A DNA stretch of 64,000 nucleotides from the NCBI RefSeq assembly GCF_000340215.1, contig NW_006921538.1:62001-126000 (forward strand). Reading direction: 5' to 3'. The notes below the pieces were generated by a model that worked only from the letters and a program-made list of their open reading frames with translations, had not been told where the DNA came from and made no database searches. The translations under genes were made by a program, and so were the position numbers. Each line of letters begins with the position of its first letter. Within the stretch, counting starts at the first letter, position 1. The DNA comes from Pseudocercospora fijiensis CIRAD86. Its lineage: Eukaryota; Ascomycota; Dothideomycetes; Mycosphaerellales; Mycosphaerellaceae. Below are positions 1 to 64,000 of this stretch, piece by piece.

Positions 1-572
1 AAGATACGAGAAATCTATGCTAAGATAGCTAAGAAGCTAACAAAGGCTTAAGAGTACTAAAAGACCTACTACGATAAGCGTTATATACTAATAACCTTTA
101 AGTAAGGCGATATAGTTATACTTAGTATAAAGAACCTCCGTATCCGCAAATACCTATTACCTAATAGCAAAACAAGGCCTAAGCTCGCACTAAGATATAT
201 TAGCCTATTCCGTATTCGAGAAGTTAAGGGCTCCTCTATATAGGCCTATTAGTTATAGCTTCCTCCTTATTATACTATCTATAATACCTTCTATATATCC
301 CTTCTTAAGCTATACTACTAGCGCGAAGGCGATAAAGCGCCTACTAAGTTAGAAGAAGTCTTAGCTAATAGTAAAGAACTATAGTCGGTCGAGCGCATCC
401 TAAAGTACCGAACTAGGTAAGGCAAGAAGGAATATCTATTAAGATAGCAAGGCTATTTACCTAAATAGGACTCGTAGGAAGCTAAAGGTTCCTTCGAGGA
501 TATAACTAAGTTATTAGAGGAGTATTAGACGAGTATAAAGAATAAGAAGAAGGCTAAAGGCCTATAATATCG
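1..572 (+). pseudogene. Gypsy pol C-terminus: integrase tail and chromodomain (RIPed)
   Basis: The translated frame continues the integrase C-terminal barrel (a D-I-V-x-L strand, then the R-x-K-L-A-x-R-Y-I-x-x-F-R-I motif typical of Gypsy integrases). A chromodomain follows, with the pattern ERIL-x-R-T-x-K-x-KKEYLL-x-QGYL at about bases 385-455. In chromoviruses this domain is thought to guide integration to marked chromatin. Conserved Trp and Gln codons read as TAG, as expected for RIP. The equivalent region of the better-preserved copy is at 8490-9054. It cannot be functional. Confidence 0.85.
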
Positions 573-1775
573 CTAGAGGGACCTAGGATTAATACTACCC
601 CCGGGGTATTATTAGCTAACTAATTAGAGGCAAGCAATTGTTAGCAAAACAAAAACGAGACTATACTACTATAGTAAACGCGCACCGAGTATTAACGAGC
701 GCGCTATAACTATTAACTAATCGCCTGCCCTTCTAAGGAATCTACCTCTTCCCCGGCGTACTCTATAAGCCCTTCTCTTAATGCCTAAACCCCCTCTTAT
801 TCCGGTATCCTATCGAGGCCCTAAGGACTATATAGTCGGCGAAGGCGCGCGCGTAGCGAATAGTGCTAGCAATAATAATAATAACGTCGTAGTACGAGCT
901 AGCGATATATTAGAAGACGATACGGTCGTATTAGTAATAGTATTACTAGGTATATTGCTAGTCGAAGAAGGAAATAAGGAACAAGGTAAAGTTAGCGCTA
1001 AGACGGCTAGTACCGCTATTATTAATATTACTTGCTATCGCTACTATACCTATAAAAACAACCTTACCTATACTACGGCCTAAGGCCCGAATATACTATA
1101 CTAACTAGGTTAAAAGGTAAAACTATTCGAAGGGCTTAAGACTTAAAAGATTAAGCGATCGATAGACTAACTAAGGGCAAAAATATAGAGCTAAGCTAGC
1201 CGGGGTCGATCTTGCGGATAATAGGTTACTCCTCGATCTTTCCGACCCTTTAAGCGAGGCGAACCTTAACTATTATACTTATAATAGCCTTTATTTATAG
1301 AAACTAGACGAACTGTATTTTAGAGGATTAATAATTAAAGGCTACTAAACCTAACTAATTAGGGCTAGCGAAACTACGATAGTAAATAAATAGCCCTCGT
1401 AATAATAAGAACAATCCCTCGGAAGCGAATATTGCTAGGTCTTTTAGAGTAGACGTAAAGAACTCGGATAATATTACTTAGAACAGAGGTAGTGCTATAA
1501 TACCTCGTACGTCTACCTATTATAGTAGGGAAGACGCGCCTGTATTATAATTAGTCGATAGTCCTTAATTCTTATAGATATATATTACTCTATTATATAT
1601 AAAAATAGCGTAGTTAGAGTTAGACATTATATTAGAGGTAAGGTTTAATAAGGTTACATAATTAGGTAGTTAAGTGTTTAATTTAGCGCGGACTAAGTAG
1701 CTTATTAGGCCTACTAAGTTAGTAGCGATAGAGGTTAAGGATAGAATATAGACCGGCTACGAGGGCGCGGCCTTT
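573..1775 (+). other. 3' untranslated region of Gypsy copy 1
   Basis: This is about 1.2 kb between the end of pol and the polypurine tract, matching 9055-10213 in copy 2 and 53696-54960 (minus) in copy 3. It starts with a C/G palindrome (about 595-608) that recurs in all three copies. It was first mistaken for part of the LTR. It holds one short frame (781-1083), listed separately. Confidence 0.6.
781..1083 (+). CDS. Small ORF downstream of Gypsy pol
   Basis: This is an uninterrupted 100-codon frame. It has an Asn run (residues 31-35) and a strongly hydrophobic Val/Ile/Leu stretch (about residues 49-61), followed by a Lys/Glu-rich segment. Copy 3 has a related frame at 54538-54726 (minus) with the same order: Asn-rich run, hydrophobic leucine-rich stretch, E-E/K-E-G-N. 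Copy 2 keeps only a rearranged remnant near 9260-9420. The order is conserved although the rest of the element is shot through with stops, so it may have been a small accessory protein. It has no recognised domain, and chance openness in a CAG/TGG-poor sequence is possible. Confidence 0.3.
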   Translation: MPKPPLIPVSYRGPKDYIVGEGARVANSASNNNNNVVVRASDILEDDTVVLVIVLLGILLVEEGNKEQGKVSAKTASTAIINITCYRYYTYKNNLTYTTA

Positions 1776-1785
1776 AGAAGGGAAG
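1776..1785 (+). other. Polypurine tract of Gypsy copy 1
   Basis: The purine run AGAAGGGAAG lies four bases before the 3' LTR. It occurs at the same place in copy 2 (10214-10223) and in copy 3 on the other strand (53686-53695). It is the expected primer site for plus-strand DNA synthesis and fixes the LTR start. Confidence 0.75.
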
Positions 1786-1789
1786 CGTA

Positions 1790-1972
1790 TATTAGGACTA
1801 TAGAGGCTATATATAATTAGTATATAACTAGGCCGAGTAAAGCTAGGGTCTTAATACCTTAGGCAGGGCTTAGCGCTTAGCGTTAGGCTAACTTGCCTAC
1901 TTTCCTCCCTCTCCTCCTAGATCCTTATCGAATACTACTTATACCTACTACTACCCTATCTACCTACTAATA
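1790..1972 (+). repeat. 3' LTR (183 bp) of Gypsy copy 1
   Basis: This is a 183-bp repeat beginning TATTAG and ending CTAATA; before RIP these were probably TGTTAG and CTAACA. It matches 3379-3561, 10228-10410, 53499-53681 and 60815-60997, all of the same length. Confidence 0.85.
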
Positions 1973-3378
1973 TAACCCCTATTATAACTTCTACGCCGCT
2001 AATGTGCTAGTAATACGCGCCGTCGATAAGAAGCGAATAGATACGATAGTTTAGGTCTCTAAAGACTAACTCGCGCTACTTATATAGCGTAGACAGCTCT
2101 TACTAATAGACGCGACCTATAAAACTAACTATCTTAGCTACTTCCTATATACTATAGAAATACGCGATAAGAACGGCCTCTAGCGACCTATTACGTACTT
2201 TCTAAGTACTAATAGTAGTAGTATAGTAGGGAAACCTAGCTTAGTATAGGTATATACCTTTTGCATCTTCCTTCTTTATATATATATATATATCTATATA
2301 TATACGGACAGCTACGAAAAGAACTTAGAGGCAGACAGATATAAGAATTATACCTTGTCCCGCTATAATATAGCTCCCGCTACCCTTCTTCTCTTCTTAT
2401 TAATAATTACAATGCCTTGTCTCTAAGGTATATAATAGTATACCGACCCCTCGTAGTTATCTAAGAGATATTAAATTCGAGGGTTATAATATATAGTTTC
2501 TTATGTATATATATCTCTACCTACGACCTACTCGTCCCGCCTATAGTAGCGATATCGTATTAGCGTATCCTAAATAGATTATCCGATAGTCTAGCGACCG
2601 CCGTAGTTATAGACTACGATTCTTCCTTACTAACGACCTAGTAGCCGAGAGACGCGCTATTTAATTAATATAGCTACTAGTATTGCCGATAGACGAGAAT
2701 ACCGTAGAAATAGCTATAGAAGCTACTAAAATCGAGAACTCCGAGTCCGACGATAATAGCTTTAAACCTCTATACTAAACCGACTATCTCCTCTACTACT
2801 TTTACCTCCTACGATCTATTAAGCGCTACTTTAGTAGTAAACTAGCTAAGAAGTTACGCTATTATCTATATTCTACCGTTAAATTTAGGCGCTCTGTTCC
2901 TAGTTACACAGATAGCCTACAAAACGCTATTATAAGCCTTTCAAAGGACTATAGGCTTAATAAGAGGTTAGAAGATATTACGAAAGAGATAAAGGATAAT
3001 ATCTGCTACTAGGTACTCTATTACCCTATAGACTCTACTATTCTTATATAGGTAAAGGATACTAACGTCCCTAAATATTATTATAGCAAATATAAGTACG
3101 AGGATAGGGCGTAGATAGCTAGCGAATATACCCTCTATAGTATAGCAATATATATAGAGGTAATAGACTACGAATACGACTAACGCTTACTTAATTCTAC
3201 TAAGAGTAAGGATAGCAAACTTTACCCTCTCGCTACTAGTAATAACGAGCTATTAAAGCGTTAGTTACTAGAGTTTCTATAGCGGTTATAGTAGCTAACT
3301 AGTAAGTAATACTAGAAGGATACTTAACCTAACTCTATCGCATTCGCGGCGCGCTTACTTAGTCGTAGGATAGTATAC
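1973..3378 (+). pseudogene. MULE-like transposase relic (RIPed), split by a solo LTR
   Basis: With RIP stops ignored, a frame around 2085-2215 reads L-L-I-D-A-T-Y-K-T-N and later P-I-T-Y-F-L-S-T-N. These match the first Asp region and following strand of MULE-type DDE transposases. The frame resumes after the inserted solo LTR at 2222-2545 (F-F-L-T-N-D-L-V-A-E-R-R-A). The remainder, to about 3330, is Lys/Tyr-rich and unassigned. No inverted repeats or target duplications were found. It could also be a relic of a host protein with a domesticated MULE domain. Confidence 0.45.
2222..2545. mobile_element. Solo LTR (324 bp), family S
   Basis: It starts TATAG and ends CTATA, probably TGTAG...CTACA before RIP. 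A perfect 4-bp target duplication GTAG flanks it (2218-2221 and 2546-2549). A second copy with a different 4-bp duplication lies at 59732-60089. The two share their ends and a block including GACCC-CTCGTAGTTA and CTACGACCTACTCGTCCCGC. A TA-rich microsatellite sits near 2278-2305. No internal coding region is present, so it is a solo LTR of an unidentified element. Confidence 0.65.
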
Positions 3379-3561
3379 TATTAGGGCTAAAGGGGCTATA
3401 CGTAACTAGTATATAATTAGGCCGAGTGAAGCTAGGGTCTTAGTGCCTTAGGCAGGGCTTAGCGCTTAGCGTTAGGCTAACTAGCCTGCCTTCCTCCTTC
3501 TCCTCCTAGTTCTCTATCGAATACTACTTATACCTACTACTACCCTATCTACCTGCTAATA
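3379..3561 (+). repeat. 5' LTR of Gypsy copy 2
   Basis: 183 bp, starting TATTAGGGC and ending GCTAATA. The primer-binding region that follows (3562 onward, TAACCCTTCTTA) is shared with copy 3. I did not identify a matching tRNA. Confidence 0.85.
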
Positions 3562-3789
3562 TAACCCTTCTTATATAGTATTCGATCTACCCTTTAAGGG
3601 CAGTAGCTAGATAGTCCTTACATTAAGCTTTTAGCGGTATAGCTACGAAAACTATCGATTTAACTATATTACGCCCGAAGAACGGGACCTACACGTACTA
3701 TTCTATTAAAACAACCGTACTAATTATTAAGCAAGGCCTTCTATACGGCCTATTACACTAAGTTAATCGTACTAAGCCGATATCTACTA

Positions 3790-5180
3790 ATTCCGCTATA
3801 TCCGCATCTTAGGGGCCTATAATATATTATTAGTGTTACCCCTTATAATAGCCGGCTTATTACGAAACAACAACAACAACCGTAGCGCTACTAGTAGTGC
3901 TAGCAATAACAATACTAGTGGCACATTGCCTACTAAAGTGCCTCCTACTAAAGAACCTACTAGGGGGCCTTCTAAAGAACCTATAATCGAAGGGGATAAC
4001 CTATCGTTGCCCGTTAACGATATTCTTAGCAATATTGTTAACCGTCGATATAACTAGCTAGCCTTTGGCCCCTAGCTAGTAGCGAGGCTTTAAGAGGCTA
4101 CCTAAAACAGGCTCGCTGCTCTACGTTAAGAATAATAGCTAAAGGACAACCTCCTCGAAATCCGCCGCCTTTAGGAGGCCCTAATAACTAACACTAAGCC
4201 GATAGTAGGGCCTTCCTTACTATTAGTCCTAGTCTAGAAGAAGGATGCTAAACTTAAGGACTATACCGTGTTTAATAGCTCTAGTCGGAAGCAATACAAT
4301 AACTATAGTCGTAACTATAAGCTTAACTAGCGCAATATACTAAGAGCGCTACTAGATAACTATTCCTTAGTTGTCTATACTATACAGTACATTAACGGTA
4401 ACCCTAAACGTACATAGGGTAGCTATTTTAATTCCCTTTACGACTAGACCGCTATTTAATAGTAGGACTATAAGACTATTATACTAAATACCCTTAGCAA
4501 CCCTATATTGCGCTAGTAGCACGCCTAAGACTAATACCTACGTACTAAACAAAAGGCCGACTAAACCTCTCGATCCTTCGAGGCCTATCTAAAGACCCTT
4601 AAGGACGATTTGCTACCTAAAACCGACTCTATCTAGATATCTAAGATACGACCTAAACTAAGATAGGAACTAGTCCTTAAATTAGACCGCCGCCGTATGT
4701 TTAAATAGGCTAATCTTATACGCATTCAATTTATAGTAGAAGTCGAAACCGTAGAGCGTATAGTCTAGCTCTAGCAACGGTTAGAATCTAAGATACGACT
4801 AGCCGCTAACAACCGTAGCCGTAGTAGAAACTAAGGCTCCTACTAGAATAACAATACTAATAATAGGAATAGTAACAACGACCGTAGAAGAGGCCGTAGC
4901 CGACGGCTATATAGAGGAGGCCGTAATAGAGGCCGTAGAAGGGGCTCGTATCCCTATAATACTAACCGCTCGACTAACAATAGCAGCAATAGCTATAGCA
5001 ACCCTCTAACTAGATTAAAGTGCTTTAACTATAATAGTACTAGCTACCTACTAGGCTAATGTAACAAACCTAAGGACTAGGCCCGAATCGACCGTGCTAC
5101 TACTAAGTACCGAAAGCACCTTTTAGCCGCTAATACTACCCCTATTAGCCCTTCTAACTATTCGAAAAAAGAATAAGCGC
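3790..5180 (+). pseudogene. gag: Gypsy gag relic (copy 2)
   Basis: The nucleocapsid/capsid protein of the element. A short frame at 3833-4057 is still open (Asn-rich and Thr/Pro-rich). The capsid-like part follows, with F-x-x-L-Y-D-Q (about 4430) and an R-x-F-E-A-Y-L-x-x-L segment (about 4570). An Arg/Asn-rich tail leads to a CCHC zinc knuckle at about 5030-5080, pattern C-F-N-Y-N-S-T-S-Y-L-L-G-x-C. The second Cys and the His now read Tyr (TGT to TAT, CAT to TAT), exactly the RIP change. The reading frame shifts between the open N-terminal part and the knuckle. Confidence 0.75.
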
Positions 5181-5199
5181 CGCACTAACCGTTAGCCTT

Positions 5200-8100
5200 A
5201 TACGGCGTAAAACTATCGATATTATACTAGCTATTATACGTACCTGTCTTATATAGGACACGTATAGAACTAACTATAAAACTAAGGTTATACTAGACCT
5301 AGGAAATTCAGTTAGTACCCTTATTAGCTATCGCCTAGCTAAGTAATTAGACCTTCGACAATTGCCTAGGACTAACCTACTAACCCTTACTTAGTTTAAT
5401 AACGCTCGGCACTTAACCTATAGGGCCTATTACATTCCTATAGTTCTAAAGGACGACCTCGGAAATAAACGCCTACTAGACTTTACTACCTACGTAGTAG
5501 ATATAGACAACCTATATAGGGGAGCTACTATTGTTATTAGCAACCCTATTCTTAAGCACTACGCCGTAGCTATAGACCTAGGCAGCTAACGGTAGCGATT
5601 TAGGATCGCTAGGAAAGAGGATATTAAACATATTAATACTAGCGAGTGCCCTAACGATATTAGGGTCCTGTTTATTAGCAACCTAATACCTGCTTTAGCT
5701 AATCCGATAGCTAATCTTCTCGGTAGAGATAACGATAAACCTATGCCCCCTAATAGCATAGACCCTAATTAGCTTGCTCGTACACTAGAACCTATTCGAG
5801 AGATCTGTGTTAATGTATTTAAACACTACTTAGCATCGATATTGCCTATGTTTAAAGAGACGGATTATAAGATTAACATTATAGAGGGCAAAGAGGTCCC
5901 TTTTAGTCCCCTCTATAATCTTAGTAAACGAGAGCTTGCTATATTACGTAAGTATCTAGAGGAAAACCTAGCTAATAGCCGGATATAGTATAGTAATAGC
6001 CCTACTAGTGCACCTATCCTATTCGTACTAAAGAAGGATAGTAGCCTACGTCTATATATTAATTACCGTAGGCTTAACGCTGTTACTATTAAGGACCGCT
6101 ATCTACTTCCGCTTATTAACGAGACCCTCGATCGCCTTTCTAGCGCCTACTTCTATACTATATTAGACATTAAGGACGCCTATTACCGTATTTGTATTCG
6201 TAAGGGCGATAAATAGAAGACAGCCTTCTATACCCGTTATAGCTATTTCGAGTACTTAGTTATACTATTCGGCTTAGCTAATACCCCTATAACATTCTAG
6301 TTCTATATTAATCGGGCCCTTTCGGGCCTATTAGACTACCTTTGTATAGTTTACCTAGATAACATCCTAGTTTATATATATTTACCTAATATTGCGGAGT
6401 ACTAGGCTATAGTCCGCAAGGTCCTCGACTGCCTAAGGGCCTATAGCCTATATTGCAAGCCTTCTAAATGCACCTTTACTACTAAAGAGGTGTCCTTCCT
6501 TAGCTTCCTCGTATCGACTAAGGGTGTTAAGGCTAATCCTAACCGGATTAAGACTATTACTAAGTAGCTAATACCTACTAGTATTAAGGAACTTTAGTTA
6601 TTCCTCGGTTTCGCTAACTTCTACCGTCGGTTTATTAAGAGCTATTCGAGACATGTAATGCCCCTAACTAAGCTTACTAAAACTAAGGCTAATCTGTCTA
6701 GAGAGTTCAAACAGACTAATAGAGCACAAGCCGCTTTTAACGGTTTAAAGTAGCGCTTTACTAAAGTCCCCTTATTATACTACTTCGTACTAAGCAAACT
6801 AATCCGTATTAAGACTAACGCTTTATAGTTCGCTATATTAGCTATAATGTCTTAGTAGTTAGATAGTAACTACTACTAGCACCTAATTGCCTTCTTTTTA
6901 TAGAAGATAATCGATATAGAACGTCGGTACGAGACCTACGAGTAAGAGCTCTTAGCAATCGTAGAAGCCTTTAAACACTAGCGCTACTATCTCGATAGTA
7001 TATAGTATACTATTTAGGTCTATACGGACTATAACAACCTCTATAGAATTACGAAGGTTACTAGGGTTATAGGTCGATAGGCTAGATAGGCCGTCTACCT
7101 CGCTAGGTTTAATTTTAATATATTATATCGGCTAGGCGTAAGCAACCCTACTAATAGCCTATCGAGGCGACCTAATTACGACGGCGAAACCTAATCTATT
7201 AATTCGTTGTTTCTAATCCTATAGTACAAGATTGCTATAGACCTCGTAGTAAGGCAAGCGTAGGATAAGCGGCTTACCGGACTCCGCGACGGCTTAAAGT
7301 ATGTTAATACTCTTACTATATTAATAGTGCGTATTAAGGATACAGATAGGAGAAGTTATAATAACTCCCTAGTCGACATCGCTATATATAGTAATAGCGA
7401 TAGCACTACTATAGTTAATCCGGCTGCTAGTGCTACTAGATATATATAGTGCGTACTACGTAAGACAGCGAGGGTACTATTAAGCGAACTTGTAGAAGGA
7501 GATAGACGAGCGTTTATAGATAAGCTATTACGTACTTAGCAAAGGGACGCTTTTGCTGCTGCTTGTATAGATTAGCTTAGAAGTAGCCGTAAGACTAGAT
7601 CTAGTAAGAATTAGTCGATTAATACTAATAGCTATTTGCGCTATAAGGGTAGGCTCTATATCCCTACCGAGTATTCGATCCGACAAGAGCTTCTTAAGCA
7701 ATACTATAATAGTAAGCTCGCCGGTTACTATAGTATAGAGAGGTCGTACGAGCTACTATCGCGCACATACTACTAGCTAAATAGTAAGCGGGATATAAAG
7801 GAATATATCGATACGTATACCGTATACTAACGTATTAAGGCACCGAAGCATTAGCCTTTTAGCGAGTTGTTCTTATTACTAATCCCTAACAAGCTATTCG
7901 TAGAGCTTATAATAGATTTTATTATAGGTCTTTCCCCTACTAAACGAAGAGGAAGCAGAGACGTCTTTAACGCTATACTAGTCGTTATAGACCGATCTAC
8001 TAAGGGTGCTCGCTATATTCCTACTCGGAAGGATTAGACTACTATTAATATAGCTAAAGCACTATAGAACAACATCTTCTATAGCTATTAGGGAACCCCT

Positions 8101-9054
8101 AAGGGGATAGTTTCTAACCGAGGCTCGATATTTATATCTTACTATTAGAGTAAGATATACCTATAGCTAAGACTTAAGTATCGCCTATCTATAGCGTTCT
8201 ATCTATAAACAGATAGCTAGACCGAGAGGCAAAATGCTACCCTATAGTAGTACCTACGCAGCTATATTAATAAAAACCCTAATAACTAGGTTAACCTCCT
8301 ATAACTAGCTAAATTCGTATACAACAATAGTGTCTACTTATTAATTAAGGTCTCGCTATATATAGCTATAATAGGCTAGAACGCTACTATACTATAAGAC
8401 CCCCTATCGCTCGAGGCCGAGCGTAAGGAAAGGGAAGCGCGTTAAGTACTAACACCTAAGACACTAGCAGCTATTAAGAGGGTTTAAAAGATGCGAGAGA
8501 TTTACGCTAAGACAGCTAACAAACTAGTAAAGGCCTAGGCCTATTAGAAGGCCTATTACGACAAACACTATATACCAATAACCTTTAAGCAAGGCGACAT
8601 AGTTATACTAAATACTAAGAACCTCCGCATCCGTAAGCACCTATTACCTAACGGCAAAACAAGGCCTAAGCTCGCACTAAGATATATTAGTCTATTCCGT
8701 ATTCGAGAAGTTAAGGGCTTCTCCGTATAGGCCTATTAGTTATAGCTTCCTCCTTATTATACTATCTATAATACCTTCTATATATCCCTCCTTAAGCTAT
8801 ATTACCTACGCGAGGGAGATAAAGCCCCTACTAAACACGAAGATATACTAGCGGATAGTAAAGAGCTGTAGTCTATAGAACGTATCCTGTAGCACCGGAC
8901 TAGGAAAGGCAAGAAGGAGTACCTGTTAAGATAGCAAGGCTATTTACCTAAATAGGACTCGTAGGAAGCTAAAGCCTCTTTTAAAGACATAACTAAGTTG
9001 TTAGATAAGTATTAGACTAGTATAAAGAACAAGAAGAAGGCTAAGGGCCTATAA
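5200..9054 (+). pseudogene. pol: Gypsy pol relic: PR-RT-RH-IN-chromodomain (copy 2)
   Basis: The polyprotein that copies and integrates the element. Protease region near 5295 (L-D-L-G-N-S). Reverse transcriptase from about 5860 to 6650, with the active-site box at about 6350 reading Y-L-D-N-I-L-V-Y: the second catalytic Asp is now Asn. RNase H about 6790-7080. Integrase zinc finger near 7700-7850, with its His and Cys converted to Tyr. Integrase core about 7900-8230, with the second catalytic Asp as Asn (V-S-N-R-G) and Glu kept (Q-T-E-R-Q-N). Chromodomain about 8870-8960. Apart from TAG/TAA codons one frame runs the whole length. Confidence 0.88.
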
Positions 9055-10213
9055 TGTTACTATTAAGGCCTAGGATTAATAGCACCCCCGGGGTGTTATT
9101 AGCTAACTAATTAGAGGCCGGCAAACTAGGACAATAAAACTACACTACTATAGTAAACGCGCACCGAGTATTAACAAGCGCGCTATAACGCGTTAACTAT
9201 TCGCTGCTCTTTTAGGAAACTACCTCTCTACTAACGCGCCCTATAAGGCCCTTCTCCTAGTATTTAGGTCTCCCTCCTATTCCCTTATTCTATCGAGGCC
9301 TAGGCAATCGGCGAGGACGGCGCGGCCGGCGCGGCTATATTAGTAATAGTATTACGGAAAGGAAATTAGAAGCAAGGTAAAGTTAGCGCTAAGACGACTA
9401 GCGCCGCTACTATTAATATTACCTACTCGCTACTATTATTAACCTTACCTACACTACGAGCCTAAAGCACTATACCAACTAAGTTAAAAGATTAAACCTA
9501 TTAAAGGTTTGATTAAAACTCTAAGGCTAAGTCAAAATATTAAGGTTTAAAAGATTAAGTAGCTTAATAGGCTAACTAACTAAGGGCAAAAACTATAGAG
9601 CTAAGCTAGCTAGGGTCGATCTTGCGGATAATAGGTTACTCCTCGATCTTTCTAATCCTTTAAGCGAGGCGAACCTTAACTATTGCACTTATAATAGCCT
9701 TTACCTATAGAAACTAGAAGAACTAAGTTTTTTAAAAAGATATAATTAGTTAACACTTAAAGGCTGCTAAACCTAACTAATTAGGGCTAGTAAAACTACG
9801 ATAGTAAATAATAGTCCTCGTAATAATAAGAACAACCCTCGGAACGGACAAACCCTCGGAGCGGACATTTCTAGGTCTTTTAAGAGTAGACGCAAAGAAC
9901 TCGGTACGATATTACTTAGAGCGGAGGCAGGACTACAATACCTCGTACGTCTACCTATTATAGTAGGTAAGACGCGCTCGTATTATAATTAGTCGATAGT
10001 CCCTAATTCTCGTAGTTATATATTACTTTATTATATATAAGGATAGCGCAGTTAGAGTTAGACATTGTGTTAGAAGGTGAAGTTTAATATAGTTATATAA
10101 TTAGGTAGTTAAGTGTTTAATTTAGCGCGGCTAGGTAGCTTATTAGACTTGCTAAGTTAGTAGTAATAGAGGTTAAGATTAGAATATAAACAGGCTACGA
10201 GGGCGCGGCCTTT
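9055..10213 (+). other. 3' untranslated region of Gypsy copy 2
   Basis: This begins with the C/G palindrome near 9084-9096 and matches 573-1775 of copy 1 with small insertions and deletions. The small ORF seen in copies 1 and 3 is broken here by deletion. I see no other feature. Confidence 0.5.
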
Positions 10214-10223
10214 AGAAGGGAAG
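10214..10223 (+). other. Polypurine tract of Gypsy copy 2
   Basis: AGAAGGGAAG, four bases upstream of the 3' LTR, as in the other two copies. Confidence 0.75.
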
Positions 10224-10227
10224 CGTA

Positions 10228-10410
10228 TATTAGGGCTAAAGGGGCTATATATAACTAGTATGTAATTAGGCCGAGTAAAGCTAGGGTCTTAGTGCCTTAG
10301 GTAGGGCTTGGCGCTTAGCGTTAGGCTAACTAGCCTGCCTTCCTCCTTCTTCTCCTAGTTCTCTATCGAATACTACTTGTACCTACTACTACCCTATCTA
10401 CCTGCTAATA
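10228..10410 (+). repeat. 3' LTR of Gypsy copy 2
   Basis: 183 bp, same length and ends as the 5' LTR at 3379-3561. RIP-type transitions (C to T, G to A) account for most differences. Confidence 0.85.
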
Positions 10411-10878
10411 TAACCCTTCAGACTTCTTATATATACGAGTATAGATTCTATCTCTAGTACTAGGTCGCCTACGCTAAACTATAGTACTACTATTTCTAGG
10501 TAGGTTAGAATATAATCTAAGACTACGACCTTTAGTACTAGCTATTTATATTTAAAGACGCTAAATATAATAATAGCGGCTACTCCTTAATCTATAACTA
10601 AGTAGCGACTTCCTACGCTACTAATAAGCTCTACGACGACATTAGTACGCCGAGCGTATCTAGTTTCTTATACTATAAGCGTATATACGATTATACCGAC
10701 GATCTCCGCTACTAGATATATACTATTAGATAGCGCTACGTCGATAACTAGATACTACCTAAAACCCGATAACAAGACTAGAAGCGCTTTATTAGACGAC
10801 TTAACAGCATAAGTAGACCTTAATACGCTAAAGCTACGCGCCTTACTATAGAAGATTACTTTAGCCTCGAATTACTAC
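10411..10878 (+). pseudogene. Unidentified coding relic, left part (split by the hAT element)
   Basis: A Tyr-rich frame with only TAG/TAA stops runs up to the hAT insertion (...E-D-Y-F-S-L-E-L-L-L). When the hAT element and one copy of its 8-bp duplication are removed, the frame continues at 20827 without a shift. I do not recognise the protein. It could be the C-terminal part of the MULE-like relic at 1973-3378, separated by Gypsy copy 2, but this is not shown. Confidence 0.35.
10871..10878. repeat. Left 8-bp target-site duplication of hAT
   Basis: ATTACTAC, repeated exactly at 20819-20826. Eight-base duplications are the hallmark of hAT insertion. Confidence 0.9.
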
Positions 10879-10901
10879 TAGACCCCGTAGGAGTTCGGGT
10901 T
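10879..10901 (+). repeat. Left terminal inverted repeat of hAT
   Basis: Matches the right end (20796-20818, reversed) at 19 of 23 positions. Two of the four mismatches are C/T or G/A transitions of the kind RIP produces. Confidence 0.8.
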
Positions 10902-11054
10902 GGTTTAGTTTAGTTTACTAAGCCGAAGATCTGGTTTAGTTTGGGTTAGTTTGCTAAGCAACTATAGGATTAGCCAGTTCGAACTGTAGAATTTATCGGT
11001 TTCTAAGAAGTATAAGAATGTCTACGTAACTCGAAGCAAGCCCTTTATAAGATA

Positions 11055-11090
11055 CGAGAGTGTAGCCGGTAGCGTAGCCGGCATTTTTCA
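11055..11090. repeat. GCCGGCTA-type dispersed motif cluster (first of about 14 sites)
   Basis: Short copies of TAGCCGGC/GCCGGCTA occur near 11060-11086, 11995-12031, 12601-12611, 13154-13216, 13388-13418, 14455-14476, 15288, 16866-16897, 17876-17925, 19279-19310, 19849-19915, 20505-20530 and 20633-20658. They sit between or within genes, one inside the intron of the H3 gene at 12.6 kb, and are rare outside the element. Confidence 0.6.
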
Positions 11091-11210
11091 GTTGTAGGAA
11101 GGTACTTATATAACCCTAAATCTATAGACAATTCGCTAAGGGCACTAACTGGTTAAAAGTGTATGTGTGTGCAAGCTATTATAGTTTAGTTTAGAAACTG
11201 TACTTGTTGG

Positions 11211-11458
11211 GTGTAAATTTTATCCTTTCGCTCGCTATTTAATTCCCTAACTACTCGGTAGAATATTGTTGTCTAGATCTAGGTAGAACTTGTCGATTTC
11301 CCTAGGGGCCCTCCTTGAGAAGTTCTAGTACTTATTAGGTACAAATTTTATCCTTTCGCTCGCTATTTAATTCCCTAACTACTCGGTAGAATATTACTAT
11401 CTAGATCTAGGCAGAACTTATCGATTTCCCTAGAAGCCCTCCTTAAGAAGTTCTAACA
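11211..11458. repeat. Tandem duplication of about 130 bp in hAT
   Basis: Two direct copies (starting near 11211 and 11341) of a sequence running from AAATTTTATCCTTTCGCTCG to GAAGTTCTA. They differ almost only by C/T and G/A changes, so the duplication predates RIP. Confidence 0.75.
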
Positions 11459-11464
11459 CTTTCT

Positions 11465-11860
11465 AACTAAACTATTCTCTAACATTAAGTACTAGGATAG
11501 CTCCTCCCTCGGTATCGGCATAGTATATAAAAGAGCTATAAGGCAGCTTTATAGAACGTTCTACTAGTTACTCGCTATACTAAGGCCGAATACTAGTTCG
11601 TTCCTTAGAACTCTTAGTTATTTAGGAGATATTAAGGATAGGGCAGGCAGTAACTTCGTATTATATAAGGAGGTAGAGGCTACTATAGAGGAGTCCTTTA
11701 ACCTATAGAAGATAGTAAAAGATATAGAGGCAGCTACAGGTCTAGGTACCTAGTTGAATTTCTAGTAGGTAGAGTATAAGGATATTTAGAGGGAGTATTA
11801 GGTAGAGTTACGAAGGCAGGTATATAATATAGTCTAGAAAACAGGGATAATACCTATAAC
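11465..11860 (+). pseudogene. Unidentified plus-strand gene of the hAT element
   Basis: A frame of about 130 codons interrupted only by TAG. It contains S-F-L-R-T-L-S-Y-L-G-D-I-K-D-R and, later, Y-K-E-V-E-A-T-I-E-E-S-F-N-L, a charged, probably helical segment. It may extend upstream into the tandem duplication at 11211-11458. It is the only gene I see on this strand of the element and is convergent with the H3 gene at 12.24-12.85 kb. I do not recognise a domain. Confidence 0.35.
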
Positions 11861-12239
11861 TATAAGTATTAGGCTCTTTACCCTTCCTTATTTTTCCCTG
11901 TTTTCTTTTAATAAAAATCCAAACTAATACAAATCAACCGGAATGTCTATCTTCTTTTAGTTCTTTAAAGAACCTAGTAGCGTAGCTAGTAGCGTAGTCG
12001 GTAGCGTAGCCGGTAGCGTAGCCGGCCTTTTAACTCCTTAGTACTAACGGGATTTTCGAAGACTTCTATTCCGTACGGCTAATAAAGTATACTATACTAT
12101 ATATATATACTTAGAGAGTATTTAGAGCGCGGTATATAGCGCCGTATAATAGCGGCTTATTTCGTATATAGAAAAGCTTATAGACGACACTACAAACATC
12201 CTTTTTACTAGAACATCTATCCTATCTAGCACTATCTCG

Positions 12240-12850
12240 AATATAGACATTCTAGCCTTTTAGAATCTAATCGAGTGCTTTAAAATCCTTGTCTATAATC
12301 GTTATAGGCTTCGCGTAGATAGCTATAAGGTTAACCGCTAAAATAGTATTAGTATAGTCCGAAAAGAGGTAGAAGAGAAACATATATTCGAAGATACGAC
12401 CTAGGTAGGCTTCTCTAGCCTCTTAAAGGGCGCCTATCGCGGAGGCTTAGAAGCAAAGGTCCGTTCTATAATCCTAGGCAATTTCGCGAATAGGTAGTTA
12501 GAAAGGAGCTTTGCGGATTAGAAGCTTAGAACTCTTCTAACACTTCCGAATCTTACGGAGGGCTACGGCTAAAGAAGGATTAGTAAAAAGACAGTAAGAA
12601 TGCCGGCTACGCTACTAGCTATAAATAGGACTTACTTCCTAGGCGCTATCGACGCTTCGTACGATTGTTACTACTAGTAGTAGAAGCGCTAGTTGTCGTC
12701 TTACGTAGAGCCTTACCCGCCGTTATTTTACGCGGAGCCTTACTCGCGACGCCCTTTCTAGCACCGGAGCTAGTAGTAGTAGTAGTAGCCTTCTTACGTT
12801 AATATACTATACTCGTTCTACTATTTCCGGTCTTGTTACGACCTATAGAA
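12240..12850 (-). pseudogene. Histone H3-like gene, near-canonical, with intron (hAT cargo)
   Basis: A core histone H3 relic. The N-terminal tail (about 12755 down to 12636) has A-R-K-G...S-K-A-P-R-K...G-K-A-L-R-K, resembling the H3 K9-K27 tail, followed by a basic linker. Removing a 67-nt intron (12569-12635) joins R-L-G to T-V-A-L-R-K-I-R, matching H3 R-P-G-T-V-A-L-R-E-I-R. Then come L-L-I-R-K-A-P-F-x-L-P-I-R-E-I-A and A-S-A-I-G-A-L-x-E-A-R-E-A-Y-L (helices 1 and 2). After a gap that may hold a second intron, A-I-Y-A-K-P-I-T-I-I-D-K-D-F follows (loop 2 and helix 3). TAG/TAA stops replace the Gln of H3 in YQK, PFQRL, AQDF, RFQ and ALQEA. The start codon is not preserved; candidate ATA (from ATG) codons lie upstream of the tail. 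Confidence 0.88.
12569..12635 (-). other. Spliceosomal intron in the near-canonical H3 gene
   Basis: Read on the minus strand it starts GTAAGTCC, has a branch-like TTACTAATC and ends TTCTTTAG. Splicing restores the conserved G-T-V-A-L codons across the junction (GGA, then A joined to CC). It contains one GTAGCCGGC motif. Confidence 0.8.
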
Positions 12851-12999
12851 GCAGTAGGTCCCTTCTTACGAAGCGTCGTAACTTAGTTAAGTAGACTCGG
12901 TATTATAAAAGTCGTCGAATTAAGGAAAAAAGTACGTTGCGAAGGTATACGAAAGCGCGCGTAGAGCGAGGGTATTACGGAGATAGTAGATATAGAGCG

Positions 13000-14450
13000 T
13001 AGAGGTATAGGTATCGATACGAAGGTTAAATATAGCGAGAGAGGTAGTATCGCGGTGTCGCTAGGTAACAGAGTAAGCGTCGCGTAAGCCTATATTATAG
13101 TAACGTTAGAGTAAGGAAAGAAGGTAGGTACGGCTAAAAAAGGCAGGTACGGCAAACTTTGAAATATAGCCGGTATATATAGCCGGTATAGTAATAGGCG
13201 AAAGCCTCCTTTTAATAAATAGCCGGCGTAATAATAGTATCCTACTATAGTATAGATATTCTTTAGTAATGCCCTTACTAGCTATAGTAATCTTATAAGT
13301 AACCTAGGCTTATTGCTAGGAAATATAAGAAATATTAGGTAGGCTATACTAAACAAGCTAGTTATTTAGCAGGAAAAGGCCTACTACCGTCTCTATATAC
13401 CGGCTACGAGTGCCGGCTATCGCTCTAAATTTAACTCCGCCCTATCTCGGAGGCTAAGGTACCGAGCGGAAACCCTATAGCTTATATTTACTCGGTTATC
13501 GCGGAGCGCTTATAGGTAAGGTATTAGAAAAGAGTATAAAAAGTACGAGAATAGTATCCTAGGATATAGGTCGTAAGTAAATAAGAGTAGTACGCCTAGT
13601 TATTTATATAGTACGTTACTCTATACGACTAAGAGCCTATATTATCTCGTACTTCGCTTATAAGACCTCGACTCTACTAATATACTATTATTCTCCTACT
13701 CGGTCGCTGTCTTAATTCTTCTTCGAGTTACTAGACTTAGTACGTATCTATAGCTATATAATAGCGCTACGTATTATAGAGAATTAACTCCGCCGTATCT
13801 CGAAGGCTAAGGTACCGAGCGGAAATCCTATAGCTTATATTCACTTAGTTATCGCGGAGCGATTATAGGTAAGGTATTAGAAAAGAGTATAAAAAGTACG
13901 AGAAGAGCATCCTAGGATATAGGTCGTAAGTAAATAAGAGTAGCACGCCTAGTTATTTATATAGTACGTTACTCTATACGACTAAGAGCCTATATTATCT
14001 TATACTTCGCTTATAAGACCTCGACTCTACTAGTATACTATCGATCTCCTCCTCGGTCGCTAATACGCTATCTTAATTCTTCTTCGAGTTGCCGGACTTA
14101 GTACGTATCTATAGCTATATAATAGCGCTACGTATTATAGAGAATTTCTCGTTAAAGTTTCTCTCTCGTAGGCTTACTATCTGCCTCGTAGTATAGAGGA
14201 TTAAAGTACTAATACTAAAGAATCTCCTTATAGTTAGGATACTAGGGCTCCTTAGGACCTTTGTGTTTTAGGTCTAAATAGAGACGTATTATAAACGTTC
14301 TATCGCCCTTTCGCTTACTACCCGCTAGGTCGCGATATACGAAGAAACTAATCTAAATATAGCTCGTCTCTATAATAGCCGGGTAAATATAGAGCGCTAG
14401 GTTTCTACTTCGTACCTTAGATTTAGGGACGGCGCGGAGATAAAATTAGA
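13000..14450 (-). pseudogene. Unidentified minus-strand gene of the hAT element
   Basis: The frame beginning near 14440 reads basic residues (P-K-S-K-V-R-S-R-N), then F-F-V-Y-R-D-L-A-G-S-K-R-K-G-D-R and L-Y-L-D-L-K-H-K-G-P-K-E-P. Only TAG/TAA stops interrupt it. Further down it runs through an internal tandem duplication (13431-14144), so its C-terminal part is present twice. It follows the divergent H3 gene on the same strand. I considered a DUF3435-type tyrosine recombinase because of the R-D-x-x-G and basic context but could not find a catalytic set. The function is unknown. Confidence 0.45.
13431..14144. repeat. Tandem direct duplication (353 and 361 bp) within hAT
   Basis: Copy A is 13431-13783 and copy B 13784-14144. 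Both start TTAACTCCGCC and end GTATTATAGAGAA. They differ by scattered transitions plus a few small indels. Confidence 0.85.
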
Positions 14451-14535
14451 AATATAGCCGGTACTTATAGCCGGCAAAAGGATACGAAAGTAGGCCTCCT
14501 CCTAGGTTAATCTAACAACTAAATACAATTTCTAA

Positions 14536-15177
14536 CTAATCCGCTATAAACCGACGCCGAATTTTAGCTAGAAGCTATATATCTTTATTTTAAAGAGTAA
14601 CCCGCTTCGTATAGATAGTAAGGAGGTTAAAAAGCTTAAGCTCGGTTACGAGAAATGCCTCTATAGCTTCCTAAAGAGCACTAATCGCTTTAGCCGTAAA
14701 TCGTATACTAGACTAAAAATCTAATATAATTTCTCGGACGAGTCGCTAGAAGGGAGTCTTAGGGATTAAAAGCTCGGTCCCTCTTTTATTTTAGAAAAGC
14801 CGGATCTAGTAAAGGGCAATAGTACCTAGTTTGAAGCGCCGCTTCTTTATCGTTAAGTCCTGCCTTATTCCCTTTTTTTTAATAGAAAGATAACTTTTCT
14901 TCGTAATAGTCTTCGTCCGCCTACTCTTTTTAGCCTTCTCCTATCTACCTAAAGCCTTCTTGTTTTTCGGTACTGTTTTCCGAGGAACCCCCTTCCTTCG
15001 TATATACTACGAAGAGCCTTACTCTTCCGATATCTCGTTCTCGCTATAGTCTCCCTATACTTAGCTTGCTTTATCTTTGCCCTTTAGCCTCTAAGGATAT
15101 TTATCTACGCGTTTAGGCGACGAGGGTATATCGGTAGGACCTAGAAAATTAATAAGTATATAATCGTAAGGAGACAT
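14536..15177 (-). pseudogene. Divergent histone H3 variant, intronless (hAT cargo)
   Basis: A 213-codon frame from a preserved ATG (15177). Residues 1-110 are a long tail, Lys/Arg-rich from about 59. The H3 fold starts near 112: R-R-F-K-L-G-T-I-A-L (113-122), E-L-L-I-P-K-T-P-F-x-R-L-V-R-E-I (135-150), A-I-S-A-L-x-E-A-I-E-A-F-L-V (164-177), and Y-T-K-R-V-T-L-x-N-K-D-I-x-L (189-202). Thirteen TAG/TAA codons interrupt it; those in the core fall where H3 has Gln (YQK, PFQRL, ALQEA, DIQL). E-A-F-L (not E-A-Y-L), a two-residue insertion before T-E-L-L and the long tail recall CENP-A-type variants. Loop 1 has canonical H3 length, which argues against a typical CENP-A. It lies directly after the transposase gene. 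Confidence 0.9.
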
Positions 15178-15439
15178 TAATGCTTCTTACCTTCTAGAAC
15201 AAATAGTCTTCTATTAAACCGCCTTAGTAGGTTATCGTTAGATTCGAATAAAGGATAGTAGCTTAAGGAAGGGGAAGTAGCCGGCTTAGGAAGGCCCGAA
15301 GAGCCGAATCCTTAAGGCATATTTATCTTTAAGAATATAGGGAAAGGGAAGAAGGAGAGGAAGAGCGAATAGAGAATTAGAAATAGTCCGTAGATAAGTA
15401 GGGTCGGTTGCTATAGCAACTAGTCTATTTAGGTCCTAG

Positions 15440-17860
15440 GAATTCGAAATATATTTCGGATATATACTAGCTATATACGCCGGCTATATTACCTTATACG
15501 TAAACGCTTCGTCTCCTTAAAGCTACTCTAAGCCTATATACGTTTCCGCTTCTCGACCTAGTATCGCCTTCTACCTCCGCCCTCCTCCTCTTCGTTATCG
15601 CTAATTAGGGTTTCGCTTAGACTAAATTTCGTATTCTCTTCGCGCTCCTAGATTTCTTCGATCTTAAGGTTTTCTAATTCCTCGATTAGCTCCTTTAGTA
15701 TAATCTTTAGTAACCTACCTTAGCGATTCTAGTAGAGGAGATAGTATCGGAATACTATAATAGATTCGAAGGTAGTAGGAGAGTATATTCGATTAAAGCG
15801 GCCCTAGTAACGAGCGATACTAAAAGACCTCTTATAGCCTATACCTACGCTCGGGATAGCGAGGACGTCCCGAGCGACCGACGCTATCGTTAGAAACTTA
15901 GGCTCTAACCGCTACTATATAGCGAGAATATCGTCTCCGAATTCGTCTAGAAGACCGGTAAGATCTAGAGATTATTAGCCCTCTTTCCGAGCCTACGGGT
16001 TTATACTTACTCGCGCGCCGATAGAGATCGAACTCTTCTTTATTTACTTTAGTAGTTGCTTCCTCTTCTGCCTCTACTTCCTACCTACGAAATAGGTATA
16101 ATATCGGAGCCTTCTAAACCTTCTTTTTCTTTATAGGAGCTATATTTAGACTAGTTTCTTTCCGACGCTCGTAGAACATCTTTTCTAGAATAGTTTAGTA
16201 ATGCTTCGGCTATACCTCGTCCGCCTTCTATTCCGGCCTCTACTAGTATATATCCTTTTCTACCGGGTTAAGTAAGTACGTAACGCTATAGATATCCCCG
16301 AACGACTTAAAGGTAGCACTATAATATTTATATAACTTAGTATAGGAGGTGTCTATAGCTTTCGTTATAGCTACTTTCTAGGGAACGCTCTTCTTAGCTA
16401 GCTTAGCTACGGTTTCCTCGAGCTCGTTAAAGAGCTAGTTATAGTACGTAAAGATAAGGTAGATCGTCGGTCCTTAGGTTCTTCTAATTATAGTAGTAAC
16501 CTTCGCGTAATACTTACTAATATCGACGAGATACTCTACTTAGCGCTATTCGGCGGCGGTAAGGCCGAGCTACTTAATACCCTCGGAACTCTAATAGATC
16601 TCGAGAGCAGTACGTAAAGTATATCCCCTCGTAACTATATAGAAAGTCGAATCGAACTAGGTCTTAACGTCTTAGGTAAAACGGAGTAGGCGCTAAGGAG
16701 GCCGCTTTTACTATCGCTTATTCTATACGATATTCTAGGCATCGGTTTTAGGGCGCTTAATTAGGTTCTTTTAAATAGCCTCGAATTAGTTATATCTCTA
16801 TAAGCTCGAGTTCGTATATATTGCTAGACGACGAAGCTAGAGAAAAAGAGTTAGAACTATACTAGGTTGCCGGCTATAGGTACCGGCTACGGATAAAAGT
16901 TATACCTTATATAAAACGAGAGCGAGGCTCTCTACCTTATCCCGTCTTATTGCTATAACGAGTTTCTCGACTTTCGACTTTGCTTTATCCTTATCTAGGA
17001 TCTTCTATTACTCGTCGTTTAATAGTGCAATTTTAAGCGTCTTAAAGAGGGCTCGGATCGCGATTTAAACTATATAAGCGAGGTAGGGAAACTTCTATAG
17101 GGATATAACTAGCAACGACGTCGGCTCCGATTTAATAGGGCTAGGGCTATTACTAGGCTCCTCTTTATCGTTATTATCGTACGTATTATTATACGTATCC
17201 GGAATCGTAGCGAGCTTAATATTCGGAAGATTAAGCTAGATTATAGACCTTATAATCTCCTCTACGTACTCGACCCTATCGATACAATTAGTAATTTTAA
17301 AGATATATACGAGTAAATTGTATATATAACGCCTTATATAATGTTCGATTATTACTAGCGTTATCCGTAGTAATCGAGATTAGTTTCGTTATTACGCTAA
17401 CCCTATCTATTACCGTATAGACAAGCTTCGCTATATCCTTACTAGTATAGGAACCTAGAATTTTAGGGAATCCGATTATAAGTTCCTAGAGTTTCTAATC
17501 CGAATTAATAAAGTATAGTATAATCGAGAGGAAGGAGGCTCTTATAGTCCGGCTTAACTAGCTATCGATAGTAATAGCTACTCGGCGAATATTACGGAGG
17601 ATCTCCCGAATATCGTCTAACGTAGCCTCTTTGTTCTTTTCGAATATAATACGCTAGGTTATCGCGCCGAGAAATAGGGGAGGGTAGTTTATAAGATATA
17701 GGTATATCTTCTATATAGACTCCCTTTCGTAGAAGTCTTCCGGAAGACCGTTTATAGCTAGTATTTTGTTTACTAGTTACTTAAAGTCTTCGGGGGAGAA
17801 ATCGGTAGCCTTTAATCCTAGAGCTTCCTTAAGCGTAGCCTATAATAATTAGCTAGACCT
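15440..17860 (-). pseudogene. hAT-family transposase (RIPed)
   Basis: The enzyme that cuts and moves the element. Reading down the minus strand, a helical region (about 17850-17450) leads into I-S-I-T-T-D-N-A-S-N-N near 17360, the second catalytic Asp block of hAT. Next come an acidic linker, then A-Y-I-V-Q-I-A-I-R-A-L-F-K (about 17060-17100) and F-D-S-T-F-Y (about 16650). A helical stretch with Y-Y-S-A-T-F-K-S-F-G-D-I-Y lies near 16300. The C-terminal dimerisation region at about 15800-15900 reads V-A-R-D-V-L-A-I-P-S-V-G, then R-S-F-S-I-A-R. TAG stops replace Gln and Trp codons. Introns are likely where GCCGGC motifs occur (16866-16897, 17876-17925). An N-terminal BED finger was not identified. 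Confidence 0.88.
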
Positions 17861-17949
17861 CTACGGTTAATTAAAGTAGCCGGAATCTATAGCCGGAATC
17901 TATAGCCGGCAGCTATAGCCGGTATTTTAGAAGACGTACCTCTTTCTAG

Positions 17950-18700
17950 AACGCTATATCTATATTAACTCTCCTCTCTCCTTAAGATTCCCGATACCGT
18001 TTAGAATAGAGATAGTTCGTAGGCGATAAGTTCCTATTCCCTAGTTTCGGGTATTTTAAGATTAAACCGTAGAAGTTATAGACAATTACTAGTTAACCTT
18101 TAAGTCGAGAAGTCGTATAACGGTATAATGCCCCCTCTATAAAGAACTTCTAGAATGTGTCCGTTCGCTCCTTACTCCCCTATCGTATCGAGTACTTCCG
18201 GAGTTTATACTCCTTTAAATGTAAGTATAAAGGGAACTATATCTTATAGACCTATTAATTAAACTGCTCTATGTACTCGGGTTTCTAAAGATACGCCTAG
18301 CTAGCCTTTTCGAAGATTTCCGGGTTAATACTCGATATTCTTATATCTCCGAACAACCTTCTACTTAGACTCCGTAAAGGTAAGGACTAGGTAGTAGTAC
18401 CCTATAATAAATTCCTACTACTAGGATTCGGAGAGGATAAATCTAGCCCTAATCGTCGTCTAGGACTTAATAGGCTCGAAGGTAAGTATACAACCTCCTC
18501 TCGACGTTATCGTAATCTCGCTCGTATACTAGACTATTTCGACTATCGTCTCGTTATTACCCTTCCTAGTATAGTACCTAGTATATATATAATATCGGTC
18601 GGCATGTTTTAAAGTTTCGTACGGTAAGGTAAGGACTTAGGAGTAGTAGATATATACTAGTAGCTATAGGGAAATACCCTTTCTTTTATAGTATCGTATC
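17950..18700 (-). pseudogene. Unidentified coding region upstream of the hAT transposase
   Basis: Two or three overlapping frames with only TAG/TAA stops. One has G-N-N-E-T-I-V-E-I-V followed by E-I-T-I-T-S-R-G-G-C (about 18500-18600). A later one has K-P-E-Y-I-E-Q-F-N (about 18260-18300) and F-F-I-E-G-A-L-Y-R-Y-T-T-S-R-L-K-G (about 18100). It could hold the transposase N-terminal exons, or be a separate gene. I see no zinc-finger pattern, but its Cys and His codons are prime RIP targets. Confidence 0.35.
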
Positions 18701-18850
18701 GTTAGGAATAGCTAGGTAGTAAATAGCTAGCTACCTTTTTTTTTGTTTCCTAGCTACCTAACTACTAGATTTTTTTTCTAGCTACCCTAGCTAGCCTAAC
18801 TACTAGAATTTCTTTCCTAGCTACCTTAACTATCTAAATTTAGCCTTCTA
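18700..18850. repeat. CTAGCTACC simple-repeat tract with T-runs
   Basis: Repeated TAGCTACCTA/CTAGCTACC units separated by T-rich runs (for example CCTTTTTTTTTGTTTCC). It divides the two unidentified minus-strand regions, probably as intergenic or intronic sequence. Confidence 0.5.
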
Positions 18851-18854
18851 TACG

Positions 18855-20220
18855 GCGGCTCTCTCCTACTAACGGAACCGAGCTACTATACCTAACGAAT
18901 CTAAGCTCGTTTTTAGTCTTATTCTATCCTCTTTCGGTATAAGATACTCGATAAGCAAATGCTTAGGCCGAGTCTAACTACGAAACCTAAGACTAACTAA
19001 TAGCTCTATTAACTAATCCTAATCCTCGAACTCCTTCCGCTTCTTAGTAAAGACCTTAAAGAGCGCTCGAGCTTCGTCGGGTACCTACGGAGTAGTCGAG
19101 ATAAAGCCGTATCGCTAAAATAGGTAATCCTTCGGAGGCTTATATAGAGATTTAGAGAATTCTAACGCTAACCTATCCTACTAGCTGCTTAGATTCCGGA
19201 TACAAGCCCTCTCTGCCTTAGTAAAGATTTTATATAGTAGTAGTACTCTACTCTCGAGAAACGCTTTCTATTTAACTATTAGTATCTACCGGCTACGAAC
19301 GCTAGCTATATATACCGAGTATAGAATATTTACCTATACCCCTTCCTCCTTTAGTAATACTTCTACCGTCCCTAGATACCTAGCCGCGATCGCATTAATA
19401 GTAAGCTACTTTGCCTTTATAGACGTAAAGGCTTCGCTCTAATACTAATAAAGAAACTTCTACTCTATATCGAGGATATAAAGACGACTAGTCTCGATTC
19501 TAATCCTTACTAGCTTTTCGTAGTAGCTTTAACTATGATTTTCTAGATTAATAGGACTTATACCTTAGCCCTTTACTAGTATCTCGTCTCTTTAACTATA
19601 CTCGATCTACTCCTAGCGCTTATCGTCTATAGCGTTAGGCCCTAAGACTATACCTATTACTAGATCGACGTATAGTATCTCCTCGCTTTTTTTAGTTCCT
19701 TTATTCTTAGTATTAAGCTCTATCGCGGTATCCTAAACTCTAGTATTATTGTTCTCGGCTATCTAAATATCTCCGTTACTATCGGTCGTATCGATAGAGG
19801 TAGCGGCTATAGGTCTAAATGCTATTAGTTAACGTCTTAAAGAAAAATATGCCGGCTATAGCTGCCGACTACGGCTACCGGCTACGGCTACTAGCTACGG
19901 CCGCTAGCTAGATTAACTTACGCTACTAGAACTTTACGCTCGAAAACTAGCCGCAATTCTTTCCTCCTCTTAGCCTTCTCTTAGCTTATCTTCTTATTCT
20001 GACCTTTACTTTTTTCTATAGGCGCTAGCTATCGATAGAATACCTTATTCCGCGCCTTTCTTCTCTTATCCTTAGCTCTTTTATCCTTATCTATCTTCTC
20101 CTTTCTCTCGCGGTCTCGTACGGAATTCTTCTTCGTAGAGTACTCCTCTTTAGTCTTACGCTTTTTAGTTAGACGCTTAGGTAAAACAAACTCGCGGTCT
20201 TTAGTTCTATCTTCTATTTA
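18855..20220 (-). pseudogene. Unidentified basic protein gene, first in the hAT minus-strand array
   Basis: The N-terminal part (20210 to 19930) is strongly basic (R-E-F-V-L-P-K-R-L-T-K-K-R-K, then long Lys/Arg/Glu runs), a nuclear-targeting-like and helical region. After a gap rich in GCCGGCTA motifs (19849-19915), probably intronic, the frame continues with N-T-K-N-K-G-T-K-K-S-E-E and I-K-A-K-Q-L-T-I-N-A-I-A-A-R-Y-L-G-T-V-E (about 19340-19450). It ends with A-L-F-K-V-F-T-K-K-R-K-E-F-E (about 19030-19060) and a closing segment near 18870. Only TAG/TAA stops occur. No domain is recognised. Confidence 0.45.
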
Positions 20221-20379
20221 GCGTACGGCGCGCTTCTCTCTTACTATTATAAGGAAAAGGGGCGGGGGCGTAGCGTATAGTAGTTATTATCGGTATAGGT
20301 ATAGAGGAAGAATTTAAAAGATATAAGAATATCGCGAAGCCCTAATTGTTACCGCCTACGTAACGTTATATAGGTAAGC

Positions 20380-20690
20380 TTTCGCAACTACGGTAACTAC
20401 GCTCCGGTAACGGCAACTGTGCCCTAGTAACGGCAACTACGCCCTAGTAACGGTAACTACGCCCTAGTAACAGTAATAGAGCGTAGTAAATATAACCTAG
20501 TAACTATTATAGCCGGCAATCGTAGCCGGCAGTCGAATAAGAGTGTCCTTATAGTAAAACTACGCCCTAGTAACGGCAACTACGCCCTAGCAACGGTAAA
20601 AGAGCGTAGTAAATGTAATATAGTAACTATTATAGCCGGCAATCGTAGCCGGCAGTCGAATAAGAGTGTCCTTATAGTAAAACTAATACA
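20380..20690. repeat. Subterminal tandem repeats at the right end of hAT
   Basis: A unit of about 20 bp (ACGCCCTAGTAACGGCAACT) recurs five to six times from 20395 to 20600. A block of about 120 bp containing it, GAGCGTAGTAAAT and two GCCGGC motifs is present twice (ending at about 20565 and 20684). Subterminal repeats are common transposase-binding regions in hAT elements; that role is inferred. Confidence 0.7.
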
Positions 20691-20795
20691 GTCTCTAGTT
20701 TAAACTAGGAATCTATATAGTTCGAAAAAACCAAACCGGAACTAGGGAGCTAGTTCGCCGCTAAGAAACCAAACTATATACGTTTAGTAGTTCGG

Positions 20796-20818
20796 AAACC
20801 GAACTACTATAGGGTCTA
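20796..20818 (-). repeat. Right terminal inverted repeat of hAT
   Basis: Reversed, it begins TAGACCCTATAGTAGTTCGG, pairing with the left end at 10879. Confidence 0.8.
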
Positions 20819-20826
20819 ATTACTAC
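20819..20826. repeat. Right 8-bp target-site duplication of hAT
   Basis: ATTACTAC, identical to 10871-10878. Confidence 0.9.
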
Positions 20827-21250
20827 TAAATACTCCCTTTCTATAACTATCGTAGTAGCCGCTACCTACTAGGGTACTATTAAGTTAATACTACGTTAAT
20901 CTTAGCTAAATCGCTAGTCTATCGCGTAAGAAGTCCTATAAAGGTAAAAGTAAGGTAATAGCTAAAAAGGGGAGTTCTATAGTAAGGTTTATAAGATAGG
21001 TATAGAAGAGGTAATAGTAGAGATAATAGATATCTTAGCTACTGCCTTAAGAGTACTAGACGCCTTAGAGATCGAGAGTACTGTACTAGCTACTATATAA
21101 CTAGCGATACTAGAGGCATAGGTCGCTCTATAGCGTAATCTATACGAGAATCCGCCCTTTATATAGATAGGCGTAGTAATAGATCTACCTTTATAGCCTT
21201 TATAGTCTATCTTTTTTAATATAATTATATAACTATCTTTTACGACTTTT
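20827..21250 (+). pseudogene. Unidentified coding relic, right part (split by the hAT element)
   Basis: This continues the frame of 10411-10878: S-R-K-K-S-Y-K-G-K-S-K-V-I-A-K-K near 20930, then in another frame a helical segment (I-L-A-T-A-L-R-V-L-D-A-L-E-I-E) near 21040. Stops are TAG/TAA. The identity is unknown. Confidence 0.3.
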
Positions 21251-24050
21251 CCTCTATAGACTATTTCTACCTTAAGTAAGCGAAAGGCGCCGGCGACGGT
21301 AAGGTATAGTAAGAAGCGAAAATAAGTTTATATATCGATCTACTATAATACAAACTAATAATACCTAGATTTAGTCTATACCGCTATCTCTTTAGCTTTT
21401 TTAAGCGATAGTAAGGTTAGATACTATCCCTATCCTATACGACGTAATAATATTACGTAGATTACGGTTTTACTAGGGGTTAGTAGTAGAAACGGATTCT
21501 TAGTATACGCCGACTTCTAATCTATTATAAGTCGTAGTAGCTACTATAGACGTATTCGTAACTATACTAGCGCTAGCGCTATTAATAGCGCCTACCGACC
21601 GTACCGTTACCTAGCCTAAGACTATACCGTACTATAGTACCGCCTATATAAGTTCGATTAAGCTAAGCGATACGTAAAATAGGCTAAATCGTTTTAAACC
21701 TCCTTATTCCTAAAGATATCTTAGTAGATATACTAGGACACACGTCCAGCCGTACATAAACTGCTATACCTACGCGATATACTACGCAAAGAGTATCCCT
21801 ATTAGTAGCTAAGGTAGTAGAGGGTAGAAGGTAGAAGATAGAGGGTAGAGGATAAAGCGAAGTAAATAATATATAGTATACTATAGTAAGCGAAAGGAGT
21901 CGAGCGCTTCGTTAATAGTAATCGCTTTATATATATATACACACACATACACAACACTACCCTAAGCGACCCTATCACTACTCCGTACTAACGATATATC
22001 TCTATAGCTATAGCTAGAGCTCCTAGTATAAATATGCTAAAAAGCGAGGAAAGTATTAGTAAGAATAGCTAGAGAAGTAGAAAGCGCGAGCGCGATAGCC
22101 CGGGCTGTTGTTTTCCTATAGAAGAGCGAGCTACAAGTCTACCTACTACGGACATTTATAAAATATTACTAAGTACTAACCTATTCTACTACCTAAGCCG
22201 CGAACTTACTATAGTAGTAACTTAAGCTCCTTAAATAGCTTTCTATCCTAGAAGCTATACTCTATAAAATTGCCTAACTCCGATACTTAGGTAGTAAGAA
22301 GAGAGAGAAAAGGCAACAATAGAGGGCGAAAGGGAGACTAGAATAGAGTTTACTAACTATAATACTATAATACCTATACTAACCGCGCCGCGTATTATAT
22401 ATATATTACTTACCGATATACGCCTCTAACTCTTAAATAGGACTAATATACGGCTATATACGTACTATAATATACTCTATAATATTAGGTAGATAGTATT
22501 CCGGTTTTATTCTCGTATCTTCGAAATCTAGTAAAAATACTAAGTTCGTACTTTACTTCCTACTAGAATTCGTTTAGTAGCCTACTTATATCTCGGTAAC
22601 GATAGAGAAGAAGATTAGACATTCGTTAGACTCTATAACGCTACTTTACGTATAGCTATAGGTATCTTAGCTAACGCTAGATTCTTTATAATTCTTATTA
22701 TTAGTAATAGATATAGTTATAGGCATTCGTAACGCCCTTCTTTATAATAAATTGTTTCTATAATAATTACCTACTCTTAATCTTTGCTTTCTTACTATAA
22801 TATCGCTAGCCTATCTAATACGAATTGGCCTTTTAGAATTATTACTTCGCTACTTAGACGTAATAGGGATATAACTTTCTAAGATAAAGACGATTTCGAA
22901 TTATTCTTATAGCTATAAGCGTATATCTAATCTATAGCTCGCGCGTCTTATAATCCTACTAATATTATATATACTAGAATAGGGCTACTCCTATTATATA
23001 GAGTATCTTTACTAGCGCTAGAATTACTACTCTCTCTAGAACTATATATAAATACGCTCTCTCGATTAGCTCTATTCTTACTAGGCTCGCTAGACTTAGC
23101 TCTAAATATATTATCTAGACTACCTCTAAGCCTATCTAAATTTAGATCCTCGCGTATTATAGATATTAGAATACTATATCTCGGTATTAAGCGTCTACTC
23201 GATAAAGTAGCGATCTCTTAAGACGATTAAAAATAGTTTAATATTCTATAGATATTATAAGAAAAAAACAGGAGAAGTAGAAAAGAGTCTACCTACTATA
23301 GAATAGGTTTAGCGCTCCGAAAGCCTTCTAAAAGGCTATACGACTTTCTAAGTCTAAGCCTTAATACTATAGTTATTAAGATTAGTTCTACTTTAACTAA
23401 ATAGGCTAATCTAGTCTTTCTATAGTTAATAGAGAGGATCGAGCGACTTACTACTATATAAAACCTAATTAATTACCTCTAAGGTATAAGCTAATAAACA
23501 CTCTAGGACTACTTAATTATAGTTAGTTAGTCTATCGAGACGCGTTATACCTAGGATTAGGTAGTTCTTAGTAAAATACTTTCCTAAGACGAAGGATAGG
23601 CTATATATAAGGGATAATATAAAGTCTATAGCGCTAAACGTCTAGAACCGTAGCTATACGATTTATATATAAACGAAGAGGTTATAATTTTCGCTTTAAC
23701 TTTACTAGATTTGTCTTTTAATTCTAGATCTGCCTGCCGCTAAGCATGCTAGTATCGATATTCTATAAATATAGAGACGTCTATCTTCGTACCTATAAAA
23801 GCAACGAATTGCCTAACGTATATCTATACCTAATTTAGGCCGGCAGTTCGAAATTCTTTCTAATTAAAAAGTAAGCCTATCTTCCCGCGAGTACAAGCAC
23901 TTACTCTAAACCTGTCTCGTACTAGCGGTGTAAGGTACGGAAAAAGTGCTCGTAGACTCGCGCTATAGTACTTTTCCTCGCCGGCGAGTACCGGAGCCCT
24001 TTTAGGAATTTGAATTAACTCTCGGAAGCATCTCGGGGGATTTCAAGCTC
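21251..24050. other. RIP-degraded sequence without a recognisable gene
   Basis: TA-rich, CpA/TpG-depleted sequence. A minus-strand frame from about 23220 to 22850 has few stops and a Ser-rich stretch (S-S-R-E-S-S-N-S-S-A-S-K-D), but I recognise no domain. A short CA microsatellite (about 21940-21955) survives. RIP signs fade between about 23700 and 24050, where the normal-composition island begins. Confidence 0.5.
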
Positions 24051-24235
24051 GAAGCGCTTAAAGTATCCGCAGTACTACCGGTATAAGGTATAGATTTGGA
24101 CAGCCGAGCAAAGCCGTAGCGACCGGCATATCAAGTACCCGCGGTATGGGTTAGGGTTTAGCGCGCACCTAAGCCTAGATCTACTGCGAGCTTCGAAGTT
24201 CGAGCAGCGAGCTTCTGTTTGGGAGCGCCATCTAC

Positions 24236-24499
24236 TTGTCTTCATTTGATAACCCAGCTTATACACCCTCAACTATGTTAGTATCGGCATCGGATACGAT
24301 TTGCAGCATGGACTCTGGCTCCCTCCACGGGGTTCTATATCTCATCAAGGAAAGCGCATCAGCTACACCCTACCGTATACGCTCGCTCGAAGACCGGGAG
24401 CTCTGCGCCGAATGCGACCTTTGCTCCTCAATAAGAAGAGACTTTGCAACGGGAAGTGCTGGAGATGGTGTGCCAAGAATAATACCCAGTGCGTTATAA
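24236..24499 (+). CDS. Short ORF in non-RIPed island, unrecognised
   Basis: An 87-codon open frame with normal codon use. A C-A-E-C-D-L-C segment (about residues 58-64) faintly recalls the Cys-containing N-terminal part of fungal HET-domain proteins, but the HET motifs themselves are absent. It may be an exon fragment or chance. It lies about 190 bp upstream of the coiled-coil gene on the same strand. Confidence 0.2.
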   Translation: MSSFDNPAYTPSTMLVSASDTICSMDSGSLHGVLYLIKESASATPYRIRSLEDRELCAECDLCSSIRRDFATGSAGDGVPRIIPSAL

Positions 24500-24687
24500 T
24501 TACGCTCGATTGAAAATGGCGACAATACGCCTTTTCGGAGCTCATAAAGACTGGCCCTCCGCAAACGACACGGCTGTGACACCTTTGAACTAGCCCGAAT
24601 TGCTACATGAGAGGCTTTAGGCTGTTCTCTGCCTTCTACAGACCAGCGTTGTCCTCTCCCAAACCACTTCGCCTAGCTGCATTAGCC

Positions 24688-25809
24688 ATGGTGCTGACCC
24701 CTCCTCGCGAGAGAAGTTCTAGGGCGAAGAAACGAAAGACCTGCGGGGACGATAGAGTACCTTCAATAGAAGATCGGACAAAGCGTAATGCTACAGCAAA
24801 GCCTCTATTGGAAGCAGAAGTCAAACAGGAACCCGACACAGGTATAAGTGCGGCCTCGGACGAAATTGTAGTGGCGTCCGCCAACTCCAATATACCGAAG
24901 CTGGGGATCGAATGCTGCTCTCCAACGGCGAGAGTGCAGTTGTCCTCGGCAGAGAGCATCACGCTCAGGATTGCGCAAAATGAAATAGAGACGAAGGTAT
25001 ATCGGCTCGAGCGTGACCTTGATACCGCCCGCTGGGAGAAAGTAGCTGCAAGCGAGCTACATATGGCCCAAATCAAAGACCTTAGCAACACGCACAATCG
25101 ATGCGTAGCGGCTCTACGGGCATTCCAGCACAACGAAACAGCCTATGCCTTTCAGCTTGCGCAAGAGGTGGATCGCAGCAAGAAAGCGAAGGCCGATCTC
25201 GCAGCTGAGTTACAGGCTACCAAAATAACCACCAAGCTCAAAGTTGAGCAACTCACGGCCGAATTAGACAGATCATCGAGGCTGCGGCAGCACTCAGATC
25301 ATCTACTACAGGAGACTTGGGAAGAAAACGAAACCTTGAAGAGCTTTTTCAAGGCTGTCCTTGAAGCTAACGAGCTTCAAGTCAGACAACTTACCATCAA
25401 CGCAAATCAACAATCAAGGTTGCGGCAGAACCTGCAACATCAACTGCGAGAGGTCCGTAGAGAAGGAGAAACCAGGAAACGTGCATTTCAGGCTGAGCGA
25501 ACAGCCAACGAGCTGAAAATCAGACAGCTTACTGCCTACGTGCATAAGCAGTCGAGGCTGCGGCAGGACCTGGAGCGTCAGCTAGCACAGGCCCGAGCGC
25601 AGAATGGGAATATAGACAATACCCGTCGTATTGAAGATCTTCAGGCCGAGGGGGGCCGAGGGCGAAACGCACGTGAGCAGGCGCAGCGAGACTACGAGGT
25701 AGCCAAAAGCGAACACGCGCAGATGTTCATTGACTTCGTAAAGGAGCAGTGTCAACTTGTGCGACAATTGCAGGAGGCCCGATTTCGCCTATTCGGCCAT
25801 ACAGATTAG
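24688..25809 (+). CDS. Coiled-coil protein with 46-residue repeats, function unknown
   Basis: The open frame starts at 24607 (400 codons), but the ATG at 24688 (residue 28 of the long frame) has a better context (GCCATGG) and is chosen here. A basic, nuclear-signal-like R-E-R-S-S-R-A-K-K-R-K lies near its N-terminus, followed by a Ser/Ala-rich linker. From residue 120 of the long frame onward the sequence is heptad-rich coiled coil. It contains three repeats spaced exactly 46 residues apart (L-x-V/I-x-Q-L-T near 211, 257 and 303, each followed by S-R-L-R-Q). CA and TG are used normally, so this gene escaped RIP. It has no enzyme motif. The TAG at 25807 may be premature (see the extension entry). 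Confidence 0.7.
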   Translation: MVLTPPRERSSRAKKRKTCGDDRVPSIEDRTKRNATAKPLLEAEVKQEPDTGISAASDEIVVASANSNIPKLGIECCSPTARVQLSSAESITLRIAQNEIETKVYRLERDLDTARWEKVAASELHMAQIKDLSNTHNRCVAALRAFQHNETAYAFQLAQEVDRSKKAKADLAAELQATKITTKLKVEQLTAELDRSSRLRQHSDHLLQETWEENETLKSFFKAVLEANELQVRQLTINANQQSRLRQNLQHQLREVRREGETRKRAFQAERTANELKIRQLTAYVHKQSRLRQDLERQLAQARAQNGNIDNTRRIEDLQAEGGRGRNAREQAQRDYEVAKSEHAQMFIDFVKEQCQLVRQLQEARFRLFGHTD

Positions 25810-26064
25810 CAGCCTCTTCCATCACACCAGTACCCATCCGCCCAACCTCAAGGTGTTCCTCATTACGCAGATGTTCGCGCTCCTCGACAGGTTCAGGCTA
25901 CAGAACCTCAGACGTCCCGCACAACTGCTTCGGAGCGTCCCACCAGCGAACACCTGATGCAAGAACGAGAGCATATCGCCCTATCAAGCTATATTGCGAC
26001 GCACATCTCCCAAACATCCTCCTCTCGCAGTGCGCATATACATCAGTTCCGCCATGCTCAGTGA
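25810..26064 (+). pseudogene. Downstream in-frame extension of the coiled-coil gene
   Basis: After TAG at 25807-25809 the same frame stays open for 84 codons to TGA at 26062. It encodes a Pro/Gln-rich stretch (Q-P-L-P-S-H-Q-Y-P-S-A-Q-P-Q) and a Ser/His-rich end. The TAG stands beside CAG (GAT-TAG-CAG), so a single CAG-to-TAG change would create it, the same change that dominates the surrounding RIPed DNA. The gene may therefore be a recently truncated allele. Alternatively the extension is 3' UTR that is open by chance. Confidence 0.4.
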
Positions 26065-26650
26065 TTTCTTGGCCGGCACTCTCGCCTTGTGCTGAGTCCA
26101 CCTGGCCTGAATTGTAACTTTTGGCATTGGGAGTGTGATTAGGGACGTCTGGCTATGGACGGAGATGTTCATGGTTTTGTTCATCATTTCTGGCGGCTTC
26201 AGTTTGGGCAGCAGGGAAGTTCGCTACCCACGATCTGTATCGGATTGATTACAATACTCTTGAACGATGGTGTTCCTGCTCACTTTACGCGCCTGTCTTC
26301 GGCACATGAATCATCGCACTCGCGAACCTAGTGTCCCGCGAACGCCGATCTCCTAGGCTGAGTGTCAAGCCGGCACAGGAAGAGGAGTGCAGGCATGTCG
26401 CCAGCTGTTGGCTCTCTAGCGGATTAGCGATTCTCCCTTTCAGCTGGAAGACGCCTCTTGCACTGGCAAAGGTTAGCTCCTTTTGTCGAACAACGAGTCT
26501 TCGATGTTCCTACGGCCGTACCTCGATGGCTTTGCGAGAGTCTTACGCGAAAGTCGAACATGTTCTCGAGAAGTCTCGCCTTCTCTAAGTTCTTGTTTAT
26601 AGGAAGGATAGACAGTAAGAGCTGCCTAGTTGGTCTTAAGCGGCATAATA
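26065..26650. other. Non-RIPed downstream region
   Basis: Normal-composition sequence with only short overlapping frames (for example 26331-26588, plus), none convincing. RIP signature resumes near 26600-26660. Confidence 0.4.
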
Positions 26651-26659
26651 TAGCTTATA

Positions 26660-28483
26660 CTACACGCTAGCTATAGCCGCTACTTATACTAACGATGTTT
26701 TGCTAGCTCAAGTATGCCTACTCGCTAGCCTACCTTAATTATAGTATCCGGTAGCTAGAGCGATCCTATATCTCTATCGCTAAGTACTTATACGAGTAGT
26801 AGCTGTATTAGGTATAAAACGATACTGTCCGCTTCGAGCGATTTAAACTTAGCGAGGTATTATAAAGCTATTATCGAACGTAGCTACTACTTTTAATATA
26901 CTAACTTCGTTAATTACGCTAGACTTTAAGCTCTTCGTTCTCGCCGACTTATCTTTATCTACCTAATCCCGGCTATTGTAGTACGACCCTTAATATCTTA
27001 GTAGTACTCGTATACTATAGAAGAAGGAAGAAGTTATAAAAGCTAGATAGGAAAGCGAGACTCTCGGTATATCTAAAGACGGTCGATAGAAGTAAGATAG
27101 TAAGAAATATATATAGTAAGAACTAGTAAGGATTATCTTAGAGTTTCGCTATTCTACTCGAATCTACCTTTAACCTCGAATTAGAGGCCTCTAATTTCCT
27201 AGTATTAAGTAGTACGGATTTTTAACTTAGAGAAAGTACTAGCTCGGCTACTGCTAATATTTATCCTCGTAATAGTACCTAGAATAGTTTCTAGTATTAT
27301 AGTAATAACCTTTACCTCGTCTATCTCTTTTAGCTAGAAAGGAAATCGCTAGATTAAAAAACTCGAATAAATTTAAGAATAGGTAGGTTTTCCTAATAAT
27401 ACGAGTCTTATTAGAATCTACTATTTCTATTACGCTATATTAAAGTATAAAACTCTGCTTATATTTACTCTTCTTTCCCTACCTCTTACTCTCGAGTCCT
27501 AGCTAGGCTTCCTATTAATTCTACTATACTTAGCGTAGTCGTAGATAAGGTATTCCTAGATATATACTCGACTTAGCGTCGTTACGGCCGTCGTCTATAT
27601 AGAGTTAGTCCCTCGCTTATCTCTTCCTATACGCTCTATATATAGTTATCCTAATATAAAAAGTCCTATTTAATAGATCTCCCTCGGCTACTATCCTAAT
27701 CTATTCCCTTCTCCTTTCTTCGTCTATCTTTCCTATACTTAGTAATCTTAGCGCGAACGCTCTTAAATACAACCTTAAACTTATCGAGATAGTACGAATA
27801 TACTAATTCGGTATTATAGTATACTCTTACGCTACCGCTTTAGAAATAGCGTATATAAAGAAGGAGTAGGTAGTAGTAGATACTATTATAAGGAATATAT
27901 AGGAAGGTAACTATAAGTTTCTTATAAGGCTACTAACTAAGCATTCGAGAAAGCGAGACTATATACTGTAATAGGCGATAAAGTGCTATCGCCTTTTATA
28001 TCGTATATAATACTAATTAAGCTAAAAAAGTAGAAGAAGCGTCTAAGGCCGAGGAATTAACGTTATAGTAAGTAGATCTCCGATAGCTATCCTAATCCGT
28101 AAGTTGTAGTAGACTATATATAACGCGTATATTGGTAATAGATAGGATCTAGATAGCCGATCTCGTAGACGGATATAAGCGTAGTCTATCGTAAGCTCGA
28201 AAAGAGGTAAGAGAGAAGTCGATCTAGAGTATAAAACGATAGCGGCTAACTAGAAGATTGCTATTACACTTATACCGAGAGCTAGCTAAGTAGTAATATA
28301 GAAGGAGTCCTAATATTAGAGCAAGTAGCAAAGTAAGATATCCTATAGAAAGTTAGGCTAGTAAGAGAGTATTATAGAATCGCTATAGTAGCGGAAATTA
28401 TATATTAAGGAAACTAGGCTAGTAGCGGAGTATCGCTAGATATTATATTCAGATAGGCAAGAGTAGCAGTAGGTTAGTAGAAA
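26660..28483. other. RIP-degraded sequence left of the giant Gypsy element
   Basis: CpA-depleted sequence with no frame I can assign. It carries purine-rich stretches (GAAGTAG, AGTAGTAG) resembling those right of the giant element at 41690-41800. The two sides were one locus before that insertion. Confidence 0.45.
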
Positions 28484-28488
28484 AGAGC
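28484..28488. repeat. 5-bp target duplication of the giant Gypsy element, left
   Basis: AGAGC, repeated at 41683-41687. Confidence 0.85.
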
Positions 28489-28676
28489 TATTACGATATA
28501 ATACTATTGTATATACGATAGTAGGTAGCGGTTACTATCGACCGCTACGGTCGCTATTGCTACTAATAGTAGGACTATTATATAGACAGCTTGCCTCGCG
28601 GCACCTTAGAGAATGCACTAACTTTTATACCGTATAACCGTTACGATACCTTCGTACTATAACCGTATGCCTAGTA
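28489..28676 (+). repeat. 5' LTR of the giant Gypsy element
   Basis: 188 bp, starting TATTACGATA (TGTTACGATA before RIP) and ending CCTAGTA. Nearly identical to 41495-41682, with the differences mostly C/T or G/A. Confidence 0.9.
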
Positions 28677-28699
28677 ACTTAGTAGCTTCGCTTAATACT

Positions 28700-31600
28700 T
28701 AGTTAGCTTCTATACTAACTACTAGTCCTCTACCTAAATCGACCCCGGTCGTTACGGCTACGACGAGAATCGACGCGATTAGCTACGGGTCCTACCGATC
28801 TTCCGCCGATTACTACGATTTAACTCCTACCCGTTACGACGGTACCTATTCGATTTACTACCCTTCCGCACTATACCCTACCGACGCGCGAGCGCCTTAT
28901 CGGCGATCCTATTAGTACCCCGAGGAGACAGTAGTAGTAGTTTCTACCTTTAGTAGCAATTGCCTACTATACCTAGGTCTAGGGGTAGCCGCTTTCCCTA
29001 GGAGGACCTGCCCCGATAAGCTACGCTCCTCCGCCTTTAGTCGGTTCTCTATTATTATCCTCCGTTTAGAGACTATCTCGCCTCTACCCTCTTACTAATA
29101 GTTTACCCGCTTGCCGTAGCTCCTTCGGACTCGCTTCTAACTCTAGTAGAAGCCTCGAAATTAGCTAAGCTAGCGGTTTAATCGCTACCCTAGTACTATA
29201 ATCTCGGATTGCTAGATATAGAGCCCTATATCCTACGTATCTGTTCCTATATTTAGAACTACGTCGATTATAGCGAGAACTTCGCAACCTAGCTTAGGGC
29301 AAAGTACGGCCGAATCGACTTGCTTGCCTTATACGTTCTATACTATTACCCGCTCGTAGGAAATCCGCCGCCTCTATAGGCTAAAATTAAGGAACTCTAC
29401 CTAGACGCTCTTAACGGTTATAACTTCCCTAGATAGTAGGTAGTAGATAAAGGAATTCTAACTAAATCGGTTAAGGAGCTTAAAGCCGCGCTCCTAACGG
29501 TACGCGATTTACGCTATTACCGTTAATTCTACCCGGAGATCTGTCTACTACCTATAGTAGAGTAGCGCCTACCGGCCCGACTAGCTTAAGTTCTACCGCG
29601 CCCTACGGTTTCGCCTATTACTATAGTAGAAACAACCGTACCGCCGGAATAGCGTCCCGGTTCGCCTAATAGCTCGCTTAAATCGGTTTTCTTACAGAGG
29701 CTACTTAAGCTACGATATCCGGCGGACGAGAATCCTTAGAAGCTAAGAGGGCCTCTACCTAAGACTTCCCCTAAGGAACCGTTAACCGGGCCTTCCGATC
29801 TGTCGACGTCGCTATTCTAGGATATCGGTCGCGGCTAATTGCCTCTAATAAACGATAGCCTTGCCGACCCGTAGGCTAACGAGCCGCGTAGTCGTTTCTA
29901 ATATCGTACCCTAGTAGATACCTTATAGACAACCGAGGAGATCGATAGGGCGAACATCGCTATATAATAAAACCGTTAGCGTCGTAATTATCTTCGCGAA
30001 TTAGCTAGACAGAGAGGAGTCTATCTTAACGAAGTCGTATTAGACTTTCTAATAGAATAGGCGATTTTACCGCTATCGGCTACGCGTAAGCTAAGTCCGC
30101 CCTAGCCGAACCTAGGTTAATATAATTACTAGTAGAGGGTAGACGTATATATAAATGCCTATAGGTATAGCCGCTTACGTCGGGGCGGGTTTGCGCTAGG
30201 CGATCCGCCTAGCAATCCGCCTAGTAATCCTCCTAGCAATCTACCTAGTAATCCTCCTAACGATCCTCTACTACTACTACCTAGTAACTTCGATCCGGGT
30301 AATTCCTCTCGTAAGCCGACGTAGGGTTAGCCTTTGCCCTTCCCGCTATTAGACTTATAGGATCTACTACGGGAAGGTAAGAAGCAACGCTAGAAGTACT
30401 ATCGGTATAGGGATAATCCGAGTAAAAATAGATCCTTATTAGATAGTAAGGATTCGGACGACTCTAATTAATCCTCGTCGGATAACGATAGCTCCTTAGA
30501 TACTAGTTATTATAGATACGCCCGCCGTCGTAGATACTATTAGCATTATCGGGACTACGTCGCGGAATCGCTAGTTTCTAAAGCAAGTTATATCTAGGGG
30601 TACTACGCCCGCCTCTAGCGGCTATAGTTCGATCTAGCGTATCTTAGGTTCTTCGATCCTCTACTTAGCGTTATAGATTATAGCGAGGGAGACTACGCCT
30701 TAGTCGGAAACAAGATAATATACTATTCGGTATATGCTTTTATCGAAGCGGCTAAGGATTATACTTATATCGTAGGGCGAGAGATAGTTCGTCTTAACCT
30801 CTCCTTTTACTTTCGAGGGGTAGCGCTTAGTTAGTATTATAGTTACCTTTCTAGCCGCAACCGAGCAAAGCTCCGCGGCGGATACGGTCTAAAGCGCTAG
30901 GAACGTTATCTTAGTAAGAAATAGAAGGTTCCTCCGATAAAGGCGATAGATCTCCTCGATAAGTAACGCTACGACCGGTAGGATATCGCTTTAAGGCGTT
31001 TAGTAACGGACTTTATTATTAAGACGGTACGACTCGCTAAGGATACCGGCGTACGGAAATCGAACCGGCTCTTAGAAGCTTACCGTCGAATAGACCCGCG
31101 CCTCTAATTAAACATAGACGAGCTAAATTGTTATATAAAGGTCGATAAGTAGGTTACGTACTATAAGAAGTAGGTATTAATCTAGGAGTATATGCTTTCG
31201 TCCTCGTCTAATCGTCGCTAAGACGCTATAACTAGGAACAATAGCCGCGCTAGTAAGGCTATCTAGTAGAACTAATATAAAGGGAACGCCTCTTATACTC
31301 TAGCGAGCTTCGCTCTAGTAAGAGCATCCCCTAACTACTAGAACCGCGATATCGACCGACTAAACCTACTACGCCTTACTAACGCCTATTAGCAGAATCG
31401 CCTACCTAACGCCCCTTAGTAGAATCGCCTACCGCCGGCAGGAAATAGTAAAGGACCGTCGAAGGGTAGTAGCCCTACCTTCCTTTCGAAAGACCTAAAG
31501 CGAGTCGATTCGCGCCTATTTAATCGATAGGATAGAAAGCGTAACAATCGAGCTCGTAAGTAGGCTAACTTTGCCGATAATAGTAAGAAAGCAGGCGATA

Positions 31601-34600
31601 CTATAAATAATACTAACTAAGCCGACGACGGCTATCGGGAGGATAGTTAGGAGGATAATAGGAGAACTAATATAGATAATTATAGCTATTTTAGTAACGC
31701 CGGAGAAGACGCCGACTACTTTACCGACCTATACGACTCTAATCCGGGCTTAGGAGCTTACTTTACAGGTATAGGCGACCGCTCGCTATTAGCGTTAAAC
31801 TCGGTACTATAGGCTAAAGCGTCCCTACTAGCGGCGATCTAACTATTTACCTCTACGAAGTACGCTTACAAGGTCTATAAGCGGCGATTTAAGTTAGGTA
31901 ACCTTCTATACTAGTATATTTATAAGGAGTATATAGGGGCGACGACGCCTTCTACTATTATCGAACGCGTATCGGCAAACCCGGAAGTAATTTAGTCGAA
32001 GGCGCCTCCGTTAGCTTAGTAAAGTTACGCATTCCGGAATTAGCAATATATAACTTTCCCTCTTCGGTTGTTACTATCCGGTATATCTATATAGGTCTAC
32101 CTAGATACCGGCTATACGCTTACTATTGCAGAAAAAGACTTCGTTTTAAGCTATTACCCGGACGTAGAGGTACGTAAGCTATACGAACCGATCGAAATCG
32201 GCGGCATTACCGGCGCGTATCGCTCCGGGGAATACGTCGTATTAGATATATTTGTCCTAGTAGCGAAGATAGACGGTATAGTCTCCTTAGTACGAATAAC
32301 TCGTAAGGTTTACCTAGTTCCTAAACTAAAGGCAAAAATCCTAGTCGGTATAGATACGATTACTCTAGAGGGAATAAAGATCGATATTCCTATATAGACG
32401 GTTACTATAGCTAGTTAGGACAACGCCCGCTTTAAAGTAGCCGTTAAGCGTAAGAAAGGGAAGTCGGTTTACCGCCTCGTAAGGCTAGCGGAGGACGTAA
32501 TATTAGCGCCGCGTACGGTCGCCCTCGCGCTAGTTAAGTACGGCGGTAACCTCCCTAAGGGCCGGGATTTTATTCTTAACGCCGGTTTCTTAGTCTAGCT
32601 AACTAGTAATATATAGGGATTGTCGTTACAAGCTCCGCCGTTAGTAACGGCGTATAATTAGGTCGTAGACGCTAATTTTTCTTATATATATATTCGTAAC
32701 GATACGACGACTCTAGTAACGATTCGAGCCGGATAGCTACTCGGTTCGTTAAGTAATAGGACTATTGCTAGGGCCTACTATATCGACGTAGCCGACTACG
32801 GACTAGCGGGATTAAGTCCTAACGCTTTTACGGCTACGCGGGATATACTAAATATATAGCGGGAATACTAGTACGCGTTAGGCGTAACGATCTATAGTAA
32901 CGATAACTAGGTAGACTAAATCGCTATAGCGGTCGAGCGGTACCTAGAGCTTTTTATAGATCGCTAAATAGTAGTCGATATTCCTAAGCACGATTATATA
33001 CCTATCCCTATAGTACCGAACTACTTAGATCTGTTGCCGCCTCCTCGTATAATTAACCTAGGCAAGAGGGACCGTAAGGTAGTAGACAAGATATATAACG
33101 ACTTGTACCGCTAAGGGAAAATGCAATATACGACCGAGCCTACCCCCTTCGGCTTCCCGGTATTCGTAGTTTAGAAGCGGGTTACTAACGGTAAAGGCGG
33201 TATAATTAATAAGCCGCGGGCGGTAGTCGATATCCGCGCCTTAAATAAGGTAACGATCCCCGACAGCTATTAGATACCGCTTTAGGCGGATCTTTTTATA
33301 TAATTAGTAGGGTACTAGTATATTAGCACTATAGACTATCTAACCTTCTTCTACTAATAGGGCGTAAAACTAGAGGATCGTTACAAATTAACGATTAATA
33401 CTTATCGCGGCTAGGAATAGTATAAGGTCGCTATTATAGGATACTCGAATAGTGTCTAATTTGTATAGCGGAAGCTAGATTAGATCCTTCGTAACTGTCG
33501 TAGCTTTGCGCGGGCTTATATCGACGATATCGTAGTATTTTCGTAGACGTTACCTAAGCACCTCGAGTATCTAGAAGCGGTCTTCTAGAGATTAGACGCC
33601 GTAAGGATTAGTATTAGTCCGAAGAAGACTTTCTTAGGCTTCCCCTCCGCGACTCTTTTAGGTTAGTACGTTAGCGGCCTCGGTTTAGCTACGAGTAAAG
33701 AGAAGATCGTAGCGATTACCTCGCTTTAGTTCCCGGAAAACGTATAGAAACTAGAGCATTATCTCGGTCTAACTAACTAGTTGCGGCAATACATCCTATA
33801 CTACGCGTAGATAGCGGCGCCTTTATAGGCGGAGAAGATACGCTTATTAAAAGGGGCGCTAGTTACCGGCAATAGTCGTCGCCGGCACGTTGCTATTACG
33901 ACGCTAGGTAAGAACGATTAGTACCGCGACGAGCTAGTAAAAGCGTTTCGCTTATTACAATCTATATTCTACGAGCCCTCCTTCCTATACTATTTCGACC
34001 CTAATCGTCGCTTATACGCTAATATAGATTCCTTAAAAGAGTTTAGCTATAGCGCGGTACTCTACTATATCGATAGGGATCTAGACCCGATTCTGTCTAA
34101 GGGAAAGGCGCAGTTATTTCCTTACTATAAGGTTTAGCCTATTCTGTTCTTAAGCCGAGGCCTAACTTAGGCGGAGATACGATATTAGCTAATAGAGCTC
34201 GAATACTCGGGAATCGTATATATAGTAAAAAAGGTAGGCTATTTAATATATGCTTTATCGAGGTCGACGACTATCTTTATAGACTACTATACCGCGGTCG
34301 GTCTTACTAACTCGGTATCGATAACTACGACTACCGATATAGGTAAATAGAACCTAAAGTTAGTAAGGGTATCGATGTTCCTTTCCTAATATCGAGTTAA
34401 TATAGTTTACCGCCTAGGGCGGATATACCTAGTTCTAGACGCCCTTAGTCGACTTTTAGGGGACATAGAGTCGCCTAAGTTAACGCTAGACGAGGAGAAC
34501 TTAGACCTACTCTCTTACTATACCGACGTTACGCCCTCTTCGGCCGATCTAGAGGAAGTAGCCTACTTCTATACGATGTTAGTAGAGCTAGATCCGGATT

Positions 34601-36492
34601 TCCGACGTCGGTTAAACCGTACGTACGATAACGACGAACATTAGTCTAGGGTTTTACGACTAGTTCGATAAGCGTAGGCGCGGAATGCTTTAGAGCGTCT
34701 CTATTTAGAGGGAGCTAATATACCTTCGGTAACGAAAACGCTAGTTCGCTATAAGGGTAGCAAAAATCCGGACCTATTCGTAGGTAATAAGTTTAATAGT
34801 CCGCTAGGGATTCGATTCTTCGAGAGGGACGGCCTCTTGTATTTCCGTAACTAATCTTTAGGGCGCGAGCGACTCTATATCCCTTAGGCCTTAATAGGCG
34901 AGATCTTCGAGTAGGCTTACGATAACCGTTACTACTAAGGCTTTTAGCGCGTCTTCGACCGCATTTAAGCTTCCTTCTTTATATATCGACTCGCTCGCTA
35001 CCTTCGCCTCTATTTAGATTATTATTACTAGTGTCTCCTTTTACGTACCCCCCGATACGCTCCTTACGGCGAACTTTACCCGATCTAGAATACGGAGGGC
35101 CTGTACTATACTATAGCGATAGATCTCGTAACCGCCTTGCCGGTTATAACCGATAGATTTAATATACTATATACGATTACTTATAAGACGTCTAAGCAGG
35201 TAGCAGTTGTCTTAGGCAAAGAGGACTAGAAGGCCTACGACTAGGGTATCGCTCTAATCGATAGGCTTTATTTAATAGATATAAGTATACTAGTAGTACT
35301 TATCGCTAATCGTAATCCTTGCTAGCTAAGCGACTTCTTTAAGGGCGTTTTCTCGCGCTTGCGTACGAAGCTAGCTACGTCTACGGCCTACTACCCTTAA
35401 ACCGATAGTTAATCCGAGCGAACTAACTAAACGGTCGAGACTGCAATTCGTTACTAGTTAGCGGATTATCCTAGCGAGGATTAGACGACGTTTATCCTAT
35501 AGCTATAGGCTACGCTTAATAACTCCCGTAATACGACTACCGGTTAGTCGCTAAACGAGGTTGCTATAGGCGTAAGGACGAATCTCGACTCGCTCGATAT
35601 ACTATACGACTATCCGTATAATAGGGCAGTAGCGCGTAGTCGTATCTAGAAGGAAGTCTAGGACGCGATTGCTTAGGCGAACGTAAAAATAAAAGAACGG
35701 TATAATAGCAAGTATAAGCCCCTATTCCTTAAGCTAGGTAACTGTATTATACTTCGCCTATACCGTAGTTACGAAGTACCCGGTTAGTCGTATAAGTTTA
35801 GCTACCGTTTTAAAGGGCCTTTTACGGTTCTCGAGAAAGTCGGACGGCTAGCCTACCGTCTCGAGTTACTGCTATTAATACGTATCTATCCGGTAATATC
35901 GGTTTCGCAGTTAGAAAAAGCTCCTAAAGACCTAGATCCTTTTAAGAGAACAGTTAATTACGAGCCCCCGCCTATTATAGCTAAGGACGGTCTAGGTTCT
36001 AGTAATAAGGGCGATTCTTACGAAATCGAGCGCTTTCTAGAGCGAAGGACCGTCGTCCGGAGGGGCTAGCCTATTCTCTAATACCTAGTAAAGTAGAAGG
36101 GGTATAGGAGCGCCTATAATATATAGTATAATATCGACGACTTAATAGGCGCAAACGATCTACGTAAAATCTACAATAACGCCTACCCTCTAGAGGAGGC
36201 CCTACTATCCCGTACCCTCTGTAGGGTAGTAAAGCGGATAAGAGCGCGCTAGCCTTTTTAGAGGTTACTAGCTCCGCCGATAAAGGCGAGGCCGGACAAT
36301 CCCTCGCAGTTCGTCGTAAATCGATACGACTCTACGGTGCGACTCCTTCTTCGGAGTCGTAATCCGCCTAGGCGTACTCTTATATCGTTATCGTAACTAC
36401 GTTACTTAGGCAACCGTTATACGTAGACGCGGGCTATCCCTTATTTAGTATCGATCTTTCCGGCATCCTACGATAAGAGAGCTTTCTATTAA
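28700..36492 (+). pseudogene. gag-pol polyprotein of the giant Gypsy element
   Basis: One frame carries gag and pol together from about 28980 to the TAA at 36490; a shift near 28950 separates an N-terminal part. The gag region has a P-P-S-N repeat (about 30200-30265). Protease: Y-L-D-T-G near 32100. Reverse transcriptase about 33050-33800, with Y-I-D-D-I-V-V-F-S at 33517, catalytic Asps intact. RNase H about 34010-34440. Integrase: remnants of the zinc finger near 35020, A-I-D-L-V-T-A-L-P (about 35110-35140), A-N-R-N-P (about 35300, second Asp now Asn) and Q-T-D-S-Q-S-E-R-T-N (about 35400). Chromodomain about 36020-36150 (Y-E-I-E-R-F-L-x-R-R-T-V, then Q-Y-L-V-K-x-K-G-Y). Stops are TAG/TAA only. 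Confidence 0.85.
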
Positions 36493-39400
36493 TTACCGAC
36501 GACGAATAGAAACGGCCCTTAAGCGCGATAACTGCGTCCGTCGCGAGGAACGTAAAGTAGTAGCTTTTTAGTAAAAATTTCTATAGTACTAATCGCGATA
36601 CAAGCGCCTAAACGTTATATTATTCGAGGAGGATTTATAGCGCGCGTCTCGCCTATACTATAAGGCCGACACGTTCGACCTCCTCTAAGAAGCGATAGCT
36701 AAGGAATATCGTAGAAGCGAGGATCGAGAACCCTAGGACACTATAATAGGGAATAGTAAGGTTAACGCTCCTCGCGGGAAACCGCTACTATTAGACGGTC
36801 TAGGATCGGCCGGATAGTCCTTATTTATTACTAGCTTAACGCCTACGCCTAAGCTAGAGAGTAGGGCAAGCAATAAGGATATAGTATTAGATACTACGGT
36901 CGAGAATTATACGGCCGCGCCTAAGCTAGATAATATAACTAACAAGGGGGTTATCGTATTAGATACTACGGTCGAAAGTCGTAAGGCCGCGCTAGAGGCA
37001 GATAATATAACAGACAAAGAAGATATAGTATTAGACGAAACAGTCGAGAATTATATAGCCGCGCCGGAGCCTAAGGACGTAACGAGTAGAGAGGATATAG
37101 CCTTAGACCCTTCGATTAAGGTTCCTACGCTCGCGTCTAAGCTTAAGTATATAACAAACAAGAAGGATATAACGCTTAATACTACGGTCGAGGAACGTAC
37201 GGCTACGCCTAAGCTAGAGAATTTAGAGGGCCCGGTAAAGGATTCGGTAGGTAGAGAAGACGCAATAGCGGATTAGATCGGCGAGTATTATAGAGAGATA
37301 GATAACGCTACGCTTAACCCGTAATAAACGCGTTTAGAGGAATACGGTACTAACCTAGCGTAGACGCTAGAGGGCTTTACGATCCTCGCTATAGCGGAGG
37401 GCAATCTTCGATAGACCTTTTATAAGGCGCTATCGCTTATTTCTACTAACGGCAGTTTAAGCACCGGCGAGGTTTAGGTAGTGTTAAGCTACGCTACTAA
37501 GAATAGACATATACGGCCTTTCCTAATGTTTACCGAGGACGGATTAGATATAGAACTATACTACGTATTAACGGACTCTAGTCGATAACTATTATAGCGA
37601 TACGTACCGTTATTCTTAGGCCGTAGTCGTATTAACGATACGCTAATAGCGAGCTTAGCACTGTTGCCCCCGGCTAATTATATAAACGAATCCGATTTAG
37701 AATTACTCGAGGTAATAGCTCGCCCGTAATCGTAGGGAACGCCGGATAGCGAGTTTAGTACTATATAGCGTTAGACTATTACTAGCCTATCGATAGTGCT
37801 TCCGAATCTAGACTGTCTGCTCTCTAATATTAGACGGTTTTTTTTTCTAAAATATTGCGTACCGGCGGTTATCGCGGCGGTTAATCTAGATTACGTTTTC
37901 GATAGGAAGTCGTTTATATAGGCGGTTACGGCGCTTACTACGAAGAAGAAATAGTTAACGGAGCTAGCGAAGGCGTTACTAGGCGAGAGCTAATAGACGG
38001 GCCGAGCGCTCTATAAGGCTATAGCTAACTACTTTATCGATAAGGACGACCCTCCGCCGTACTATTTAGGTAAATAGGAGTTTGTTTAGAAGGGCAAAGC
38101 GTTATAGGTCGAGATTCTAGAGGCCGAGAAGCTATAGGACATCGTACCGGGCTTCTTTGCCCTTTACCGAGACGCTGCTACCTACGCGTCTAGTAGCCTA
38201 GTTAACGGTTCGGAAAGCGGCCCGATTAATCCTATTAGCGCGCAGCCTCTTAATGCGCCTTCGGCTTTAGAATCGGTACTACCGTTAATAATACCCGCAA
38301 ATCGACCGGCTTTACTAGAATTACTATCTCCGCTAGCGTATATACTTCCTAATTTACCGCTACTATAGGCACCCGCCTCCCTAACGTAGGCGCCGAGTAA
38401 CGGCTCGCTATAAGCGCCCGTACTAGCTCCTCCTAAGCTCCTAGCTACTCCGATCGAGTCGGTTTTTAAGGAACCTCCGGTCCTATCCCCTAAAGAACTT
38501 AAGTTCGAGTAGTAGCGGCTTCGAGGTTAGCGCGCGCGCTAGACTTTAATTAATAAGCGTCTCCTTCGCGCTAACGAGACGCCCGAATAAGCTGCAATTC
38601 GGTAGTACGTAGAGTACGAGGACTATAATAAGAAAGTCGATACGCTAATCGCCGCTAATCCTATAGAGCGTAATAAGAATAGAGACGTACGCTTTATCTA
38701 GGCCGCGAAGCTCGTACGTAACGCGTACGCTAAGGACGCTAACGGTCGGCTACCTAAGCTTTTTCGCCTACGCCTATATAAGCGAATAGTCGAATACTAT
38801 TTAGTAAGGCTTTAGTATTACCTATATTATCTATACCTTATAGCTAGCGATCGGCGCTTCTAGATCCTACGCGAATTGTATTAGTATATAGGTAAGCTAG
38901 TTACCGATTTAAAAAACCTACTCTTTACGTAACCGTACTTCTTCTAAATCGTAAACAACGATCTCGCCCGTAAATACTCTATCTTTAGGACCGACCTCTA
39001 CTCGGACGGTTACGATACGTAGTAGGAGATTTACGCGATACGCTTTAGCGAGTACGTAGCGCTTATAACGGCGGGCGAATTAAAGGAGCTTCCTAACCTA
39101 GCTAACCTCGATACGAATTTTCTACTAACTATTACTTTCTACTACGCGAAGTTGTAGCACCGACTCCTAGCAAATATTACCTACTTACGCGAGAACTTCC
39201 TTAGCTTAAGTACCTATACCGGCGACTTACGATTCTAGCTAGTACTATCTCTAATCCGCAATAAAGCCGTCGGTCTTATAGTACGCGCTATCTTATACTT
39301 CCTATAGATAGTCGACCTCGTATAAGAGTAGTTCTACCGCTTCGTCCTAAAAGAATATCGCGATAGTATTATAGTAGGCGGTTACCCGGTCCTATATAAG

Positions 39401-41490
39401 CGTAGCGAGAATAGTAAGGACGTATCCTACCGTAACTACGGTAAGGAATACTAGAAGACGGGCAAGCGACCTATTAGCGAATACGTCGGAGTAACGAAGC
39501 ATTATAAGATCGACCTAACTACCTACGGCGAAGTCTAATTCTTATAGATAGTAGCTACCGGACGACTCTCGATAGTGCGCCTGCCTCTACTAGACTCCTA
39601 GCTTAAGGACTATACAGTTTAGCTACTACTAATCGGTATAGAACTTAGTGCCTAGTCGGCTATATAGCTCTATAAGTAGTACGAGTCGTCCCTAAATTCT
39701 AGTAGTCTGCCCTACCTATACCGTCGCAACCTAGGTCGCCTAGCTATTACCTAGGACGTCGTCGCTTATACCTAGCGGTATATTACAGTCCGTAACGCCT
39801 ATACGCTTCGCGGTAAGGGCTATATATCCGCCCTCTATACTAATAAGGCGCTTGCGGATACGAAGGCTACTAATACGTCGCGTACGGAATAGTACGCTTA
39901 GCTTATAGGTAGCGGTCGCTACTAGAACGGTACCTATGCCGCTAATAAGGGTAAAGGCATACCTCTACTACTCCTTAACCGTTAATGCTTAGTAGAGTTT
40001 AGCCTAGTCTGCTAGCTAACTTAGATCGATCCGGTATACGCCTTATCTACCTTTCTCGCCTATATCTAGATACCTAAGGACGGCGCTACCCCTAATAGAT
40101 TAGAGCCCGCGCTAACGCTACAGTTCTATAATTTGCCGAAGACGGTCTCTACCGATCTAGTCTTCGATCCTTTAGGCGTCTAGGAGCGTATTATATAGGG
40201 CAATACTATTTTTAAGTATAATAAGATAGTAACAAATAAGAATTACTAGTAGTACAATATCGACTATACTTAGGATCCTATAGGCGTATTCCTAGTGCCG
40301 TTATCCGACTACTCGCTAGACGAGACCGACCTTACTAACGCGCGCCTCTTTAGTAAAATCTTCCCTCCTAAGCTCGCGACTCGGGCTAAGCCGTAACCTC
40401 CGGCCGTTGCCCCGCTAACTAAGGCGATCTAGCTAAACTCCTCGCGCGTATTACTATCGACTAAGTTAAACACTCGCTAGAAGCTAACTGCTAGCCTGTT
40501 TTTAGCGCCTCGCCTACCGTCGAAGATGCCGCTACCGTCTAACCTATTCTCTACGCCTACGAAGGCTCTAGTTATAGCTTAGCTACTACTACCTAACAAT
40601 ACGGTTGCGTAGCTATAGTACAAGCTCCTATCGCTTCTAATACGCTTACTACCTTTGCCCGCCCTATAGGAAAATACTATAGGCGCCTATAGACAATACT
40701 AATATAATGCGACGGTATTTAGTATACGTACGCTTAACTTATAAGCTCTCTACTATATACGCTAGTCCGAGTTAGTAGCAACCGAGGTCTACTAGCTTTA
40801 ATAGATGCTAGCTAAGGTACAGATCCGCGAAGCAACTAAGCGCTAGATAGCCTAGTAGTATCGTCTTTCCGCTATAGTCTTAAAGGAGTCGCTAACGCTA
40901 TCGCTAACCTATCTTTACTACGATTTCTTACGTATCGCGCCGCAATAGGCAATCCCTATACTATACCTAATTAACGAGGACGCTTTTAAGCTACTCGGCG
41001 GCGTATAAGGCAATGCTACTAAGGATAAGATCGCGAAGCTTAACGTATAGATAGCCGACTACTTTAAGCTATACGGTGCTATACGCGACGCCGATACGCT
41101 ACTATTGCTAGGTGCCGACTTCCCTAATATCCCTATCGATTAGTTAGACCGCGCTGCTACTATAGCGGACGCAGTTAATACCTCGCTATCCGATAATAAG
41201 ACTATAAAGACCGTCGCGCCTTAGCCGCAGCTAAAGGCGGTTTAGACTATACTAACTAGCTTACGCGACGCCCTTCGTAACCGTCGTAACAAGCAAGTAT
41301 AAAACCGACGCAGTTATTACTAGAGAGATACGATTCTGTACCTAGCATTACCGTTCTAGCATACTATTTAGGCTTAGCCTTTATACGACGCTATTACGCT
41401 CTTTTGCCTTAAACCTTCCTACGGTACGGCCTACTAAGGACCTTTGTTTTAGGACACTATAGACAGTGCCGACCTTTTTTGTAGGGGGGG
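36473..41490 (+). pseudogene. Extra ORF3 of about 1,660 codons, giant Gypsy element
   Basis: It starts by overlapping the end of pol in the +1 frame, probably at ATA (formerly ATG) 36473. The same frame holds at 36878, 39071 and 41111 and runs to the polypurine tract with only TAG/TAA stops. Residues about 130-250 form five tandem 24-residue units of pattern K-D-I-V-L-D-T-T-V-E-N-Y-T-A-A-P-K-L. A Pro/Ala/Leu-rich linker lies near 38270-38480, a basic region near 38510-38580 (R-G-x-R-A-R-x-T-L-I-N-K-R-L), then a long mixed-charge part. I see no signal peptide, clear membrane span, protease or polymerase motif, so it does not look like an envelope protein. Its function is unknown. Confidence 0.65.
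36876..37236 (+). repeat. Five tandem 72-bp (24-codon) repeats in ORF3
   Basis: Degenerate units each hold the equivalent of D-I-V-L-D-T-T-V-E followed by A-A-P-K-L-D-N-I-T. The 24-residue register is constant, so the repeats were under coding constraint before RIP. Confidence 0.7.
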
Positions 41491-41494
41491 AGGC

Positions 41495-41682
41495 TGTTAC
41501 GATATAACACTATTGCATGTACGATAGCAGGCAGCGGTTACTATCGACCGCTACGGTCGCTATTGCTACTAATAGTAGGACTATTATATAGATAGCTTGC
41601 CTTGCGGCACCTTAGAGAATGCACTAACTTTTGCACCGTATAACCGTTACGATACCTTCGTACTATAACCGTATGCCTAGTA
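41495..41682 (+). repeat. 3' LTR of the giant Gypsy element
   Basis: 188 bp, starting TGTTACGATATAACAC (the ancestral TG is kept here) just after the polypurine tract and followed by the AGAGC duplication at 41683-41687. Confidence 0.9.
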
Positions 41683-41687
41683 AGAGC

Positions 41688-43890
41688 GGAAGAGTATAAG
41701 AGTAGTAGATCGGTATAAGAGAGCGGAAGAGTACGAGAGTAGTAGTCGAAAATATATTTTACGAGAGTTAGAGTAGTAGTAGATTAAAGAGTAAGCGGGC
41801 CGGAGATAGTATATCCTAGAAGAGTACTAAAGTATCCGAATATCCTTTCCTTAGATAAAGAGCGCTCTAGCTTTTCTTAATAGTAGAAAATAGAATAGGT
41901 AAGCCGTCCGAATTTATTCCTAGTTAAAAGAATTAGGCTCTTATACTACGTTGCCCTTAAACTAGTTATATATATAGAATTTTAACTAATTTTCGTTCTA
42001 TCTTCGAAAGATTACAAAAGGATTACTATATTCTCGTATATTACTATTCCTAGCGAGGTACGAAAGTAGAGCTTCTAGTAAGTCTAGTAAAGATATCTCG
42101 GTACTTCTTCGCGGCTAAAACGATATACCGAAGCTCTAGAATTAGCGCGAGTAAGCTTTGCTATAGCCCTAAGCTTATCTTCTCGTAGCTCGACCTCCTT
42201 TTAGAGGCTAGAGACGAGGCGCTCGGTTTCTCTCTTTATAGGTCGTACTTTATAGAACGCTAGATATAGCCTACCGACGAAGTAGGTATATCTTCTTCTA
42301 CTTCTTCGCTACTATTATTAGTATTATAGCTCGAAATGTATAGCTATAGCTACTATCTACTATAGAAGAGCTCTATATCTAGCGATAGCTTACGATCTAG
42401 CTACGTTATACTAACTAAGTTAAGGCCCGAGAGGCGAGGATTACTATAGATATAGTCGAGTATCGCTTATAGTTAAGACGGTATCTTTTAAAGTATCTAT
42501 ATAGCTACTTCGAATAATTAGGCGACCTAGAACGATAGTATTAAGTACCTACGTAAGCTCGGCTAGCTATTTAGTTTATCGATAAATACGTCGCGTCGGC
42601 TTTAAGATATATTAAGTATTAAGTTTAATCTAGAAGCATTCGGCACTCTATAGTTCTATTTAGGCTAGTATATTTTAATACTAGCTATTATACTACGGGA
42701 TTTTAGAATCTTACGATAAGATTTATTTATATACTAGAGTAGCTTATTCTTCTAGTCTAAAATTCTAGAGCTATCGCTCTATACGATTATAGTAAGTTCC
42801 TAGAATATACGGGAATATATATATATATATTAGTTTAAATTATGTTTAGCCTAGCTACGAGGCGTAATATAATTCGATAGCCTACTAGTTAGGCGTTACG
42901 CTACGAATCTCGTCCTAGAAATAGAAGAAGTAGAATTATAATCTATTAGGCAACGCTATAGCCGCGAGTAATACTATTACCTATATAGGTCTTCGCGAAA
43001 GTTCCTATTATAATATAGAGGCGGAGTACGGATTTATTATAGGCTACGGTCCGGGAGGGTACTACTTATACTCGTTATAGAGAAATATTCTCTTTTTCTA
43101 ACGCTAAAGTAGTAAAGGGGTATAAAAGCTAAAGCTATTAGTTAGTAGAGGTAGGAAGGGCTAAGTATAGTAATAGTAATAAGAGATAATAGAGAACTTA
43201 TATACCTAGTTACCTCCCGTTAAGACTATTACAAGTATCGACGTTAGGTAGGAAGTAGCAACAAGTAAATACAGTATTATAAAAAGTAGTATTAGTTTTA
43301 TAGATTCTAACTAGAGCCTTATACAACTAGAGGCTATTCTAATAATTTAGAGCAATATTACGTATATAAAGAATACGTAGGAGTTAGTAAAGCAAAGGAT
43401 ACTGGCTTAAAAAGCTTCTATAGTCCTTTTATAACGTTTATATATAGTTAATATTTAAAAGAGGCAGATCGTATAATAATAGAAGTAGATAAGGTTAATA
43501 TTATTACTATTACGAGCGTAAGATACTAGACAATAACTAAGTACCTAAACGCCGATAACTTAGTATTAGTACGCTAATAATAGTTATATTATATATACGA
43601 AGATCCTACTAGATTACTATATTTGCGACCGTTATACTAATTTAGAGCGATTTGTATTACATTTTAGCCGAGGCTATAATAGACTAGATAAGCGATCGGA
43701 GTAGCGATAGCTATATTAGATCGACTAAAAACTAGATTTAGTACGCTCGAGGCCGATAATTTCTACCTCGGCTTAAGTAAAGAGTATCCGAGACGCTCGA
43801 ATTAGTAAAGTATTCCTCTAATCCCGCTAGAGGAAGCGATTACTAGTCTAAAAGATTAAGAGACGGACGTGTTTAAGCTAGAGAAGGTTA
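41688..43890 (+). other. RIP-degraded sequence between the giant Gypsy element and the piggyBac core
   Basis: It begins with purine-rich near-tandem units (GAGAGCGGAAGAGTA...GAGTAGTAG, 41683-41760). Further right it may include the 5' flank and N-terminal part of the piggyBac gene, but I can follow no secure frame. Nothing else was recognised. Confidence 0.4.
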
Positions 43891-43899
43891 ACGATACTA

Positions 43900-45083
43900 C
43901 GGTAGCTGCTATATTTTATAAGCACTTAGGGCTAAGATAGTAAATTTTTTCTTTCTTTTTAGTATAAAGCAAGTAACGGAGAAACCGGAGCCGAGTTTAA
44001 GGGAATTAAACATCTCCTATAAAAACTACCTAGTACTAACGTATCGATTAACGAGAGCATAATCCGGTTTACAGGCAAATCTAGGTATATAGTTATAATA
44101 AGAGGTAAGCTAACGCCTATCGGATATTATATATTATATCTATATAAGGATAGGTACCTATATTCCTTCTTATTCTCGAGCCCTCGGAAGGTATATAAAT
44201 AGGAGGTAGAAGATCCGGACTCTATCGCTTCGGCGGTCGCTTAGTACCCGGTAGTAACTCTAGAGGTTCTTACGGACGCTAAGAAGAAGGAGCGGTAGAA
44301 GGAGAGTAATAAGAAGCGCCGTAAACGGAAGAATAGTAGTCTAGGTAGTATTAGTTATAGACTAAATATAGGACTATATTTAGTTTAGCAAGTAAGGAAG
44401 GAAAGTTATACTACTACGGCCCGCGCGGGTTTAGCTAAAAGCCTAATCGTATCGCCTACCGTCTCGCTTAGCTCGAAGCTAAGCTCGCTTAGGTAGGCTA
44501 TTTTTCGACTAATTCTATAACTTCTATTTCTATAATACTTCTTCTATATTTATATAGATAATCTATTTAACAACGTGCTATTGTTTATAGTCCTAAGACA
44601 CCTAGGTATCGCGGCGACCGGCACTATACGGTCTAACTTACTATTATAGCTATAGCGCGGCAAAACCTTTAAGAAACTAGGAATACTAAAACGGGAGAGT
44701 ACGAGGAAGAATTCGACCTTCCTAGCCCTTAATCGGAAGAGTATACGGTTTCCCTACGATATACTACTTTATAAGGCAATTTACGGTATAGTAGCGATTA
44801 TCTAGTAGGATATAAACCTTGTCTAGTTCCTTATAACCGGGTATCGTCTATTTAAGCGAATACGGCGGCTTCGAGGGTACCCTCGAGCTAGAAACAACGC
44901 CTATATCGACAAGTACGTACGAATCTACTAGAAGATAGATAGAAGAGAAGAAAAGGACCTTCTAGAGGTTGCTACCTTATATAATAACTATATAGGTAGT
45001 ATTAATATTTATAACTAGCTACGTTATTATTACTCGACCTAATATAAGTCGAGGAAGGGCTAGTATCCGCTATTCTATTTCCT
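43900..45083 (+). pseudogene. piggyBac-type transposase relic, core region
   Basis: With TAG stops ignored, the frame has N-E-S-I-I-R-F-T-G-K-S-R (about 44050-44090), matching the first catalytic block D-E-x-M-x-R-F-x-G-R-S of piggyBac DDE enzymes with its Asp now Asn. I-R-G-K-x-T-P-I-G-Y and S-F-L-F-S-S-P-R-K follow. The second block, I-D-N-L-F-N-N-V-L-L-F-I-V-L-R-H-L-G-I, is at about 44555-44610. The last, N-I-Y-N-Q-L-R-Y-Y-Y-S-T-Q-Y-K-S-R, leads to P-L-F-Y-F-L at the insertion point. The 7.7-kb Gypsy element (45084-52783) interrupts it; the frame resumes at 52789. Confidence 0.85.
45079..45083. repeat. 5-bp target duplication of Gypsy element C, left
   Basis: TTCCT, repeated at 52784-52788. 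Removing the element and one copy restores an uninterrupted piggyBac frame. Confidence 0.9.
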
Positions 45084-45392
45084 TATAAGAACCTAAGCAA
45101 GTAAAGTCTTCTATCCTGCCTTAGTAAGCCTATATAACAATTATATAATATTATTACGTATACTGCGGTACTATCCCGCTAGCGTAAAGCCTACTTAGCG
45201 TATACGCGGGGAAGCTCGGTCGCTTGTACGGATATACTCGGTAGCCGGTACGGCAGATATACTATCCGTACGTAGCCTAGTTAATAGTAAACGCTCTACC
45301 CTATTCTTAGAAAGGTACGGTTTAGTTCTACTATCTACTACTAAGATTAGTAGAGGGTATTCTATACGTTGCTATATACCTATTTTCTTATA
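45084..45392 (+). repeat. 5' LTR of element C
   Basis: 309 bp, beginning TATAAGAACC and ending TTTTCTTATA, colinear with 52475-52783. Confidence 0.9.
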
Positions 45393-45429
45393 GTTCTAAA
45401 CCGTCTACCCTTCGTAGCGGCCTATAGAA

Positions 45430-48400
45430 CCCCGAAAGATAAACGTAAGCGACCCGAATACGCCGGGCGCGGAAACCGCGTAAAATAATACACTAGGAGC
45501 GCCGGTAGTATTAGAAAACAACGTAGCGATATAATAATACGAGGCCGAATATTAGGCGCGCCGAGAAGCGACCCGCCTATAGCTCGAACGATTCCTAGCT
45601 AAGTAAGAAGTACTTAGGCTAGAAGTATAGGCTTAGGAAGCTAAGCGAGAAAATGCGTGTCTTCGTACCCTTAGGGATATAGGCGATATACTAGCCCTAA
45701 GTAGCGGCACCGCTAGCGGAGGTCCTACGATAACCCCTTCCTTAGGTAACGACGACGATAGTAAGGACGAGGTAGAATTAGCGGACGAGTCGATTTAGAG
45801 GCCTAAATCCTAAAGAGCTAAATCCCTCTCGTATCGGCTACCTCTTTCCGGAAGTACGCTAAGCGTAGCTACTATACCTAGTATAAGCTACGTAGTCGCT
45901 AGTCTTACGGCTATTAAGCCTCGCCTAAAGGAACCTAAGCCCTTTAAAGGCGATACGATTAAGGAATCGAGGCGATTCCTACGGGAACTTTCTATTACCT
46001 TTACGCTATCCGGAGCTACCTATTATACGGACGAAAGCAAGGTGCTTTATAGTATTATATACCTCGTAGGCGATACGTAGGAGCGATAGTATAACAAAAA
46101 CAGCCTTAAGGACCTATAGAATTATACCTACTAGGACTTTAAAACCTTCTATCGGGACTACGTCGGGGACCCTATAAACTGTATACTAGACGTAACCCTC
46201 GAGTATAAGGTAGCTCGTTAGCGTAAGGGATAGTTAGTCTAAAGCTTTGCCCTTAAGCTCGTAGTACTCGAAGATTAACTTAGCGACTATAGCGAGGAGT
46301 ATAGGATCCGCTATCTCTTTATTAAACTCTAGCCGGTAATTCGTAGCGCGATTATTAAATACTATACGGTACTAACGACGCGTTACGAACTCGTAGAGCT
46401 TGCGACGCGTATCGAGACTCCTAATAAGCCGTCTAGTAAACGCAAGGATCGTAACTACGATAAAACCGGAGGTAGTAAAGGTAAGAAGCGTTAATCTAAT
46501 AGTTACGCCCGTAAGCCGTAGTTAAATCGCGACCGCGGAGTAGGCGGGAAGTATTCGAAGAACGATAACTCGTAAGGCGGGTACGATATTAGTAAGGTCG
46601 AATGTTATAGCTATCGCTAGAAAGGCTATTATAAGAACGTATACCCTAACCGCTACCTCTAGAAAGACGATAACCCTATAGTACGTAAGGTCGCCGCTAA
46701 CGCTAAGGAGAAGAAGAACGACCCGAAGGCTAAGGGAAAAGATAAGGTACCTCCTAAGAGCTAGGGATAGGTACGGAATCTTAACTAAGTAGCTTAGTAG
46801 TAGTAGTACCTATAGGACGCGTACGCGGAGCAATTGTTACGTAAGAAGGGGAAGTTACCGTCGAATACTTACTAGATAATACCGCTAATATTAATATAGT
46901 ATCTTAAGAATTCGTTCTACGATACTAGCCTTAGCGGATTATTAATACCGTACTACCTAGTACCGATAGTTTCTAGGGTAACCGAGGATACTACTACGGA
47001 GCGTATTATCTACGCTTACGGATCGCCGACTCTACGGGCTAAGAACGCATTACTACCGGAGTATTCTACGCTTTCGAAATGCCCCTCCCTAATATTATTC
47101 TTAGTAGGCCTTAGAGGCGCGATTAAAAGGTAATCGTCGATAGCTTAATAGATACCTAGACCTATAGGAACGAAGCCGTAGCGCGTACGATACGCGTACG
47201 GGAACTATAGGAATTCTAAAAGGATATAAGTAACGCTCTATACGTATATACGATTAGCGTTCGCTAGCTCTACGATATCGCTAAGGGTTCCTCCTTGCTA
47301 GAAGAATTTAAAGACTTCGAAGACGTCTTTACTATAACGCCTAAAGTGCGACGTAAGCTCCCTAAAGACGTAGAGTATACGATCGACCTAATCTTATATA
47401 AACCTCTCTACTATTCTTTAGGAAGAGAGCTTAGCGACCTTCGTAATTACCTAAGCTTAGCCTTAGAGAATAATTAGATCTAGCTTAGTATAAGCGAGGC
47501 GGGTACGCCGATCCTATTCGTACTAAAGAAGGATAGTAGTCTAAGACTCTACGTTAATTATAAAGGGCTAAACGAGATTACTATTAAAAATCGTTACCCT
47601 CTGCCTCTTATTAGCGAAACGCTTAATAGGCTTAAGGACGCCTAATAGTATACGTCCTTAAACCTCTAGGATATATATTACCGTATCTATATTAAGCAAG
47701 GCGACGAGTAGAAGACTATATTCCGTACGCGGTATAGGCACTTCGAGTATAAGGTAATGCCTTTTAGGCTTACTAATGCTCCTACTACGTTTTAAGGATA
47801 TATTAATAGGGCGTTAGCTAGCCTAGTTAATATTTGCTATATCGTCTACCTTAACGATATTCTTATCTATAGCAAAACGCGAGAGGACTACGTACGAGAC
47901 GTACGCGCTATCCTTACGCGGCTTAGAAAGTTTATACTATATATAAATAGGAAGAAATATTCCTTCTAGAAGAAAGAAGTCGAATTCCTAGGGTTTATCG
48001 TTAGTACCGAAGGCGTATCGACAGATTAGCGTAGGGTAAACGCTATTAACGAATAGCCTCGCCTATTAACGCTAAAGGAGGTTTAATCCTTCCTCGGATT
48101 CTATAACTTCTATCGGAGGTTTATCCCTAATTACTCCTAGATCGTTATACTACTAACTGCCCTATTAAAAGGAGCCGTAAATAGCCGAAAGCTAGGGCAG
48201 GTCCCGTAGGGCGAAAGCGAGGAGTAAGCGTTCTGCTAGCTAAAGGCTGCCTTTAGCTCGGCCTCGATATTACGATACTATAATCCTACGAAGCCCCTAT
48301 ATATCGAAACCGATACCTCTACGTTCGCCTTAGTAGGGATTATATTATAATAAAGTAAAGATAGGAACTAGTACCCCCTAGCCTTCTAGTTACGAAAGAC

Positions 48401-49779
48401 AATCCCTACGGAGATTAATTATAAGACCTATAACTAGGAGCTCCTAGCGGTTATCGAGTCCTTTAAGTATTAGCGCCCGTACCTTAATAGCGCCTAGTAT
48501 ACGATCCGCGTAGTTATCGACTACGCTAATCTTAAAGGCTTTATAAAGATAAAGTAGCTCGTCGGAAGGTAGATAAGATAGGCAACCTTCCTTATATCTT
48601 TTAACTTTACTATTAAGCATCGGGCTAGTAAACGAAATCTAGCCGATATACCTTCGCGACGTAGCGACTACGAAAGCGAGTCGTAGGTAGCGAACAACCT
48701 TCTCCCTATATTATAGTCGAAACTAGCTCTATAGTTAAATCTACCTAAGGATATCGAGCCGATTATAAATCGTATCTCTATTATATATATAGGGATACGA
48801 GACGCTAGTATAGCGCTAGTAGAATGTAAGAGTTTTATTAGCAGTCCCGTAAGAGTAGTAGCTACTATCGTTAGGAATAACGGGCCCTACTACGAGACGC
48901 CTAATATAATCCTTAGTTTTGTACGCGCTTTATAATAGCTAGAGTAAGCGAGAGGAGGAGGCTTATACGAGACAAGCTTACCGTCGGGTAGCTTAGCCTC
49001 GTTAAGTAGTTCTAACCTCCTACCTAGCTATTCTCGTTATAGTAACTTTATTTACTACGGCGATACGCTACATATCCCTAAGGACTACGTATTACGTACG
49101 TAACTAATACGTATATACTACGACGACCCTTTAGCTAGATACTTTAGTATAGCTAAGACTATAGACCTAATACGCCGAAAGTACTTCTAGCCGAAGATAG
49201 CCGAGGATATTATAGCCTATATCTGTATTTATAGAATTTATTAATACTCGAAGGCAAAGCGCTATCGCCTATATAGCGAGCTCGCTACGCTATCTATACT
49301 AACCCGACTATAGTAAGAATTAACGATAGACTTTATTACCGATCTTCCGCCGAGTAAGCTCGGTACCTACGTATATACTACGATCCTCGTAATAGTCGAC
49401 CGCTATACGAAAATAAGCCTCTTTATCCTAACGACGAAAAAGTATATAGTAGTAGAACTCGCGGATATCCTTTAAAGGGAGGTAATTAGGCGTTTTAGAG
49501 TGCTATTAGGCATTATTAGCGATCGTAGATCGCTATTTACTAGCTAGTTTTAGAGCGACTTCTACTTCGAAGCGTATATAAAGCGTAGGCTTAGTATAGC
49601 CTTCTATCCTTAGACTAATAGGCAAACTAAACGCGCGAACTAGACTCTCGAGCAATACCTACGATACTATTACTCCGAGAACTAGGATAATTAGGCTAAA
49701 TTGTTGCCTTAGGTAGAGTTTGCCTATAATAATAGCGTTTATCCTACGTTACGTATAAGCCCCTTTAGGATGCTCTATA
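45430..49779 (+). pseudogene. gag-pol of element C, up to the nested insertion
   Basis: A gag with charged coiled-coil-like helices (about 45530-45680) and a capsid region (K-P-F-K-G-D-T-I-K-E-S, about 45940). A CCHC knuckle at about 46600-46645 has the second Cys, the His and the last Cys converted to Tyr. The start of reverse transcriptase is still open for 60 codons (47295-47477). The active site at about 47850 reads Y-L-N-D-I-L-I-Y-S: the first catalytic Asp is Asn. RNase H about 48300-48560. Integrase core about 49320-49640 (I-D-F-I-T-D-L-P, I-I-S-D-R-R, T-N-R-Q-T-K-R-A-N, where the catalytic Glu reads Lys). The frame reaches the TRIM insertion and resumes at 50482. Stops are TAG/TAA. 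Confidence 0.87.
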
Positions 49780-50481
49780 TATTAGACCGCTATACTAGTG
49801 CGCCCGTTTACTAGCGTCTTACGCTGCGACAAAAGATCGGAAGTATCCGCGCTTAATAAGCACAGATCTCGGGCGCACTTATAGGCTAGAAGTTACGTAA
49901 GTCTTAGCGCTAAGCCTTAGCCTGCACCTCTAGACTCTAATACGCGCTTCCCTCTTCTTAGCTACAGCCCCCGTAGCCTATAACGTTATACCCCGTACCC
50001 GAATATACAGCTAGGTAACGTCTTCTTAGTATACCCCGTACCCGAATATATAGCTAGGCAACGCCTTAGTATACCCTATACTCGAGGTAGCTAATTAAAC
50101 AACTGTCGCAATCTAGTATAGCGACGTTTTTTAACTGCCTATAAGTCGACCCCTCTAAGGCAGGTACGCCTATAGCAGAGTCGCGCGCCTAAGGCAATTA
50201 GGCGCCTCCGAAGCCGCGTCTACCGAGGATTAGCCTAGTTGGCTAATAAGCGTACGCCGACTCGCCGAGAATCGAACGCGCGACCGTTAAACCTATAGAC
50301 CGTTAAGCGCGGATACTGTATTAGACCGCTATACTAGTACGCCCGTTTACTAGCGTCTTACGCCGCGACAAAAGATCGGAAGTATCCGCGCTTAATAAGC
50401 ACAAATCTCGGGCGCACTTATAGGCTAGAAGTTACGTAAGTCTTGGCGCCAAGCCTCAGCCTGCACCTCTAGACTCTAACA
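49780..50481 (-). mobile_element. TRIM-like non-autonomous LTR element (702 bp)
   Basis: Two 163-bp direct repeats (49780-49942, 50319-50481) with T(G)TTAGA...TCTAACA ends enclose about 376 bp without a coding frame. A perfect 5-bp target duplication CTATA flanks it (49775-49779, 50482-50486). On the minus strand a purine tract AAGAAGAGGGAAG precedes the LTR ending at 49942, so the element is oriented minus, with its 5' LTR at 50319-50481. The purine tract and TGTTAG ends resemble the Gypsy 183-bp-LTR family, a possible source of its enzymes. Confidence 0.85.
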
Positions 50482-51130
50482 CTATAGCTTTAATCCTAAT
50501 TTAATACTAAGGGCGAATAAACTACTAGCTCGGGACGAGCTAACTAAGGGAAGGGCACTAGTAGCTATCGACGCTACGGAGCGACTATAGAAAGCGTATA
50601 AAACGCTTATAGAACGCTAGTAGAAAGCAGTAGAATACTAGGCTAAGTAATACAATATATACTATACTACTAAGATATATAGTATAGGTAACCTAGTCTT
50701 ACTATCGATAAAGAATATTAGCTTAGATATCCTAAAGAAGAAACTTAGCCTAAAGTATATAGGGCCTTTTTATATTATCGACGTAGTCGGAGCGTAGGCG
50801 TACTATCTAGCGCTACCGTTAAGTACGAAGATCTATAATGTTTTCTATATTTCTCTCCTCGAGCCTTAGTATAGGCGCGATAGTAAGGAGTATAAGATAA
50901 GTATACCTATCGCTAAAGGTAATAAGTAGTAGGTAGAAACAATCGTAGCTAAGAAGATAAAAAAGTAGAAGGCGTACTACCTTATTAAGTAGCGAGGTTA
51001 GCCTAAAGAATATAACACTTAGGAACTAGCTATTTATATTAAAGATTCTATAGCGTTAGACGAGTTCGAAGCTTAAGCGAAGCGTAAGCGTAGGTAGTAA
51101 TTAAAACAAAAGAAAGTAAAACTTAAGAAA
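50482..51130 (+). pseudogene. Integrase tail and chromodomain of element C
   Basis: Continuation of pol beyond the TRIM insertion: a helical integrase tail (A-I-D-A-T-E-R-L, about 50555), then L-S-L-K-Y-I-G-P-F-Y-I-I and N-V-F-Y-I-S-L-L-E-P. A chromodomain follows at about 50930-51030 (V-E-T-I-V-A-K-K-I, Y-Y-L-I-K-x-R-G, E-Y-N-T-x-E-L-A, with Trp codons as TAG). A Lys/Arg-rich C-terminal tail ends near 51130. Confidence 0.85.
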
Positions 51131-51199
51131 AAAATAGTAGATACGTACTTATTTCGCTACTAAAAAAGGCCTATCGGCCTAGTATATATAAAGGTAGCG

Positions 51200-52053
51200 C
51201 CGCGTAGGCGCGGCGACGGCGGGCTGCCTACTCTACTTATCCTTAGACTCCTCGACCTCTTCCTCCTCCTTAATATCTATAGCGGTATCGATAGTAGCGA
51301 CGGCCTTAGCGCCGACGCGCTAGGCGAGGTTCTAGTATAGTTAGTATACGAAGCGTAAGTAAAACAAGGCTATAGGAAAAACTATACCTAACGACTAATC
51401 TCTACTAAACTAGCTAGGTTAGTACCGATATACTCGAGGATACTAAGGAGATTAACGTCCGTAAGGGACCCGCTAGCGGCCCCCTTATAAGCTAGGGCTT
51501 TACTATCTAGGGTTACCTTATTCTTATTAGTATAAAAGATATTAAGCGTAAATAGGATAACTAATATCGAGATTAGTCTACGAAGCGTAAGCGAAGCGTA
51601 TAAGGAATATGCGTACGACTATAGAGTCTAGCTCGGCCTAGAGTGCCTCTAGGGCCTCGTCTAACTCCTAAGTCCTCGATAGAGTCGTAGCCGTCTAGGT
51701 CGTACAGGTCGCGCGTAGCGCGTACGGCGCGAGTACGCGCTAGTAGCGATACGAGCGAGCGAGCCGTAATAGGAGTATAGGTATAATAGCTGCCGCGGTA
51801 GCGATTATAGTTACGCTTAGTAGTAGGGTCTATATTGCCGCCTATGTAAACCTTAACTAGGTCTACTAAAGCGAGTTAGTTACGAAGTATATACGCGTAG
51901 TAAGTAGCGAGAAAACGTACTATTAGCCGTTATATGCTTAAAGTAATAGGTATAGCCCTCTAGGACTTTTGGTAGGCGCTAGGTAGGCGTAGTAGGGATT
52001 GTAGGGCTAGCGCCTACGGCGCGCTTGCCTATAGTACGCGTAGGGGTAGACAT
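51200..52053 (-). pseudogene. Antisense gene in the 3' region of element C
   Basis: Starting from an ATG at 52053, the minus strand reads M-S-T-P-T-R-T-I-G-K-R-A-V-G-A-S-P-T-I and G-Y-T-Y-Y-F-K-H-I-T-A-N-S-T-F-S. The coding signal then passes through two other frames (L-Y-D-L-D-G-Y-D-S-I-E-D-L-G-V near 51670; E-L-D-E-A-L-E-A-L near 51650). It ends in an acidic stretch near 51240-51290. The frame changes suggest introns or indels. I recognise no family. Its position, antisense between pol and the 3' LTR, is unusual. Confidence 0.4.
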
Positions 52054-52474
52054 ACTAGTAATGTTTTTTTAATAGATATTTAAAAAAGAAAAATCTTTAA
52101 GTAATACTAGAGAGGCGCGAGAGGGGAGTAGGCGAGGCATAGGCGGATAGTATTCGGAGCGCTTAGAAAAAGAAGAAGTTTTTAAGCAGGCTTCGAATGC
52201 TTTAAATACTCGCCTCGCATTCGGATAGCTTGCGTTCTCGCGTAGCTACCGCGTTCTTAGAAATTTAGGCAATCTCTAGTTAGTGCTAGAAGCAGCCGCG
52301 CTTTAAATCTATAAATAAACAAGTAACTACGAGGCAAATTATAACGTACCTAGTAAATATAGCCTAGCGATAGGTACGTATAAGACGCGCATATATAGCG
52401 TAGAGTATAAGAAATAGTATAATTTACTATATTGCCTTATAGCTAGGATAGCTATATTGGGAGAAGGAGATAAT

Positions 52475-52783
52475 TATAAGAACCTAAGCAAGTATAGTCT
52501 TCTATCCTGCCTTAGTAAGCCTATGTAACAATTATATAATGTTATTACGTGCACTACGGTGCTATCCCGCTAGCGTAAAGCCTACTTAGCGTATACGCGG
52601 GGAAGCTCGGTCGCTTATATAGATATACTCGGTAGCCGGCATAGTAGATATACTATCCGTACGTAGCCTAGTTAATAGTAAACGCTCTGCCCTATTCTTA
52701 GAAAGGCACGGTTTAGTTCTACTATCTACTACTAAGATTAGTAGAGGGTGTTCTGTATATTGCTATATACCTATTTTCTTATA
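52475..52783 (+). repeat. 3' LTR of element C
   Basis: 309 bp, colinear with 45084-45392 and followed by TTCCT. It keeps some CA/TG that the 5' LTR has lost, for example TGTAACAATT. Confidence 0.9.
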
Positions 52784-52788
52784 TTCCT

Positions 52789-53498
52789 ACTTAATACTAT
52801 AGTTATTAACTTATTTACTCTTATCTATAGTAATAAGAAGTAGACTAAAGAATAGCGACTTACTTACTAGCGCGACTTCCGTATATCTCTAGTATAGCAA
52901 ATGGTCTAACTCGGACAATAAGAGCTTAATAAGATAGAGGTAATAGAGGCCGCTATAAGGGCCCTTCGTATACTAACTCTACCGCCCTCTCGAAGTAATA
53001 GTTAATTTATCTTAGATTATACCTATAATAGTAGAGGCTCTCGATCGCGACGCTATTAGATTAGGAAGGGTAATAGCTTGCCTATAGATAAGGACTTCCG
53101 CCGCCTTAAGCGTAGTAGAAGAGCTATATATATAATAAAGCCTATTCTTCTACGCTAACGTTATTACCTCTATAAGTATATAAGGACCGCTTAGGGGTTT
53201 AAATACTAGCCTCTCGATAGTAAGTAAGAATACTCTATAACTAAGTCGTATTCTTATTATAGTCCTATTACTATCTATAATACTTATAAGCCTATATAGT
53301 ACTACTAGCCGGATTTATACGCCTTCTTTACTAGACTTTAACCTTAACCGGAAGCGGCTTCTACGCTAGGCTCTATAATCCCTTTACTTAAGCCTTTAAT
53401 AGGCCCTATAGCGCCGACTTTAACTTAATAACCTTATTCTTTAGCTTACTTACTTCCTTCTATAGGCTATTAAACTTAGCTACCTATAAGAAGGGTTA
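52789..53498 (+). pseudogene. piggyBac-type transposase relic, C-terminal part
   Basis: The frame continues from 45083: L-L-N-T-I-V-I-N-L-F-T-L-I-Y-S-N-K-K matches the helix after the last catalytic block of piggyBac (L-L-D-T-A-I-V-N-A-Y-L-L-Y-type). A charged region with R-D-F-R-I-S-L-V follows. The frame becomes uncertain beyond about 53300. The left border of Gypsy copy 3 ends it. Confidence 0.7.
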
Positions 53499-53681
53499 TG
53501 TTAGCAGGTAGATAGGGTAGTAGTAGGTATAAGTAGTATTCGATAAGGATCTAGGAGGAAAGGGAGGAAGACAGGCTAGTTAGCCTAACGCTAAGCGCTA
53601 AGCCTTGCCTAAGGCACTAAGACCCTAGCTTTACTCGGCCTAATTATATACTAATTACGTGTAGCCTCTTTAGCTCTAATA
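53499..53681 (-). repeat. 3' LTR of Gypsy copy 3
   Basis: 183 bp. It retains the ancestral terminal TG and CA (TGTTAGCAGG at its left edge on the plus strand) and so documents the pre-RIP LTR ends. Confidence 0.85.
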
Positions 53682-53685
53682 TGCG

Positions 53686-53695
53686 CTTCCCTTCT
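53686..53695 (-). other. Polypurine tract of Gypsy copy 3
   Basis: AGAAGGGAAG on the minus strand, next to the 3' LTR, as in copies 1 and 2. Confidence 0.75.
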
Positions 53696-54537
53696 AAAGG
53701 CCGCGCCCTCGTAGCCTACCTATAATCTAATCTTAATCTCTATTGCTACTAACTTAGCAAGTCTAATAAGCTGCTTAGCCTGCGCTAAATTAAATACGCA
53801 ACTACCTAATTATATAACTATATTAAACCTTACCTCTAATATAATACAATGTTTAACTCTAACTACGCTATCCTTATATATAATAAAGTAATATATAACT
53901 ACGAGAATTAAGGACTATCGACTAATTATAATACGAGCGCGTCTTTCCTACTATAATAGGTAGGCGTACGAGGTATTGCAGTACTGCCTCTGTTCTAAGT
54001 AATGTCGTACCGAGTTCTTTGCGTCTACTCTTAAAAGACCTAGTAATATCCGCTCCGAGGGTTGTTCTTATTATTACGAGGGCTATTAATTACTATTATA
54101 GTTTTACTAGCCCTAATTAGTTAGGTTTAGCAGCCTTTAATTGTTAATCTTATCTTATCTTTTTAGAAAAAACACAGTTCGTCTAGTTTCTGTAAATAAA
54201 GGCTATTATAAGTATAATAGTTAAGGTTCGCCTCGCTTAAAGGGTCGGAAAGATCGAGGAGTAACCTATTATCCGCAAGATCGACCCCGGCTAGCTTAGC
54301 TCTATAGTTTTGCTCTTAGTCGGTCTATTAGTCGCTTAACCTTTTTAGTCTCTAAGTCCTTCGAACGGCTTAATCTTTTTAACCTAGTTAGCGTAGTGCG
54401 TTCGGCCTTAGGCTATAGTATAGGTAAGGTTGTTTTTATAGGGTAGTAGCGATAATAAGTAAGGTTAGTAATAGTAGCGAGTAGGTAATGTTAATAATAG
54501 CGGCGCTAGTCGTCTTAGCGCTAACTTTACCTTGCTC

Positions 54538-54726
54538 CTAATTTCCTTCTTTAGCTAGTAATGCTTTAACTAGCAATATACTCTGCAATACCGTTACTAA
54601 TATAGCCGCGCCGGCCGCGCCGTCCTTTAGTATAAGCGCGACGCCGTCGTTATCGTTATTATTATTCGCGCGCGCTACCTTTACCGATCGCTTAGGCCTC
54701 GAGGCCTTATTAGAATAGAGGAACAA
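54538..54726 (-). CDS. Small ORF downstream of Gypsy pol (copy 3)
   Basis: A 62-codon open frame with an Asn/Asp run (A-N-N-N-N-D-N-D) and a hydrophobic leucine-rich stretch (I-L-V-T-V-L-x-S-I-L-L-V-K-A-L-L-A), ending K-E-G-N. It matches 781-1083 of copy 1 in position and layout. The surviving hydrophobic stretch could be a membrane or leucine-zipper-like helix. No family is known to me. Confidence 0.3.
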   Translation of the reverse strand: MFLYSNKASRPKRSVKVARANNNNDNDGVALILKDGAAGAAILVTVLQSILLVKALLAKEGN

Positions 54727-54959
54727 GAGGGGGACCTAAATACTAGGAGGAGGGCCTTATAGGGCGCATTAGTAAAGAGGTAGAGCCCTTAAAAGAGTAT
54801 ACGATTAGTTAACGCGTCGCGCTTATTAATACTCGGCGCGTATTTACTATAGTAATATAGTCTTATTATCCTAGTTTGCCGGCCTCTAATTAGTTAGCTA
54901 ATAGCACCCCGGGGGTAGCATTATTCCTAGGCCTTTCTAGTAACATTATAGGCCCTTAG

Positions 54960-57900
54960 CCTTCTTCTTGTTCTTTATACTAGTCTAATACTCGTCTAAA
55001 AACTTAGTTATATCTTTAAAAGAGGCTTTAGCTTCCTACGAGTCCTATTTAGGTAGATAGCCTTGCTATCTTAGTAGGTACTCCTTCTTACCTTGCCTAG
55101 TCCGGTGCTTTAGGATGCGTTCTATAGACTATAGTTCTTCGCTATCGGCTAAGACTTCTTCTAACTTAGTAGGCGCTTTATCGCCTTCGCGCTAGTAATA
55201 TAGTTTAAGGAGGGAGATATAGAAGGTATTATAGATAGTATAATAAGGTTGAAGCTATAACTAGTAGGCCTAGCTATTGCCCTTCGGTTCTCGGATACGG
55301 AATAGGCTAATATATCTTAGTGCGAGCTTAGGCCTTGTTTTGCTATTAGGTAATAGATGTTTACGGATACGGAGGTTCTTAGTACTTAGTATAACTATAT
55401 CGCCTTACTTAAAGATTATTAGCGTATAGTATTTGTTATAGTAGACCTTCTAATAGGCCTAGGCCTTTGCTAGTTTATTAGCTATCTTAGCGTAAATTTC
55501 TCGTATCTTTTAAACCCTCTTAATAGCCGCTAGTGTCTTAGGTTAACCCGCTTCCCTTTCCTTACGCTCGGCCTCGAGCGATAGGGGGTCTTATAGCATA
55601 GCAGCATTCTAGCCTATTATAGCTATATATAGTAACACCTTAGTTAATAAGTAGATACTATTATTATATACGAATTTAGTAGGTTGTAGGAGGTTAACCT
55701 AATTATTAGGGTTCTTATTAATATAGCTACGTAGGTACTACTATAAAGTAGCATTCTGTCTCTCGGTTTAGCTATCTGTCTATAGATAGAAGGCTATAGA
55801 TAGCCGATAGCTAAGTCTTAGCTATAGGCATATCTTACTCTAATAGTAAGATACAAATATCGAGCCTCGATTAGAGACTATCCCCTTAGGGGTTCCCTAA
55901 TAGCTATAGAAGATATTGTTCTATAGGGCTTTAGCTATATTAATAGTAGTCTAATCCTTCCGAGCAGAGATATAACGAGCGCTTTTAGTAAACCGATCTA
56001 CTATAATAAGGATAGTATCGTATACGTCCTTACTGCCCCTACGCTTAGTAGGAGGAAGGCCTATAATAAAGTCTATTATAAGCTTTGCAAATAGTTTCTT
56101 TAGAATAGGAAGTAAAGACAACTCGCCGAATAGTAAGTGCTTAGGTGCTTTAACTCGCTAGCAAACTATATAGGTCTGTATATATTCCTTTATATACCGC
56201 TTACTATTTAGCTAGTAGTATATACGCGATAGGAGCTCGTACGACCTCTCTATACTATAGTAACTAGCGAGCTTACTATTATAGTGCCTCTTTAAAAGCT
56301 CTTATCTAATCGATTGTTTAGCGGGGACATAGTATCTGCCCTTAAACTTTAAGTAACCCTTGTTATCGATCGACTAGTTACTCTTACTAGATCGAGTCGT
56401 TCGTCTACTTATAAGCTTATCGATACGTTTAGTAGTAAAGGCGTCCCTCTACTAAGCCCGTAACAGCTTATCTATAAACGATTAACTATCCCTATTTGCA
56501 AGGTTATTTAATAGTACCCTCGCTATTAAACGAGGTACGTATTATATATATCTAATAGTACTAGTAGCCGGATTAACTATAACCTCTTCTATAGTACTAT
56601 CGCTATAGATAGCAATATCTTTAATTAAGTTATTATAGCTCGAGCGATCTACGTCCTTTCTTTTAACGTACACTAGAAGAACGACAACTCCGCTATAGTA
56701 TTTGTTGCCGCCGCGGGGTCCGGAAGTCCGCTTATCCTATACTTGCTTTACGGCAAGGTCTATAGCAATCTTATACTATAGGGTTAGAAACAAAGAATTA
56801 ATGTACTAGGTCTCGCTACCGTAATTAGGTCGCCTCGATAGGCTATTAGTAGGGTTGCTTACGCCTAGCCGATATAATATATTAAAATCGAACCCGGCGA
56901 GGTAGACGGCCTATCTAGCCTATCGACCTATAACTCGGGTAATCTTCGTAATCCTACGGAGGTTGTTATAGTCCGTACAGACCTAAATAGTACACTACGC
57001 ACTATCGAGATAGTAGCGCTAGTACTTAAAGACTTCTACGATTGCTAGGAGCTCTTACTCGTAGGTCTCGTAACGACGCTCTATATCGATTATCTTTCGT
57101 AAGAAGAAGGCAATCGGATACTAGTAGGTATTATTAGCCTACTATAATATAATAGCTAATATAGCGAACTATAAAGCGTTAGTCTTAATACGGATCTGCC
57201 TACTTAGTACGAAATAGTATAATAAGGGGACTTTAGTAAAGCGTTGCTTTAAACCGTTAAAAGCGGCTTATGCCTTATTAGTCTATTTAAACTCTCTAGA
57301 CAGGTTAGCCTTAGTTTTAGTAAGCTTAGTTAGAGGCATTATGTGCCGTAAATAGCCCTTAATAAAGCGACGATAGAAATTAGCGAAGCCGAGGAATAAT
57401 TAAAGCTCTTTAATACTAGTAGGTACTAGCTACTTAGTAATAGTCTTAATCCGATTAGGATTAGCCCTAATACCCTTAGTTAATACGAGGAAGCTAATGA
57501 AGGGCACTTCTTTAGCAGCAAAGGTGCATTTAGAAGGCTTATAATACAAGCTATAGGCCCGTAGGCGGTCGAGTACCTTACGGACCGTAGCCTAGTATTC
57601 CGCAATGTTAGGTAAGTATATATAAACTAGGATGTTATCTAGGTAAACTATATAGAGGTAGTCTAATAGGCCTAATAGGGCCCGATTAATATAGGACTAG
57701 AATATAGCAGGAGCATTAGCTAGGCCGAATAGTATAACTAAATACTTAAAATAGCTATAACGAGTGCGGAAGGCCGTCTTCTATTTATCGCCCTTACGAA
57801 TACGAATGCGGTAATAGGCGTCCTTAATATCTAATATAGTATAGAAGTAGGCCCTAGAAAGGCGATTAAGGGTCTTATTAATAAGCGGAAGTAGATAGCG

Positions 57901-58830
57901 GTCTTTAATAGTAATAGCATTAAGTCTACGGTAATTAACGTATAAACGTAGGCTACTATCCTTCTTAGGAACAAACAGGATTAGTATACTAGTAGGGCTG
58001 TTGCTATACTAAATTCGACTATTAGCTAGGTTCTTATCTAGGTACTTACGTAGTATAGCGAGCTCGCGTTTACTAAGGTTATAGAGGGGCCTAAAAGGAA
58101 CCTCCTTGCCCTATATAATATCGATCTTATAGTCCGTCTCCTTAAATATAGGCAATATCGATGCTAGGTAGTGTTTAAATACATTAATATAGGTCTCGCG
58201 AATAGGTTATAGGATACGAGCGAGTTAATTAGGGTCTATACTATTAGGGGGCATAGGTTTATCGTTATCTCTACCGAGAAGATTAGCAGTTAGATCGGCT
58301 AAGGCGGAGGCTAGTATTAAGTTACTAATAAACAGGACCCTAATATCGTTAGGGCACTCGCTAGCGCTAATATATTTAATATCCTCTTTCCTAGCGATTC
58401 TAAATCGCTACTACCAGCTGCCTAGGTCTATAGCTACGGCGTAGTGCTTAAGAATAGGGTTACTAATAACAATAGTAGCTCCCCTATATAGGTTGTCTAT
58501 ATCTACTACGTAGGTAGTAAAGTCTAATAAGCGCTTATTGCCGAGGTCGTCTCTTAGAACTATAGGAATATAGTAAGCCCCGTAGGTTAAGTACCGAGCG
58601 TTATTAAACTAAGTAAGGGTTAGTAGGTCGGCCTTATTTAATTGTCGAAGGTCTAATTGCTTAGCTAGGCGATAGCTAATAAGGGCACTAACTAAATTTC
58701 CTAGATCTAGTATAACCTTAGTCTTATAGTTAGTTCTATACGTATCCTATATAAGGTAGGTACGTATAATAGCTAGCGTAATATCGATAGTTTTACGCTA
58801 TACGAGGCTAACAGTTAGTGCGGCGCTTAT
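54960..58830 (-). pseudogene. pol: Gypsy pol relic (copy 3)
   Basis: Mirror image of the pol at 5200-9054: protease near 58700, reverse transcriptase about 57450-58150, RNase H about 56950-57200, integrase about 55800-56500 and chromodomain about 55050-55150. Colinear throughout, with RIP transitions and few indels. Non-functional. Confidence 0.85.
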
Positions 58831-58839
58831 TCTTTTTTC

Positions 58840-60560
58840 GAAGGTTAGCCTATAGGGGTAGCGTTAGCTACTAAGAGGTGCTTTTAGTACTTAGCGGTAG
58901 TATAGTCGATTCGGGCCTAATCCTTAGGTTTGTTATATTAGCCTAGTAGATAGCTAGTGCTATTATAGTTAAAGCATTTTAATCTAGTAGGGAGATTGCT
59001 ATAGCTGCTATTATTGTTAGTAGAGCGGTTAGTACTATAGGGATACGAGCCCCTTCTACGGCCCCTATTACGGCCTCCTCTATATAGCCGACGGCTACGG
59101 CCTCTTCTACGGTCGTTGTTACTATTCCTACTATTATTAGCACTATTGTTTTAGTAGGAACCTTAGTTTCCTCCGCGGCTACGGTTGCTACGGTTAGTAC
59201 TAGCTAGTCGGATCCTCGATTCTAGTCGTTACTAGAGCTAAATAGCTCGTTCGGCTGTTTCTACTTCGACTATAAATTAAATACGTATTAGATTAGCCTA
59301 TTCGAATATACGGCGGCGGTCTAATTCGAGGATAAGCTCCTACCTAAGTTTTAGGCGTATCTTAGAGATCTATATAGAATTAGTCTTAGCCGGAAGGTCG
59401 TCCTCGAAGGTCTTTAAATAGGCCTTAAATAAACGAGCCGACTAGTTAGTCTTCTATTTAGCTTAAAGGTACTAGTCCTAAGCGTATTGTTGCCTTAGTA
59501 TAGGGTTTCTAAGGGTATCTAGTATAATAGTTTTATAGGTCTGCTACTAAATAGTAGTCTAGTTATTAAGGGAGTCGAAATAGTTATCCTAGGTACGCTT
59601 TAGGTCTCTATTAATATATTATATAGTATAGACGACTAACGAGTAGTCGTCTAGAAGAGCCCTTAGTGCGTTCCGCTAGTTAAGCTTATAGTTACGGATA
59701 TAGTCGTTATATTGCTTTCGACTAGAGCTATTATAGTAGGGAAACCCGGCTTAGTATAGGTGTGTATACTTGTACCCTCTTTCCTTTTTTTATACCCCCG
59801 AACACATATAACTACCTTTATAATTAATATACACACATACACTATATAAGGAGACATAGCTACGACAACATATAGCAAGAAAGACATAGGAAATGTACCT
59901 AATCTAGCTACAATATAGCCCTCCCTACGGCTATTCTCTTCTCTTTAATATTTACAATGCCTTCCTTTCGAAGTATATAATGCTACGCCGACCCCCTCGT
60001 AGTTACCTAAGAGACACTAAGAACTAGGCCTATAGTATACAGTTCCCTATATATATACCTCTACCTACGACCTACTCGTCCCGCCTATACTATTAAATAC
60101 AGTATAGTCCTTAAGCTTAGTATCCTTCTTTTAAATAGTTAGTAAGGAAGGCCCTACTATCGGCTTAGTATTAGATATTAGGGCTTCCTATAGGCGGCGA
60201 ATTTCGAGGAGGTTCTCCTTTAGCTATTGTTCTTAACGTAAAGTAGCGAGCCTGTTTTAGGTAGCTTCTTAAAGTCTCGCTACTAGCTAGGGGCTAAAGG
60301 CTAGTTAGCTATATCGACGGTTAATAATATTGCTAAGAATATCTTTAATAGGCAATTCTAGATTATTACTTAGAACTATAGGTTCTTCGGTAGGCCTAGT
60401 AGTAGGCTCTTTAGTAGGTGCTTTAGTAGGCACTTTAGTAGGCACTGTGCTACTAGCGTTGTCGTTGCTAGCGCTGCTAGCGGCGCCGCGATTATTGTTA
60501 CTTCGTAATAAGCCGGCTATTATAAGGAGTAATACTAATAATATATTATAGGCCCCTAAT
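58840..60560 (-). pseudogene. gag: Gypsy gag relic (copy 3), split by a solo LTR
   Basis: Mirror image of 3790-5180. The zinc knuckle is at about 58925-58985 with Cys and His converted to Tyr. The solo LTR at 59732-60089 interrupts the frame. An open plus-strand frame at 60330-60551 is only the antisense shadow of the Thr/Asn-rich N-terminal part. Confidence 0.75.
59732..60089. mobile_element. Solo LTR (358 bp), family S, second copy
   Basis: TATAG...CTATA ends and a perfect 4-bp duplication CTAT (59728-59731, 60090-60093). The empty site is visible in copy 2 (around 4283), which proves insertion after copies 2 and 3 diverged. It keeps CACACA and TGTGTA stretches, so it is less RIPed than its sister at 2222-2545. 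Confidence 0.75.
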
Positions 60561-60814
60561 CCCCTATAATACGGATATAGCGGAATTAGTAGATATCGGC
60601 CTAATATAATTAACTTAGTATAATAGGCCGTATAGAAGGCCTTGCTCGATAATTAGTACGGTTGTTTTAGTAGAATAGTATATATAGGTCCCGTTCTTCG
60701 GGCGTAATATAGTTAAATTAATAGTTTTTATAGCTATACCGCTAAAAGCTTAAAATAAGGACTATCTAGCTACTACCCTTAAAGGGTAGATCGAATACTA
60801 TATAAGAAGGGTTA

Positions 60815-60997
60815 TATTAGTAGGTAGATAGGGTAGTAGTAGGTATAAGTAGTATTCGATAAGGATCTAGGAGAAGAGGGAGGAAGATAGGCTAGTTAGC
60901 CTAACGCTAAGCGCTAAGCCTTGCCTAAGGTACTAAGACCCTAGCTTTACTCGGCCTAATTATATGCTAATTACGTATAGCCTCTTTAGCTCTAATA
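60815..60997 (-). repeat. 5' LTR of Gypsy copy 3
   Basis: 183 bp, same borders as the other LTRs of this family. Confidence 0.85.
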
Positions 60998-61490
60998 CTA
61001 CCCTAATAACCTCCTCGTTACTCTAAGGGCCTTCTTTATCCTTTACCTTATCTTTAGTATACGCTAACTCCGCCTATTACTAGTTTACTAGGTTTAGGTC
61101 TACCCTTAAGTTCTTTACTATTAACTCGAGCTTCGAGAGACGCTTAATAAGTGCCTTCTAGCGCTTACTCTTAGTAGATAAGCGTAGCTTTAATAGACTC
61201 GCTAGCGGTACTAAGTTATAGACCTCTTCTATCGTTAATTCTATACCTTTAGACCTTAGTCTACGGCGCTATCTTAACTATTCCTTTAAGCGAAAGCGGA
61301 CCGGACTCTTATTATATATATTAGTCTATATTTATCTATAGAAGTAGTCTATAAACCTTTCTACTTAGTATACTTAGTAGTATTATATTCCTTTACTTGC
61401 TAAGATTTAGTTGCAGAGCCTTTAGCTATAAAGGACGACTCGTAAAGGTATCGGCTTCTTAACCTTCAGCTCTACTACGGCTAAATCCGA
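60998..61490 (+). pseudogene. Unidentified coding relic at the edge of the RIPed block
   Basis: A plus-strand frame with few stops includes F-E-R-R-L-I-S-A-F-x-R-L-L-L-V-D-K (about 61130-61180). It ends in R-K-G-I-G-F-L-T-F-S-S-T-T-A-K-S-E-T (about 61440-61490), right where RIP signs stop. It may be part of the locus interrupted by Gypsy copy 3. The identity is unknown. Confidence 0.3.
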
Positions 61491-62857
61491 GACCTAATCG
61501 GACAGCCTCGCAGTTCGAGGGGCGATGCAGGTTTGTATGGGGCCACACTGAATTTAGCATCAGATGTGGAACCGGACAAGGGGACTGACAGGGGACGTGT
61601 TCAGCGGAGATAACCACGGCCTTCGTTAAGGGGATGGCTCGAGGAAATGATCTGTGGTTCGAGGACGGTCGCAGTCTTCTGATCGTCTCAGAGTGACCAT
61701 TCTCCCATACCTAGGCAGTCACCAGCTTGCGACTTTGAGTCTGTTTAGAAAGAATCTTCCTTTTGGATGTCGCAGAGTCTTCCCGTCCGTGGAGGTGGAT
61801 GAATTGGGAGCGTTGCATTGCGAAGAAGAATTTTTCAGCGCAGAGTTGAAGACTAAGAGCGACGAGCATCTAACCACATTTGCGGCGTAGGCGCAAAGAT
61901 GCCACGCGGATCTAGCTGGGTTAGTGATGGGATGGATTATGGTAAGAAGAGGTCACACGGAAAAGGACCAACGCTACCTATAACTTGCCATTGGAGGTAG
62001 TTTCTGAGTGCAATGAATGCAAGGCGAGTGCTACGATGCATTTTGAGCTAAATCGCAGGGCCTTGTGTGCGAGATACTAGACGAGGAGTATCCATTATGT
62101 TGAGGCTCGTCCACATGTGCGCTCTTGCAAGTCTCTTCGGCTGCAGGACCAAGATTTTGCAGAAAGGTCCGACTTGGTTCTCCGTAGTGAATGGAAATTG
62201 CCAGAAATTCGGTCGGGTAGACTGGGAACGCCAACTGTATTTGAGACCGTAGTGATCTCGTTGGCTTTTGAGCATGTTGGACTGAATACAAGCTTGACAG
62301 CGGGATCTACGCCTCAAGCGCTGACTGCACTACCTATAAAGAGTGAGGCAAATTTATGCCGGGATGATGAGACTCGTGGATTGATGTCTTGTCTTCCTGC
62401 ATGCCGAGCCAGATTGCATGTGAAGACTGAAGTGGTGTTACAGAGCTATGAACATCACGCCTTGCCTGTATTATGAAGTTGGTGGACCGCAGCGAGCGTA
62501 GATGTCGTCTCGATTCAAAAATGGGCTTCTTGAGTCCAATGCGTCGCGCGGAAATGAGTGTGAGAACACGGTAGCAAGAGAATGGAGCTTGGCGGTCTTG
62601 CTTGGTTGACCCATGTGAAGTAAAAGGGAGAATTGACTGCCTTGCGTTTGCCGCATTCCTCATTGCTAATGCCGCAGCACGACCGATCTCGATAGGGAAC
62701 TCTACGTAACCGTTGCAGTCGTCACCATCGTCATCGTGAGAACTGTTGCACGATTATGGACATCGCAGAGCTGGTAGCAAGACTCGCTTGCAGGACTTCG
62801 TCATCGATATTTCCAGTCCACGATCGTCAACAGCTAAGAGCCATGGTGGTCGGCTTG
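61491..62857. other. Non-RIPed sequence with short weak frames
   Basis: Base use is normal (CA and TG common). Open frames at 61654-61890 (plus, 78 codons), 62117-62476 (plus, 119 codons) and 62334-62663 (minus, 109 codons) overlap each other or have no recognisable domain. None is convincing as a gene. This could be gene flank, UTR or a decayed single-copy gene. Confidence 0.35.
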
Positions 62858-63199
62858 TCATCGATCTAAGTGCTCTTGAAGCATTCGCAAAGATGCCAGG
62901 GAGTGAATGAATGCTCTGGCGCGGTGAAAAAGAAACTTGGAGGTAGGGACCAAATCATCGATCATAGAGACAGATTTCGACTCCGGTGTACCGTCACTGC
63001 CAGGGAACGATTCTCCAGAAATGCCAAACTCCTTAGCGAGGCCTATCATGTCCATTATGTCCTCTTCTTCCTCCTGCTGGCCAGACATGGCGTTGTCCGT
63101 ATCGTACTCCCCATCTCCATGGCTGTCTTGATTTTCCCCGAGACATTCATCTCCCTGATCGTAGGCCTTCCGGTGCTCATCTGGTCTTCCCTCGCTGCT
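62858..63199 (-). CDS. Possible exon of an acidic protein, unrecognised
   Basis: A 113-codon open stretch. The upstream half is Asp/Glu/Gly-rich (D-Q-G-D-E-C-L-G-E-N-Q-D-S-H-G-D-G-E-Y). Then M-S-G-Q-Q-E-E-E-E-D-I-M-D-M-I-G-L-A-K-E-F-G is followed by a Ser-rich part and a basic helix ending at TAG. The first internal ATG is at 63088. The composition looks coding, but no domain or splice partner is secure. It may be the last exon of a gene reaching towards the assembly gap. Confidence 0.3.
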   Translation of the reverse strand, partial: SSEGRPDEHRKAYDQGDECLGENQDSHGDGEYDTDNAMSGQQEEEEDIMDMIGLAKEFGISGESFPGSDGTPESKSVSMIDDLVPTSKFLFHRARAFIHSLASLRMLQEHLDR

Positions 63200-63759
63200 T
63201 CATGGTAGGCCTACCATTTGTACTTCTGGAGGTTTTTACTTTGCGGTAGCTGCCAGAATGCTCCTACTCCCTCCTCTTCTCATCTCTATGCTATGTCTAC
63301 ATAGCACGGTGCACGTCTCTTGTCTCAAATTTTCGCTATTCGCAACGTGACGCTCCTCGCCGTTTGTGACGAGCTTTTGTTCACCGAGGACTTGCTCATG
63401 ATGTCTGCGCGCTCTTCCATCTGAAGACCAAAGTAACGCCAAGTCTGTGCGAAGCTGAGAGGACCAGTGATGCCCTCCTCTCCTCCTTCGCATACGAGAT
63501 GCGCAGTAGACGAGGTGTAGCTGACTCCAAGACTTGGTGCGGTATTCCGGTATTCCGTAAGATGCTGTTGAAAGGCAGAGCGGGTTGATTTCGTGGATGA
63601 CGCTTTCGATCTCCACTTTTCTTACGCAAGATGCAGCGGCTTGGAACACGCGAGATGTCGCTTCGAATTCTCCACTGAATCTCCAGATCCCGTCTCCACC
63701 GCGTCCCAAATTGTCGGGCTCTCCAGATCTTGCTCCACCCTCGCGTTACAGTATGAGAT
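63200..63759. other. Non-RIPed sequence beside the assembly gap
   Basis: Overlapping minus-strand frames (for example 63236-63709, 157 codons from TTG) and a short acidic minus-strand stretch just before the gap (E-Q-D-L-E-S-P-T-I-W-D-A-V-E) suggest exons of a minus-strand gene continuing into the gap. I cannot choose a model. Confidence 0.25.
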
Positions 63760-64000
63760 NNNNNNNNNNNNNNNNNNNNNNNNNNNNNNNNNNNNNNNNN
63801 NNNNNNNNNNNNNNNNNNNNNNNNNNNNNNNNNNNNNNNNNNNNNNNNNNNNNNNNNNNNNNNNNNNNNNNNNNNNNNNNNNNNNNNNNNNNNNNNNNNN
63901 NNNNNNNNNNNNNNNNNNNNNNNNNNNNNNNNNNNNNNNNNNNNNNNNNNNNNNNNNNNNNNNNNNNNNNNNNNNNNNNNNNNNNNNNNNNNNNNNNNNN
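63760..64000. other. Assembly gap
   Basis: Run of N to the end of the window. Confidence 1.

Follow-up and report, generated by a model that had tools for sequence, protein, structure and literature searches.

A RIP-mutated hAT transposon of Pseudocercospora fijiensis with two distinct histone H3-type genes, one of them with intron-like stretches

H3-bearing hAT elements and the locus analysed

A hAT transposon family carrying histone H3 genes has been described in Pseudocercospora fijiensis and five of its Mycosphaerellaceae relatives (Dhillon et al., 2019, PMC6710886), and a hAT element with an H3-like gene, H3L, has been reported in Pyrenophora tritici-repentis (Manning et al., 2013, PMC3538342); the initial annotation of the locus studied here, according to which no hAT element with H3 cargo had been described, was mistaken on this point. 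As described by Manning et al., the Pyrenophora element resembles ours in its hAT ends and transposase, its H3-like gene and an extra frame of unknown function between the terminal inverted repeats (TIRs), but it occurs as 5.6-kb and 2.3-kb forms, contains a single H3L, is largely intact in its copies and has reported ESTs. No similarity between the Pyrenophora and Pseudocercospora element sequences was found by Dhillon et al. (PMC6710886). These authors proposed an ancestral capture of a spliced transcript from host H3, after which the element acquired two copies, all of which were amplified and killed by RIP, one copy having gained a 16-residue insertion; transversions between host and element H3 affected 23.9% of non-degenerate and 41.2% of four-fold sites (Table 1, deRIP consensus, PMC6710886). 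The family is already in print, and what we add to it is an intron reading of one H3 gene, the distinctness of the two H3 genes, and a sub-threshold match to the hAT dimerisation domain.

The window, a stretch of 64,000 nucleotides of contig NW_006921538.1 (positions 62,001 to 126,000), contains a RIP-mutated hAT element of 9,940 bp (9.94 kb) at 10879..20818, with no strand assigned, which begins with TAGACCC and ends with GGGTCTA. The family of Dhillon et al. (PMC6710886) is alike in its size of 9.5-9.9 kb, its 8-bp duplications, its TIRs of about 20 bp, its complete RIP damage and its two H3-like sequences per full-length copy; the original H3 was placed on scaffold 6 in that study, and the host H3 lies on contig C6 here. 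The window element and the published P. fijiensis family are very probably the same family.

Ends, copies and decay of the element

The initial annotation had described inverted repeats and a perfect 8-bp target-site duplication, and both were borne out. Inspection by eye of the left TIR (first 20 bases, 10879..10898, plus strand) and the right TIR (last 20 bases, 20799..20818, minus strand) gave a match at 17 of 20 positions after inversion, and identical copies of ATTACTAC flank the element at 10871..10878 and 20819..20826 (no strand assigned). Short TIRs are a feature of the hAT superfamily, and the same ends recurred in other copies: a 24-nt pattern of the left end, with at most one mismatch, had 478 sites genome-wide (73.9 Mb) and none in the control. 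For closer study, 20 stretches of 10 kb were fetched by left-end similarity and analysed together with the window, giving 21 copies. Both ends were visible in 10 of these, which showed exact and mutually different 8-bp duplications in six cases, a 7/8 match in one and none in three. All seven duplication-flanked copies contained both H3 regions. A unit with both H3 genes between matching ends and differing 8-bp duplications is present at several sites, in agreement with the earlier proposal of a hAT unit, mobile as one, with two different H3-type genes inside. Two of the copies (L032 and L035) proved to be nested with other copies of the same element.

This nesting is the one observation that would favour reading the H3 segments as separate insertions that do not belong to the element. 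Copies devoid of H3, with the H3 segment bounded by insertion borders of its own, had been named beforehand as the result that would speak for such an origin. Instead, both H3 genes occupied the same collinear place in 17 of the 20 fetched copies; H3-B was present in all 20, and the three stretches from which H3-A was missing (L024, L029 and L036) all look truncated or rearranged. In addition, two H3 sequences were counted in each of 133 full-length elements (PMC6710886). On the basis of collinear placement, matching ends and duplications across copies, nested insertion was rejected as the source of the H3 genes, and we regard it as extremely improbable.

The element is a RIP-inactivated repeat, with TpA excess (TpA/ApT 1.95) and CpA/TpG depletion ((CpA+TpG)/(ApC+GpT) 0.17); the same indices were 0.95 and 1.24 in positions 24001-26000 of the window. 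A genome search with PF00125 gave at least 150 scored matches from 772 candidates, only two of which, among the matches listed, were without an in-frame stop. Stops occurred in 15 codon columns of 27 main-family H3-A copies and in 10 columns of 22 H3-B copies, and comprised 317 TAG, 152 TAA and no TGA; since RIP depletes TG, the absence of TGA is weak evidence. Together with the lack of a net frameshift in 24 of 29 H3-A copies, these TAG and TAA stops support the view that both H3 frames were probably still open at the time of RIP. Among main-family copies, transversions were too few for a selection test.

A broken hAT-like transposase is encoded on the minus strand, with the TTDNASNN motif noted in the initial annotation located at 17348..17371 (the hAT assignment being made by eye). 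The C-terminal dimerisation region that had also been proposed (15813..15929, minus strand) fared less clearly: the C-terminus looks hAT-like by eye, and Dimer_Tnp_hAT (PF05699) was the only Pfam match of the C-terminal piece in all six copies tried, and it always scored below the cut-off. The match reached 16.2 bits against a cut-off of 21.4 in the window (E 0.009 and 0.011 in two overlapping pieces), and E values in the five further copies were 0.0045-0.12. Dhillon et al. (PMC6710886) reported this domain as not found, whereas here it gave a consistent sub-threshold match; conversely, DUF659, reported by them for the family, had no Pfam match at the thresholds used in the window or further copies, all pieces being heavily mutated. 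The plus strand gave no Pfam match at E <= 0.1. Another broken frame of about 350 codons (18842..19918, minus strand) was used in a protein search, with a query drawn from 6 of the 15 copies with the frame, and none of 7,996 scored candidates was a relative at E <= 0.001.

Two different H3 genes

Both relics with an H3 fold noted in the initial annotation were confirmed on the minus strand. H3-A (14536..15177) is a single exon of 213 codons plus stop, with a long N-terminal extension followed by an H3 fold with a two-residue insertion. H3-B comprises exon 1 with an H3-like tail (12636..12798, where 12798 is not necessarily the true 5' end), exon 2 with most of the H3 fold (12386..12568) and exon 3 with the final stop (12252..12337). 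With stops masked, PF00125 matched H3-A (E 1e-19, 71.4 bits) and the H3-B core (E 6.6e-9, 36.5 bits) above the cut-off of 26.4. A phmmer search of the six masked frames with canonical H3 gave i-Evalues of 1.3e-24 and 1.6e-17, respectively, and a chance match was rejected on these scores.

The two folds share 54% identity, and their identity to host H3 is 55% (H3-A) and 64% (H3-B). The long divergent tail of H3-A could suggest a captured centromeric H3, CENP-A, but the H3-A fold is nearer to host H3 than to host CENP-A (47%), five CENP-A-type rows stand apart from it in the tree, and its PDB matches are named as H3, H3-like or histone-domain proteins, with no CENP-A among 60 listed of 176. A CENP-A origin was rejected on these names, identities and groupings and is highly improbable; judged by these comparisons, neither gene is CENP-A-like. 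A protein search with H3-B (query from 5 of 24 copies) gave 1,174 matches, of which the 120 listed were largely H3-type with 51-64% identity; no relative specific to H3-B was seen among the matches listed, five of which were examined.

H3-B is interrupted by two intron-like stretches. Intron 1 (12569..12635, minus strand) runs from GTAAGT to CTTTAG and includes a 12-bp minisatellite; in 22 of 24 copies its length is 67, 79, 91 or 103 nt. Intron 2 (12338..12385, minus strand), with a RIPed GTATGT donor and a TTTTAG acceptor, is 48 nt long in all 24. Their splice signals were seen across the 24 non-identical copies, the common lengths of intron 1 are never a multiple of three, and the exons on either side of it are in different frames. 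No introns are present in H3-A. To our knowledge, no paper reports introns in the H3 genes of the element, our literature searches having been made without the term "intron".

These features bear on the published capture of a spliced transcript (PMC6710886), where introns are unreported. The intronless state expected of a transcript (retrocopy) is found in H3-A and apparently not in H3-B across its 24 copies, and the two exon-exon junctions recognised by Dhillon et al. in a manually edited deRIPped sequence also favour capture. AU tests rejected neither a clade of the two element genes (p 0.28) nor a grouping of both genes with host H3 (p 0.15). Against it stand the two intron-like stretches with their splice signals, the length and frame properties of intron 1 and the low identity between the folds. 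Since spliced-transcript capture fails to explain an H3-B of this structure, we consider the published model unlikely as it stands. The data support instead the view that H3-B entered the element, or evolved in it, as an intron-bearing gene, and what Dhillon et al. (PMC6710886) described as a 16-residue insertion is best read as the 48-nt intron 2.

Between subfamilies, the H3-B fold showed a third-position excess of transversions (6/7/16, p 0.014, one among five such tests). Those of H3-A were nonsignificant for the whole gene (12/8/14, p 0.42), the fold (4/1/6, p 0.23) and the N-extension (8/7/8, p 1.0). The H3-B introns showed transversions at 1/66 and 0/48 positions and were more conserved than the exons, which is unexpected under a simple history.

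Origin and possible role of the H3 genes

The tree left H3-A and H3-B unplaced: AU tests of five groupings yielded p values of 0.13-0.36, and the tree itself already contained the sixth. Two H3-like proteins with open frames, P0001 (from a 1,189-nt metagenomic contig) and P0079 (from Rutstroemia sp.), grouped with H3-A at 94/88 (not starred). The two-residue insertion of H3-A recurs in P0001, whose C-terminus is also similar; it is absent from P0079, which was flagged as a long branch. Both frames are open, in contrast to the mutated H3-A.

The explanation we favour, and consider probable, is that a hAT unit with two H3-type genes was mobile and was then mutated by RIP. The two genes would represent distinct H3 lineages that, already before silencing, had become different from host H3 while some constraint acted on their proteins, and the hAT transposase would have moved both, as passengers or helpers. 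Least certain is the possibility, which we put forward tentatively, that variant H3 proteins were made and entered the chromatin of the element or the host. In the initial annotation, packaging of the element's DNA, interference with silencing or targeting of a chromatin state had been suggested as what such proteins might do. Several observations speak against the favoured explanation: the three two-ended copies lacking a matching duplication, the sub-threshold Dimer_Tnp_hAT in all six copies with DUF659 unmatched, and the null selection tests of H3-A, the H3-B p value being one of five, and introns more conserved than exons.

A broader reading, speculative and rather unlikely, is that these are old genes of an H3-bearing hAT lineage, descended from two separate H3 ancestors under protein constraint and acting as transposon-encoded variant histones, and not recent host copies; the Pyrenophora H3L element, P0001 and P0079 would then belong to further branches of this lineage or of a parallel one. 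If true, a transposon-made histone would give a mobile element a direct means of altering chromatin. Since introns were apparently kept in one H3 gene, and since the two genes differ from each other, the idea that a housekeeping mRNA was captured should be re-examined, and whether the H3 genes work for the element can be tested in relatives with intact copies.

The element and its published relatives

The hAT transposon occupies positions 10879-20818 of the window and, as the initial annotation had claimed, is flanked on either side by an exact 8-bp duplication, ATTACTAC. The element has the composition of RIPed DNA, i.e., DNA changed by the fungal repeat mutation: TpA/ApT is 1.95 and (CpA+TpG)/(ApC+GpT) is 0.17, versus 0.95 and 1.24 in a reference segment of the same window (24001-26000). 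The claim of two H3 relics on one strand held as well: H3-A (14536..15177) and H3-B (exons within 12252..12798) both lie on the minus strand and, with stops masked, matched histone H3 with i-Evalues of 1.3e-24 and 1.6e-17 (core of H3-B), both exceeding the cut-off of Pfam Histone (PF00125). The plus strand of the element gave no Pfam family at E <= 0.1. The claimed transposase motifs were borne out in part: TTDNASNN and a hAT-like C-terminus are readable, and Dimer_Tnp_hAT (PF05699) was the sole Pfam hit of the C-terminal piece in six of six copies tried, always below the cut-off (E 0.0045-0.12).

The statement that no hAT element with H3 cargo had been described did not survive, since such elements have been published. 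In P. fijiensis, Dhillon et al. (2019; PMC6710886) reported a hAT family that has TIRs of 20 bp and 8-bp duplications and includes 133 full-length copies (9.5-9.9 kb), each carrying two H3-like sequences (784 H3-like copies across 471 elements). RIP inactivated all H3 copies except the original on scaffold 6, and the same was found in five further species. Manning et al. (2013; PMC3538342) describe a hAT from P. tritici-repentis, 5.6 kb long, that contains a hAT dimerisation domain, a frame of unknown function and an H3-like gene. The 2019 finding is restated in a 2026 paper on the genus, where the P. fijiensis genome is put at 74 Mb (PMC13041039). The element studied here shares size, duplications, TIRs, two H3-like sequences and RIP with the 2019 family, and the host H3 lies on our contig C6. 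It differs in that Dhillon et al. found DUF659 and not the dimerisation domain, whereas our transposase pieces showed sub-threshold PF05699 and no DUF659 match. The observation is confirmed; the element is of a published kind and very probably a member of the 2019 family itself.

Several other features were recorded. A TAGCCGG/CCGGCTA minisatellite unit occurs at 28 sites along the element (e.g., 12007, 17877-17916, and 20510-20646; 19 in one orientation, nine in the other), also within H3-B intron 1. A lysine-rich minus-strand frame at 19920-20217 has few stops (2-5 in 16 copies) and is possibly the first exon of a gene of about 350 codons. Outside the element, a RIPed plus-strand retroelement (30001-41000; reverse transcriptase about 33208-33639; RIP indices 2.04 and 0.15) matched, once stops were masked, RVT_1 (E 4.4e-10) and SH3_Tf2-1 (E 3e-9). 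An open plus-strand frame of 400 codons (24607-25809), coiled-coil-like by eye, lies in a GC-rich (about 0.5), non-RIPed island at 24-26 kb and had no Pfam match at E <= 0.001.

Copies in the genome

Twenty further 10-kb stretches of the 73.9-Mb genome were selected because they resemble the leftmost 1.6 kb of the element. Among the 21 copies including that of the window, a script located the left end in 19 copies and the right end in 11, with 10 copies having both; some right ends were cut off by the fixed stretch length, and rearranged copies such as L036 were missed in one orientation. Further copies with different 8-bp duplications were indeed present: duplications were exact and mutually different in six of the 10 two-ended copies and matched at 7/8 positions in one (L037), and the remaining three (L022, L026, and L033) had no matching duplication. 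Both H3 regions (coverage at least 60%) were present in all seven copies with duplications and in 17 of the 20 fetched copies, H3-B being present in all 20. With at most one mismatch allowed, a 24-nt pattern from the left end was found at 478 genome sites (control, 0). A second left end lies within copies L032 and L035, so the element inserts into itself. In the L037-L040 subfamily the left ~450 bp are only 74-76% identical to those of the window and the remainder mostly 91-96%, ends and interior having been recombined or exchanged.

A histone search gave at least 150 scored matches from 772 candidates. Among the matches listed, two lacked an in-frame stop: the host H3 on contig C6, adjoining what by eye is an apparent H4, and an apparent host CENP-A on contig C5.

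Relatives and coding state of the H3 genes

With masked stops counted as mismatches, the folds of H3-A and H3-B are 54% identical to each other, 55 and 64%, respectively, to host H3, and 47 and 52% to host CENP-A. CENP-A was absent among the 60 listed of 176 PDB matches of H3-A. A protein search with H3-A, using 7 of 29 copies as query, returned 337 proteins; among the 120 listed the best (E 1.1e-32) was P0001, an intact protein of 164 residues encoded on a metagenomic contig of 1,189 nt; P0001 and H3-A have a two-residue insertion in common and are similar at the C-terminus. The other listed matches that were read were mostly canonical or CENP-A-type H3. H3-A grouped with P0001 and a second protein, P0079, in two fold trees (UFBoot 91 in the first; 94/88, not starred, in the second, where P0079 was flagged as a long branch), with H3-B placed elsewhere. 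None of five alternative groupings was rejected by AU tests (p 0.13-0.36). Divergent intact H3-like proteins also occur in Alternaria alternata (P0038, representing 16 sequences on nine contigs) and A. gaisen (P0051); by analogy with Pyrenophora H3L, the P0038 group might be a transposon-borne family.

Stops in the H3 genes are exclusively TAG and TAA, at 15 codon columns in 27 main-family H3-A copies and 10 in 22 H3-B copies; the missing TGA is weak evidence, because RIP depletes TG. A CAG or CAA codon is found in some copy at 6/15 and 1/10 of these columns, respectively, and the net frame is intact in 24 of 29 H3-A copies. Transversions, which RIP does not produce, were counted at codon positions 1/2/3 between the main family and a ~80%-identical subfamily (L042 and L043). 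Counts were 8/12/19 for spliced H3-B (p 0.046) and 6/7/16 for its fold (p 0.014); H3-A showed no significant bias as a whole (12/8/14, p 0.42), in the fold (4/1/6, p 0.23) or in the N-extension (8/7/8, p 1.0). These counts point to some protein constraint on H3-B and show none for H3-A. The host versus element H3 transversions of Dhillon et al. (deRIP consensus; 23.9% at non-degenerate and 41.2% at four-fold sites; Table 1 of PMC6710886) again indicate partial constraint.

Probable introns in H3-B and the history of the element

Dhillon et al. saw no introns, noted a 16-residue insertion in the second H3 copy, and from the lack of introns concluded transcript capture (PMC6710886). All 24 non-identical H3-B copies contain a 48-nt stretch at H3 position FED/TNL, with a TACTAAT-like branch site and ending in TTTTAG (23 copies) or TCTTAG (one), whose removal brings H3-B into register with H3. 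Its start reads GTATGT in two copies, GTATAT in two, ATATGT in eight and ATATAT in 12, a gradient that would be the expected effect of RIP on a GTATGT donor. Since 48 nt equal 16 codons, this stretch is taken to be the reported insertion, which is best read as an intron. A second stretch, upstream, ends in CTTTAG in 24 of 24 copies and starts with GTAAGT in 20, ATAAGT in two and GCAAGT in one (masked in one). Its length is 67, 79, 91 or 103 nt in 22 of the 24, in 12-bp minisatellite steps and never a multiple of three; the other two copies have 102 nt and a partly masked stretch. The flanking exons are in different reading frames, and this intron lies one codon from intron 2 of the host H3 gene (read by eye), in the same phase. 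Between main family and subfamily the introns carry 1/66 and 0/48 transversions, fewer than the exons, a conservation not expected under a simple history, for which gene conversion or mosaic copies may be responsible.

Judged from these splice signals, H3-B would not be explained by capture of a spliced transcript. No introns were found in H3-A, and for this gene the published transcript-capture reading may therefore hold. What is new here is a correction to the history proposed for the published element (Dhillon et al., 2019).
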